IMG/VR virus record: IMGVR_UViG_3300013101_000033
Location: 1 to 37,649 of that record
DNA: 37,649 nucleotides
Strand: one strand, 5' to 3'
Source of the DNA: a virus
In this document: positions 1-37,649 of the stretch, one piece after another
Position numbering within the stretch: position 1 is the first letter of the stretch
Layout of the letters: the number at the start of each line of letters is the position of its first letter
Notes under the pieces: model-generated
Databases searched by the model: none
Seen by the model: only the letters and a program-made list of their open reading frames with translations
Told to the model about the DNA's origin: nothing
Translations under genes and position numbers: made by a program

Positions 1-30
1 ATAGTAACCTTAAATTTTAGAGAAAAATAT

Positions 31-768
31 ATGAGTACAACATTTGATTTATTTGCCAGTGATAATGATGTCGAAGAATCCGGCGACGTGCTGCCAGGTT
101 TTGGACCTCAGGATACTGGGCTGATGAAGATGGCCATTAAATTGGCATTTTTATCTGAGTCAGCAGGCGGCGCATTCGGTTTAAATCTGCATCTAAAAAA
201 TGCTGATGGCACCGGACCAGAAATGCGTCAGACCTTATGGATGACAACTAAGAAGTCCAATGGTCAGCGTAATACGTATGTAGATGGAAACGGTGTTAAG
301 CACAAGTTGCCTGGTATGGAAATGGCAGACAATCTCCATCAATTAGTTGATGGACGTGTAATGCAGCAAGCAGATTCTGAAGAAAAGATTGTTAAACTTT
401 GGAATGGTAAAACCCAGAAAGAGGAAAACACTCCTGTCCAGGTTATTACCAGCTTGATGGATCAACCGATTCTAGTTGGTGTCTTTAAAGTACGTGATAA
501 CAAGCAGGTCAAAGGTGATGATGATAATTATCATCCCACTTCTACAGAACGGTTCTACAACGAGATTAATAAATTCTTCGATGCAGATACCGGCCTGACT
601 TATGCAGAGAAGTCAGCTAAAGCTACTGATCCTGCATACTTGAAGAAGTGGAAAGACAGCTTTCCTGCCGACTATGTACGGGACAAGTATAAGCCTGTAG
701 AACACAGTATCGAAGCTGATGCTGCTGCTGCAGGTATTGGTACTGAAACTAAAGCTCTGTTCCCGTAA
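31..768 (+). CDS. probable phage single-stranded DNA-binding protein
   Basis: This 245-residue acidic protein resembles, from memory, a phage family annotated as single-stranded DNA-binding protein: an early block around LMKMAIKLAFLSESAGG (residues 31-47), a short beta-rich middle with TLWMTTKKSNGQRNTY, then VKLWNGKTQKEENTPVQV and a basic C-terminal third. The order suits an OB-fold protein with a flexible N-terminus, but no catalytic motif can be used as proof. The C-terminus is not the acidic, phenylalanine-ended tail of bacterial SSB or T7 gp2.5. It is the first gene of a rightward operon and its stop overlaps the start of a RuvC-like resolvase (TAATG), which supports a role in replication or recombination. 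The ribosome-binding site is weak (AGAG before an A-rich spacer), and the promoter must lie left of the window. Confidence 0.6.
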   Translation: MSTTFDLFASDNDVEESGDVLPGFGPQDTGLMKMAIKLAFLSESAGGAFGLNLHLKNADGTGPEMRQTLWMTTKKSNGQRNTYVDGNGVKHKLPGMEMADNLHQLVDGRVMQQADSEEKIVKLWNGKTQKEENTPVQVITSLMDQPILVGVFKVRDNKQVKGDDDNYHPTSTERFYNEINKFFDADTGLTYAEKSAKATDPAYLKKWKDSFPADYVRDKYKPVEHSIEADAAAAGIGTETKALFP

Positions 769-1262
769 TGGCCGTGTTTGTTGGAATAGATCCAGGGGCA
801 AGTGGAGCCATTTGCCTCTTGGATACTCGACGGAAGATTCACTATTTCCAACCAACCCCAAACTTAAAGTGTAGTGCACTATCGCTATACCAATGGTTAC
901 TAACTCAACACGCACTCGATCCAATACATTTAATCGCTGTAGAAGATGTGCACTCCCTCTATGGAATGAGCGCCAAAAGCAATTTCCAATTTGGGTTTAA
1001 CTTAGGACAAGTCAGAACTGTCGCTGACATGACCGAGATCGGTGTTGAATTGGTTCAACCAAAAGTGTGGCAAAAAGTATGTGGTATTACCTTTAAGAAA
1101 GGTATGTCTTCTCCTCAAAAGAAAAGGCATATCGCAGCAACTGCCCTCCAATTATATCCAAAGGCCGAACTCAATGGCCCGAAAGGGGGTCTTTTGGATG
1201 GGAGGGCAGATGCTCTTATGATCGCTCATTATTTATCTATCAAATATGGAATTAACGCATGA
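768..1262 (+). CDS. RuvC-like Holliday junction resolvase
   Basis: This 164-residue protein has the RNase H-like resolvase layout: GIDPGASGA at residues 6-14 with the first acidic metal ligand D8, VEDVHS at 58-63 giving E59, and a C-terminal DGRADALMIAHY at 144-155 giving D144 and D148. These four acidic positions are those expected for two-metal cleavage of branched DNA in the RuvC superfamily. Phage members resolve recombination or replication junctions before packaging. The start overlaps the upstream stop by one base (TAATG) and the stop overlaps the next start (ATGA), so the three genes are probably translationally coupled. Length is normal for the family. The exact in vivo substrate cannot be read from sequence. 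Confidence 0.88.
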   Translation: MAVFVGIDPGASGAICLLDTRRKIHYFQPTPNLKCSALSLYQWLLTQHALDPIHLIAVEDVHSLYGMSAKSNFQFGFNLGQVRTVADMTEIGVELVQPKVWQKVCGITFKKGMSSPQKKRHIAATALQLYPKAELNGPKGGLLDGRADALMIAHYLSIKYGINA

Positions 1263-1522
1263 AAATGATTTTAGAAGAGGTGGAAGTCGAAGAAGCCATC
1301 ACCCATTACATCAATACCAAATACTTCACCCTACAGGGAAAGCATCTTGAAATTGATTTCCAAGTGGGTCGTAATCCACAAAATGTTACTGCAAATCTTG
1401 ACATCGTAGATGATGTCGCTGAAGTACCAGACGACTCAGTTACACCAAAAACTGATGCCAGTGCTGCTGAAAAAGAAAAACCTTTCAGCGACGATCAGAA
1501 GACTCTGCCTTTTAGTTCTTAA
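1259..1522 (+). CDS. small acidic protein coupled to the resolvase
   Basis: I do not recognise this 87-residue protein. The first half (MKMILEEVEVEEAITHYINTK onward) looks like a helix followed by beta strands containing LEIDFQVGR. The second half is acidic and low in complexity, ending SDDQKTLPFSS. An acidic tail followed by L-P-F near the end is faintly like the protein-docking tip of bacterial SSB, although two serines follow it; this is a weak resemblance only. It overlaps the resolvase stop by four bases (ATGA), so it is likely made with the resolvase and the upstream DNA-binding protein and may serve replication or recombination. Confidence 0.65.
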   Translation: MKMILEEVEVEEAITHYINTKYFTLQGKHLEIDFQVGRNPQNVTANLDIVDDVAEVPDDSVTPKTDASAAEKEKPFSDDQKTLPFSS

Positions 1523-1524
1523 TC

Positions 1525-1653
1525 ATGCAGGCCTTATTTGTTTTCCTCTTCATAATAGTCGCTATTGGATTATGGACAGCCATTCCTATATTTGCTTTAT
1601 TAGTTGGTACTGGCCTGGCTGCCTTAGTGTTATGGAACGTAATGAAGCTATAG
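1525..1653 (+). CDS. tiny membrane protein (42 residues)
   Basis: An ATG two bases after the previous stop opens a 42-codon frame whose product is almost entirely hydrophobic: MQALFVFLFIIVAIGLW, then a second run FALLVGTGLAALVLW, ending NVMKL. Two short transmembrane helices, or one long kinked one, are predicted by eye. There is no clear Shine-Dalgarno, so translation would rely on coupling to the upstream gene. It ends in TAG, and the same frame stays open after that TAG to 1809. Small phage membrane proteins of this kind can be holin-like or inner-membrane modulators, but nothing here shows which. A non-coding spacer is the alternative. Confidence 0.45.
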   Translation: MQALFVFLFIIVAIGLWTAIPIFALLVGTGLAALVLWNVMKL

Positions 1654-1801
1654 CTCCACGTAGCCATGAGCCGGTATTTGTCCCACCGGTGTGGAAAACG
1701 GGACTTCAATTTTGCCAATCACCTGTACTTCATAGTTACCTCTCCCCCCCTTGAGACTGACTATGGAGCAGGTGGTTGGCATTCAATTTTAAGGAACTCT
1801 T

Positions 1802-2002
1802 ATGTCTGATGAAAACAAATCTGCAATGGAACAATTGCAGGATGCGCACAATGAACTCTACAAAAAGCTCTATGAACATTACATGGCTCTACGACGTTTA
1901 ATGGAACACGCCATTATTAGTATTGATACCAGCTGTCAAATACTAATGGATGCTGCTACTGAAAATAAAGCAGCTAAAGACGACACTGATAAGGAAGGGT
2001 AA
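1802..2002 (+). CDS. small helical hypothetical protein
   Basis: This 66-residue protein starts after a good ribosome-binding site (AAGGA, six bases before ATG). It is predicted helical throughout, with heptad-like spacing in AMEQLQDAHNELYKKLYEHY and a charged Lys/Asp/Glu tail. No domain is recognised. Its stop overlaps the next start (TAATG), placing it in the same operon as the cysteine-rich protein and the 681-residue protein that follow. Confidence 0.65.
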   Translation: MSDENKSAMEQLQDAHNELYKKLYEHYMALRRLMEHAIISIDTSCQILMDAATENKAAKDDTDKEG

Positions 2003-2205
2003 TGTCTGAATTTAACCCTATTGTTCGCCTTGCGAACAGTAAGGTTCGCTCTCTGCGAGCCTCTATAAATGCAATGTGTGCCCACTGTATGGGCTGCACT
2101 TACGAAGAAATTAACCCGGGCTTTGCAAACGAGGTAAAAAACTGTACTTGCGACAATTGCCCATTGTTTAAGGTACGCCCTTATCAAGAAAAGGAAGGAA
2201 AATGA
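2002..2205 (+). CDS. small cysteine-rich, probably zinc-binding phage protein
   Basis: This 67-residue protein carries CAHCMGC near residues 26-32 and CTCDNCPLFKVRPY near residues 49-62. The C-x2-C pairs and the ending C-P-L-(F/Y)-x2-R-P-Y match a type common in phage genomes, in which a short helix rich in Arg/Ala precedes the first knuckle and C-P-L-Y/F precedes an R-P-Y tail. A zinc ribbon or treble-clef fold is the likely reading; nucleic-acid binding is inferred from the basic N-terminal half. It overlaps both neighbours (TAATG upstream, ATGA downstream). The molecular role of the type is, as far as I know, undetermined. Confidence 0.7.
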   Translation: MSEFNPIVRLANSKVRSLRASINAMCAHCMGCTYEEINPGFANEVKNCTCDNCPLFKVRPYQEKEGK

Positions 2206-4247
2206 ACTTACAATTTAATGTAATAAAAGATGCTGTAGCAGCTCAGTTTGAGCGAATGCAAGCCGGAGGAAACCACCTGTATAAGGTTGATGTCTCCAAA
2301 GATGAAATGTGGGATACGTACTTGAGTGGATTTCCTGAAGGAAGTAATCCAATCTTTCGTGAACGCCGTGACCATGACTGCCAATGCTGCAAACAGTTCA
2401 TCCGATTAATAGGTAACGTTGTTGCCATTGTAGATGGTGAACGTGTATCAGTATGGGATACCACGCTGGACTTAGGTCCTTATTACAATGCAGTGTGTAT
2501 GGCAATGTCTAAATTGATGAGAGATGCCGCTATCGTACGTCCTTTCTTTCATTATGACTCCAGCGCAGGTACTGCAAAATCTCACGGGCAGAGTCCTGAT
2601 GGTGAAGTAGAAGCATGGGAACATTTCTATGTAGATCTCCCTCACTCATGTATGGAAGCAAAGGCCAACATCGATTCCAGGATCGGTAAAATCCGAGCCA
2701 CAAAAGAAGTATTTGAACGAGGTCTTCGTGAAATCTCATTTGATGCCCTCAATATGGTATTGGAATTGATTGAACAAAAATCCCTCTACCGTGGTGAAGA
2801 GCACCGGGACACTATTAAAAGCTTTCTTGGTTTCAAAACTGCTTATGAAAGAGTGCCTTCTACAGAGGGTAAAACATTATTCTGCTGGTCGGTAGCCCGC
2901 AGTAATCAAATTGGAGTTGCAAGGCTCCGTAATACTTCAATTGGTACACTTCTGGTTGATTTGTCAGAAGGGAAACCCTTGGATGCTGCCGTGGGAACTT
3001 TCGAAGCCATGGTGGCTCCAGCCAATTACAAACGTCCAAAAGCTCTGATTACTCAGAGCATGATCGATAGGGCTCAGAAAGATGTGGAAGAGCTCGGTTA
3101 TACCGATGCATTACCACGTCGTTTTGCAGTCACTGAAGACATCTCTGTCACGAATGTACTATATGCTGATAGGGATGCCAGGGTAACAATGAAAGATGGC
3201 GCATTCGACCTGTTAAGTGCCTCTAAAGCCATCTCTCTACAGTCTCTCAGTAAGGTTGAAGAGGTCGACATAGACACCTTCCTGACAGACATACTTCCGC
3301 ATGCTACTACGCTTGAAATTCTTATGGAAAACCGTCACCAGGGTAACCTGATGAGCTTGGTTGCTCCTATGGATGCTGAAGCTAAAAACATGCTGAAATG
3401 GGACAACAACTTCTCGTGGACATATAACGGTGAAGTTGCTGACTCAATGAAAGAACGGGTGAAGGCAGCCGGAGGCAAAGTTGATGGCGTACTGCGATAC
3501 TCTCTTCAATGGAACGAGAGTGGTCAGAACAATAACGACTTTGATGCACACTGCATTGAGCCAACAGGGGGTTCTCACATTTACTTTCAAAACAAAGAAC
3601 GTGTACATGCGTCCTCTGGCCGGCTGGACGTAGATATTGTTAGTCCTAATGGCAAAGTAGCTGTTGAGAACATTACCTGGACAGATGAACGTAAAATGCG
3701 TGAGGGGACTTATCAATTTAACGTTCATAACTATTCAGGTAGCCGTAGTAAGGAAGGCTTCTCTTGTGAGATTGAATACGGTGGAGAGATCCATTCGTTT
3801 GAATACGCCAAGGTTTTAGCTGGTGGCGAAACCGTAAAGGTTGCCACCATCGAATATAGCCATGCGACTGGCGTTAGATTCAAGGAAATGTTGCCCTCTA
3901 CAGTAGCTTCTAAAGAACTGTGGGGCGTTAACACCATGCAATACACGAAGGTAGCCATGGTAATGAACTCTCCGAATCACTGGGACGGTAATGCAACCGG
4001 AAATCGGCATATGTTCTTCATTCTTGAAGGATGTTTGCAAGCGGGGGAGGTTCGAGGCTTTTATAACGAGTTCTTGTCCAATGAACTGAATGATCACCGT
4101 AAGGTGTTCGAAATGCTCGGAACAAGGATGAGGGTAGCAGCCTCTGACAACCAACTCAGTGGTTTGGGGTTTTCATCTACTCAGCGGAACCATGTGTTCT
4201 GCAAGGTAACTGGATCTTTTAACCATATCATCAAAATCACGTTCTAA
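2202..4247 (+). CDS. large two-module protein with YfaP/DUF2135-like beta-sandwich
   Basis: This 681-residue protein has a strong Shine-Dalgarno (AAGGAAGGAAA) and an ATGA overlap with the previous gene. The N-terminal module (about 1-420) includes RERRDHDCQCCKQF followed by IRLIGNVVAIVDGE, a block I recall from uncharacterised proteins of many unrelated phages; the clustered cysteines may bind metal. From about residue 431 the sequence VLRYSLQWNES, DFDAHCIEPTGGSHIYF, LDVDIVSPNGK and AVENITW strongly resembles the DUF2135/YfaP beta-sandwich, often found with von Willebrand A domains. That module runs to about residue 545 and is followed by a conserved-looking tail. The next gene is a small protein I also associate with this family. 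Function is unknown; adhesion or scaffolding by the sandwich is only a guess. Confidence 0.8.
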   Translation: MNLQFNVIKDAVAAQFERMQAGGNHLYKVDVSKDEMWDTYLSGFPEGSNPIFRERRDHDCQCCKQFIRLIGNVVAIVDGERVSVWDTTLDLGPYYNAVCMAMSKLMRDAAIVRPFFHYDSSAGTAKSHGQSPDGEVEAWEHFYVDLPHSCMEAKANIDSRIGKIRATKEVFERGLREISFDALNMVLELIEQKSLYRGEEHRDTIKSFLGFKTAYERVPSTEGKTLFCWSVARSNQIGVARLRNTSIGTLLVDLSEGKPLDAAVGTFEAMVAPANYKRPKALITQSMIDRAQKDVEELGYTDALPRRFAVTEDISVTNVLYADRDARVTMKDGAFDLLSASKAISLQSLSKVEEVDIDTFLTDILPHATTLEILMENRHQGNLMSLVAPMDAEAKNMLKWDNNFSWTYNGEVADSMKERVKAAGGKVDGVLRYSLQWNESGQNNNDFDAHCIEPTGGSHIYFQNKERVHASSGRLDVDIVSPNGKVAVENITWTDERKMREGTYQFNVHNYSGSRSKEGFSCEIEYGGEIHSFEYAKVLAGGETVKVATIEYSHATGVRFKEMLPSTVASKELWGVNTMQYTKVAMVMNSPNHWDGNATGNRHMFFILEGCLQAGEVRGFYNEFLSNELNDHRKVFEMLGTRMRVAASDNQLSGLGFSSTQRNHVFCKVTGSFNHIIKITF

Positions 4248-4257
4248 GGAGAACAGT

Positions 4258-4665
4258 ATGTCAGACGAAGTAAATGTGTTTGAGGTAGCGTCCCGTAAAA
4301 AGGTACGTTTTGACACCCATATGGGTCAACTCACTGTTGAAGACTTATGGGATCTACCCTTAACCAGTAAAACTGGCCGGCTCAACCTGGATGACATGGC
4401 CCGTGAATTTCACGGACGTATGGAAGCCACTGCTGCAACCAGCTTTGTTGAAACAGCCACAAATGTAGATGAAGCTGCAGAGCTTGGATTTACTCTGGTG
4501 AAACATGTTATCGATGTGAAAATCGTCGAGAACAAAGCCCATAAAGACGCCAAAGCGAAAGCTGATGAGCGTAAGAAGTTACTCGGTATCCTCAGCAATA
4601 AGAAAGATGAAGAGTTGGAAGGTCTTTCTGTTGAAGAGATCGAAGAGCGCCTCAAAGCGCTTTAA
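4258..4665 (+). CDS. conserved phage protein, partner of the preceding large gene
   Basis: This 135-residue protein has a textbook ribosome-binding site (TAAGGAG, seven bases before ATG). It opens with NVFEVASRKKVRF and LTVEDLWDLPL, an arrangement I recall next to the family of the preceding gene in other phages, and ends in a Lys/Glu-rich helical stretch likely to form a coiled coil. The ten-base spacing from the upstream stop suggests co-expression. Its function is not known to me. A terminator follows within 60 bases, so it is the last gene of this operon. Confidence 0.7.
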   Translation: MSDEVNVFEVASRKKVRFDTHMGQLTVEDLWDLPLTSKTGRLNLDDMAREFHGRMEATAATSFVETATNVDEAAELGFTLVKHVIDVKIVENKAHKDAKAKADERKKLLGILSNKKDEELEGLSVEEIEERLKAL

Positions 4666-4724
4666 GTGTGATGCACTATGTTCGGCTTCGGAATAAGTGT
4701 GGATCCTAAAAGCGCTGAAGCACT

Positions 4725-4757
4725 GCGGAGCCCATCCTTCCTTGGGCTCTGCTTTTA
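4725..4757 (+). terminator. intrinsic terminator after the first operon
   Basis: A ten-pair stem (4725-4734 with 4743-4752, including one G-U pair) encloses an eight-base loop and is followed by TTTTA. It lies directly before the first tRNA-like element, so it separates the replication operon from the RNA cluster. The U-run is short, so read-through is possible. Confidence 0.75.
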
Positions 4758-4758
4758 A

Positions 4759-4842
4759 TGTGGGGTAGCTCAGTTGGGAGAGCGCAGAGACTACCAATCA
4801 AACGCCTCTGAGGTCGCTGGTTCGATTCCAGCCCCCACAACC
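4759..4842 (+). tRNA. tRNA-like gene with a 16-base anticodon loop
   Basis: Canonical parts: a perfect seven-pair acceptor stem (4759-4765 with 4833-4839), TA linker, D stem GCTC/GAGC (4768-4771, 4780-4783) with loop AGTTGGGA, anticodon stem CAGAG/CTCTG (4785-4789, 4806-4810), variable AGGTC, and T arm GCTGG-TTCGATT-CCAGC (4816-4832). A discriminator A and CC follow; the final A of CCA is not encoded. The odd part is the anticodon loop (4790-4805), sixteen bases instead of seven. A normal-looking loop CTACCAA (4791-4797, anticodon ACC) can be read inside it, but then the flanking stem cannot form. No amino-acid identity is assigned. It may be a disabled tRNA, carry a nine-base insertion, or be a mimic like the elements downstream. 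Confidence 0.6.
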
Positions 4843-4866
4843 TCTTCTTAAATCATGGAGTGTCTT

Positions 4867-6339
4867 ATGTTTTATTTTTTAGCATTTATCTTTGTAATTC
4901 TCGTACTGTTCATTCGGTTTGTTCCTAAAGAACATACAAAACGTTATCGCACTGCAGACGGCATTGCAGAAAAGGTTATTCCTATTCCCTTTCCCTTTAA
5001 AGTAGCTTCCCGTATTGCTATAGGGGCTTTTGCTATCTTCTTATCTTTAGGTTTATTTAACAGCATATTCTTTTATGCTGAACCTGGTTATTACTATCAC
5101 GTCAGAACAATTACTGGTCAAGAAAAACGAGTTGATGACGTTGGTTACAACATCTATTTATTTGGTCGTTATAACAAATGGAAAAAGTCCATGTCCATTG
5201 TGGCTAAGGCTCAATATGAAGGTGTTAATGAAGACAGTACTGAAGCTGAAAATGAAAATGACAATATGACATCTTCAATTCTTGGTCCAGTACGTACCAT
5301 CTTTCTGGATCAGGTTGATTCACAAATCTCTGCTACAGCAAGATTTATGTTACCAGCAGATGAGCCATCATTTCTGGACATAGCGCGTCAGTATCGTTCA
5401 CCTGATAATTTGATTCGTACAACGCTGCTACCCGCCTTCCGCGAAACGCTGCAGGCGAACGCAGCGCTAATGGGAGCTGAAGATTACTTTGCTGGTAAAC
5501 GTACTGAATTCAATATCGATTTTGAAGAACAGTTGAAAAATGGACTTTACCTGGTACAACGTAAAGAAATACTTCAGAAAGCCCCAACTACCTCTGGTTC
5601 TGCTGATGCCTCTAAAGGTACAGCTCAAGAAGACTTTGGTACTACTGATAAAGTAATCTTTGTTGTTGAAAAGATTGTAGATCGTGCTGGTATACCTATT
5701 CGTAAAGCACAATCATATGCAGCTCTTGGTATTACTGTAGTTGAATCACGTATTACTGATGTTGTCCCTAACAGGGAATTCAGTGATCGTATGAAACTGA
5801 AACAGAAGGCTTCTGCTGACCGTGCTATTGCCCGGGAACAGCGTATCCAGGAAGAGGAACAACAGTTACTGGCAGTTGCCAAAGGTGACCGTATTGTTGC
5901 TGAAGAACAGGCTACCTGGAAGAAGGATCAGATTGCTCAGACTACCAAGCAAGAGACTGCTAAAGCTGTAGCACTTATTACTGCAAGCAGACAGCTGGAA
6001 CAAGCTCGTATTGAGAAAGCAACTGCAGCTGAAGTTCTATTGCGTGATGAGATTTCAGCCAAATCAATTGAAGTACTGGCTGATGCTGCAGCTTATAAGA
6101 AACGTGTAGTGATTCAAGCAGATAATGCACTGACTCAGAAACTGGCTACAGAAGAACGTATCCAGAAATATTGGGCTGATGCGTTTGCAGTACGTAAAGT
6201 GCCAACTACTGTCTTCACTTCCGGTGGAGCAGGTGGCGCAACACCTACTGGTTCTAATGTTGAGTTACAAAATATGGTCAGTCTTATGACCATGAATATG
6301 GCCGAGAAGCTTGACTACGCTCGTCATATAAAGAAATAA
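4867..6339 (+). CDS. SPFH/band-7 (prohibitin/HflK-like) membrane protein
   Basis: The start at 4867 is preferred over ATG 4855 because GGAG lies six bases before it; the product is 490 residues. Residues 1-20 and about 45-70 are hydrophobic membrane segments. A band-7-like region follows (about 75-310, with FFYAEPGYYYHVRTITGQEK and VIFVVEKIVDRAGIPIRKAQ), then a long Ala/Glu/Gln/Lys coiled coil (about 315-430), which is the usual layout of SPFH proteins that form membrane rings or microdomains and bind FtsH-type proteases. The spacer between residues 115 and 250 is longer than in compact HflK/HflC. It sits between tRNA-like elements and upstream of an AAA+ ATPase gene. I infer a role in remodelling the host membrane or shielding a host protease; neither is shown. 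Confidence 0.85.
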   Translation: MFYFLAFIFVILVLFIRFVPKEHTKRYRTADGIAEKVIPIPFPFKVASRIAIGAFAIFLSLGLFNSIFFYAEPGYYYHVRTITGQEKRVDDVGYNIYLFGRYNKWKKSMSIVAKAQYEGVNEDSTEAENENDNMTSSILGPVRTIFLDQVDSQISATARFMLPADEPSFLDIARQYRSPDNLIRTTLLPAFRETLQANAALMGAEDYFAGKRTEFNIDFEEQLKNGLYLVQRKEILQKAPTTSGSADASKGTAQEDFGTTDKVIFVVEKIVDRAGIPIRKAQSYAALGITVVESRITDVVPNREFSDRMKLKQKASADRAIAREQRIQEEEQQLLAVAKGDRIVAEEQATWKKDQIAQTTKQETAKAVALITASRQLEQARIEKATAAEVLLRDEISAKSIEVLADAAAYKKRVVIQADNALTQKLATEERIQKYWADAFAVRKVPTTVFTSGGAGGATPTGSNVELQNMVSLMTMNMAEKLDYARHIKK

Positions 6340-6353
6340 TAGAAGTCGATTAA

Positions 6354-6508
6354 TGCAGAGTAGCTCAGTGTGTAGAGCGTAGCTTAACTGGTCAAGAAGT
6401 CGTTGCGGGGCAGTGGCCCTTCATCGGCTTCGTCCGGGTTCGAGTCCCGGTAATCTCTTCTGAGATTACATAGCTAAGGCCGCAGGTTCGACTCCTGCCT
6501 CTGTAACC
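6354..6508 (+). ncRNA. composite tRNA-like element with a second tRNA-like fold inside the anticodon loop
   Basis: The outer tRNA body is clear: acceptor TGCAGAG/CTCTGTA (6354-6360 with 6499-6505, one G-U), TA, D arm GCTC-AGTGTGTA-GAGC (6363-6378), anticodon stem TAGCT/AGCTA (6380-6384 with 6472-6476), variable AGGCC, T arm GCAGG-TTCGACT-CCTGC (6482-6498), then A and CC. The anticodon loop is 87 bases. Inside are a seven-pair stem GAAGTCG/CGGCTTC (6396-6402 with 6425-6431), a second perfect T arm CCGGG-TTCGAGT-CCCGG (6434-6450), and a seven-pair stem TAATCTC/GAGATTA (6451-6457 with 6462-6468) capped by TTCT. The inner T arm followed by a hairpin acceptor, with its 3-prime strand first, is the order of a circularly permuted tRNA. 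TAGCT occurs at 6380 and 6471, so the break would lie in the D arm. No anticodon can be assigned. Confidence 0.65.
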
Positions 6509-6651
6509 TTTTTGAAATGTAGCAGTTAGGGCACTCCTGCAAGTACAAGTGAATGTGTCGAGCCGGTAAGGCGGTAGGTCCCTGTACACCAGAGGCATAA
6601 GATCCTAAAAACACTCAGACTATGTAGCGAACAGTTCATTTCAATTATTAA
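6509..6651 (+). other. unassigned stretch inside the tRNA-like cluster
   Basis: No convincing gene is seen here. The piece 6543-6590 could pair at its ends (GTACA with TGTAC) and finish A-CCA, and contains a small hairpin GCC-GGTAA-GGC (6562-6572) like a D arm, but no T arm is present. It may be a decayed or minimal tRNA-like element, or spacer. No open frame with a ribosome-binding site is visible. Confidence 0.3.
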
Positions 6652-6725
6652 CGGAAAGTAGCTCAGTGTAGAGCACCTCACTTGAGGCGAGGCGGTCAGT
6701 GGTATCAAATCCACTCTTTCCGACC
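6652..6725 (+). tRNA. aberrant tRNA-like gene (anticodon position reads UGA)
   Basis: Acceptor CGGAAAG/CTTTCCG (6652-6658 with 6716-6722) is perfect. TA, D arm GCTC-AGTGTA-GAGC with a short six-base loop, variable CGGTC, T stem AGTGG/CCACT (6698-6702 with 6711-6715), discriminator A and CC follow. Two parts are abnormal: the T loop has eight bases (TATCAAAT), and the anticodon stem (6676-6680 with 6688-6692) has an A-C mismatch beside loop CTTGAGG. By position the anticodon would be UGA (serine codon UCA), but there is no long variable arm as in serine tRNAs. A competing hairpin CCTC-ACTT-GAGG (6676-6687) would remove the anticodon loop altogether. I treat it as tRNA-like with no assigned amino acid. 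Confidence 0.55.
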
Positions 6726-6730
6726 TATAT

Positions 6731-6856
6731 GTCAAAGTAGCTCATTGCGAGAGCGTGGTTACGGTCGCGGGTTCAACTCCCGCCCAGCCTTCGGGCTGGT
6801 AGTTCAGTTGGTAGAACATAACTGAGGTCGGTGGTTGGATTCCACCCTTTGACACC
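6731..6856 (+). ncRNA. two-headed tRNA-like RNA: outer tRNA with a permuted tRNA fused through one anticodon helix
   Basis: Outer body: acceptor GTCAAAG/CTTTGAC (6731-6737 with 6847-6853), TA, D arm GCTC-ATTGCGA-GAGC (6740-6754), base 26, variable AGGTC (6825-6829), T arm GGTGG-TTGGATT-CCACC (6830-6846), then A-CC. Inner body, in permuted order: variable CGGTC (6762-6766), T arm GCGGG-TTCAACT-CCCGC (6767-6783), acceptor 3-prime strand CCAGCC (6784-6789), tetraloop TTCG, acceptor 5-prime strand GGCTGG (6794-6799), TA, D arm GTTC-AGTTGGTA-GAAC (6802-6817), base 26. The two bodies share one six-pair helix (6756-6761 with 6819-6824, two G-U pairs) where both anticodon stems should be. About 37 pairs form with tRNA-exact spacing on both sides, and neither body has an anticodon loop. 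It cannot decode, and only the outer acceptor is open. A pair of decayed tandem tRNAs is the alternative, but would not explain the cross-pairing. Confidence 0.75.
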
Positions 6857-6860
6857 TAAT

Positions 6861-6960
6861 TCCCTGCCAATGGGATAGGACTATGTATCAACTACAGTTC
6901 CCTGGTTTTTACTTGGGTTGATACTGCACAACGAGGCCCGGCTCGTGTCCGAAATCCGGG
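6861..6960 (+). ncRNA. structured RNA with an H-type pseudoknot before the terminator
   Basis: Three folds lie in series: a small hairpin TCCC/GGGA (6861-6864 with 6872-6875), an eight-pair stem GTATCAAC/GTTGATAC (6885-6892 with 6917-6924), and a hairpin ACGAG/CTCGT (6931-6935 with 6942-6946) whose loop bases CCCGG (6937-6941) pair with CCGGG (6956-6960). The last two helices make a classic H-type pseudoknot with a nine-base third loop. It may stabilise the 3-prime end of the tRNA-like transcript or regulate read-through into the AAA+ gene. No known riboswitch class is recognised. Confidence 0.45.
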
Positions 6961-6968
6961 ATAACTCT

Positions 6969-6996
6969 TACCCACATTTTGTGGGTATTTTTTTTT
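6969..6996 (+). terminator. strong intrinsic terminator closing the tRNA-like cluster
   Basis: A perfect seven-pair stem TACCCAC/GTGGGTA (6969-6975 with 6981-6987), loop ATTTT, is followed by nine T residues. It ends the RNA cluster 27 bases before the AAA+ ATPase start, so that gene needs its own promoter or read-through. Confidence 0.88.
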
Positions 6997-7022
6997 AACT
7001 TTTATTTGAGGAAGGAAAACTC

Positions 7023-8450
7023 ATGAGCAAGAATTTACAAGATACAAAACGTACGCATGTTGCTGAAATTGTCCACCATGGTGAAAAGTTAGTCTTACCT
7101 GAAGGGCTGTCTCTGGAAGCTGCTATAAACCTGCTGCACAGACGTGCAGAATATGAAGAAACTATGGTTGATCTGGTGGAAAAGTTCGATGTATTTCCAT
7201 TCGATGGTGCCTATGGCCTCAGCCAGGTTATTCAGAATCGCTACGGTTGGCAGGAAGGCAAACCAATCATTTCAATGTTTGGTTCCCAGAAGCCACAGGT
7301 CCTGCAGATCCCATCAGGGGTTAACACAAAAGTGGATGTCCCTTGGGGACAATTTCAACTGCCTAATGTTGAAGGTATATTGATGACCGGTATGGCTAAG
7401 AACTCTGCTGGCCGGGCTATCTTCACTTTAAATGCTGGAGTAAAACGCAAAGATGAAGCCACTGTTCGTGGCCTGTTTAATGAGCTCCGTGATTATCTGA
7501 AAGATAATTCACTGTATCGCGGTAAAGCTATTAAGATTCGCTTCCGGGATGCTGACGGTGAATCTATCCCAATGCCTGAACCAGAATTCCTGGATCTGGA
7601 AAATGTAAGTCGTGACAACCTGATCTTGAATGATGATCTGGCCATCTCTGTCCGAGCCAATCTGTTTACACCGATTGAACGGGCACTGGATTGTATCCAG
7701 AACGGTATCAAGATTAAACGTGGCATCCTGTTGGGTGGTGACTATGGTACTGGTAAAACATTAGCAGCGATGGTTGCTGCCCGTATTGCTCAGGACAACG
7801 GTATCACGTACATCTACACACCCCGGGCTGATGAGCTAGGAGATGCTATTGCATTTGCCAAGCAGTATCAGAGCCCTGCCTGTGTAGTCTTCTGTGAAGA
7901 TATTGACAGATCAGTTACTGGTAAACGTACTGTTGCTATGGATGACATCCTGAATATTCTGGATGGTATTGATACCAAGAGTGAGAACATCATCACAGTG
8001 CTTACTACCAACCATCTTGAGAACGTTAACCGTGCCATGCTGCGTCCTGGACGGCTTGATGCCATCATTGATGTTGAACGTCCCAATGCCGAGTCTGCTA
8101 TGAAGTTGGTACGATTCTATGGTGGTGATTCTATCCCAGCTACTGAAGATCTGACTGATGTTGGTATAACTCTCCAGGGTCAAATACCTGCAGTAATTGA
8201 AGAAGCTGTTAAACGGGCTAAGTTGTTTGAACTTGCTTTAGTTGCACCAGGTGCAGCAATAGAGAATATCTCTGCTGAAGCCCTGAACCAATCAGCATCA
8301 ACAATGACCAAACAGATTGAACTGTTAGCAGCTCCGGAAGAAGATACAGTACCTACACTGGATACAGCAATGCAAGGCGCTGTCCGTACCGCTATGAACG
8401 GCGGAGTGAAAGAAGCTGTAGTTTCTGCATTAAACAAAGCTGCACATTAA
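7023..8450 (+). CDS. AAA+ ATPase (FtsH/Cdc48-type core)
   Basis: This 475-residue protein has an unassigned N-terminal half (1-210) and an AAA module at about 215-365: Walker A GGDYGTGKT (238-246), Walker B VVFCEDID (288-295), sensor-1 TTN (328-330), and arginine-finger region NRAMLRPGRLD (336-346). The last is typical of the classic AAA clade (FtsH, Cdc48/p97, spastin), which form hexamers that unfold or remodel proteins. No protease HExxH domain follows, so this is a remodelling ATPase only. The C-terminal 100 residues are helical and Ala-rich. It has a strong Shine-Dalgarno (GAGGAAGG). An SPFH protein lies upstream; in bacteria SPFH and AAA proteases of the FtsH type work together, so a functional pair is a reasonable inference. 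Confidence 0.9.
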   Translation: MSKNLQDTKRTHVAEIVHHGEKLVLPEGLSLEAAINLLHRRAEYEETMVDLVEKFDVFPFDGAYGLSQVIQNRYGWQEGKPIISMFGSQKPQVLQIPSGVNTKVDVPWGQFQLPNVEGILMTGMAKNSAGRAIFTLNAGVKRKDEATVRGLFNELRDYLKDNSLYRGKAIKIRFRDADGESIPMPEPEFLDLENVSRDNLILNDDLAISVRANLFTPIERALDCIQNGIKIKRGILLGGDYGTGKTLAAMVAARIAQDNGITYIYTPRADELGDAIAFAKQYQSPACVVFCEDIDRSVTGKRTVAMDDILNILDGIDTKSENIITVLTTNHLENVNRAMLRPGRLDAIIDVERPNAESAMKLVRFYGGDSIPATEDLTDVGITLQGQIPAVIEEAVKRAKLFELALVAPGAAIENISAEALNQSASTMTKQIELLAAPEEDTVPTLDTAMQGAVRTAMNGGVKEAVVSALNKAAH

Positions 8451-8458
8451 CCAAGGGA

Positions 8459-8478
8459 ACCCCTCTTAACGGAGGGGT
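8459..8478 (+). terminator. GC-rich hairpin after the AAA+ gene
   Basis: Seven-pair stem ACCCCTC/GAGGGGT (8459-8465 with 8472-8478) with a six-base loop is followed by ATTTCCTATT. The U-run is poor, so it may attenuate transcription rather than stop it; the next gene begins 28 bases later. Confidence 0.5.
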
Positions 8479-8505
8479 ATTTCCTATTAAGAAAGGAATA
8501 TTAAG

Positions 8506-8766
8506 ATGAGTGAAAATACATATATCCTTGTTGATAAAGATTATGATCAACGAGAAGCAAATGGCGATACCGAATGGAATACTGCTGAAGAATGCCAAGC
8601 CGCTGTTGTGAAAGGTATTGTACAAGAGGTAGAAGAAGTAGATTATCTACCTTGGCGTATATTAATATGGGACCCAAATAAAGATAGAAGTGATATGAAT
8701 GTACACTCTAAAATCACTAATGTCGTTACTAAAGTTACATTAGAAATGTTTGGTGATGGTAGTTAA
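8506..8766 (+). CDS. small acidic hypothetical protein
   Basis: This 86-residue acidic protein has a good ribosome-binding site (AAAGGA) and no recognised domain. Visible features are an N-terminal strand-like run TYILVDKDYD, a helix EWNTAEECQAAVVKGIVQE and aromatic patch YLPWRILIWD. It is the last rightward gene before a convergent junction with the fibre block. Small acidic phage proteins often bind host factors or mimic DNA, but there is no specific evidence here. Confidence 0.65.
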   Translation: MSENTYILVDKDYDQREANGDTEWNTAEECQAAVVKGIVQEVEEVDYLPWRILIWDPNKDRSDMNVHSKITNVVTKVTLEMFGDGS

Positions 8767-8788
8767 CGGCTTGTAGCCATATAGATCC

Positions 8789-8834
8789 GACGCATGCACT
8801 CTGTTGCGATAAATATTCTACTGAGTGCATCGTC
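8789..8834. repeat. long inverted repeat at a convergent gene junction
   Basis: GACG-C-ATGCACTC (8789-8801) pairs with GAGTGCATCGTC (8823-8834) over twelve pairs with a single bulged C; the loop is 21 bases. It lies between the ends of a rightward gene (8766) and a leftward gene (8903). It lacks a U-run on either strand. It may block transcription from both sides or protect RNA 3-prime ends. Confidence 0.5.
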
Positions 8835-8902
8835 AAGATCTTGTAATAGGTGAATTAAGCCTAATCCAAAACTATACACTGGTCTATTTAACCCTAAAGT
8901 AT

Positions 8903-10135
8903 TCATTGTGGATCAATATCACTCAAATCATCATTAGTATCAAATGCCTTAAATGGAGTGGTTTTATCCTCTTCATAAATAGTGATAGTTTTAATGACCT
9001 TATTCCAAACACGTTTTAAGAAATGTGCTTTAAATATATCACGTACTTTCCAACTTTCAGTTTCATCTACTAAAGTGCAACCAATGGCAGAGTTATCAAT
9101 TATTTCAAATGGAGTACCTCTGGCATGCACTTCACCATCCACACAGGAAGCTTCCAGCACAAGTCTGCCACCTTCTATACCAAGTGAGCTTACATGTCCT
9201 GCAGTAGCTCCAACAACGCTAAATGAACCTCTATGTTGCCGTGCAACAACAGCATATGCTCCAACATCAAAAGTTGGATATCCACCGCCCTCAACTCTGG
9301 AATAACAATCAAACATATCCATTCTACCTGTTAAAACAACTGCGCCACCAAAAGCACAATGATGGAATACACCACTTGCAGCTGTAATATCCAATATAAA
9401 ACAGTTTATAGCTGAATTCATACCATCAACTTCACCTTGAATTGTGACATTCTCAAATCCACAATTTGTAAGATTTGCTGAAGAATCCAACGTAAGTACA
9501 ATATAAGGTGAAGCTGCTAAGAAACGATGTCCATGTGAAAAATCAATAGTGTCAATAGTCATATCACTAAGAATTTTAAAATCACCAATACCGGTAGCTG
9601 CTGCAATATCATGAGCATCTACCATATTATTTACAGGCTGTTGTGGTGTACCTACAGGGTGTTCAATGCCTACATATATACTTGTTATATCAACAGTTAC
9701 TGCCCCATTATATGAAGCAAATTGGATAGCTTCCTGCTCTTGTAATGTAGCAGAAGATGATGAACTTCTATCAGCAGATACATATGCAGTTGGCTTACGT
9801 GGATATAATTCAACTGCTCGGGTTTTATCTTCAAAAGCAACAATGTTGCCACCTGTCATATTACAAATAACCCAATCAGGGCCAGGACGATCAGCAAAAG
9901 CATATACGGCATTAAATAAAGATACAGTGATACCTACACTTACACCACCACCTAAAGGCTCTTTACCGCCAGCATCACAGATATTTACTTCATCTATGCC
10001 TGTATGGAGAGCCTGTAAGTGCCTGCAGGTATCATATATATCTTGGACATCTGTAACAGTTTCACTGATATTGATCCAAATAATTCTTGGTGATTCTGCC
10101 CAATCAATACTGATAATATCAGTACGTATTGCCAT
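8903..10135 (-). CDS. tail-fibre or head-decoration structural protein, probable beta-helix
   Basis: This 410-residue protein opens with ISIDWAESPRIIWIN and continues through short, regularly spaced hydrophobic/Gly/Asn strands (for example ANLTNCGFENVTIQGEVDG, then INCFILDI, FHHCAFGGAVVLTG, MDMFDCY). That pattern fits a right-handed parallel beta-helix, common in phage fibres and surface decorations. The ending SDIDPQ recalls the DPQ-containing C-termini of the two larger structural proteins at 10330..13735. It is the last gene in the leftward fibre block. I cannot name the receptor or the exact virion position. Confidence 0.65.
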   Translation of the reverse strand: MAIRTDIISIDWAESPRIIWINISETVTDVQDIYDTCRHLQALHTGIDEVNICDAGGKEPLGGGVSVGITVSLFNAVYAFADRPGPDWVICNMTGGNIVAFEDKTRAVELYPRKPTAYVSADRSSSSSATLQEQEAIQFASYNGAVTVDITSIYVGIEHPVGTPQQPVNNMVDAHDIAAATGIGDFKILSDMTIDTIDFSHGHRFLAASPYIVLTLDSSANLTNCGFENVTIQGEVDGMNSAINCFILDITAASGVFHHCAFGGAVVLTGRMDMFDCYSRVEGGGYPTFDVGAYAVVARQHRGSFSVVGATAGHVSSLGIEGGRLVLEASCVDGEVHARGTPFEIIDNSAIGCTLVDETESWKVRDIFKAHFLKRVWNKVIKTITIYEEDKTTPFKAFDTNDDLSDIDPQ

Positions 10136-10330
10136 TTAATGTTTAATCCGTTTCCAGCTCTTTTCAATTTCTGTAGCTAAAGTTCGTAAATGTTCTGGTG
10201 TAAACACACCATTTAATTGTACCCATCTGGCGATAGGCAGGATTTCTCCCACCGTACCGCCAAGGGCTTCAACCTGTTTCCGAACATCATCTACAGGGCT
10301 TACAGGTTCAATTTCAACAACATTACTCAT
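10136..10330 (-). CDS. small hypothetical protein in the fibre block
   Basis: This 64-residue protein sits between two structural genes. Its start overlaps the upstream stop by one base (TAATG), and one base separates its stop region from the next gene. It is predicted helical (VDDVRKQVEALGGTVGEI, then PEHLRTLATEIEKSWKRI). No family is recognised; it could be a chaperone or adaptor for fibre assembly. Confidence 0.6.
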   Translation of the reverse strand: MSNVVEIEPVSPVDDVRKQVEALGGTVGEILPIARWVQLNGVFTPEHLRTLATEIEKSWKRIKH

Positions 10331-12039
10331 TACGTTGCTTGAGGATCGTCTGCAAGAATTGGATTAAAGGACAATCCAGCTGATGTAAATGTAGTATCAA
10401 CATCATATGGTTTGAACCCATATTCACGAACTGAAGTTCGTACATTAATATCACCATTATAAATAATATCGTCTGATTGCTCAGTAATGGTGTCAGCCAA
10501 TACATCCATCAAAGGTACATATGTATCTGCACCATCAGTTTCAGCAGTTGGATCTACTGATACATCAAAAGTTTTGGCTACTGAATCATATGCACTATAC
10601 GGGTATTTATTATCACCAATACGTACAACACCTGATTGGGGTGTTTTATTGATATCAATAACTTCATTTACTGCCAGAAGAATTGCAGTTGAACTGCCAT
10701 CATCATATGTATATTGATCTTTGATGATTAAACCACCAGAAATTTCAGCAACAAAGACATAAGTACCAACCAGGTCAGTATGGTTTGCAATAACCTTCTG
10801 ATAATTTGGCGGACTTTGTTCAACATTACCTGCATCAATCAATACGAAATCTGAATCAGCACCATTCGTTATCCATACACCACGAGCACCATAAAAAGTT
10901 GTACCAGCAAGTGTACCGAAAGGAGCAACTTTGACTTCAGAGTAAGTACCTTCATCAGCTGAACGATATTCCTGACCATCATCAGTATCTACTGTATAAG
11001 TAGCACCAGTTGATCCATATCGACAAATATACTTCAACCATTCATACATGAATGCCATTGAAAGTGTTGCTGCATTAATTTCTACATCGTAGTTCTGAGC
11101 ACCAGCACCGTTATTCAAATCTCGTGAAATCAAACCAAAGACATCAGTGATAGCATCACGCCCTGCAACTACATCAGTAAACGCAGTAGAGCCATCATTG
11201 GTAGTGGATTGCCCTGTAGCAGTCTGAAGTTCACGATCACTGTATTCAGTAAGGGCTTCAGAAATTACAAAAGTACCACCGCGAACAGCATTCAAATAAA
11301 TATAATTGTTCGGACCGTCAATTTTAGCAATCTTACCGACAGCTCCTGCAGCACCTTCTACAAAAGAACCTACTGTAAAGCCAGTTTCATCAGCAACAGT
11401 AAGGTAAAGATCACCAGACTTATTACTTGAATCAGGGGCTGTATTAATACCAACTGGGTTACGACCACCACCTGATAGATCACCAAAGTTATGATCAAAC
11501 AGGTCACCCATTTCACGGGCAAAAAGCCAGATACCACCATTAGCAGCTATACCACCTGTGTCATCTGATTGAGTCCATACGCCAGTATCTTTTACCAATA
11601 CCAAGATATCAATATTACCTGAAATCCACCAGGGAGCAGCCTCAACTGTATCTGCTTGAGACATGTAAATTTGTGTACCAACTTCCTGTGAACCAATCGT
11701 GTAAAGATTAGACCAGAGGCTATCTGCAGTAGCTGTACCAGACCCTACAGGGTCTTCAATAGAACCACCATCCAGATACTTAAAGTCATCTGCATGCCCA
11801 AATGTCCAACCATTAAGCCACTTGTACACCGTTGGTGTCTGTGACTCGATAGGATAGGTATCATCCATTTGTGAAGAGTTAGCAAATTCTGTTGCTAACC
11901 ATTGAAAGAATTCCAGGATCGGACCAACTTTCGCATACGTACCAAGTACGAATGGAATGTTATTACCGGTACCTGAATCGTCATTGGTCACGGTTTTTAA
12001 TGCGTAATCAATTGTCCAATCCGTTGATACAAAAGCCAT
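10330..12039 (-). CDS. virion structural protein, tail-fibre type
   Basis: This 569-residue, acidic, Asp/Thr/Gly-rich protein has many short beta strands and no catalytic motif. It starts after a good ribosome-binding site (GAGGAA). The N-terminal part (TDWTIDYALKTVTND) looks like a virion-attachment segment, and the middle has Gly-rich repeats such as DLSGGGRNPVG. The C-terminal region ends VREYGFKPY followed about 25 residues later by ADDPQAT, similar to the end of the next upstream gene product (RKYGYKPF, then VDPQQT). The two proteins therefore probably share a C-terminal Ig-like module. A role in fibre or baseplate structure is inferred from context and composition. Confidence 0.65.
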   Translation of the reverse strand: MAFVSTDWTIDYALKTVTNDDSGTGNNIPFVLGTYAKVGPILEFFQWLATEFANSSQMDDTYPIESQTPTVYKWLNGWTFGHADDFKYLDGGSIEDPVGSGTATADSLWSNLYTIGSQEVGTQIYMSQADTVEAAPWWISGNIDILVLVKDTGVWTQSDDTGGIAANGGIWLFAREMGDLFDHNFGDLSGGGRNPVGINTAPDSSNKSGDLYLTVADETGFTVGSFVEGAAGAVGKIAKIDGPNNYIYLNAVRGGTFVISEALTEYSDRELQTATGQSTTNDGSTAFTDVVAGRDAITDVFGLISRDLNNGAGAQNYDVEINAATLSMAFMYEWLKYICRYGSTGATYTVDTDDGQEYRSADEGTYSEVKVAPFGTLAGTTFYGARGVWITNGADSDFVLIDAGNVEQSPPNYQKVIANHTDLVGTYVFVAEISGGLIIKDQYTYDDGSSTAILLAVNEVIDINKTPQSGVVRIGDNKYPYSAYDSVAKTFDVSVDPTAETDGADTYVPLMDVLADTITEQSDDIIYNGDINVRTSVREYGFKPYDVDTTFTSAGLSFNPILADDPQAT

Positions 12040-12049
12040 TATATATTCC

Positions 12050-13735
12050 TCAAGTTTGTTGTGGGTCTACTATTAAAGTTACGGGTATTTCTTTGGTTCC
12101 ACTCGCGGGTATATCAGCTACAACCAGGAAAGGTTTATACCCATATTTCCTTACTCTCCAGGTTGCATCTGCTACAGCACCCGCAGTATGCCCAACTGAG
12201 GCAATTCCAGATGCGTTAGTCGTTGTATTCATAATAAAGGGTGTACTGTTATTGTCATCAATGTATGCATAAGCACCTACTATTTCAGTACCACTAACAT
12301 CTTTTACTGTAAGAGTGAGTGTAGCAGATGATAGATAGGTAATGGTATTAGCACCTTCATCCAATGAAGCATTAGAAGTGCCATTATTATTTACATCAAT
12401 ATCTGATCCAGCAGTATTCAAACCATCAACTGTATTACCTGAAAATACTAAATCATAATAATCATATGGATCACCAACAGCACTGGGATGCTCAATAGCG
12501 GCACCTACCGTATTTGCAATAAATGAACAATTTCTTACATCAATACTTTCATTCCACAATAATGCTGAATCTGCATGTGCTGTTTCTGCGAAACTACAAT
12601 TACGTACTACACAAGCTCCTACAGGATCAAATTGTCCAGATGCAATAAAAGACACGCCATAAAAATTATGTTGAGCATCATTACCAGAATTTATAACACC
12701 AGTAATGTCTTTTAAAGTAGTTCCATAAAGTGCAGTTACAGAGGCTGCATTACTACCACCATATAAATCCATTGAATAATTATGGTTCGTATTACCAATA
12801 AAAGTAGAACCAGAACGTCCTTTGTCTGATCCTACTAATACACCATCTTTAAAGGTAGTTACACCGTTTGTAACAGCAACATCATCTTCAATAATAAGTC
12901 CTATGTAATCAATATTAGCTGATGTCTTCCATGCAGCAGATTCATAATATTCACTTATACCTGCCTGGATGACTCGACCACTATCTGTAAAGCTCACTGC
13001 TGCAGCTTGTGGGGTAGTATCATCACCAATCCATACTTTACCGTACTGGTAGTAGATACCCTCTCGTTCCTGGAACATTCCCCAAGCTCTGTTCGGGTAA
13101 TCAATACAGTAATCAACTACATCTTTCCAACCTGTAGTTGATGTGCCAGTTACACGTAAACCAAAGCCAACTGCAATTTGTGATATGAAAAGATTGTCAC
13201 CTTTTGCTGTAGCAGTAGTACTCATTCTTGCCCCAATATATCGAATTGAGCCAATGTCGATTGTTCCACCAGTATTTGAAGCAGTTTTTGTAGGATCTAT
13301 AACAAAACACTTCCATTTTCCATCCCAACCATTACTACCATCATTACCTGCAATAGTATAGTCAGCAAAATCCCCAGTGGCACTACCAATACGAATAGTT
13401 ACACCTTCATTAGCAAGTGTTGTTGTAAGACCAATAGTTGGGCAATGCACCCATATGTAAATATGCTGCCCTTCTTCAGCTCCTGCTGTGTCAAAATCAA
13501 GTGGATAACCTGTTCCAGTTCCAGTATTAAACCAGAGCCATCCATTTTTAGTGCCTGAAAGGGCTGCTGCTATACAAGCTGATCCATATTTAAATGTATC
13601 TGTTGTTAAACCATTGGATACACCACCAGAGCCAGTGAAGCCCCAATCACCTGTTCCATCACCGCCAGTATCGTTAGTTTCAGCATCGGCGTTTGCAATA
13701 ACACCTTTACCTTCAATGGTAATAGTGAGAGCCAT
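12050..13735 (-). CDS. virion structural protein, fibre type with C-terminal Ig-like module
   Basis: This 561-residue protein contains Gly/Thr/Asn-rich strands, a probable beta-helix section (FYGVSFIASGQFDP, CVVRNCSFAE, IDVRNCSFIAN) and a C-terminal module from about residue 465. In that module TLTLTVKDVSGTEIVGAYAYI resembles carboxypeptidase-regulatory/Ig-like beta-sandwich domains that expose variable loops. The end RKYGYKPF and VDPQQT matches the C-terminus of the following gene product. The start ATG directly follows the upstream stop, so the block is co-translated. Likely part of a fibre or other surface structure; receptor contact is a guess. Confidence 0.68.
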   Translation of the reverse strand: MALTITIEGKGVIANADAETNDTGGDGTGDWGFTGSGGVSNGLTTDTFKYGSACIAAALSGTKNGWLWFNTGTGTGYPLDFDTAGAEEGQHIYIWVHCPTIGLTTTLANEGVTIRIGSATGDFADYTIAGNDGSNGWDGKWKCFVIDPTKTASNTGGTIDIGSIRYIGARMSTTATAKGDNLFISQIAVGFGLRVTGTSTTGWKDVVDYCIDYPNRAWGMFQEREGIYYQYGKVWIGDDTTPQAAAVSFTDSGRVIQAGISEYYESAAWKTSANIDYIGLIIEDDVAVTNGVTTFKDGVLVGSDKGRSGSTFIGNTNHNYSMDLYGGSNAASVTALYGTTLKDITGVINSGNDAQHNFYGVSFIASGQFDPVGACVVRNCSFAETAHADSALLWNESIDVRNCSFIANTVGAAIEHPSAVGDPYDYYDLVFSGNTVDGLNTAGSDIDVNNNGTSNASLDEGANTITYLSSATLTLTVKDVSGTEIVGAYAYIDDNNSTPFIMNTTTNASGIASVGHTAGAVADATWRVRKYGYKPFLVVADIPASGTKEIPVTLIVDPQQT

Positions 13736-14293
13736 TTACTTACTTACTAACCAAATAGTAATACTACGTTCATACTGCCGGCCTGAGGCACAGGTAATAT
13801 GATTGATTAATTGATGTTCCAGGCTTGTCCGTAAACCTCCAGAAATCCAAGCAGTTGCTGTAGTACCAGTAAACTGGCTATCATCATCAATTTGCAATGC
13901 TGTTTCCGGGGAAGCCAACAAGAGAGTCCAGCTACTCGATACAATCGAATCTGGGGGATCTGATTCATTCATTACATCTGTGTAATCAATTGTATAATCT
14001 AAGACCTCTGTTGGGTCTTTAGCAGCACAGAAATCGTCTATATCTCTACAGGTCATAGTAACATCGCCTTTAACTACAGTGGCTGTGAATTTTCGCGTGT
14101 CAGTCGTTATAAATAAACGCTTTGACTCTCCTATTTGCGTGGTTAATAGTCTGTCTCTGAATATAATATAAGGTACACCAACAGCATTAGTATAAGAGTT
14201 ATCTAAGGTATGTAATCCGCCATCTGCTTTTCGGTAAGTATTCTGGACAGTAGCTCCACCCCCATCAGCCGATCTGTAAAAGGCTATTGTCAT
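13736..14293 (-). CDS. fibre-tail adaptor-like phage protein
   Basis: The start at 14293 is chosen because it overlaps the upstream stop as ATGA; the product is 185 residues. The C-terminal half, with SIVSSSWTLLLASPETALQ, TATAWISGGL, and YERSITIWLV at the end, fits a phage domain with the pattern I-x-S-S-W-T ... T-x-x-W-I/L-S-G-G ... E-R-S-I, annotated in many tailed phages as a fibre-to-tail adaptor or uncharacterised structural domain. It lies between two fibre genes, in keeping with a connector role. Confidence 0.6.
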   Translation of the reverse strand: MTIAFYRSADGGGATVQNTYRKADGGLHTLDNSYTNAVGVPYIIFRDRLLTTQIGESKRLFITTDTRKFTATVVKGDVTMTCRDIDDFCAAKDPTEVLDYTIDYTDVMNESDPPDSIVSSSWTLLLASPETALQIDDDSQFTGTTATAWISGGLRTSLEHQLINHITCASGRQYERSITIWLVSK

Positions 14294-15069
14294 TGACCTA
14301 TAATCGTCCAATCCGTACCGTTATACCATACCATGTAAGGAGTACCACCCCCGCCAGAGTTAATGGGTACAGCACCCCATGCTAATGCAGGATCTCCATC
14401 CGTAACTCGTCCTGTTAGTCCTACAGGACCAGCAGGTAAAGTAGCAACTAAGTATTCTTTCTGTTGAAATACTTCAACCTCTGCTAATCCATATGAAATA
14501 TCTACCCATACAGCAACATTTGTTGTGGCATCAGTACATTGATAAATTTTTGGCCCAAGAGGAACTATCCAAACGGAACCTACTGCATACCCTTCTGTTT
14601 CATCATTTGAATTAATAGGAGCAGTAACGCCATCAAACTTATTCTGAATACTGATATCACTTGCAGCAATAGCCTGAGCTACCCGCAATGATGTCATGGT
14701 TTTAGTATTTTCAATGCCTGCTTCAGCCTCCGGCTGATCAGCCAGAGCTTCATTTGCTTCATATCCAGCGTCATTAGTAAGTGCTGATATGTTATCTGCT
14801 GGCTGCAGTGCATTATCAGCTAAAACCCCTTGCGCTGCATCTGCAAAGTATCCAACATCCTGAAAAGCTGCTGTACCTAAATCTGCTGATTGCAATGCTG
14901 TATCAAGTAAAGCGCCATCTGCAGCTATATCTCTACCGTCAACAGTAGAGTCAGTAGTAATAGGTTGTTCAAAATGGGTAGCTTTCTTCGCTATGTAGCG
15001 ATCAGCACCTTGAGGGGTTTTTAAATCTTCGTTTGCTTCATCAAAGGAAGCAATTTCATGATCTGCCAT
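14290..15069 (-). CDS. tail fibre protein
   Basis: This 259-residue protein contains hallmark tail-fibre phrases: TTDSTVDGRDIAADGALLDTA near residues 38-58, the NTKTMTSLRVAQAI block near 119-132, and a C-terminal glycine-rich section ending PYMVWYNGTDWTIIG. Similar modules occur in shafts and tips of phage receptor-binding fibres. It is the first gene of the leftward fibre block and faces a divergent promoter region at 15070-15147. Its short length suggests a shaft or knob subunit working with the longer structural proteins downstream. Confidence 0.78.
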   Translation of the reverse strand: MADHEIASFDEANEDLKTPQGADRYIAKKATHFEQPITTDSTVDGRDIAADGALLDTALQSADLGTAAFQDVGYFADAAQGVLADNALQPADNISALTNDAGYEANEALADQPEAEAGIENTKTMTSLRVAQAIAASDISIQNKFDGVTAPINSNDETEGYAVGSVWIVPLGPKIYQCTDATTNVAVWVDISYGLAEVEVFQQKEYLVATLPAGPVGLTGRVTDGDPALAWGAVPINSGGGGTPYMVWYNGTDWTIIGQ

Positions 15070-15080
15070 TTTCTTCTCAA

Positions 15081-15109
15081 TTGAGGATGGTGTCTTGCAG
15101 AACTATAGC
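15081..15109 (+). promoter_or_regulatory. candidate sigma70-type promoter for the 15148 operon
   Basis: TTGAGG (15081-15086) and TATAGC (15104-15109) are separated by exactly 17 bases in the only spacer between divergent genes. Both boxes deviate from consensus, so this is a prediction. Phage promoters for phage-encoded polymerases could also lie here unseen. Confidence 0.4.
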
Positions 15110-15147
15110 ATTTAACAGTAATTTTTTACACTATGGAAGGAAATAAC

Positions 15148-15819
15148 ATGGAAAATCCCTACAGAGCTCTTGCCAATCAAATGTATAACATCTTCAACAT
15201 GAATGTTTCTGATAAAGCTCAAAACCAAATGTTGGAAATTATATTTAAAGACTCTTCATTGTCAGTGCCTGCACCTGTACTTACAGGGTCATCTGAAGAA
15301 ACAATTCGTAAGCAAGGAAAAACTATAAAAGCTTACTGTACAGACCATGCAAAACTGGTTTATGAAAATACGCAATTAAAAGAGACGAATAAAGAGCTCA
15401 CTGCATTACTCGATACTGCTACTAAACCAGGTAGTCCTGAGTTAATAGAAATTGATAAAGCTGCTGCTGAAAACTTCCATCCAGATACTGGGGAACCTTT
15501 AGCTGATGATGAAATTCCGTTTCTTAAGTGCAGAAGTCCTCTTCTACGTAAAGTCGGTTGCGCTCTTCAAAAGAAGGAAGTGTGGCAAATACGTCGATAT
15601 ATTCAATCAGGCCGTAGACCCGCCTGGATTGCTCTTAAAATGCATATAGGTAACTCCACTATCTCTGGCATCAAGCATAATCATTCTTATTCAAGTGTTC
15701 CTTTAGAGCATCCAAAAGAGTATAAGCCTAAAAAACCCCTTAATGTACATGTAGGTGCTCCTATGGAAGAAAACCGTAAAAAGAACACTGGTAAACAGAA
15801 ACGAATGTTTGGTGAGTAA
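15148..15819 (+). CDS. helix-turn-helix phage protein
   Basis: ATG 15148 is preferred over 15133 because AAGGA lies seven bases before it; the product is 223 residues. Residues about 144-178 (EVWQIRRYIQSGRRPAWIALKM, then GNSTISGIKHNHSYS) match the I-R-x-L-x-x-G ... I-A-x-x-x-x-I-S-x-S-T-I-x-x-I pattern of helix-turn-helix segments found in phage regulators and homing-type endonucleases. A coiled-coil piece (70-90) precedes it and the tail is Lys/Arg-rich. No nuclease motif is seen, so a DNA-binding regulator is the likelier reading. It is the first gene after the divergent promoter region. Confidence 0.6.
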   Translation: MENPYRALANQMYNIFNMNVSDKAQNQMLEIIFKDSSLSVPAPVLTGSSEETIRKQGKTIKAYCTDHAKLVYENTQLKETNKELTALLDTATKPGSPELIEIDKAAAENFHPDTGEPLADDEIPFLKCRSPLLRKVGCALQKKEVWQIRRYIQSGRRPAWIALKMHIGNSTISGIKHNHSYSSVPLEHPKEYKPKKPLNVHVGAPMEENRKKNTGKQKRMFGE

Positions 15820-15905
15820 TGATCTCCAAAACAGAATAGCGAAAGCGTGCTGAGTATAAAGCTCTCATGCCTCGTATTCATGAAGTGAAAAGAGGAAGAG
15901 GATCA

Positions 15906-15989
15906 ATGTCACATATCTTTAACATACGCACTAACTATGACCAACGGTTATGGCCGGCACCAGGGATAGAAAAACATGGGACTGGCTGA
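15906..15989 (+). CDS. possible 27-residue leader peptide overlapping the ligase start
   Basis: AGAGGAAGAGG gives a strong ribosome-binding site four bases before ATG 15906. The frame codes MSHIFNIRTNYDQRLW and ends at 15989, inside the ligase gene, whose ATG at 15976 has only a weak site of its own. Coupled translation from this peptide into the ligase is plausible. An alternative in-frame start lies 39 bases upstream. Confidence 0.45.
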   Translation: MSHIFNIRTNYDQRLWPAPGIEKHGTG

Positions 15990-17187
15990 TTTGATCTATG
16001 CAACAGAACGACCTGAAAAAGTCACATTATATTTTAAACAAGGCTCATCCGATAAGGTGTATCAAGCCCAGCTGATAGCTGAACAAGATATGCAAAGAGC
16101 TGAAGTACGTTGGACTGTACGTGCTGCTTATGGACGCCGTGGTAGTAGTATGCGCCATATTAGTAAACTACAAGGTGACACTATTTATTATACTGAAGCT
16201 AAAGCAGTTTACGATAAATTGGTTCAATCCAAGCTACGTAAAGGATATTCCCCAGGACCTGGTGGCACGCCTTTCAATGCAACTAAACTACACGCAGATT
16301 ATGCTGCAGTGTTTGATTCAGTTAATCGCCCTGAACCTACTGGATGGCTTCCTCAGCTCCTGAACCAAGTTACTCTTGAGGAAGCTCATGGCATCTATCG
16401 AGGGAATGAAGGCAACATCCTATTGCAAACTAAATGGGATGGCGAACGGCGTGCCGTTATGTGCAACGTTGTTGGTCGTACCACCATGCATGTCAAAATT
16501 ATAGGCGCTAATCGTAAAGGATTAGAAGTACCTCTGACTGATGCTGTTCGAGGTACAATTGATAAGTTATGCATGGCTACTACCCAAATACTTATTCTCG
16601 ATACAGAAGATATGGGTGATTATCTAGTCATATTCGATGTTTTAAAGTACGGAAGAGAAGATTTGACGCGTTTACCGTACAGGGAACGGGTGATATATCT
16701 GCGAGCTATATCTGAAGCGCTCTCAGAGATGAATACACCCTTCTTAATGGTGGATATGCCATTTAAGCCTTTAAGCTTCGTTGAATTCTGTGGATATATT
16801 GAAGATGCCAAAGAACGTAACGAAGAAGGTGTTGTTATTCGAGTGGGCTCTACTGAGTATCTTCCAGGTAAACCTAATACAGGTGGTGGACTCTATAAGC
16901 TTAAGTTTAAAGAGAGTGCTACATGTAGAGTTGAGTTTATTCATCCTACAAAGAGTTCTGTAGGACTTGAGTTATTTGATGAAGTAAAACAACAATGGGT
17001 CAGTGTAGGTAACACCACTATTTATCCTAATAACACCTTCCCAGATGCTGATGACATTATTGAAGTAGAGTACCTCTATGCTTATCCAGGTGGCTCTCTT
17101 TATCAACCAGTCTTTAAAGGACCTCGTCCTGATATAGATGAAGACGCAGCTGTTCTAAGCCAATTAAAGTACAAAAAGGACTCCTAA
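15976..17187 (+). CDS. ATP-dependent DNA ligase with N-terminal WGR domain
   Basis: This 403-residue protein joins two modules. Residues about 14-92 form a WGR-like domain (VTLYFKQGSSDKVYQAQL, WTVRAAYGRRG, KAVYDKLVQSKLRKGY), a fold known from PARP enzymes, where it binds broken DNA ends, and from some bacterial proteins. Residues about 130-385 form a nucleotidyltransferase: motif I TKWDGERR with the lysine expected to be adenylated, K153; IFDVL near 219-223; motif IV EEGVVIR (283-289); motif V LYKLKFK (306-312); then an OB-fold-like end. The usual motif III acidic residue is probably among DTED (209-212). It seals nicks in phage DNA. The ribosome-binding site is weak and start coupling to a small upstream peptide is possible. 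The stop overlaps the next tiny gene (TAATG). Confidence 0.88.
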   Translation: MGLADLIYATERPEKVTLYFKQGSSDKVYQAQLIAEQDMQRAEVRWTVRAAYGRRGSSMRHISKLQGDTIYYTEAKAVYDKLVQSKLRKGYSPGPGGTPFNATKLHADYAAVFDSVNRPEPTGWLPQLLNQVTLEEAHGIYRGNEGNILLQTKWDGERRAVMCNVVGRTTMHVKIIGANRKGLEVPLTDAVRGTIDKLCMATTQILILDTEDMGDYLVIFDVLKYGREDLTRLPYRERVIYLRAISEALSEMNTPFLMVDMPFKPLSFVEFCGYIEDAKERNEEGVVIRVGSTEYLPGKPNTGGGLYKLKFKESATCRVEFIHPTKSSVGLELFDEVKQQWVSVGNTTIYPNNTFPDADDIIEVEYLYAYPGGSLYQPVFKGPRPDIDEDAAVLSQLKYKKDS

Positions 17188-17267
17188 TGACTGACTGGTT
17201 CTTTCGAATAATCCTTGTAACAGGCATAGTAATAGGTGTATATGTATACAGGAAGTATATGAAATGA
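17187..17267 (+). CDS. 26-residue membrane peptide, translationally coupled on both sides
   Basis: This ORF begins at TAATG on the ligase stop and ends at ATGA on the next start. It encodes MTDWFFRIILVTGIVIGVY followed by a short basic tail. One transmembrane helix with positive C-terminal residues suggests an inner-membrane peptide. The double coupling is the main evidence that it is real. Function unknown. Confidence 0.6.
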   Translation: MTDWFFRIILVTGIVIGVYVYRKYMK

Positions 17268-17557
17268 CTGAAAAAGTATGTAAACCAGGTGAATGCCTGC
17301 CTAAAGAATACGACGGTATGTACCGATGTATGGTTTGTTTTAAACCCTTTGTTCAAGCAGAAGAGGAGGACGTTATGAACCAATTACAAGTAGCGCCAGC
17401 CATTGCTAGAATTGCAGAGCTGGAAACAGAAAATACGACCCTTAAGCAAAAACTTGAGGCCCTGAAAGCTATCGTCAGTGCAGTACGCAATAAGGAACCT
17501 GTTGAAGGGTATCCTGCTGCTATGTTGGACATGGAGGATAGACATGGATATTCGTAA
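17264..17557 (+). CDS. small cysteine-containing coiled-coil protein
   Basis: This 97-residue protein has an N-terminal knuckle-like segment (CKPGECLPKEYDG, then YRCMVCFKPF) with four cysteines that could bind zinc, and a helical segment IAELETENTTLKQKLEALKA with leucine-zipper heptads. The combination suggests a small dimeric nucleic-acid or protein adaptor. It overlaps the membrane peptide upstream (ATGA) and the exported protein downstream by 14 bases. No family is recognised. Confidence 0.6.
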   Translation: MTEKVCKPGECLPKEYDGMYRCMVCFKPFVQAEEEDVMNQLQVAPAIARIAELETENTTLKQKLEALKAIVSAVRNKEPVEGYPAAMLDMEDRHGYS

Positions 17558-17807
17558 AGGTTTACTGATATTACTGTTGATAATTAGTGTTAGTGCCGAG
17601 GGCAATGAGACTATAACCAAAGGTCAGACGGACTCAGGCTACATACGCTTAAAATCAACTACCATGCCTAACGGCACAATTAAAACTACTGGCCACGTCC
17701 CCCAAGGGGGCGTGCGCCTCAAGACCAAAACTACTGCTACCGGTACAACCACTCGAGGTTATATTGGCGGTAAGTACATTCGCACTAAAACTACCAAAAA
17801 AGATTAA
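17544..17807 (+). CDS. small exported, Lys/Thr-rich protein
   Basis: ATG 17544 is chosen because GGAGG sits six bases before it; the product is 87 residues. It starts with a classic signal peptide, MDIRKGLLILLLIISVSAEG, with a likely cleavage after SVSA. The mature part is basic and shows a loose repeat: YIRLKSTTMPNGTIKTTGH, then VRLKTKTTATGTTTRGY, then YIRTKTTKKD. Export to the periplasm or surface is therefore predicted. It lacks a lipobox. A role in superinfection exclusion or envelope binding is speculative. Confidence 0.62.
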   Translation: MDIRKGLLILLLIISVSAEGNETITKGQTDSGYIRLKSTTMPNGTIKTTGHVPQGGVRLKTKTTATGTTTRGYIGGKYIRTKTTKKD

Positions 17808-17932
17808 CTATTATGGAGTGCTCGGGTAAAGCAAAAATCGCACAGGCTGATTAGACCCCGGACGAACTCAGGCATGCAGGCATTGCAGGCGGATTCCTGT
17901 GACGGACACTTCTCCATTCTTCTATTAACACT

Positions 17933-17959
17933 AAAGGAGTACACAACATGACGAGTTAG
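17933..17959 (+). other. three-codon minigene with a strong ribosome-binding site
   Basis: AAAGGAG (17934-17940) is followed at normal spacing by ATG-ACG-AGT-TAG (17948-17959). The surrounding 17808-17981 holds no other convincing gene. It could be a leader that affects the next gene, a lambda-bar-like minigene, or the remnant of a lost start. Real translation is unproven. Confidence 0.3.
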
Positions 17960-17981
17960 AACCTGAAGAGGAGAACTTCTC

Positions 17982-18158
17982 ATGATTGTAAAAAAATCTG
18001 GTAGCAAGAACCGCAAGTATGGGCGTAATGCCGTACAAGGTACTCAATACCGCAACCTTAACATCCGATTTAAAAATAAACTTCTGAAAGTACAACGTCA
18101 TTTAAAACGTTATCCTGAAGATGCTACTGCTTTGAATTGGATTAAACGCAACACTTAA
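17982..18158 (+). CDS. small very basic phage protein (58 residues)
   Basis: ATG 17982 follows GAAGAGGAG at about nine bases. The product is rich in Lys/Arg/Asn: KKSGSKNRKYGRN near the start and KVQRHLKRYPEDATALNW near the end. The R-H-L-K-R-Y/H-P-x-D phrase is one I recall from short basic phage proteins of unknown role. Binding to nucleic acid or ribosomes would suit its charge but is unproven. Confidence 0.6.
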   Translation: MIVKKSGSKNRKYGRNAVQGTQYRNLNIRFKNKLLKVQRHLKRYPEDATALNWIKRNT

Positions 18159-18219
18159 CCTTGAGGCAGTTCTCGGGATCTGGTTTAATCAAAATCCCTT
18201 AATTACTTAGGAGAGTAAT

Positions 18220-18441
18220 ATGTCCGAATTCAAAACTACCGAAGGACAGCATCTTGTCGGTATTTCTTTTAATCCTGGCGGCCATGAACAAGTGAATCAT
18301 ATCAAAACAGTAGTTGCTGATTTAATTGATTATGTACGTGCCAATGGTAAAGACCCACGTTGTACCAGCATTTGTATTCATCAACTTGAAGATGCTGCAA
18401 TGTGGGGTGTTAAATCAGTTACTAAACCGGAGCGTATATAA
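18220..18441 (+). CDS. acb2: Acb2-like anti-CBASS protein (cyclic nucleotide sponge)
   Basis: This 73-residue protein has the Acb2/Tad1-type helical hairpin pattern: LVGISFNPGGHEQVNHIKTV, ADLIDYV, then RCTSICIHQLEDAAMWGVKS. The blocks S-F-N-P-x-G, I-K ... A-x-L-I-D and the ending E-x-A-x-M-W-x-V-K are the features I use for the family. Known members form compact hexamers that bind cyclic di- and trinucleotides, starving CBASS effectors. It has a good ribosome-binding site (AGGAGAG), and its stop overlaps the start of a Tad2-like gene (TAATG). The pair thus looks like a dedicated anti-signalling unit. A homolog with altered ligand preference is possible. Confidence 0.85.
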   Translation: MSEFKTTEGQHLVGISFNPGGHEQVNHIKTVVADLIDYVRANGKDPRCTSICIHQLEDAAMWGVKSVTKPERI

Positions 18442-18656
18442 TGGATTTTTCACAAGCATTAGATGATTTAAAAGATGGTGTTCTTATGCAGCGTGCTGGT
18501 TGGAATGGTAAGAATATGCATATAGAAATACAACGTCCAGATGAGCATAGCAAAATGACACTACCATATATTTATATGCGTACAGCTCAGAATGATCTCA
18601 TTCCATGGATAGCCTCCCAATCAGACATTATGGCTGAAGATTGGCAAGCTGCATAA
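18441..18656 (+). CDS. tad2: Tad2-like anti-Thoeris protein (DUF2829)
   Basis: This 71-residue protein matches the DUF2829/Tad2 pattern from end to end: FSQALDDLKDGVLMQRAGWN, SKMTLPYIYMRTAQNDL, PWIASQSDIMAEDWQAA. Known Tad2 proteins form tetramers that sequester the cyclic ADP-ribose isomers made by Thoeris ThsB; some also bind CBASS nucleotides. It has the usual family length with no missing blocks. It is coupled to the Acb2-like gene by a one-base overlap, with GGAG just upstream of its start. A terminator follows at once, so the two genes end the operon. Confidence 0.93.
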   Translation: MDFSQALDDLKDGVLMQRAGWNGKNMHIEIQRPDEHSKMTLPYIYMRTAQNDLIPWIASQSDIMAEDWQAA

Positions 18657-18680
18657 AAAAGCCCCCTGTAAAGGGGGCTT
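18655..18680 (-). terminator. terminator between convergent operons
   Basis: Eight-pair stem AAGCCCCC/GGGGGCTT (18659-18666 with 18673-18680). Read leftward it is followed by six T residues (18655-18660 as A on the plus strand), so it best terminates the virion transcript. Read rightward it directly follows the Tad2-like gene and may also stop that operon. Confidence 0.82.
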
Positions 18681-18721
18681 GAATACATCGCTGTAGATCA
18701 CCTAACCGCAGGGTATCACAA

Positions 18722-21700
18722 TTACTTATCACCACCAAACGGATTCAGTATTATCTGAAGCAAAGATGGTGTCAGCATATCTACTCTATCCATTGTAGCC
18801 AGGGGGAACATGTGCAGTCTGGACGCAAAGTTAAAGTTATCCAAGAAAGCATAATCCATGATGTTTGAATTCACTGGATAACTTGTACTCATCTTTTGTA
18901 GTGCTAATACACTAAATGCTGATGCAGGATTCTGCCTGTACAACTGATATATGATCTGTTGAATCCTAAAGAAGTATTTAGTAAACATCAGGAAACCCAT
19001 ATCATTACCATACTGTAGCCACACATTCTGGGGCACATCGTAGTAAATGAAGCTATTGATTGCGTCTTGTATAGCCAGTTCCTGATCTTTACCTCGTACA
19101 TCCACGTCATATTTAAACTGAATGTGTCGTGCAATAAAGTCAGCATACTGCGTAGCAGCTAAAGCAACCTTAAATGTTTGAGCACCTGGAACGATCATTA
19201 CTTCCTTAGCAGCTGATACCATTGCAGAGGGTATCCATTCACCAGTCTCATCAAACTTCTGCATCACCTTGTTACGCCAGTTCCAGGTATCCGGTTCGAT
19301 TTCATCAGCGATACCTGTGAACACACCTTCCCCAGCCAATACATTGATTGGATTGTTAGCCATGCTCGCTATTAACGCTTTCTCTTGCGTAATCTGTGCA
19401 GCTTTAGGCGCTCCATGAATGGTGGTTGAAACTACCATCTCCTGACGTAAATCATGTAAGGCTTTCTCATCTTTCTGATATCGATAGATGCCCTTCAAGC
19501 CTGCTTTAAATTCCTTATAAATAAACTGTGGTGGAATGCCACGAGCCAATAGAATCGCCAAGTTAGAAGCCATATTTCCTATCACCACATCAGGCATAGT
19601 TAATACGATCTTGATCTTTAACAGCTTGATCACATCCATCCAAATGCGTTCTGCAGATCTTACTGTAAATGCACTCTTACCTAACCACTCCCCATTCGCA
19701 ATACTAAACTTCCTAAATCCCAGTACCAAATTAATAATGTCATCCCTGATATAGAAGTGCTCTCCACCAAACAGCTGGGTAAGCTCCTCTTTCATGGCTT
19801 CTGGAATCAAGTCCCACATCTCTTTTACTTTAGGATCTTTTGAGTATTTACTGATCTCAACAAACCTAAGATTTTCATTATTACGGCCAGCCTTATATTC
19901 TTGATATAAAAGCTTGGCTGATTCTGAGTTAATTACCTGACTATTAATTTTATCTTCAATGCTACCGAACATCCGACCCAACAAGTAATCAAAGTCCTGG
20001 TTAGCTTCCAGTACTTCTTGCTTATGATTCCGTGACATTTCATATGTGTAATTTACTATCTTGCCATTAATATCCAATACAGGTGTTACCCGGTCCTGAG
20101 TACTATTAACATCAGGATTGAACTGTTGTTGTAACGTGTCACGTTCCATACGGTTACGTAAAACTTGGATATTGTATTTCGCCAGCTTTGCTGCAGTACC
20201 TTGATGCATGCCATTTAAGCGGTTTGAATCATACAAGCTCTGACCACGATGATCAGTATCTGTTGGAGATACCACCATCTTCATGTACATGGCATTACCA
20301 TCAAGGCCTTTCCACATAATCATGCGCGGTGAATTACGTAACAATGGATCAGCAGGATCTCGAGCCATTAAGCCAATACGCTGGTAATTCTTCCGTTCCA
20401 TCTCGGCAATACCAGCAGTATCATTTTCAGCAGTAAATTTCATGTCAATATCTGGGTTGAACTGCTCGTATACATACCCATCAATCATCTGAGTAGGATT
20501 GTCATCAAACAACCTCTTTTTAGACATTGTTTTGAAATTACGATGCATGTTCATAAAAGCAGCAAATCCATTCAATGCTACCTTACGGCTCATTTCATGG
20601 TTTACAACTTTCTGAGCATTTGCAATATCATCTGGTGCAGTCTCATGAAGGATCTTCAGAGCCATTACAGACTTCAGCTCATTTAAGATAGCTTCAGTAC
20701 CTGCCACATCTGCCAGCGTTCTACGGTTCTGTACATTAGTGAAGTAATACTGGTTAGCAATAGCATTAACATTCTTCTGTACATTAGCTTTCTTGGTAGT
20801 GCCATGGATCATTAATTGAGCCAGGCCTGTTACCTGGTTATGTAATGAATTGTAGAGCTTGTTATCACCTTTTGTGATATTTATCAGTTGCTGTCTCTTG
20901 ATCGCAATCTCTCTATCTACCGCAGCTTCACTATTGATAAGTATTTGCAGTCGTTCAAAATTTGCACCAGTGCCAAGCAGCGCTGACAAGTCTGTGCGCA
21001 TGCCTACATTAGTTAAAGCTGCTTTATCTGCGCTACGAAGTTTATGCCGTGTACTCTTATCAAAGTGACCACGTAGATAACCCATCATATCTTCAATAGC
21101 ACTACGACGAGCTCTATCCACTGTATGATTGGACTTACGCAGTTGCTTCTTCCATACCCGCTTACTTGCTAAGTCTGGTGTGAGCTCTTCCAAAATCTCT
21201 GCTACATCATTATTACGGGTCTTCAGTAATGACCTATAAAATTGATCAGCAGATTCATTAAATTCTGCATTCTCAGATTCCAGCATTGCTACCAGTGAGG
21301 TATACCCTAAATCCACTAAAGTACTCTCACCAGGCGTAGGGATATTATTACTGGCCCAGTCATTTAATGGGTCTGCAATTTTGCGACCTATTTGATCACT
21401 GATCCAGTTATTAACAGAATCCATCCTTGGAAGCGTGTTCATCTCCTTATGCTTAACTCTGGACATATTCTGCATGTTGATAGATATAATATGACCCGCT
21501 AACGCTTCTAAATCAGCATGCACTTTGCCAACCTTAGATTTAGTAGTACTGGTTTGCAGAAGGCGGAAGATCCTTCCCAATATATTCTGCAATGTCTTAA
21601 GGGTGGCGCCAGCCCAGATAGGCTGAACGGTATTGGGTGAATCCATCCGAGCAAGTGCAGCAATCAGTGGCTTATTCACTAAACCATTGATGAAGAACTC

Positions 21701-24700
21701 TGTCAGTTGGTTACCATCCTGATTCTCAAAGATATAGTTCCAGCGCCTCTTGGCTTGCTCTTCTGCATATGCTTGATTACCAGTTACTTGGCCGGCAGGT
21801 GGCATGAATACTCTCCAACCACCATGTTTTTCAGTTAACTCCTTATGCACATGATTAAAGATTTTTTCAACTTCACGCTGTGTATTCCAATCACCGACAT
21901 CACCGCTTGCAGTATTATCGCCCAGAGCCCATCCAATAATTGGGTGAAGGTACTCATGAACCATAGTCTCTTTTAGAGACATGTCGACATTGGAAGTTAA
22001 TGGATTACCTGCTGCTTCCAGATAAACAGTGTCACCTACTACTTTACCGACATTACGTGTGCCATTAGGATTAGTACTCATGAGCACAGTAAGTGGGCTA
22101 ATAGTTCTCATCCCTGGAACAACTATACGATCCAGTACACCATCAAGATATGTGTTGTGTTCTGGATCTTGTGGTACCAGCTCCAGCTTATTGATGTCTT
22201 CAATTACCTGAGATATCTGATCTCCAGGAAGTCTGGTTACGTAACGTTCCATGAACGCAACAGTATCAATATCCTCATCAGAGGAATTGTTGCTTACCAC
22301 GGGGGTGGCAAACTCCGCATTAGTCTTCGCAGCACTTGCCTGCGCTTGGCTATTTGTCGGAGGTACAATCTTGGCAGCTTCTTTCAATGTATTCAGTATT
22401 TCTAAGGTAGGCCTGAACTGCTCCAACATTAATAGATCCAGTTTCTGATCAGGCTCAAACTCAGTAATTACATATGAGAGTAGTTCAGACATTGCACTGA
22501 TTTGTTGCTGTGTATCTAATGACTCCAGCTGCGCCTGCAGCGTAGCTGCAAAGGCGTAGATGCCCGGACGGGTAGCACGATGCTTCCGCATCAAGCGTTC
22601 TGTAATTGTGATCCCCTGAGCCACTATCTGATCAAACTCACTCAGCTCTGCTGCAGTAGGATCAGAATTCTCAGCAACCCTATCCAGATACTCTACAGTT
22701 ACTGCATGCAGACCCTCATGGAGGATGGTGTGTATCAGATTAGGTGCACCTGCCCAGATACGTACCTTGGCTTGCCGTCCACGGAACTTAGCTTCATAAA
22801 CACCATTGGCTTTTTCTTCCAAGCCTCCTGGCGTCATTACAATAATTGGATCATTTTCCAGGAAGACGCTTACACCTTCTGCATCAGCAGTGCCTCGAAG
22901 ATCCGTATTACCTTTAGTTTGTTCTTGAACAATCCGGATAACCGTAGTGAGAGTATCGTTACCAGCAGTCTTACTGAATGATTGGTTCAATACATCCAAC
23001 AAATACCCTAAGCCAATACGTTTATTAGGATTTTGTCTGATAATCCTTTGCAGCAATTCTTCTACTGCAGGTATACCTTCTGGTATAGAAGTTGACAGTG
23101 CAGTAATTACCGCTTTCTTAGCATTATCAACAAGTAAGACTTCTTCCCGCTGTGCAGCAACCAAGTCTTTCATAGACGGGTTGACAACTGTGTAGATAGA
23201 TGGAGAAGCTTCAAGATGCTTTAATTCTGCAGCTGCATGTACTTCACTGTGGCCAGAACCCATGTAATTATCTACAGCTCGTACCTGTTCCCAGAATTCC
23301 TGCCTACCAGTAAGTACATCTTCCCTAATGGTATTCAGGTTCTCCAGTACTCCATCAAAGGTTGCACGGTCAGTCTGTCCACGTTCACGTTTTACAAGCT
23401 TACTGAGCGTTTTAGATGCCAGCATTTCTTTCAGGATATCTGCTTTTGTTTCAGCGGATAACTGACTGGACACTGGATGTAGGGCTCTTAACATTGAAAC
23501 CATATTGTCAAAGAACGCCTCAACCATGTTGTATTCATAGTTGTACTTGATGAAGCCTTTATTAGCCTGTTGGCTTGCCTGTCTGGAGAGTATTCCACTG
23601 ATACCCTGACCATCATATGTATTGGTCATTGGGTAATCTCGCAGCAGTTCCTGCTGGATTGTGCCTTCTTGAGATTGAATCGTACGTACTGCCGGCGCTA
23701 CACCAGGACTCTCTTTGAAAGTACGATCTTCAATACCAAAACCTAAAGTCTTACGAGATGTAGTAGTTCCTTCTGGCGCTTCAGTAAATAGGTCTATGTT
23801 ATTTTCAAACCCAATACGGCCTATTACTGCTTCGCCATTGATGACAAAGCCCTGGGAAGTACGCTTGACTGCTTCGATACGATCATTGGTGCTCTGCGAT
23901 AGGGCGCCCTTAACTGCGGGGAAGAGTCCTTCAGCTACCATCTGGTCAGTAATGTCCTGAATGTGTATCTGATCTGGGTAGAATTTATACTGTTTATGAA
24001 AATCAGCAATTCTCTGTTCCAGTATTTCCGTAAATACACGGTTACTGATATAAGCCATTGCATGTAAGGAGTTACGAACTCTTTCTTTATATCCCAGCTC
24101 TGTATCCAGCGCCAATGCTAAAGGCTCACCATAAATATCAGAAAAGATCTGTTGGATTGCATACCGGCTCTCCGGAGAGAAATTTACCCGAGTACCCAAA
24201 TTATATACATCAGGTGTACGGCCACCACGCTCTTCTCGAGCATAGTATGCTGCACGTTCTGCTTCAATTTCTTCTATCTGTGTATCAATCTGTTCTGCAG
24301 TATGTAGTGTCCATTTATCACCTTTACGTAATCCAGTATCTTTAAGGATCGTAACCATATTGTTGCGGGCAATAGTTATGTTCAATAATGCTGTACGCAG
24401 CTCATCAGGATCATTAATCGTACCCAACTTCACCAGCATCGCATTGTATGCATCTACTGCAACAGATCTCTTGGCATTCTCACGGCCTGAGTTATAGTTA
24501 CCCAACATGAATGGGAACTTGGCAAAATTACGACCAGCACCGGTGACCTTACCATCAGGACCAATAAAAGCTTCAATAACGCCTTTACCATCACCTAAGG
24601 TATTTTGACCAAATGACCGCATTGTTTCATCAGCTTGGGTCAGTAAGCGTCTAAGGTCTAAACGTAACCGGTAAATATCATTCTTAATGCTTGCAGCATC

Positions 24701-27700
24701 TTCTGCATGCTTTGGTACTTTGGTCAATAAGTCATTTAATTGACTACCTTTCTCTGCAATAAGCTCTTCAGTAGTACCAAGTTGTTCAACACCATCTTCA
24801 GTTGGCTTGACCTGATCGCCCTTTTCCATTGCATCAAGCACTTTGTGTAAGTGCACTGTAATAGTCTTATATGCATCATTTTCTGTCTCCAGGAATCCTG
24901 CAGCAGTAAAGCTATCACCAGTAATTGTGATGCCATACTTCCGTGCATCTCGAACGCTACGATCAAGATTCTCAGTAGTAACCTGTTGTACCAGTGTAGT
25001 AGCAGCTCCTGCAGCTACAGCATCTGACTGTACTGGTTGGTATAGATTTAACGGCGTAGTATCACCACTCTCAGCTGCTGTTTGTAATGCAGCCAAGTTA
25101 GCCAGAGTCATGTACGTCTCACTGTTCTCCATGCCATCTAATTCCATGGCTTTAAAATCAGCAATCTGAGCAGGATTAAAACGAGGCTTACCATCCACTT
25201 CCTCATCAGGATTTTTAATGTGATCAATTAATTTCTGGAAGTCAGCAATTCGAGCATCTACTTGTTTTAGTACATCTGCATCACTCATGAAGTCGACTTT
25301 CACATCCAATTTCTGTAGTACAGATCTATAAAAAGCAGTCTGCATTTCATTATCTATTGCAGTAGCTGTAGACATAGTTGCAGGATACTCAAGGATGTTC
25401 TCCGCTTTCGGGAACAGGGCCCTGTGCACCTTGGAAGCCTGAGGATTAGCAATGGTATTAACCATCATGGTTCTGAAGTTAGTTATGGCTCTATTGGGCA
25501 CATAAAACTTGGTTACTCCAGCCTGTTCCATAGTGGCTATCCACTCCAATGCGAGATTAAAATCTCGAATGAAGTTACCGTTACGCCCCCGGATATTTTT
25601 ATGCATGCTTAATGGCACACTTTCCAGAGTTGGAACTATGCCGTGAAGGACCTCTAAATAGTCTATATCCGTTCCAAACAGCCTCATCTGCTGTTCGAGG
25701 ACAGTATTTACACCAAGTGGCCTATCCTGATCTGCCTGCATGCCTTCCTGCAGGTCCTTAGGAGCATCCATGGCTGTACGAGCTATAGATTTACGTACCT
25801 TTTCAAATTTAGTGAAGGAGGGCATCTCTGCCTTACCCATCAAACCAAACATATTCTCCATTTCGCCAGAACGTGAGAGAGTTACACTTGCCTGAGTAAG
25901 CTTCTGAATATAAAAGCTGAACTCATCAGCAGCAACACCGTTGGCTGCCGGCTGTGTTTCCAGTCTCAGGAATGAACGATAACCTTCCATCTCTTTGGAA
26001 GCCTTACCAGTTTCAATCTTAACTAAATCCTTCTGGTACAGGTCCACTACACCCATGGTCTTCAGGGTAGCGATAGCATGTGCACCCATCACGCGGGGCA
26101 TTATCGATCTGATCTGGCCAGTAGATAATCCATTGCCTTTAATATTCATGTGACGCATGACATTGTTACCAATCATGTCATACACAGTCTCAATAGAATC
26201 GCCTACATATCCCAGCTCATTCATTTCATGTTCGTTCGGGATGTAACCTTCAGGCTTACCTAAAATCTTACGTACCTCTTCCTCATCATTAGAAATGGTC
26301 CGCTGTCCAGCACCAGTCATATATTTGAATGTTTCCAGAGCCATCGCTGTAACCAGGTTAGCATTGAGATTGCCGGCGTTATCACGGAAATACCACAATG
26401 GGTCTTCAGAGATGATGTCACCAATAACAGTGCCCTTCTGGTAAAAGATAGACTGTGTAGATGGAGACTTCTTACCCCATTTAGGCAGAGACTCACGCAA
26501 TTTCAAACCAAACTGATCTTCAAAATTCAGGAATAAATCTTTAGCAGCCCATTCTGGAGAACCAGTTTCACTCTGAGCCTCGAGTTTAAGTGCACTGATC
26601 CAGTTGGGGAAGAGTGCCAAGTAACTGTTGTGCTTTGTATTCGATTGTACAAAGCCATCAGATAATCTTGCAGGCAAGGTTTGTTTATTCTCACCTCTAC
26701 CAGCTTCTTGCATAAAGAAATCAGTACTATCATGTAACTGTGAATCATTGCCCTGATAGCGCATGCCACCAGACAAGAATGCATTGTCATAAGCAGTATG
26801 AGTTTCTTGGAAACTCTGAGTCTTGCTGATTACCTTATTAATAATCTCATTACGGTCAGTATTACTGGCCTCAAGAGTTGCAATTTCTCTCGTCAGATTC
26901 TTTAGGAAGCTATCCCGGGCTTTACGGAACTTATCTGTCATTGTCCCGTTCATACCCATCTCAGCTACATGTTGTAATGCATCTCTATAATACTCATCAG
27001 CCTGAGCCAGTGAATCATAATGGGCATACCGTAATTGCTCTTCCACCATGGACTCAACTTGACGTATCAAAGTGTCCAGTTCTTTTGGCGTCTGTATTGG
27101 GTTATCCAGATCACGTAGGCCTTTACGGGCGCCACGTATCTTGTTCTGGATATCGGTATCAATCTCCTCTCCAAGAACATCTACCAAGTAATTGACATAG
27201 TTAGTAAGGCGCTGGTGAGCAGGTGTCTTCAAACGCTCAATAACACCACTGGCACCTACTGGTGCAGATTCAGTATCATCAATATTGTTGGGATCTGTTT
27301 CCAGCTCAACAGTGGACTTAATTTTATCCGTCTGTGGAAAAGTACGGGGCTCACCCATATTATTAATAGGCTGTAGTTTTTGTGCCTGTTCAGCAGGATT
27401 GTCAGTATATTCCTCAACAAGACGTTTAGCCTCTTCCTGCGCAAACTTAATTTCCTCTGAAATGATTTCCTGTAAGTCAGCGTTACTTGTATTCCGGTCA
27501 GCTAAATCAGCTGCGGTATCTGTACCAGTATTACGATGAAATTCATTTAGTCGGCTCTTTACAGCCTCAGGAATAGCTTCATTATCCCGTAAGGATTCCA
27601 AATACCGTGCCCAAGTAGAGATTTCAATTGGATTCTCAGCATTATTATCCAGTGAGGCCTGTAAACGAGAGACAACACTCTGCAGGTTGCGCAAAGTAAC

Positions 27701-30700
27701 ATCCAACTCCGCCTCAGCGTTTGGATCCCTCTTAGCGTCCCGGGCTTCTTTATGGCGCTCAACAAGCGCAGTTACTTCTTGGCTAAAGCCAATAGCTTCC
27801 AGCTCAGATAGCTCAACATTGTCCTCAACATCCAGAAGCTTATTAAATACTTCCATAGGCTTGAGGTTATTCTTACCTTCAATAGCAGCATAAGCAGCTC
27901 TGGCTATTTGTTTGCCACGAGCCCTACCAAGCTTATTGGGCTCTCCCTTACCAATTTCTTGATCTGCAATAACCTCTAAGAGAGAATCTAAGCGATTAAT
28001 TTCAGCATTTAGATATGCTAATCGTTTTTTCTGTCCAGAGGTCAATTGTCCCTTCAGAGATAAGGCTTCAGCCTCAGCAACAGCAACATTATATTTTTGA
28101 ATTATTTCGTCTTTTGTATAGGCGTCGTCCGGCTCGCCCTGCGGGCCGCCGTCCTCGCCTTCAGGTGGGGTGTCGCTACCTTCTACTTCTCCCTGGCTAT
28201 ATAACAGAATATTAGCGTCTTGAATGAACTGAAGCTTTTCAGAAATAGTCGCTTTATTTAACTTTGGCACCTTCAGTTTATGATTTGGGATCTTTTCTTT
28301 TAACTTGGTAGCAGCATCTCTGGCTGCAGTATTAACAGCCTTGACCTTACCTTTGGTCAATTTATCCAGCTTATCTACAATACCTTTTGCAAACTTTTTA
28401 GCCTTATCAGCAAGTTTGGCGGCCTTGGTCTTCTCGTCCTCTGCAACCTCAGCTTTAGCAGCCTTTTTAGCTGCTTTCTGTGCAGCCTTGGTAGCATTAG
28501 CTTGCTCAGTACGGGCATCACCATACGCAGCTACTTTAGCCTGTAACTGAGTACCTACTTCAACCATCTGAGCTTGTTCAATTTCAAGCTGGTTTAGTAA
28601 CTTCTTGATACCTTCCTCATGCCAGTTATATGTGACACCGTTCATTTCAAACGTTTTCTTAGGATTCTTTTTCTTGAGTTGATTCTTAAGGAAATCAATC
28701 TTCTTCTGTTGCCCAGGAATAAAAGTATCAACCAAATGAGTGGTTAAGCCCTCTGCTCTGCGCTGCAGGTTACGTGTTAATGCGTCACTGACTTCATATA
28801 CAAGGCGCTCGAGTCCGGGGACATCTTCTTTGACACCCGGAATAAATGAACGCAGATTACCCATCTTAGAGTTATGGGCTTCCAACATTGTGACACGCAG
28901 CTCCGCTGCCTTGACTGGATTGTCTTCAAGTCCCTGTATTTCAATTTGAGACTGAATAGTCTCATTCAACGCTTCAGTATCATTGAGCAGTTCTAACTGT
29001 TTACTCAGTTCAATGTTGGCTTGAAACACCCGTCCCATAGCCTCGCCGGCAGCAGTTTTTACCTCAGGATCAATTGGAATGCCACGTAACGACGCTTCTT
29101 CCAATAAAGCAAAGTCTCCAGGACCAAACTTACCTTCTTTATGTGATGCTTCTTGTTCTTGAAGACCACGGAGTAATCCTGTTTTGTATTGTTTATTCAG
29201 CTTGCCAAAGGCATCTTCAAAAGCTGCAACATCCTCTGTAGCTGTTTTGATTGCATCAGCATCACCACTGGCTTCAGCTTTAAGCAGCTTTGCTGCCAAT
29301 TGTGGCATTGCTCTATGGAACAAAGCCTCAGCCATATTAAAGGTCCGGAAGATTGCTCCTGTAGTCTTCTCTGGGCCTGCTTCAAGATCTTCCTGAATTG
29401 AGTTATATAACTCTTGGAAAGAACCTGCAGGATTGAAGTCTTTCTTCTTTTCTGCCTCACGCAGCTGTTCATTTACAAGATTTCTATCTCCACCAACAGT
29501 AACTCCACCTTCTCCTGTTGCTGTAGCTGTATCAGCATCATCACCAGTAGTTTTAGGATTTAGAATCTTCTTAAATATGCCTTTAGCACCATCAGTTATT
29601 GCAGAGATGCCTGCACCAGATACAAAGCCTACAACTGCACCTTCTGCTGCTGCACTACCAACGCCTGGACCAATCTCTTCACCAGTGGCTTCCTGGCTTG
29701 TAATCTGACCAATGAGTTCACCACCACCTGATTGGATAGTTTCTTCAACTGTTTCCTTGGCACCGGCACTGAATGGTTTCTTACCAATTTTTGTAGCGCC
29801 TTTACTTGCCAGAGCTACTACAGGTTTCAACCTCTGCGCTACACTTGGTTTAACACCAGCTGCAGCATCTGCACGGCGTTTGATGACCTTCTCACGTCCT
29901 TTAGCAAACTTCTTGGGACCGAGGGTCTTCGTGACCTTTTTCTTAGCTGGATTGGTAATACCTGTGAATAACCTACCCTCAAATGCGCCCGCCCCTGTAC
30001 CAGCAGCTGCAGCACTTGCGAGGATTGTGGTCATTACCAGGGATTCAGCATATGCACTTACACCCAATTCATGAAGAGCATCCTCATGGGACATACCCTC
30101 ATCAAATCGAAGTGCCTGATATTTTTCAGACTGCATAGCATCTTCTTCACTAAGACGCATGATCTCAGCATAGACTTCAGCACTGTTGGTCATACCTTCA
30201 GTTATACCAACGGTTGATATACCAGTTCTGTCTACAACCTTACGTAACCGATCCTGAATAGGTTTAGACTGAAATGCCTTGGCAGTAAGCTCACTAAGCT
30301 CTTCTTTGGTGTACTTCTTGGCTTTGGCTTTGCCAGCACCTTTAGTGATGCTTTCAAGTAATTCTCTTTTGATCTTGTTACTTGCAATACGGGCTGCCTG
30401 TCCACCTACAGCACCAACACCAAACATATATGGCAGAGACTCAACTGCAGAATCCAGGGCCCGTCCAGGATTGCGCCAAAAGTCCTGCATAGCGTCAACA
30501 GCTTCATCAATACCTGCTTTGGTACCAGCTACTATTTCACTGTCGCCGTCTGCAACATATTGAGCTTTCTTCATTGAAGAAATAGCTCTACGTTGTTCAC
30601 TACGTTTACCCGCTAACCGATCACCCCGGGTCTTCTCGGGGGATTGGTAATCCTTACGGAAGCCTTGGAGCCCTTCACGGTTACTTTCAAAGAATTCTGC

Positions 30701-31423
30701 AGTTTCTTTGCCTTGACCTAAACCAACCGCTACGGTCTGTGCCAAGCTATTAACCATATCTCCTGCGCCTGCCGTAAGGCCTATAGCGGAGTCTTTTAGT
30801 ACATCTGTTTTAGTACGCTCACCTCTACCGAAATTGTGTTCGATAGTGTCTCCAGATTGGAAGTCTTCGAGGGTACGTAAAAAGTTAAATTGACCTTTGT
30901 AACCTGCATTTTCATCACGGTTACCTGATTGATCCAAGAACTGAGCTGTATTAACATTTTCTTCAATATCCGCAATCACACGGTTGTTGTTATCAACACC
31001 ACGTCGACGATACCTGATATTGCCATTTTCATCTGCAGCGCCTGCTAATCTTTCAGCAAATTGAGCTTTTTGTAATTGACCACGCTCCAATAACATTTCA
31101 CGCGTGACGTCACCAACATTTACCCCAAAGGCATCAGCATAAGACTGTTTATGAATGGCTTCCTTAACAGGATTTTGGTCGTAACCAAATGGGCTGGATT
31201 CATAGGCATCAAAATCATTACCTACACCTCCACCAAGACGGAGAGTGTCTCCAGTGAACTTATCTCTAACAGTATCAGCATCCAGGATATCAACATTGCC
31301 AATATTAATGGCATATGCAGGATTTAGCTCATCCCGTTTCTGCTGAGATGCTCGTGCCAGTGCTGCCTTTTTTTCATCACTTTTAGTTAACTGCCCACGA
31401 ACTATCGAAGAAAATCTGCTCAT
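18722..31423 (-). CDS. giant virion protein with a single-subunit RNA polymerase core (N4-like vRNAP candidate) and zincin motifs
   Basis: 4,233 residues without interruption. Ala/Gly-rich hydrophobic stretches lie near 325-350, 455-485 and 590-615. A Lys/Ala-rich coiled-coil segment (about 950-1075) is followed by an acidic Gly/Pro linker (1082-1100). Polymerase motifs: KNIRGR ending R1947 (T/DxxGR-like, with N where T or D is usual); ELDG with D2096 (motif A); RNFAKFPFMLGNYNSG with R2298, K2302, Y2310 (motif B, R-x3-K-x7-Y); NTYDGQG with D2604 (motif C candidate). In N4 vRNAP the equivalents are R424, D559, R666/K670/Y678 and D951, so spacing agrees except about 95 extra residues between A and B. 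Two HExxH motifs follow: HEGLH (2902-2906) and HEYLH (3156-3160). A hydrophobic part lies near 3920-3965. It ends the capsid-proximal operon. By analogy it is injected and transcribes early genes; the polymerase call is inferred from motifs only. Confidence 0.7.
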   Translation of the reverse strand: MSRFSSIVRGQLTKSDEKKAALARASQQKRDELNPAYAINIGNVDILDADTVRDKFTGDTLRLGGGVGNDFDAYESSPFGYDQNPVKEAIHKQSYADAFGVNVGDVTREMLLERGQLQKAQFAERLAGAADENGNIRYRRRGVDNNNRVIADIEENVNTAQFLDQSGNRDENAGYKGQFNFLRTLEDFQSGDTIEHNFGRGERTKTDVLKDSAIGLTAGAGDMVNSLAQTVAVGLGQGKETAEFFESNREGLQGFRKDYQSPEKTRGDRLAGKRSEQRRAISSMKKAQYVADGDSEIVAGTKAGIDEAVDAMQDFWRNPGRALDSAVESLPYMFGVGAVGGQAARIASNKIKRELLESITKGAGKAKAKKYTKEELSELTAKAFQSKPIQDRLRKVVDRTGISTVGITEGMTNSAEVYAEIMRLSEEDAMQSEKYQALRFDEGMSHEDALHELGVSAYAESLVMTTILASAAAAGTGAGAFEGRLFTGITNPAKKKVTKTLGPKKFAKGREKVIKRRADAAAGVKPSVAQRLKPVVALASKGATKIGKKPFSAGAKETVEETIQSGGGELIGQITSQEATGEEIGPGVGSAAAEGAVVGFVSGAGISAITDGAKGIFKKILNPKTTGDDADTATATGEGGVTVGGDRNLVNEQLREAEKKKDFNPAGSFQELYNSIQEDLEAGPEKTTGAIFRTFNMAEALFHRAMPQLAAKLLKAEASGDADAIKTATEDVAAFEDAFGKLNKQYKTGLLRGLQEQEASHKEGKFGPGDFALLEEASLRGIPIDPEVKTAAGEAMGRVFQANIELSKQLELLNDTEALNETIQSQIEIQGLEDNPVKAAELRVTMLEAHNSKMGNLRSFIPGVKEDVPGLERLVYEVSDALTRNLQRRAEGLTTHLVDTFIPGQQKKIDFLKNQLKKKNPKKTFEMNGVTYNWHEEGIKKLLNQLEIEQAQMVEVGTQLQAKVAAYGDARTEQANATKAAQKAAKKAAKAEVAEDEKTKAAKLADKAKKFAKGIVDKLDKLTKGKVKAVNTAARDAATKLKEKIPNHKLKVPKLNKATISEKLQFIQDANILLYSQGEVEGSDTPPEGEDGGPQGEPDDAYTKDEIIQKYNVAVAEAEALSLKGQLTSGQKKRLAYLNAEINRLDSLLEVIADQEIGKGEPNKLGRARGKQIARAAYAAIEGKNNLKPMEVFNKLLDVEDNVELSELEAIGFSQEVTALVERHKEARDAKRDPNAEAELDVTLRNLQSVVSRLQASLDNNAENPIEISTWARYLESLRDNEAIPEAVKSRLNEFHRNTGTDTAADLADRNTSNADLQEIISEEIKFAQEEAKRLVEEYTDNPAEQAQKLQPINNMGEPRTFPQTDKIKSTVELETDPNNIDDTESAPVGASGVIERLKTPAHQRLTNYVNYLVDVLGEEIDTDIQNKIRGARKGLRDLDNPIQTPKELDTLIRQVESMVEEQLRYAHYDSLAQADEYYRDALQHVAEMGMNGTMTDKFRKARDSFLKNLTREIATLEASNTDRNEIINKVISKTQSFQETHTAYDNAFLSGGMRYQGNDSQLHDSTDFFMQEAGRGENKQTLPARLSDGFVQSNTKHNSYLALFPNWISALKLEAQSETGSPEWAAKDLFLNFEDQFGLKLRESLPKWGKKSPSTQSIFYQKGTVIGDIISEDPLWYFRDNAGNLNANLVTAMALETFKYMTGAGQRTISNDEEEVRKILGKPEGYIPNEHEMNELGYVGDSIETVYDMIGNNVMRHMNIKGNGLSTGQIRSIMPRVMGAHAIATLKTMGVVDLYQKDLVKIETGKASKEMEGYRSFLRLETQPAANGVAADEFSFYIQKLTQASVTLSRSGEMENMFGLMGKAEMPSFTKFEKVRKSIARTAMDAPKDLQEGMQADQDRPLGVNTVLEQQMRLFGTDIDYLEVLHGIVPTLESVPLSMHKNIRGRNGNFIRDFNLALEWIATMEQAGVTKFYVPNRAITNFRTMMVNTIANPQASKVHRALFPKAENILEYPATMSTATAIDNEMQTAFYRSVLQKLDVKVDFMSDADVLKQVDARIADFQKLIDHIKNPDEEVDGKPRFNPAQIADFKAMELDGMENSETYMTLANLAALQTAAESGDTTPLNLYQPVQSDAVAAGAATTLVQQVTTENLDRSVRDARKYGITITGDSFTAAGFLETENDAYKTITVHLHKVLDAMEKGDQVKPTEDGVEQLGTTEELIAEKGSQLNDLLTKVPKHAEDAASIKNDIYRLRLDLRRLLTQADETMRSFGQNTLGDGKGVIEAFIGPDGKVTGAGRNFAKFPFMLGNYNSGRENAKRSVAVDAYNAMLVKLGTINDPDELRTALLNITIARNNMVTILKDTGLRKGDKWTLHTAEQIDTQIEEIEAERAAYYAREERGGRTPDVYNLGTRVNFSPESRYAIQQIFSDIYGEPLALALDTELGYKERVRNSLHAMAYISNRVFTEILEQRIADFHKQYKFYPDQIHIQDITDQMVAEGLFPAVKGALSQSTNDRIEAVKRTSQGFVINGEAVIGRIGFENNIDLFTEAPEGTTTSRKTLGFGIEDRTFKESPGVAPAVRTIQSQEGTIQQELLRDYPMTNTYDGQGISGILSRQASQQANKGFIKYNYEYNMVEAFFDNMVSMLRALHPVSSQLSAETKADILKEMLASKTLSKLVKRERGQTDRATFDGVLENLNTIREDVLTGRQEFWEQVRAVDNYMGSGHSEVHAAAELKHLEASPSIYTVVNPSMKDLVAAQREEVLLVDNAKKAVITALSTSIPEGIPAVEELLQRIIRQNPNKRIGLGYLLDVLNQSFSKTAGNDTLTTVIRIVQEQTKGNTDLRGTADAEGVSVFLENDPIIVMTPGGLEEKANGVYEAKFRGRQAKVRIWAGAPNLIHTILHEGLHAVTVEYLDRVAENSDPTAAELSEFDQIVAQGITITERLMRKHRATRPGIYAFAATLQAQLESLDTQQQISAMSELLSYVITEFEPDQKLDLLMLEQFRPTLEILNTLKEAAKIVPPTNSQAQASAAKTNAEFATPVVSNNSSDEDIDTVAFMERYVTRLPGDQISQVIEDINKLELVPQDPEHNTYLDGVLDRIVVPGMRTISPLTVLMSTNPNGTRNVGKVVGDTVYLEAAGNPLTSNVDMSLKETMVHEYLHPIIGWALGDNTASGDVGDWNTQREVEKIFNHVHKELTEKHGGWRVFMPPAGQVTGNQAYAEEQAKRRWNYIFENQDGNQLTEFFINGLVNKPLIAALARMDSPNTVQPIWAGATLKTLQNILGRIFRLLQTSTTKSKVGKVHADLEALAGHIISINMQNMSRVKHKEMNTLPRMDSVNNWISDQIGRKIADPLNDWASNNIPTPGESTLVDLGYTSLVAMLESENAEFNESADQFYRSLLKTRNNDVAEILEELTPDLASKRVWKKQLRKSNHTVDRARRSAIEDMMGYLRGHFDKSTRHKLRSADKAALTNVGMRTDLSALLGTGANFERLQILINSEAAVDREIAIKRQQLINITKGDNKLYNSLHNQVTGLAQLMIHGTTKKANVQKNVNAIANQYYFTNVQNRRTLADVAGTEAILNELKSVMALKILHETAPDDIANAQKVVNHEMSRKVALNGFAAFMNMHRNFKTMSKKRLFDDNPTQMIDGYVYEQFNPDIDMKFTAENDTAGIAEMERKNYQRIGLMARDPADPLLRNSPRMIMWKGLDGNAMYMKMVVSPTDTDHRGQSLYDSNRLNGMHQGTAAKLAKYNIQVLRNRMERDTLQQQFNPDVNSTQDRVTPVLDINGKIVNYTYEMSRNHKQEVLEANQDFDYLLGRMFGSIEDKINSQVINSESAKLLYQEYKAGRNNENLRFVEISKYSKDPKVKEMWDLIPEAMKEELTQLFGGEHFYIRDDIINLVLGFRKFSIANGEWLGKSAFTVRSAERIWMDVIKLLKIKIVLTMPDVVIGNMASNLAILLARGIPPQFIYKEFKAGLKGIYRYQKDEKALHDLRQEMVVSTTIHGAPKAAQITQEKALIASMANNPINVLAGEGVFTGIADEIEPDTWNWRNKVMQKFDETGEWIPSAMVSAAKEVMIVPGAQTFKVALAATQYADFIARHIQFKYDVDVRGKDQELAIQDAINSFIYYDVPQNVWLQYGNDMGFLMFTKYFFRIQQIIYQLYRQNPASAFSVLALQKMSTSYPVNSNIMDYAFLDNFNFASRLHMFPLATMDRVDMLTPSLLQIILNPFGGDK

Positions 31424-32968
31424 TTACGGTTTAATCCTATTCCCTGGAAAGAAACTATCAGGACCTAAAGGTTCAAGAGGAGGAGACTCTAAACGGGTTA
31501 AAGCACTTCGTAATTGTTGCTCTTTTTTAGCAATTTGCTGTGTTGATAAAGGAACACCATTAGTCTTTTTCTGAGTATCAATCTCTTTACGAAGTTTTTC
31601 AATATACGCAATTGCATTATCAGCTTGACCAACTTTATCAGGATGAATATTTACTTCAACACCTTCTGCCAATAATGCAGTTTTTAAATCAGTTTCTGCT
31701 TGCGTAATTCCTGTTTCTGCTTCACGTCTGATATTTACTTGTGAACGGCTGTCTGCAGCTTCAATCATGTTATTTACAATTTCATTAGGGGACAGCCCGG
31801 TATACAGTGAATTAGTACGTTGAGACACCTGCTCCATAGCTGCAGCTTCCATTGCTTTTCGCAATGTAGTGATCACTGTAGGCAAATTATCAGCAATCTT
31901 GCCATCCATGGTCTTAAGCATCTCTAAGCCATACTGAAAAGATTCTTGATCAGGAAAGTTGGCCTTCAGACTTGCAACAGCATCTCTGTGATTCTGGTTA
32001 CCTTTTTTACCAGCCTGTACGTTATACCCTAACTGTTTAGCAAAAGCTTTAGCATCTTCACCACTAACTTTATTTGTACTTGGTCCAAAGGTGACACCAC
32101 TTGCAGTGATTTGACCACTGGAATAATCATTACCAAGGTAATCATCAACACCTTTTTGATAAGCCTCATCTGCATCAGCATCGATCTTGGCTTGATCACC
32201 TTCTCTTTGAGCTTGTTGATCAATAGTCACCTGATACTGTCTGCCTAACTCACTATTAGCAGTAAACTGTGCCGGCGTAAGTCCAAACCTGCTTGCCATC
32301 TGTAACATCCAGTCAGGTTTATTTTGTATTTTATCTTGCTGATACTTTTCCCATACACCTCGATAAGTATCTGCTTGTTCTTGGTTAAATCCTTCATTGG
32401 TAGCATACTCATCATATTGAGCATCTAGCTCTGCCTGCATTCCACCATTAAAGTAATAGTCATTCATTTCAGCAACAGCGCTTTTCACGCGTTTGCCTTC
32501 TGCATAGTCTTCGGCCTCACGCTCTGCCAAAGTGCCTTGACGTGCTGCTTTAGCTGCAGCTTCTTCCTGTTGAGACTTCTGAAGAGATCGTTGTGCTATA
32601 CCGTTGGGCCCTACTTCTGCAGTTCTTGCAACATTGAAGTCAGCTGAAGCATCACTGGATCTAATATTTGCTTGATCAACTTCAAGACCACTTACACTGG
32701 CATTATGCTCATCTTGCCATTTCATTAAAGATGCTGCGTCAACCAAAGCAGGATCAGTAGTCTGGAGTACGTCTTCAATCGTTTCTCCCTGGGCTACCCG
32801 GGCAAATACTTTATTTGTTGCAATCGTTTTAGCTTTAGCTTCATCTTCTTGAGCAAACTCACCAATCTGATCAGTGGCTGCAACCAGGTTTCTACCAAAT
32901 TGAGGACCTTGACCGGCTCTACCTTGATAAGGAGCGAATGAAAAGCTTGTTTGTTGGTTCTTTGCCAT
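31424..32968 (-). CDS. coiled-coil internal virion protein
   Basis: This 514-residue protein is Gln/Ala/Glu-rich and mostly helical, with long heptad-like stretches (for example QQEEAAAKAARQGTLAERE and ETGITQAETDLKTALLAEG). It has no enzyme motif. It lies directly upstream of the giant polymerase-like gene, its stop being adjacent to that start, and downstream of membrane-segment and Gly-rich virion proteins. This is where podoviruses encode internal core or ejection proteins. I infer a structural partner that packs or threads the giant protein. AAGAGAAC upstream of ATG is an acceptable ribosome-binding site. Confidence 0.62.
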   Translation of the reverse strand: MAKNQQTSFSFAPYQGRAGQGPQFGRNLVAATDQIGEFAQEDEAKAKTIATNKVFARVAQGETIEDVLQTTDPALVDAASLMKWQDEHNASVSGLEVDQANIRSSDASADFNVARTAEVGPNGIAQRSLQKSQQEEAAAKAARQGTLAEREAEDYAEGKRVKSAVAEMNDYYFNGGMQAELDAQYDEYATNEGFNQEQADTYRGVWEKYQQDKIQNKPDWMLQMASRFGLTPAQFTANSELGRQYQVTIDQQAQREGDQAKIDADADEAYQKGVDDYLGNDYSSGQITASGVTFGPSTNKVSGEDAKAFAKQLGYNVQAGKKGNQNHRDAVASLKANFPDQESFQYGLEMLKTMDGKIADNLPTVITTLRKAMEAAAMEQVSQRTNSLYTGLSPNEIVNNMIEAADSRSQVNIRREAETGITQAETDLKTALLAEGVEVNIHPDKVGQADNAIAYIEKLRKEIDTQKKTNGVPLSTQQIAKKEQQLRSALTRLESPPLEPLGPDSFFPGNRIKP

Positions 32969-32977
32969 AATGTTCTC

Positions 32978-33511
32978 TTATCCCGGTGTACCGACGTCTT
33001 TTCCTGTCTTACCCCAGCCTCCAATTCTACGCATTGGCTGTGTTGGGCCACTGTAATCAATACCATGTGCTGCTGCAAAAGCTGTACCTGCATTCTCTCG
33101 GGAACGCATTGCATTATTCGCTAAGATAGCATTAGCATTAAATCCACGCTGTGCACTGTTCTTACGTAACTTGGCGTCTGATCTATTTTGAAGGATTCCT
33201 TGAATCAAGCCTACAGTACTTAAAGCAGCATTTGCTAATCCAAAGCCTCTCTGCACACCCGCCCAATTCATATTAAAACCACCGCCAGTATTAGCTGGTG
33301 CAGCGTACTGTGACCCAAAATCCATTCCTTGTTCGCCAAGGCCTGGTTGAGTGTATTGAAGTGCTCCTACAGAGTTTCCAGAAGAAGACGAAGCGTTATA
33401 ACCACCTTGGCCTCCACCCCAACTGCCAAATCTACCGGTACCAAAACCAGCATTTGCATTATTATAATTATACTGAGGTTGTGAGGTCGGATTGCTCCAA
33501 TCAATTGCCAT
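32978..33511 (-). CDS. low-complexity virion protein with Ala-rich helix
   Basis: The start at 33511 is chosen because it overlaps the upstream stop (TAATG) and has GGAG upstream; the product is 177 residues. The N-terminal half is low in complexity, rich in Gly/Asn/Gln/Tyr/Ser (QPQYNYNNANAGFGTGRFG, then WGGGQGGYNASSSSGNS). The second half has an Ala/Leu helix GLANAALSTVGLIQGIL and a basic segment. The order is like small internal virion proteins of podoviruses, which partly insert into membranes during DNA ejection, but no family match is certain. Confidence 0.6.
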   Translation of the reverse strand: MAIDWSNPTSQPQYNYNNANAGFGTGRFGSWGGGQGGYNASSSSGNSVGALQYTQPGLGEQGMDFGSQYAAPANTGGGFNMNWAGVQRGFGLANAALSTVGLIQGILQNRSDAKLRKNSAQRGFNANAILANNAMRSRENAGTAFAAAHGIDYSGPTQPMRRIGGWGKTGKDVGTPG

Positions 33512-36078
33512 TATACTGCTCCGATCTGTCTTTGAAATGATAAGTACTGTGCTTCGAGTGTTCCTACTTGTCCAGGCTGTTCCGGTAAGGTTAAACACAT
33601 TGGCACAAACTGATATACGAAATCATACCCTAATAGGCCGGGGTTCGCATTTAATGTTCTTGCTAAATAACTACCAGGAGATTCTCCAGTAGCGCCTCTA
33701 TCGGTTGCTGCCATATAACCGAGAGTATCAAAGCCTTCACGCGGTGGTCCTAATTGATCCCACGCTTCACGTAATTCATCAGCTTTTTCTCGTTGAGTTA
33801 GCATAAAATCTCTTAAGTCTGCTTGTAACTTTGCTAATTCATGTGTTGAATAGATCTGTAACCCAGTATTAACTACTGCAAGGGTTGATGTTAGTGTTAC
33901 TTGGGCACTGCCCCATGTTGAAAACCCTGGAAATGCATTAGCTAAACTAAAGTTATTAAAACCTCCGCCCATTGCAAAAGCTGCAAAGAGTGCAAAGATG
34001 ATTCCAGCAGTGGTACCAAACTCTTCACTGATTGTTGCACTTGCCAAACCAATAATAAAACCAAATGCAAACAGTAGTACCACGTACAGAATAAATGCCA
34101 TCAAACCTGTGGCACCTAAAGCTCCAACAATAACTCCTATCAAGGTTTCAGTACCTGCACCACCAGCATAAATAATACTAAGTACAATTAAGATAATAGC
34201 AATAATTACAATCAACCACTTCCAGAATCCTGTTTGATACCATGGTATTGAAATTTCTTTAACCAGGAAAACAGTTGCACTCATAGAATCCTGCATTAAC
34301 TCTTCATGATGCATCTTTCTAAGACTATTTTTTAAGATACCTATATGAATAGGGATCCTGAAGCCATTGAGATACTCTCCAGTTTCTTCATTGAGATCGA
34401 AGATGTGTGGTTCAGCATAACGGAATCTGTATCCTTTCTTCCCTTCAGCGGTATCGCGGGTGTTGATCGTATACTCCATGCTGAGGCCCATACAAAGGAC
34501 TCGAGTATGACTCCATGTATCTGCGTCACGGTCGTAATGCTGTTGGGTGTAAATAACATAATCATGGTATCCATTTTTATGTGACTTCTTTGCATCTGGG
34601 TCTGAATAGTTATTCCATCTTCCAATTAAGCTACCAGACTCATGCATCTCATCTATACCAACTCGATACTTCGTATCATTATATTTAAGACGTTGATATA
34701 AATCTGAATCAAAGTGGTTTATTCGAAGATCTTTATTATCATCCCCTATAAATTTACCAGGAAAGGTTTCTGAATAAATATAAGACCATCCAAGACGAAC
34801 GTTATACCCATTTACACCACCCTCAGTAATTTTTATTTCAGAGATTGGTTGAGGTAAGTTATAACCATTATTTTTATTTACTTTAGCGCTCTGTAAGTAC
34901 CTTTGATAATCTTCATAGGTATGTTGCTGGTTCTTTTCCATTTCCAAGAAAAAGTGGTATAAGTACTCCAGAGTTCCTCGAGTCTTTGACATTACTGGAG
35001 CAGCAAAATGAATAAAAAAGTCCCACTTTTCAGGATCCTTTTTCTTTGCTTCACCTGATTCAAGGTCAGCTTGTTCCTGTTCTTCAAACTCCTCCCGGAT
35101 TTCATCACCTTTTATTGCAAGCTTCTTTAAAATTTTATTAGTTGTTATATGCAGCTCGGAGTCTTCTTCTTCATTAAACCAGACTCTATCCTGCATCATA
35201 ATCACTACAGGCATGAAGTTATTCAGAATATTATTTGTCTCAATACGGGATTCCAATTCCGGATCTACATTTGAACCAACTATGTAGATCCAATATTGTG
35301 TTACAAGCGGGTTAGCAACTGTGCTGTATCTAACCTGGATCAGATCTTTCCCTTCATATTCTGTTAAATCCAGTTTTGCAGGAGATTCCCAAGTTTCTAC
35401 TTCTCCTGTATTAGCTGTGTACGCAAAACCAAAAGAATATTCACTTGAGTACACATCTCCATACCCTAACAGGGCATAAATATCAGCAGGAAGATCTTGG
35501 AGATTCTCATAAGTCAGAGTGCCTTGATATTCAGTTCGAATATATATGGGCTCATTGTCAGTGACATAATATGAACCAGTAGTTGGATCAATTACTGGTA
35601 TTTCTATGAACTCCAGTTTCTCATCCCATACAGGTTCGCTTGGAGCAACTCCCCAGGGAAAGTACACAGGATCCAGATATGCAGATTGAATATGTTTATC
35701 AAGTAAAAAGTCCTCATTAGGACCTCCAATAAACATCCATGGCGCCTCTTCTATAGGTTCTCCTACAGCACGTTCGAGTGCAGAGAGTAATACGCCGTCA
35801 GCTATGGAGAAGTTGGGCTGATCACTTGTAGGAAGGCCCCTTATGTACCCACCTGTTTTAAGAGGATCATCATACTTTGCAGCATATTTAATCATTGCTG
35901 CTGCTCTGGCACCTAAGTTGGTGCCAATTGCGTACAGAACAGCGCTTGCTATACTTTCATTGGCCTTACTGGCCTGGATAATACTGTTTGTTAACGTATC
36001 AGCACGGTCTTCTGGCGGTATTAGATCACCAGTAGCTGCAAAGGCTAAGTATTTTTTATCACTACTAAATAGCCCCAT
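33511..36078 (-). CDS. large virion protein with C-terminal membrane segments
   Basis: ATG 36078 (product starting MGLFSSDKKYLAFAATGDL, 855 residues) is preferred; a longer frame exists upstream but only overlaps the neighbouring gene. Residues 1-600 are a soluble mixed fold rich in Tyr/Asp. Residues about 610-705 carry three to four hydrophobic stretches (WKWLIVIIAIILIVLSIIY, then MAFILYVVLLFAFGFIIG, then GIIFALFAAFAMGGG). A helical C-terminal tail follows. Multiple membrane segments in a virion-block gene suggest a protein that inserts into the host envelope during DNA ejection. The Shine-Dalgarno is weak and the start lies eight bases after the upstream stop. Confidence 0.65.
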   Translation of the reverse strand: MGLFSSDKKYLAFAATGDLIPPEDRADTLTNSIIQASKANESIASAVLYAIGTNLGARAAAMIKYAAKYDDPLKTGGYIRGLPTSDQPNFSIADGVLLSALERAVGEPIEEAPWMFIGGPNEDFLLDKHIQSAYLDPVYFPWGVAPSEPVWDEKLEFIEIPVIDPTTGSYYVTDNEPIYIRTEYQGTLTYENLQDLPADIYALLGYGDVYSSEYSFGFAYTANTGEVETWESPAKLDLTEYEGKDLIQVRYSTVANPLVTQYWIYIVGSNVDPELESRIETNNILNNFMPVVIMMQDRVWFNEEEDSELHITTNKILKKLAIKGDEIREEFEEQEQADLESGEAKKKDPEKWDFFIHFAAPVMSKTRGTLEYLYHFFLEMEKNQQHTYEDYQRYLQSAKVNKNNGYNLPQPISEIKITEGGVNGYNVRLGWSYIYSETFPGKFIGDDNKDLRINHFDSDLYQRLKYNDTKYRVGIDEMHESGSLIGRWNNYSDPDAKKSHKNGYHDYVIYTQQHYDRDADTWSHTRVLCMGLSMEYTINTRDTAEGKKGYRFRYAEPHIFDLNEETGEYLNGFRIPIHIGILKNSLRKMHHEELMQDSMSATVFLVKEISIPWYQTGFWKWLIVIIAIILIVLSIIYAGGAGTETLIGVIVGALGATGLMAFILYVVLLFAFGFIIGLASATISEEFGTTAGIIFALFAAFAMGGGFNNFSLANAFPGFSTWGSAQVTLTSTLAVVNTGLQIYSTHELAKLQADLRDFMLTQREKADELREAWDQLGPPREGFDTLGYMAATDRGATGESPGSYLARTLNANPGLLGYDFVYQFVPMCLTLPEQPGQVGTLEAQYLSFQRQIGAV

Positions 36079-36085
36079 ACCATTA

Positions 36086-36862
36086 TCAAACCAAAGCCCT
36101 GATTTCTTTAGATACACCAGAGGCATCGGCATCAACACTGGTACCTGTTGCCATACCTTGTAAGGTGGCAGAACCTGATTCAGCATCCGGCTCGTATGTA
36201 GTTACCCAAACAGATTGATAATCAGAATGTAACTTAGAAATCTTATGATCAAGATCACCTGCAAAACCCAGAGTCTGCGCTTGTAACAGTGAGGTTTGAC
36301 GCCCAATAACACTATCACCTGAAAAGTTCATTGAAGTATTCGCCAATTCAGTTTGGATCTTCGCATCAATGTATTCAATTTCAGCATTGATCTTCAGAAT
36401 TTGTGCAGCAATCAACTCTTTCTGAGTTTCAAGCATCAGGATTTCAGCTTCAAGCTTAAGAATCTCAGCTGCTGTCTTCAAAATATTGGCTTCAGCCAGT
36501 CTTACCTGAGCTTCAATTAGCAAGCCTTCCTGTTCCAGCTTAATAAGCTGTGCTGGGTACATAAAATCAATTTCGTACCGCAACTTCTCACCTTCAAGCT
36601 CCAGTAATTTAATTTCAGCTTCTATCTTTTCTTTCTGTTGTTCATATAGCATGACACCCAGTAAGTACTGAGTGCTGTTAGCTAAAACAGACTCCAAAGC
36701 TCCCAAATAAACTGTGGCGTAATCACCACCAGTAATCCGCTGTGCTTTAAATTCCCTATGTACATGGAATTCAACAGTCTTCATCAATTGATCAAGTAGG
36801 CCATCACCTAAAGCTAAATTGGTGTAAGCAGGATATGTGGGAGTTGGAGGAGTCTTTGCCAT
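36086..36862 (-). CDS. long coiled-coil structural protein
   Basis: This 258-residue protein has a conserved-looking N-terminus (PTYPAYTNLALGDGLLDQLM) followed from about residue 75 to 175 by an almost unbroken heptad coiled coil rich in Glu/Ile/Leu/Ala (EKIEAEIKLLELEGEKLRYE, AEILKLEAEILMLETQKEL). The end is Ser/Thr/Asp-rich. It lies between the capsid-adjacent protein and the membrane-segment virion protein. This pattern is typical of small podovirus virion proteins placed between capsid and ejection genes; a neck, adaptor or core role is inferred. Confidence 0.65.
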   Translation of the reverse strand: MAKTPPTPTYPAYTNLALGDGLLDQLMKTVEFHVHREFKAQRITGGDYATVYLGALESVLANSTQYLLGVMLYEQQKEKIEAEIKLLELEGEKLRYEIDFMYPAQLIKLEQEGLLIEAQVRLAEANILKTAAEILKLEAEILMLETQKELIAAQILKINAEIEYIDAKIQTELANTSMNFSGDSVIGRQTSLLQAQTLGFAGDLDHKISKLHSDYQSVWVTTYEPDAESGSATLQGMATGTSVDADASGVSKEIRALV

Positions 36863-36865
36863 TTT

Positions 36866-37462
36866 TTAGGCCTCTTTACCTTGTGCTAACGCTTGTTTCA
36901 CAGAGAGAGCTTTTAACTCCTCCGGAGTCAGTGGATCCAATACCTGAATAGAATAAGCAGGAATCAGTCGGCTCTTCCGGGTTTTATGGCCTTTATCTCC
37001 AATAGCATTGTAAAACACACTGCATTTCTTTTCTGTCAGCATGTCATAAATGATCTTAGGAATATGGTAGGGCTCACTGTTGTATGGAACGTACTTTTTA
37101 AAAGTGCCCAGCTTTGCTGAACCAACAGAGAATAGCTCTCCAGGCCACTCGCGCTTCTGAGGATCCATACATTGGATAATGCATCTCACCAATCGATTGG
37201 CTTCGAGTTTATTTCTCCGTACCTGTTCTGCGCGGAAAGCTACTCCAGATTTTGGTACAACCTTTTCTTCTGGTACAACAGGTAGCGCTTCTGCTGCTAC
37301 TGTTAGTACCGTAAGATCTTCAGCTTCTTGGGCTTTACCTATTGTTGCCAAATGGAGATCAATAGCTTTTTGAATTTTTGGAACACCAGCCATGTGGTGA
37401 TAGGGAACACCCAGAGAATCAGCTCGGGCACGTACTTTTAATAGATCTGTTTGTGAAGGCAT
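36866..37462 (-). CDS. conserved capsid-proximal phage protein
   Basis: This 198-residue protein has a SAP/HeH-like N-terminal helix pair (SQTDLLKVRARADSLGVPYH), a variable linker and a conserved C-terminal block: RLVRCIIQCMDPQKREWPGE, FSVGSAKLGTFKKYVPYNSE, YHIPKIIYDMLTEKK. I recall proteins with the block C-x-x-x-x-P-x-K-x-E-W-x-G-E ... K-x-F-V/Y-P-F/Y-N directly after the major capsid gene in diverse podoviruses. The exact role is unknown; capsid decoration or head assembly are options. It follows the capsid gene end here with a 117-base hairpin-rich spacer between them. Confidence 0.7.
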   Translation of the reverse strand: MPSQTDLLKVRARADSLGVPYHHMAGVPKIQKAIDLHLATIGKAQEAEDLTVLTVAAEALPVVPEEKVVPKSGVAFRAEQVRRNKLEANRLVRCIIQCMDPQKREWPGELFSVGSAKLGTFKKYVPYNSEPYHIPKIIYDMLTEKKCSVFYNAIGDKGHKTRKSRLIPAYSIQVLDPLTPEELKALSVKQALAQGKEA

Positions 37463-37501
37463 ATCGATATCCTTTTAGTAGATAGAGTATTTATAACAAA
37501 G

Positions 37502-37563
37502 GGCCCGCCTTGCGGGCTAATCGGTTCCAGGGCTTGCGCAAGGTTGTCCCCCCTTTCGGGGGG
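37502..37563 (-). terminator. string of GC-rich hairpins between the capsid gene and the next gene
   Basis: Stem GCCCGC/GCGGGC with loop CTT (37503-37508, 37512-37517), palindrome CTTGCGCAAG (37532-37541) and stem CCCCCC/GGGGGG (37548-37553, 37558-37563) lie in one spacer. Read leftward the last has a GAAA loop. None has a long U-run; the leftmost is followed leftward by CCCTTTGTT. A fourth, TATCTG-TTAT-CAGATA (37571-37586), overlaps the capsid stop. They probably cause partial termination or block 3-prime decay, raising capsid mRNA over downstream genes. Confidence 0.6.
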
Positions 37564-37579
37564 ATTCCCTTATCTGTTA

Positions 37580-37649
37580 TCAGATAGTTGCGACAGTCTT
37601 CAACAGTGCAATGCGTTCTGGACGCAGCAACATGAAGCCGTAGTACCAC
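37580..37649 (-). CDS. probable major capsid protein, C-terminal end (partial)
   Basis: Only the last 22 codons are inside the window. The leftward frame reads WYYGFMLLRPERIALLKTVA plus two residues, then TGA. An ending of the form W-Y-x-G-F-x-L-x-R-P-E-R is one I recall from podovirus major capsid proteins, and the neighbouring gene is of the type that usually follows the capsid gene. The rest of the gene lies right of the window, so the call rests on a short stretch. Confidence 0.68.
   Translation of the reverse strand, partial: WYYGFMLLRPERIALLKTVATI

Follow-up and report, generated by a model that had tools for sequence, protein, structure and literature searches.

A predicted tRNA body of an N4-like phage with a YrlA-type Y RNA module in place of its anticodon loop

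An N4-like phage appears to encode an RNA in which the tRNA-like module of the bacterial Y RNA YrlA takes the place of the anticodon loop in a tRNA body. The RNA lies at positions 6731–6856 of the window, by which we mean the whole stretch of DNA analysed, 37,649 nucleotides in length. Its anatomy, its YrlA match, its tRNA-type outer ends and its recurrence in unrelated phages were read directly from sequence. We hold the predicted anatomy and identity of this composite with high confidence, and we consider it reasonably probable that the RNA as a whole is a non-decoding one that would engage elbow-binding host proteins. The parts of the composite, all on the plus strand, are as follows.

6731..6856, plus strand: whole composite RNA, a predicted tRNA body with a YrlA-type permuted tRNA module replacing the anticodon loop (sequence, descriptor and flank-shuffle control)
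6731..6755, plus strand: outer tRNA 5' half, with acceptor 5' strand 6731–6737, TA 6738–6739, D arm 6740–6754 and G26 at 6755
6756..6761, plus strand: 5' strand (TGGTTA) of the shared "anticodon" helix, which is also the basal helix of the YrlA module; 6/6 pairs with 6819–6824, and the YrlA covariance model pairs the same region
6759..6821, plus strand: YrlA tRNA-like module, with T arm 6767–6783, acceptor hairpin with UUCG 6784–6799, TA and D arm 6802–6817
6819..6824, plus strand: 3' strand (TAACTG) of the shared helix
6825..6856, plus strand: outer tRNA 3' half, with variable loop AGGTC 6825–6829, T arm 6830–6846, acceptor 3' strand 6847–6853 and discriminator A plus CC 6854–6856

The first-pass annotation of this DNA had proposed seven helices that can form at once (7+4+5 base pairs in the outer body, 6 shared and 4+5+6 in the inner body), and by sequence and descriptor every one of them is complementary at its place, with tRNA spacing throughout. 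The outer body is built from an acceptor stem with 7/7 pairs (GTCAAAG/CTTTGAC), a D stem (GCTC/GAGC) and a 5-bp T stem (GGTGG/CCACC), and the shared helix (TGGTTA/TAACTG) has 6/6 pairs, two of them G-U. The inner module runs in the order T arm (stem GCGGG/CCCGC), acceptor hairpin (CCAGCC-TTCG-GGCTGG, 6 bp with a UUCG cap), TA and D arm (stem GTTC/GAAC), as had been described. Also present as described were the TA linkers, the single position-26 bases (G and A) and the 5-nt variable loops of both bodies, and both bodies lack an anticodon loop. In the outer body, the T loop (TTGGATT) is non-canonical and departs from the consensus. ARAGORN reported the outer body as a tRNA once a 7-nt loop was substituted for the insert; in the window, the unmodified RNA was missed both by ARAGORN and by the Rfam tRNA model RF00005 at its gathering threshold. 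An aminoacylation trap had been suggested in the first-pass annotation as one possible role; of the identity elements that do not depend on the anticodon, the best known, a G3-U70 pair, is not present in the outer acceptor.

The permuted inner body had been put forward as an undescribed kind of RNA, and this part of the first-pass annotation did not hold: it corresponds to the tRNA-mimic module of YrlA. The Rfam YrlA model (RF02553) matched 6759–6821 with 43.3 bits (E = 3.1e-8) over model positions 23–85 of 114, a match that spans the tRNA-like module only and falls below the 69-bit gathering cut-off, as do phage YrlA RNAs near Ro genes (59.3, 50.0 and 39.5 bits). The nearest nucleotide relatives of the inner part were unannotated YrlA loci in phages, and it was 80% identical to the YrlA locus of Brevundimonas phage Gurke (query 33–89, E = 6e-5). 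YrlA modules recur in many phages, some of them adjoining Ro (TROVE) genes, and the phage loci that match the YrlA model over its full length include those of BONAISHI (59.3 bits), Olaya (50.0 bits) and GAP32 (44.7 bits).

In YrlA, the basal stem binds Rsr (the orthologue of Ro60) and the tRNA-like domain binds PNPase, and the RNA is modified by DusA and TruB (PMC8394870); its structure is PDB 6CU1, according to the same source. The permuted module of YrlA, with its T arm, closed acceptor hairpin and D arm above a closing basal helix, is present in 6731–6856, whereas the long Ro/Rsr-binding basal stem is absent and a tRNA body stands in its place. The closest relatives of the inner part, the phage-borne YrlA RNAs of Vibrio phage BONAISHI, Brevundimonas phage Gurke, Xanthomonas phage Olaya, Cronobacter phage GAP32 and mycobacteriophage Finnry, carry the same module in a phage but differ in the outer part, which at the phage YrlA loci examined was a long stem and no tRNA. 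Judged by these matches, the inner "circularly permuted tRNA" is already known, as the tRNA-like module of a bacterial Y RNA, and the new element is the frame, in which a predicted complete tRNA body (acceptor, D arm, T arm and A-CC end) replaces the Ro60/Rsr-binding stem. No description of YrlA inside a tRNA was found in the literature searched, which did not include the main Y RNA papers, so an earlier mention is possible.

An ordinary, Ro-bound YrlA, in which the phage encodes or uses a Ro protein that the outer part still binds, is highly unlikely. TROVE genes do occur in three phages with classic YrlA (BONAISHI, Gurke and Olaya), and the window is a fragment, but the outer part here is a tRNA body instead of the long YrlA stem. 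A TROVE gene was matched neither in the 37.6-kb window contig, which is an incomplete genome, nor in the two other contigs with the full architecture described below, in a search that also missed Finnry, which is annotated as Ro-like.

To look for the composite in other viruses, we scanned 2.9 million viral contigs with a pattern made up of the outer D arm, the inner T arm and the inner D arm only. Most of the 90 hits were set aside as artefacts, in which the D loop of an initiator tRNA (ggTAGCTCG) is followed by an ordinary tandem tRNA. In L023 and L082, two unrelated phage contigs, the architecture was complete: the outer acceptor, the outer T arm and the shared helix, all outside the pattern, were in place.

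L023 11349–11465: composite that follows the terminase and portal genes and has a terminator-like hairpin of its own
L082 about 7577–7702, minus strand: composite just before the terminase small-subunit gene, ending in ACCA

The tRNA model RF00005 spanned the composite of L023 with 29.2 bits, reading it as a tRNA that carries a large insert; the outer acceptor of this composite has only 5 bp, and it has no CCA-like 3' end. With the patterns used, these two loci and the one in the window were the only three canonical cases among the 2.9 million contigs. Because the design is carried by two unrelated contigs, we take it to be real but rare: the composite is rare yet independently recurrent. The earlier view of a tRNA mimic that cannot decode and has two bodies joined by a single helix thus gained support, since L023 and L082 are independent phages. 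A further pattern scan gave no new composite, an exact 36-base pattern gave no hit, and in blastn searches of named phages none of the composites of L211, L207, L082 and L023 had a full-length relative. Descriptor hits L295, L298, L316, L317 and L345 were left uncounted, as they have no canonical outer D arm.

Looser arrangements also appeared. At L200 and L207, the outer body, the helix, the inner T arm and the acceptor hairpin are as in the composite, the D arm is weak, and the RNA ends C-CCA. L160, L199 and L211 form a third, looser type, and the tRNA model spans L160 and L211 at 43–45 bits. At all five of these loci, a T arm and hairpin, without a canonical D arm, replace the anticodon loop of tRNA bodies. 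On the L082 contig, L082:8923–9382 contains a complete tmRNA (121.6 bits) as well as an abiF RNA motif, about 1.2–1.8 kb from the composite, which suggests a prophage inserted near ssrA.

The permuted order of the inner body resembles that of the permuted tRNA genes of algae and archaea, in which the parts of the tRNA are in circular order and a decoding tRNA is restored. A permuted or intron-bearing precursor that is processed into normal tRNAs would account for this resemblance, and its probability is close to nil. The anticodon loop is missing from both bodies at all three canonical loci, so no decoding tRNA can be made; we rejected this reading on that ground, and the first-pass annotation was right that cutting would restore no anticodon. 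Two other known designs come near the composite. tmRNA is a tRNA mimic in which something else replaces the anticodon region, whereas the composite lacks an mRNA-like part and has two full elbows instead of one. In the engineered tRNA scaffold for RNA expression, a foreign RNA is set in the anticodon arm of a tRNA; the composite differs in being natural and in that its guest is itself a tRNA mimic.

The outer body was compared with chance by keeping the inner module fixed and dinucleotide-shuffling both flanks. Any outer tRNA body arose in 3 of 4000 shuffles, and the observed score was reached in none of the 4000, which places the outer body of 6731–6856 beyond chance. By itself, the shared helix of 6731–6856 stands out only slightly from chance (969 of 20,000 shuffles, P about 0.05), but L023 (P 0.034) and L082 (P 0.011) have it as well, and both were retrieved by a pattern without the shared helix. 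Compensatory changes in this helix had been named earlier as potential support for the fold; across five loci of differing sequence the helix has 29/29 standard pairs, in hand counts that are biased because the loci were picked with a pairing descriptor. MAFFT gave no structural alignment of the composites (it shifted L082).

Thermodynamic folding bore out the proposed structure in part. For 6731–6856 as a whole, the proposed fold (–44.5 kcal/mol) lies 7.2 above the minimum free energy (MFE) structure (–51.7 kcal/mol); in the full-length ensemble, the D arms and the shared helix have probabilities of 0.00–0.05, and neither occurs in the MFE structure. The inner part folded alone does take the proposed structure (–24.8), and the MFE structure of L082 is exactly the seven-helix fold. 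On 70 ordinary phage tRNAs, the same program recovered only 40 of the D arms and 46 of the anticodon stems. Since the program often misses the arms of ordinary tRNAs, and since the inner part alone folds as proposed, we read the non-MFE status of the fold as weak counter-evidence and a reason for caution, and not as a refutation.

The contig was assigned to the N4-like phages by a 4233-aa ORF with a match to the family of virion RNA polymerases (phrog_2206, E = 4e-241). The composite belongs to an RNA cluster with an SPFH-domain gene on one side and an AAA ATPase gene on the other. The window holds these further features in or near the cluster.

4759..4842, plus strand: tRNA-like unit with a 16-nt anticodon loop and an A-CC end (RF00005 54.2 bits; missed by ARAGORN)
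6354..6508, plus strand: second composite, with a predicted outer tRNA body (TGCAGAG/CTCTGTA), D arm, helix TAGCT/AGCTA, T arm 6482–6498 and A-CC end
6652..6725, plus strand: tRNA-like unit called as tRNA-Ser(UGA), with no long variable arm, an 8-nt T loop, an irregular anticodon arm and an A-CC end
6969..6996, plus strand: intrinsic terminator closing the RNA cluster, an 8-bp stem plus T run

The insert of the second composite consists of a 7-bp hairpin, a T arm (6434–6450) and an acceptor-like hairpin (TAATCTC-TTCT-GAGATTA, 6451–6468), and the inner D arm is absent; its proposed fold (–54.8) again differs from the MFE (–62.9), and ARAGORN reported a tRNA after replacement of the insert. All four tRNA-like units in the window end A-CC-T, as against the ACCA encoded at L082, and from their sequences none of the four would be expected to decode normally. 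Two more structured stretches in the cluster, 6515–6650 and 6857–6960, have no recognisable tRNA-like fold, and one of them is closed by TTGAAATG/CATTTCAA. A promoter-like site at 6311–6340 was at chance level. The gene at 4855–6339 encodes an SPFH/Band 7 protein, and related proteins occur in a few large phages (Milchi, Slicko01 and phiN3). No related viral contig was found for it in IMG/VR, and no permuted module lies near the SPFH homologue in Pseudomonas phage Milchi or Alishewanella phage Slicko01. Relatives of the AAA ATPase (L002–L005) are without an adjoining RNA cluster and without YrlA, and a direct DNA search with the 721-bp cluster gave no match among phages.

These neighbours bear on the idea that the composite is a relic, the functionless remains of recombined tandem tRNA genes that still pair by descent. 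The neighbouring units look degenerate, with a 16-nt anticodon loop in one and an 8-nt T loop in another, and the off-consensus outer T loop and the MFE structure of 6731–6856, which is not a cloverleaf, would fit such decay. One would not expect a relic, however, to retain every acceptor pair, 7/7 in the outer body and 6/6 in the UUCG-capped inner one, or to recur in L023 and L082, and the A-CC ends are kept in all four outer bodies; we consider this reading quite unlikely. The tRNA-like units form a cluster that is flanked by two coding genes and followed by a terminator, which could also mean that the bodies merely mark cut sites that free neighbouring RNAs or mRNAs. Such processing punctuation would make an elaborate inner YrlA module unnecessary, and the L023 composite is isolated with a terminator-like hairpin of its own, so we regard it as a very unlikely account.

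Other anticodon-less and multi-module RNAs were seen alongside the composite. Anticodon-armless tRNA bodies are common in phage contigs (81 of the 122 loci examined), with 6–7 of 7 acceptor pairs, a D arm, a T arm and 8–15 nt in place of the anticodon arm; they are found among L112–L231 (e.g. L112:1566–1622, L114, L116 and L117) and at L018, the "tRNA-OTHER" of Polaribacter phage Danklef_1. Phage RNAs L030, L032, L033/L039/L084, L051, L079, L101 and L107 contain two tandem YrlA modules; like the composite, these RNAs have more than one tRNA-like module, but theirs stand in series, each with its own basal helix, whereas those of the composite are nested. Chromosomal RNAs of Bacteroidota and Clostridia (L263, L275, L295, L296, L298, L305, L311, L316, L343, L345 and others) carry at least two permuted tRNA-like modules in series, about 62 nt apart, with partly conserved flanks (5' TATGCTG in Bacteroidota, 3' GTGTGYGGATACCG in Clostridia). 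In Rfam, they gave only sub-threshold YrlA or weak tRNA matches, and TROVE was found in 1 of 10 genomes with such RNAs.

Returning to the composite as a non-decoding carrier of the YrlA module, we propose that the RNA would be made from the terminated non-coding cluster and that its outer ends would be trimmed as in a tRNA, by RNase P and 3' trimming, with CC completed to CCA. Maturation of this type would stabilise the RNA without Ro, in effect replacing Ro as the stabiliser. The mature RNA would display two tRNA elbows and one acceptor end and no anticodon, and so should bind readers of the elbow or acceptor and not the ribosomal decoding site; expected partners are pseudouridine and dihydrouridine enzymes, PNPase or other RNases and tRNA-sensing defence proteins. 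Such a two-headed tRNA mimic, unable to read codons, would serve as a decoy or a scaffold and so redirect host tRNA metabolism or decay. This mechanism is a tentative proposal, which we hold with more doubt than belief.

A narrower role, as a dedicated counter-defence bait for host tRNA-cutting or tRNA-sensing immune proteins that could not be cut for want of an anticodon loop, seems unlikely. The two elbows, the missing loop and the adjoining anticodon-defective tRNA bodies are consistent with it, and the tRNA-like domain of YrlA in Salmonella has been suggested to be a competitive inhibitor of an anticodon nuclease of which YrlA is not a substrate (PMC7790460). Anticodon nucleases, however, read the anticodon loop, which is missing here, and none of the window proteins tested gave a match to a defence gene.

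More broadly, nested bi-elbow RNAs may have arisen in phages on more than one occasion, with the YrlA module carried by a tRNA body instead of by Ro; the outcome would be a Ro-free, tRNA-processed Y RNA that manipulates host tRNA or RNA-decay proteins. This remains a conjecture, albeit one we take seriously. Bacterial Y RNAs have so far been seen as made of two parts, a stem that binds Ro and an effector that resembles tRNA, and the composite retains the effector and exchanges the Ro stem for a tRNA. With it, one could test directly how the tRNA-like module acts alone and whether tRNA maturation can replace Ro. The composite also points to a broader group of phage tRNA bodies without an anticodon, which are missed or labelled undetermined in tRNA annotation.

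Follow-up and report, generated by a model that had tools for sequence, protein, structure and literature searches.

A deeply branching N4-type virion RNA polymerase, and the cysteines at the broken ends of its split relatives

The gene at positions 18722-31423 of the window almost certainly encodes the virion RNA polymerase (vRNAP) of an uncultured podovirus that is N4-type (Schitoviridae-like) and deeply branching. The window, the whole stretch of DNA analysed here, is a 37,649-base IMG/VR virus record that is classed linear and is therefore probably a fragment. The encoded protein is a new deep member of an already known kind, the N4-type vRNAPs. In some of its relatives the gene is broken into separate open reading frames (ORFs), and the cysteines at the facing ends of the pieces suggest that these are probably rejoined by disulphide bonds. 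The gene, its domains and the key residues of its polymerase core are as follows.

18722-31423, minus strand: virion RNA polymerase gene, 4,233 aa, with an ATG start, without internal stop and without cysteine
26624-31423, minus strand: N-terminal domain and linker, residues 1-1600, from the N-terminal phrog_2206 match and 24% identity to the N-terminal ORF of the relative L079
23228-26560, minus strand: single-subunit RNA polymerase core, residues about 1622-2732, from alignments, the predicted model and structure matches
25472-25474, minus strand: R1984, equivalent of N4 R424, from alignments with N4 gp50 and relatives
25022-25024, minus strand: D2134, the motif A aspartate (motif DAVAAG), equivalent of N4 D559, from alignments
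24494-24532, minus strand: motif B, R2298-x3-K2302-x7-Y2310, from alignments, on predicted helix 696-710 of the model
23612-23614, minus strand: D2604, the motif C aspartate, equivalent of N4 D951, from alignments, between model strands 1000-1002 and 1007-1010
18911-21877, minus strand: C-terminal helical domain C2, residues 3183-4171, from a sequence match to PDB 11fw_A (E 4.2e-09)

The first-pass annotation had described a 4,233-residue ORF with an N4-like vRNAP core, and the ORF was recovered as described, on the minus strand, from an ATG and without internal stop, while the reading of the core was upheld by profile search, by invariant catalytic residues in a 48-sequence alignment and by the predicted fold. 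In the profile search, residues 875-4198 matched phrog_2206 (PHROG 'virion RNA polymerase') with an E value of 3.7e-241, and a second match to the same family covered residues 121-634 in the N-terminal region (29522-31063, E 6.9e-18). PDB 11fw_A, which was matched by the C-terminal domain, is a virion DNA-directed RNA polymerase. By tblastn (E 1e-5), the C-terminal 1,000 residues matched 461 of 50,697 phage records, and the polymerase core alone matched only 12, all of them Vibrio phages; a core-only search of IMG/VR found no relative, and the conserved C-terminal alignment was required to reach relatives. Core identity to family members was only 15-19% in the 48-sequence alignment. A Pfam search with the whole vRNAP returned nothing, and one with the N-terminal and zincin regions returned a single match far below the cut-off. 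The first 24 kb of the window shared no DNA with named phages beyond one 384-base stretch, which lies in another gene. As had been noted, the protein is larger than the roughly 3,500-residue N4 protein, yet it is not the largest, given vRNAPs of 4,370 aa (L021) and 4,212 aa (L074), both cut at the 5′ end. From the family and the gene neighbourhood, we infer that the protein would be carried in the virion.

The 4,233 residues contain no cysteine. This absence is a family trait already in print: the excerpted texts of PMC2784036, PMC3715699, PMC4837373 and PMC3915230 describe N4-like vRNAPs without cysteine and link this to passage through the tail and periplasm. Upstream of the vRNAP gene, the window carries in order a protein at the place of gp51, a protein at the place of gp52 and a gp53 homologue.

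31424-32968, minus strand: 514-aa protein at the gp51 place (ejection protein), assigned by position, 0/514 cysteine
32978-33598, minus strand: protein at the gp52 place (ejection protein), 206 aa from a GTG, assigned by position, without cysteine over the counted part, 32978-33514 (0/178)
33511-36186, minus strand: gp53 homologue (profile E 1e-28; phrog_2220)

The gp53 homologue has two cysteines. No sequence match to gp51 or gp52 was detected for the first two proteins, which are recognizable solely by their position and by the missing cysteine. Among named relatives, the proteins at the gp51 place were free of cysteine in 10 of 10 cases, as were those at the gp52 place (10/10); the cysteine content of 18 replication proteins of named relatives averaged 0.96%. 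A lack of cysteine may be a useful marker of ejected proteins.

We searched 166 loci, several of them from the same contigs, for vRNAPs split into more than one ORF. Breaks between the polymerase and the C-terminal domain (RNAP|CTD) were found in Alteromonas phage AD45-P1, L061, L098, L101, L103, L104, L105, L106 and L167, and in L133, where the vRNAP is in three pieces. Breaks between the N-terminal domain and the polymerase (NTD|RNAP) were found in L079, L127, L138, L141 and L165, and probably in L115 and L142, whose partner lies outside the available part of the contig. The vRNAP of L079 is broken in the linker before the polymerase into two ORFs of 1,419 and 2,932 aa, and residues 1-1193 of the window protein align with the first of these. 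The split count omits L147, because its core lies in three overlapping ORFs that resemble frameshifts, and the unsplit count omits L119, because another ORF overlaps its start and the core already starts at residue 90.

Unsplit and split vRNAPs differed in cysteine content. The 86 distinct unsplit ORFs, counted with split loci and L119 excluded and with some ORFs cut by contig ends, held 5 cysteines in 285,245 residues, and 82 of the 86 had none. The split pieces (n=28) held 30 cysteines in 53,227 residues, 29 of which were among the final 4 or the initial 10 residues next to a break; the sole internal one was residue 1274 in L133. Each ORF of L079 has one cysteine, and the two lie at the facing ends. 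The middle piece of the three-piece L133 vRNAP has exactly two, one of them residue 3 and the other the last residue but one. The N-terminal partners that were found afterwards for L127, L138 and L141, those of L138 and L141 by homology to the L127 partner, are encoded by non-adjacent genes and carry a single cysteine each, 4-5 residues from the C-terminus (the L141 partner, which runs across contig ends, was read in part). Both sides could be read at 17 junctions, namely nine in the two-piece RNAP|CTD genomes, two in L133 and the NTD|RNAP junctions of L079, L127, L138, L141, L165 and L167, and a facing cysteine pair was present at 15 of them. The exceptions were the NTD|RNAP breaks of L165 and L167.

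Several of these loci are worth recording in their own right. A vRNAP in two or three ORFs, with its only, or nearly only, cysteines at the ends facing a break, is seen at L079:83-13153, L133:3-13585, L014:1606-13288 and L061:2208-13186. L165 (3666-13435), with no junction cysteine at its NTD|RNAP break, has one cysteine at residue 508, and the NTD|RNAP break of L167 (2933-9362), likewise without a junction cysteine, is possibly a frameshift. L158 (4085-13507) is an unsplit, cysteine-free vRNAP inside a split clade, next to L103; it is either the product of a re-fusion in which both cysteines were lost or a member of a lineage in which no split ever occurred.

In a tree built by a quick method with SH-aLRT support only, and in which L165 was not scored as split, L079 and the window protein were fully supported as sisters. 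At least two changes were needed on this tree for the RNAP|CTD break, whose clade also contains the unsplit L158, and three for the NTD|RNAP break.

Two other accounts of the breaks were considered. The split of L079 could be one sequencing error, since its stop codon shares the frame of the following ATG, which is preceded by AGGA, and the reading frame alone does not exclude this; what speaks for a genuine boundary is that both ends carry a cysteine. Read-through of the stop codon was rejected as a general account, as in L061 and AD45-P1 the two ORFs occupy different frames. Searches for close relatives of L079, L061 and L141 returned only the same contigs, and the occurrence of a junction-like DNA motif in the window was at chance level.

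We propose that N4-type vRNAPs need delivery as one covalent string of domains, and that where the gene has broken, the string is rejoined by a disulphide from the single C-terminal cysteine of one chain to the single N-terminal cysteine of the next. On the sequence evidence given above, this is the probable explanation: the breaks would have arisen more than once and in two different linkers, one genome would combine three pieces with two staples, and the window protein would be the unbroken counterpart of a stapled sister. Delivery as one covalent string would explain both the giant size and the lack of cysteine. In the open-licence PMC literature searched, as far as its excerpts extend, no report of split, disulphide-linked vRNAPs was found.

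The proposed course of events largely follows N4. As in N4, a few vRNAP copies would ride in the capsid, and each would be threaded in unfolded form through the tail, along with two further ejection proteins. By analogy with N4, the N-terminal domain would anchor at the membrane, the core would transcribe early phage genes before any are expressed, and the C-terminal part would hold the core back. The missing cysteine would fit a chain that crosses an oxidising compartment unfolded, and the relatives suggest that the domains must arrive as one tethered string. Once the gene is broken, a lone cysteine at each new end of otherwise cysteine-free chains would most simply restore this string through an interchain disulphide, which may form after release and be reduced again in the cytoplasm of the next host.

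The main alternative is that the lone cysteines at the broken ends are not disulphide partners and serve in metal binding, modification or another linkage. It would suit a protein assembled in the reducing cytoplasm, in which oxidation would need to follow release, and it would accommodate the two NTD|RNAP breaks without cysteines in L165 and L167. Against it, the cysteines come in facing pairs, each end contributing one, the L133 middle piece has exactly two, one at each end, the unsplit L158 inside a split clade has none, and the non-adjacent N-terminal partners of L138 and L141 again have their sole cysteine 4-5 residues from the end. We regard this alternative as rather unlikely, and infer disulphide-stapled chains in the split relatives. 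The stapling proposal bears on the old puzzle of why an RNA polymerase should be made as one chain, 3,500 or more residues long, that contains no cysteine. If one disulphide does form at exactly the broken ends, selection would act on an unbroken tether during ejection and not on a single gene. The idea is open to test in the cultured phage AD45-P1.

To number the polymerase core of the window protein against N4, a residue of N4 gp50 was taken as the mini-vRNAP position plus 997, and positions 424, 559, 670, 678 and 951 were R, D, K, Y and D. These are the catalytic residues R424, D559, K670, Y678 and D951 given in the excerpt of PMC2784036, and the mini-vRNAP comprises residues 998-2103 according to the excerpt of PMC12633501. 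When the window protein was aligned by MAFFT with 11 phage vRNAPs, R1984, D2134, K2302, Y2310 and D2604 fell in the catalytic columns, and an HMM alignment with IMG/VR relatives gave the same residues. The columns of the arginine, the motif A aspartate, the motif B lysine and the motif C aspartate were invariant in 48 of 48 aligned cores, as was that of G2139, five columns after D2134; in the tyrosine column (Y2310), F also occurs among the aligned relatives.

These alignments revise part of the motif placement in the first-pass annotation. Motif B was present in full, as claimed, and motif C was correctly placed at D2604, 302 residues after K2302. The motif A aspartate, which had been placed at D2096 (206 residues before K2302), is D2134, 168 before K2302, and the arginine, which had been placed at R1947 (149 before D2096), is R1984, so that the two had been set 38 and 37 residues too early, respectively, relative to the alignments with N4 gp50 and other vRNAPs. 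The spacings of 149, 206 and 302 thus become 150, 168 and 302 (N4: 135, 111 and 281), of which only the last stands. The supposed insertion of about 95 residues between motifs A and B shrinks to 57, inside the family range, as the A-to-B spacing is 178 in V1245O, 175 in L079 and 186 in L091.

The core was modelled with AlphaFold2 over residues 1600-2760 together with 47 IMG/VR relatives (pTM 0.75, mean pLDDT 76.5). In a Foldseek search of the PDB, the ten best matches of this model were N4 mini-vRNAP or vRNAP (best E 5.0e-25), and T7 RNA polymerase came next after the N4 structures (E 2.0e-11). Comparison of the model with N4 mini-vRNAP and T7 RNA polymerase, which the first-pass annotation had proposed as a check, indicated a polymerase fold, with VIA-align Z scores of 27.0 for N4 mini-vRNAP 3c46_B (rmsd 5.6 over 902 residues) and 18.8 for T7 RNA polymerase. 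In the T7 family, a strand precedes motif A, a helix carries motif B and a strand-turn-strand holds motif C; the same arrangement was found in the model, in which D2134 stands after a predicted strand (model residues 531-534) and before a helix (539-547).

One unusual feature of the core is its motif A, DAVAAG, which keeps the aspartate and the last glycine of the family consensus DG[VI]TNG (DGxTNG), a consensus and not a catalytic requirement. T7 RNA polymerase has DGSCSG. Since it lacks the G, T and N found after the aspartate in nearly all relatives, DAVAAG could be read as decay, in a protein that has kept the fold, has lost polymerase activity and acts only as an ejection or scaffold protein. 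We consider this very improbable, because R1984, D2134, K2302, Y2310, D2604 and G2139 are all retained and because four relatives also depart from DGxTNG with their catalytic residues intact (DAVTSG in L015 and L061, DATNSG in L091 and DAKGAG in L079), so that the deviation looks more like a variant of a lineage than like decay. That the earlier placement was right after all, with D2096 (ELDGMENS) as motif A and about 95 extra residues between A and B, is hardly credible: a G does follow D2096, as in most family members, but both alignments pair D2134 with N4 D559 or its counterparts in relatives, the D2134 column is invariant in 48/48 with the invariant G2139 five columns on, and D2134 sits between the predicted strand 531-534 and helix 539-547. 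The window protein is a deep addition to the N4-type virion polymerases and illustrates how far motif A can drift with the catalytic residues retained.

In N4-type vRNAPs the polymerase is followed by a zincin-like domain (excerpts of PMC5512222 and PMC12633501). The excerpt of PMC5512222 gives one or more such domains for N4-like RNAPs, and that of PMC12633501 notes the HExxH of N4 domain C1. In the window protein this domain is present after the polymerase, with two tandem HExxH motifs at 2902 and 3156.

22706-22720, minus strand: first HExxH, HEGLH, residues 2902-2906, aligned with N4 H2228 in domain C1
21944-21958, minus strand: second HExxH, HEYLH, residues 3156-3160, aligned with N4 F2456 (N4: FQMVT)
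21698-21700, minus strand: E3242, candidate third zinc ligand of the second site, from alignment

Among 90 sequences searched, 81 rows, duplicates included, had a second-site match; 63 of these kept the first HExxH only, 12 the second only, 4 both and 2 neither. Both were intact in the window protein, L079, Vibrio phi 1 and Vibrio 1.245.O. The third-ligand position of the second site was acidic in all 16 rows with the second HExxH and in none of the 65 rows without it; the excerpts of the literature consulted contain no statement of such a coupled loss of the second HExxH and its acidic ligand. A model of the region was modest (pTM 0.47); its best match was N4 vRNAP (9pnt; Z 11.4, rmsd 16.4 over 357 residues), and its Z scores against zincin-fold chains, about 7 for the first half and about 6 for the second, are weak values. 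In our reading, a zincin-like domain has been duplicated here, and its two active sites have been lost reciprocally across relatives. Possible targets for cleavage by the metallopeptidase sites after delivery are a host or phage protein and the polymerase itself.

The first-pass annotation had expected hairpin-type early promoters. A scan for stems with a GNA loop recovered three hairpins in N4, each lying a short way upstream of gp1, gp2 or gp15, which we take to be the N4 early promoters. In the window, the same scan gave six hairpins, all within genes and none at a gene start; the early region lies outside the fragment. The place of the heterodimeric second RNA polymerase in N4 (gp15/gp16) suggests that its counterpart would likewise lie outside the 37.6-kb fragment.

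The remainder of the window holds several other features. Between the SSB/resolvase genes and the vRNAP gene lie about 17 kb (768-18656), compared with a few kb at most in the Schitoviridae relatives fetched. Part of this stretch is a minus-strand block, in which a Gp77-type tail adaptor is encoded at 13736-14311 and an ATP-dependent DNA ligase domain at 15976-17187. At 4855-8450, a Band 7/SPFH protein, a tRNA-Ser(tga) (6652-6725) and an AAA ATPase follow in sequence, and 7842-8225, in the AAA ATPase gene, has 75.4% DNA identity to Escherichia phage Pollock. A 67-aa protein at 2002-2205 has six cysteines in CxxCxxC and CxCxxC arrangements and is possibly a small metal-binding protein.

Among known systems, N4 gp50 (PDB 2po4, 3c2p, 3c46, 9pnr and 9pnt) shares with the window protein the polymerase fold, the catalytic residues, the lack of cysteine and the order of N-terminal domain, polymerase, HExxH domain and helical C-terminal domain. 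It differs in size (3,500 against 4,233 aa), with about 15% core identity, in its motif A (DGVTNG against DAVAAG) and in having FQMVT where the window protein keeps its second HExxH. The best named match of the core (E 7e-10) is the vRNAP of Vibrio phage phi 1 (Schitoviridae, Pacinivirus), which is 25.5% identical over 97% of the C-terminal region and also has both HExxH sites intact, but is 3,240 aa long and has a standard motif A, DGITNG. The nearest relative is the IMG/VR contig 3300040801_002588 (L079/L096), with 33% identity over the C-terminal region; it shares the DAxxxG motif A and both HExxH sites, whereas its N-terminal domain (1,419 aa) and its polymerase with the C-terminal part (2,932 aa) are separate ORFs. 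Among the cultured Alteromonas phages vB_AmaP_AD45-P1 to P4, AD45-P1 likewise has an N4-type vRNAP by core and C-terminal profiles. Unlike that of the window, it is encoded in two pieces of 2,481 and 1,409 aa, which part between the polymerase and the C-terminal domain and have their cysteines at positions −3 and 4, and the split region is annotated only as a potential frameshift.
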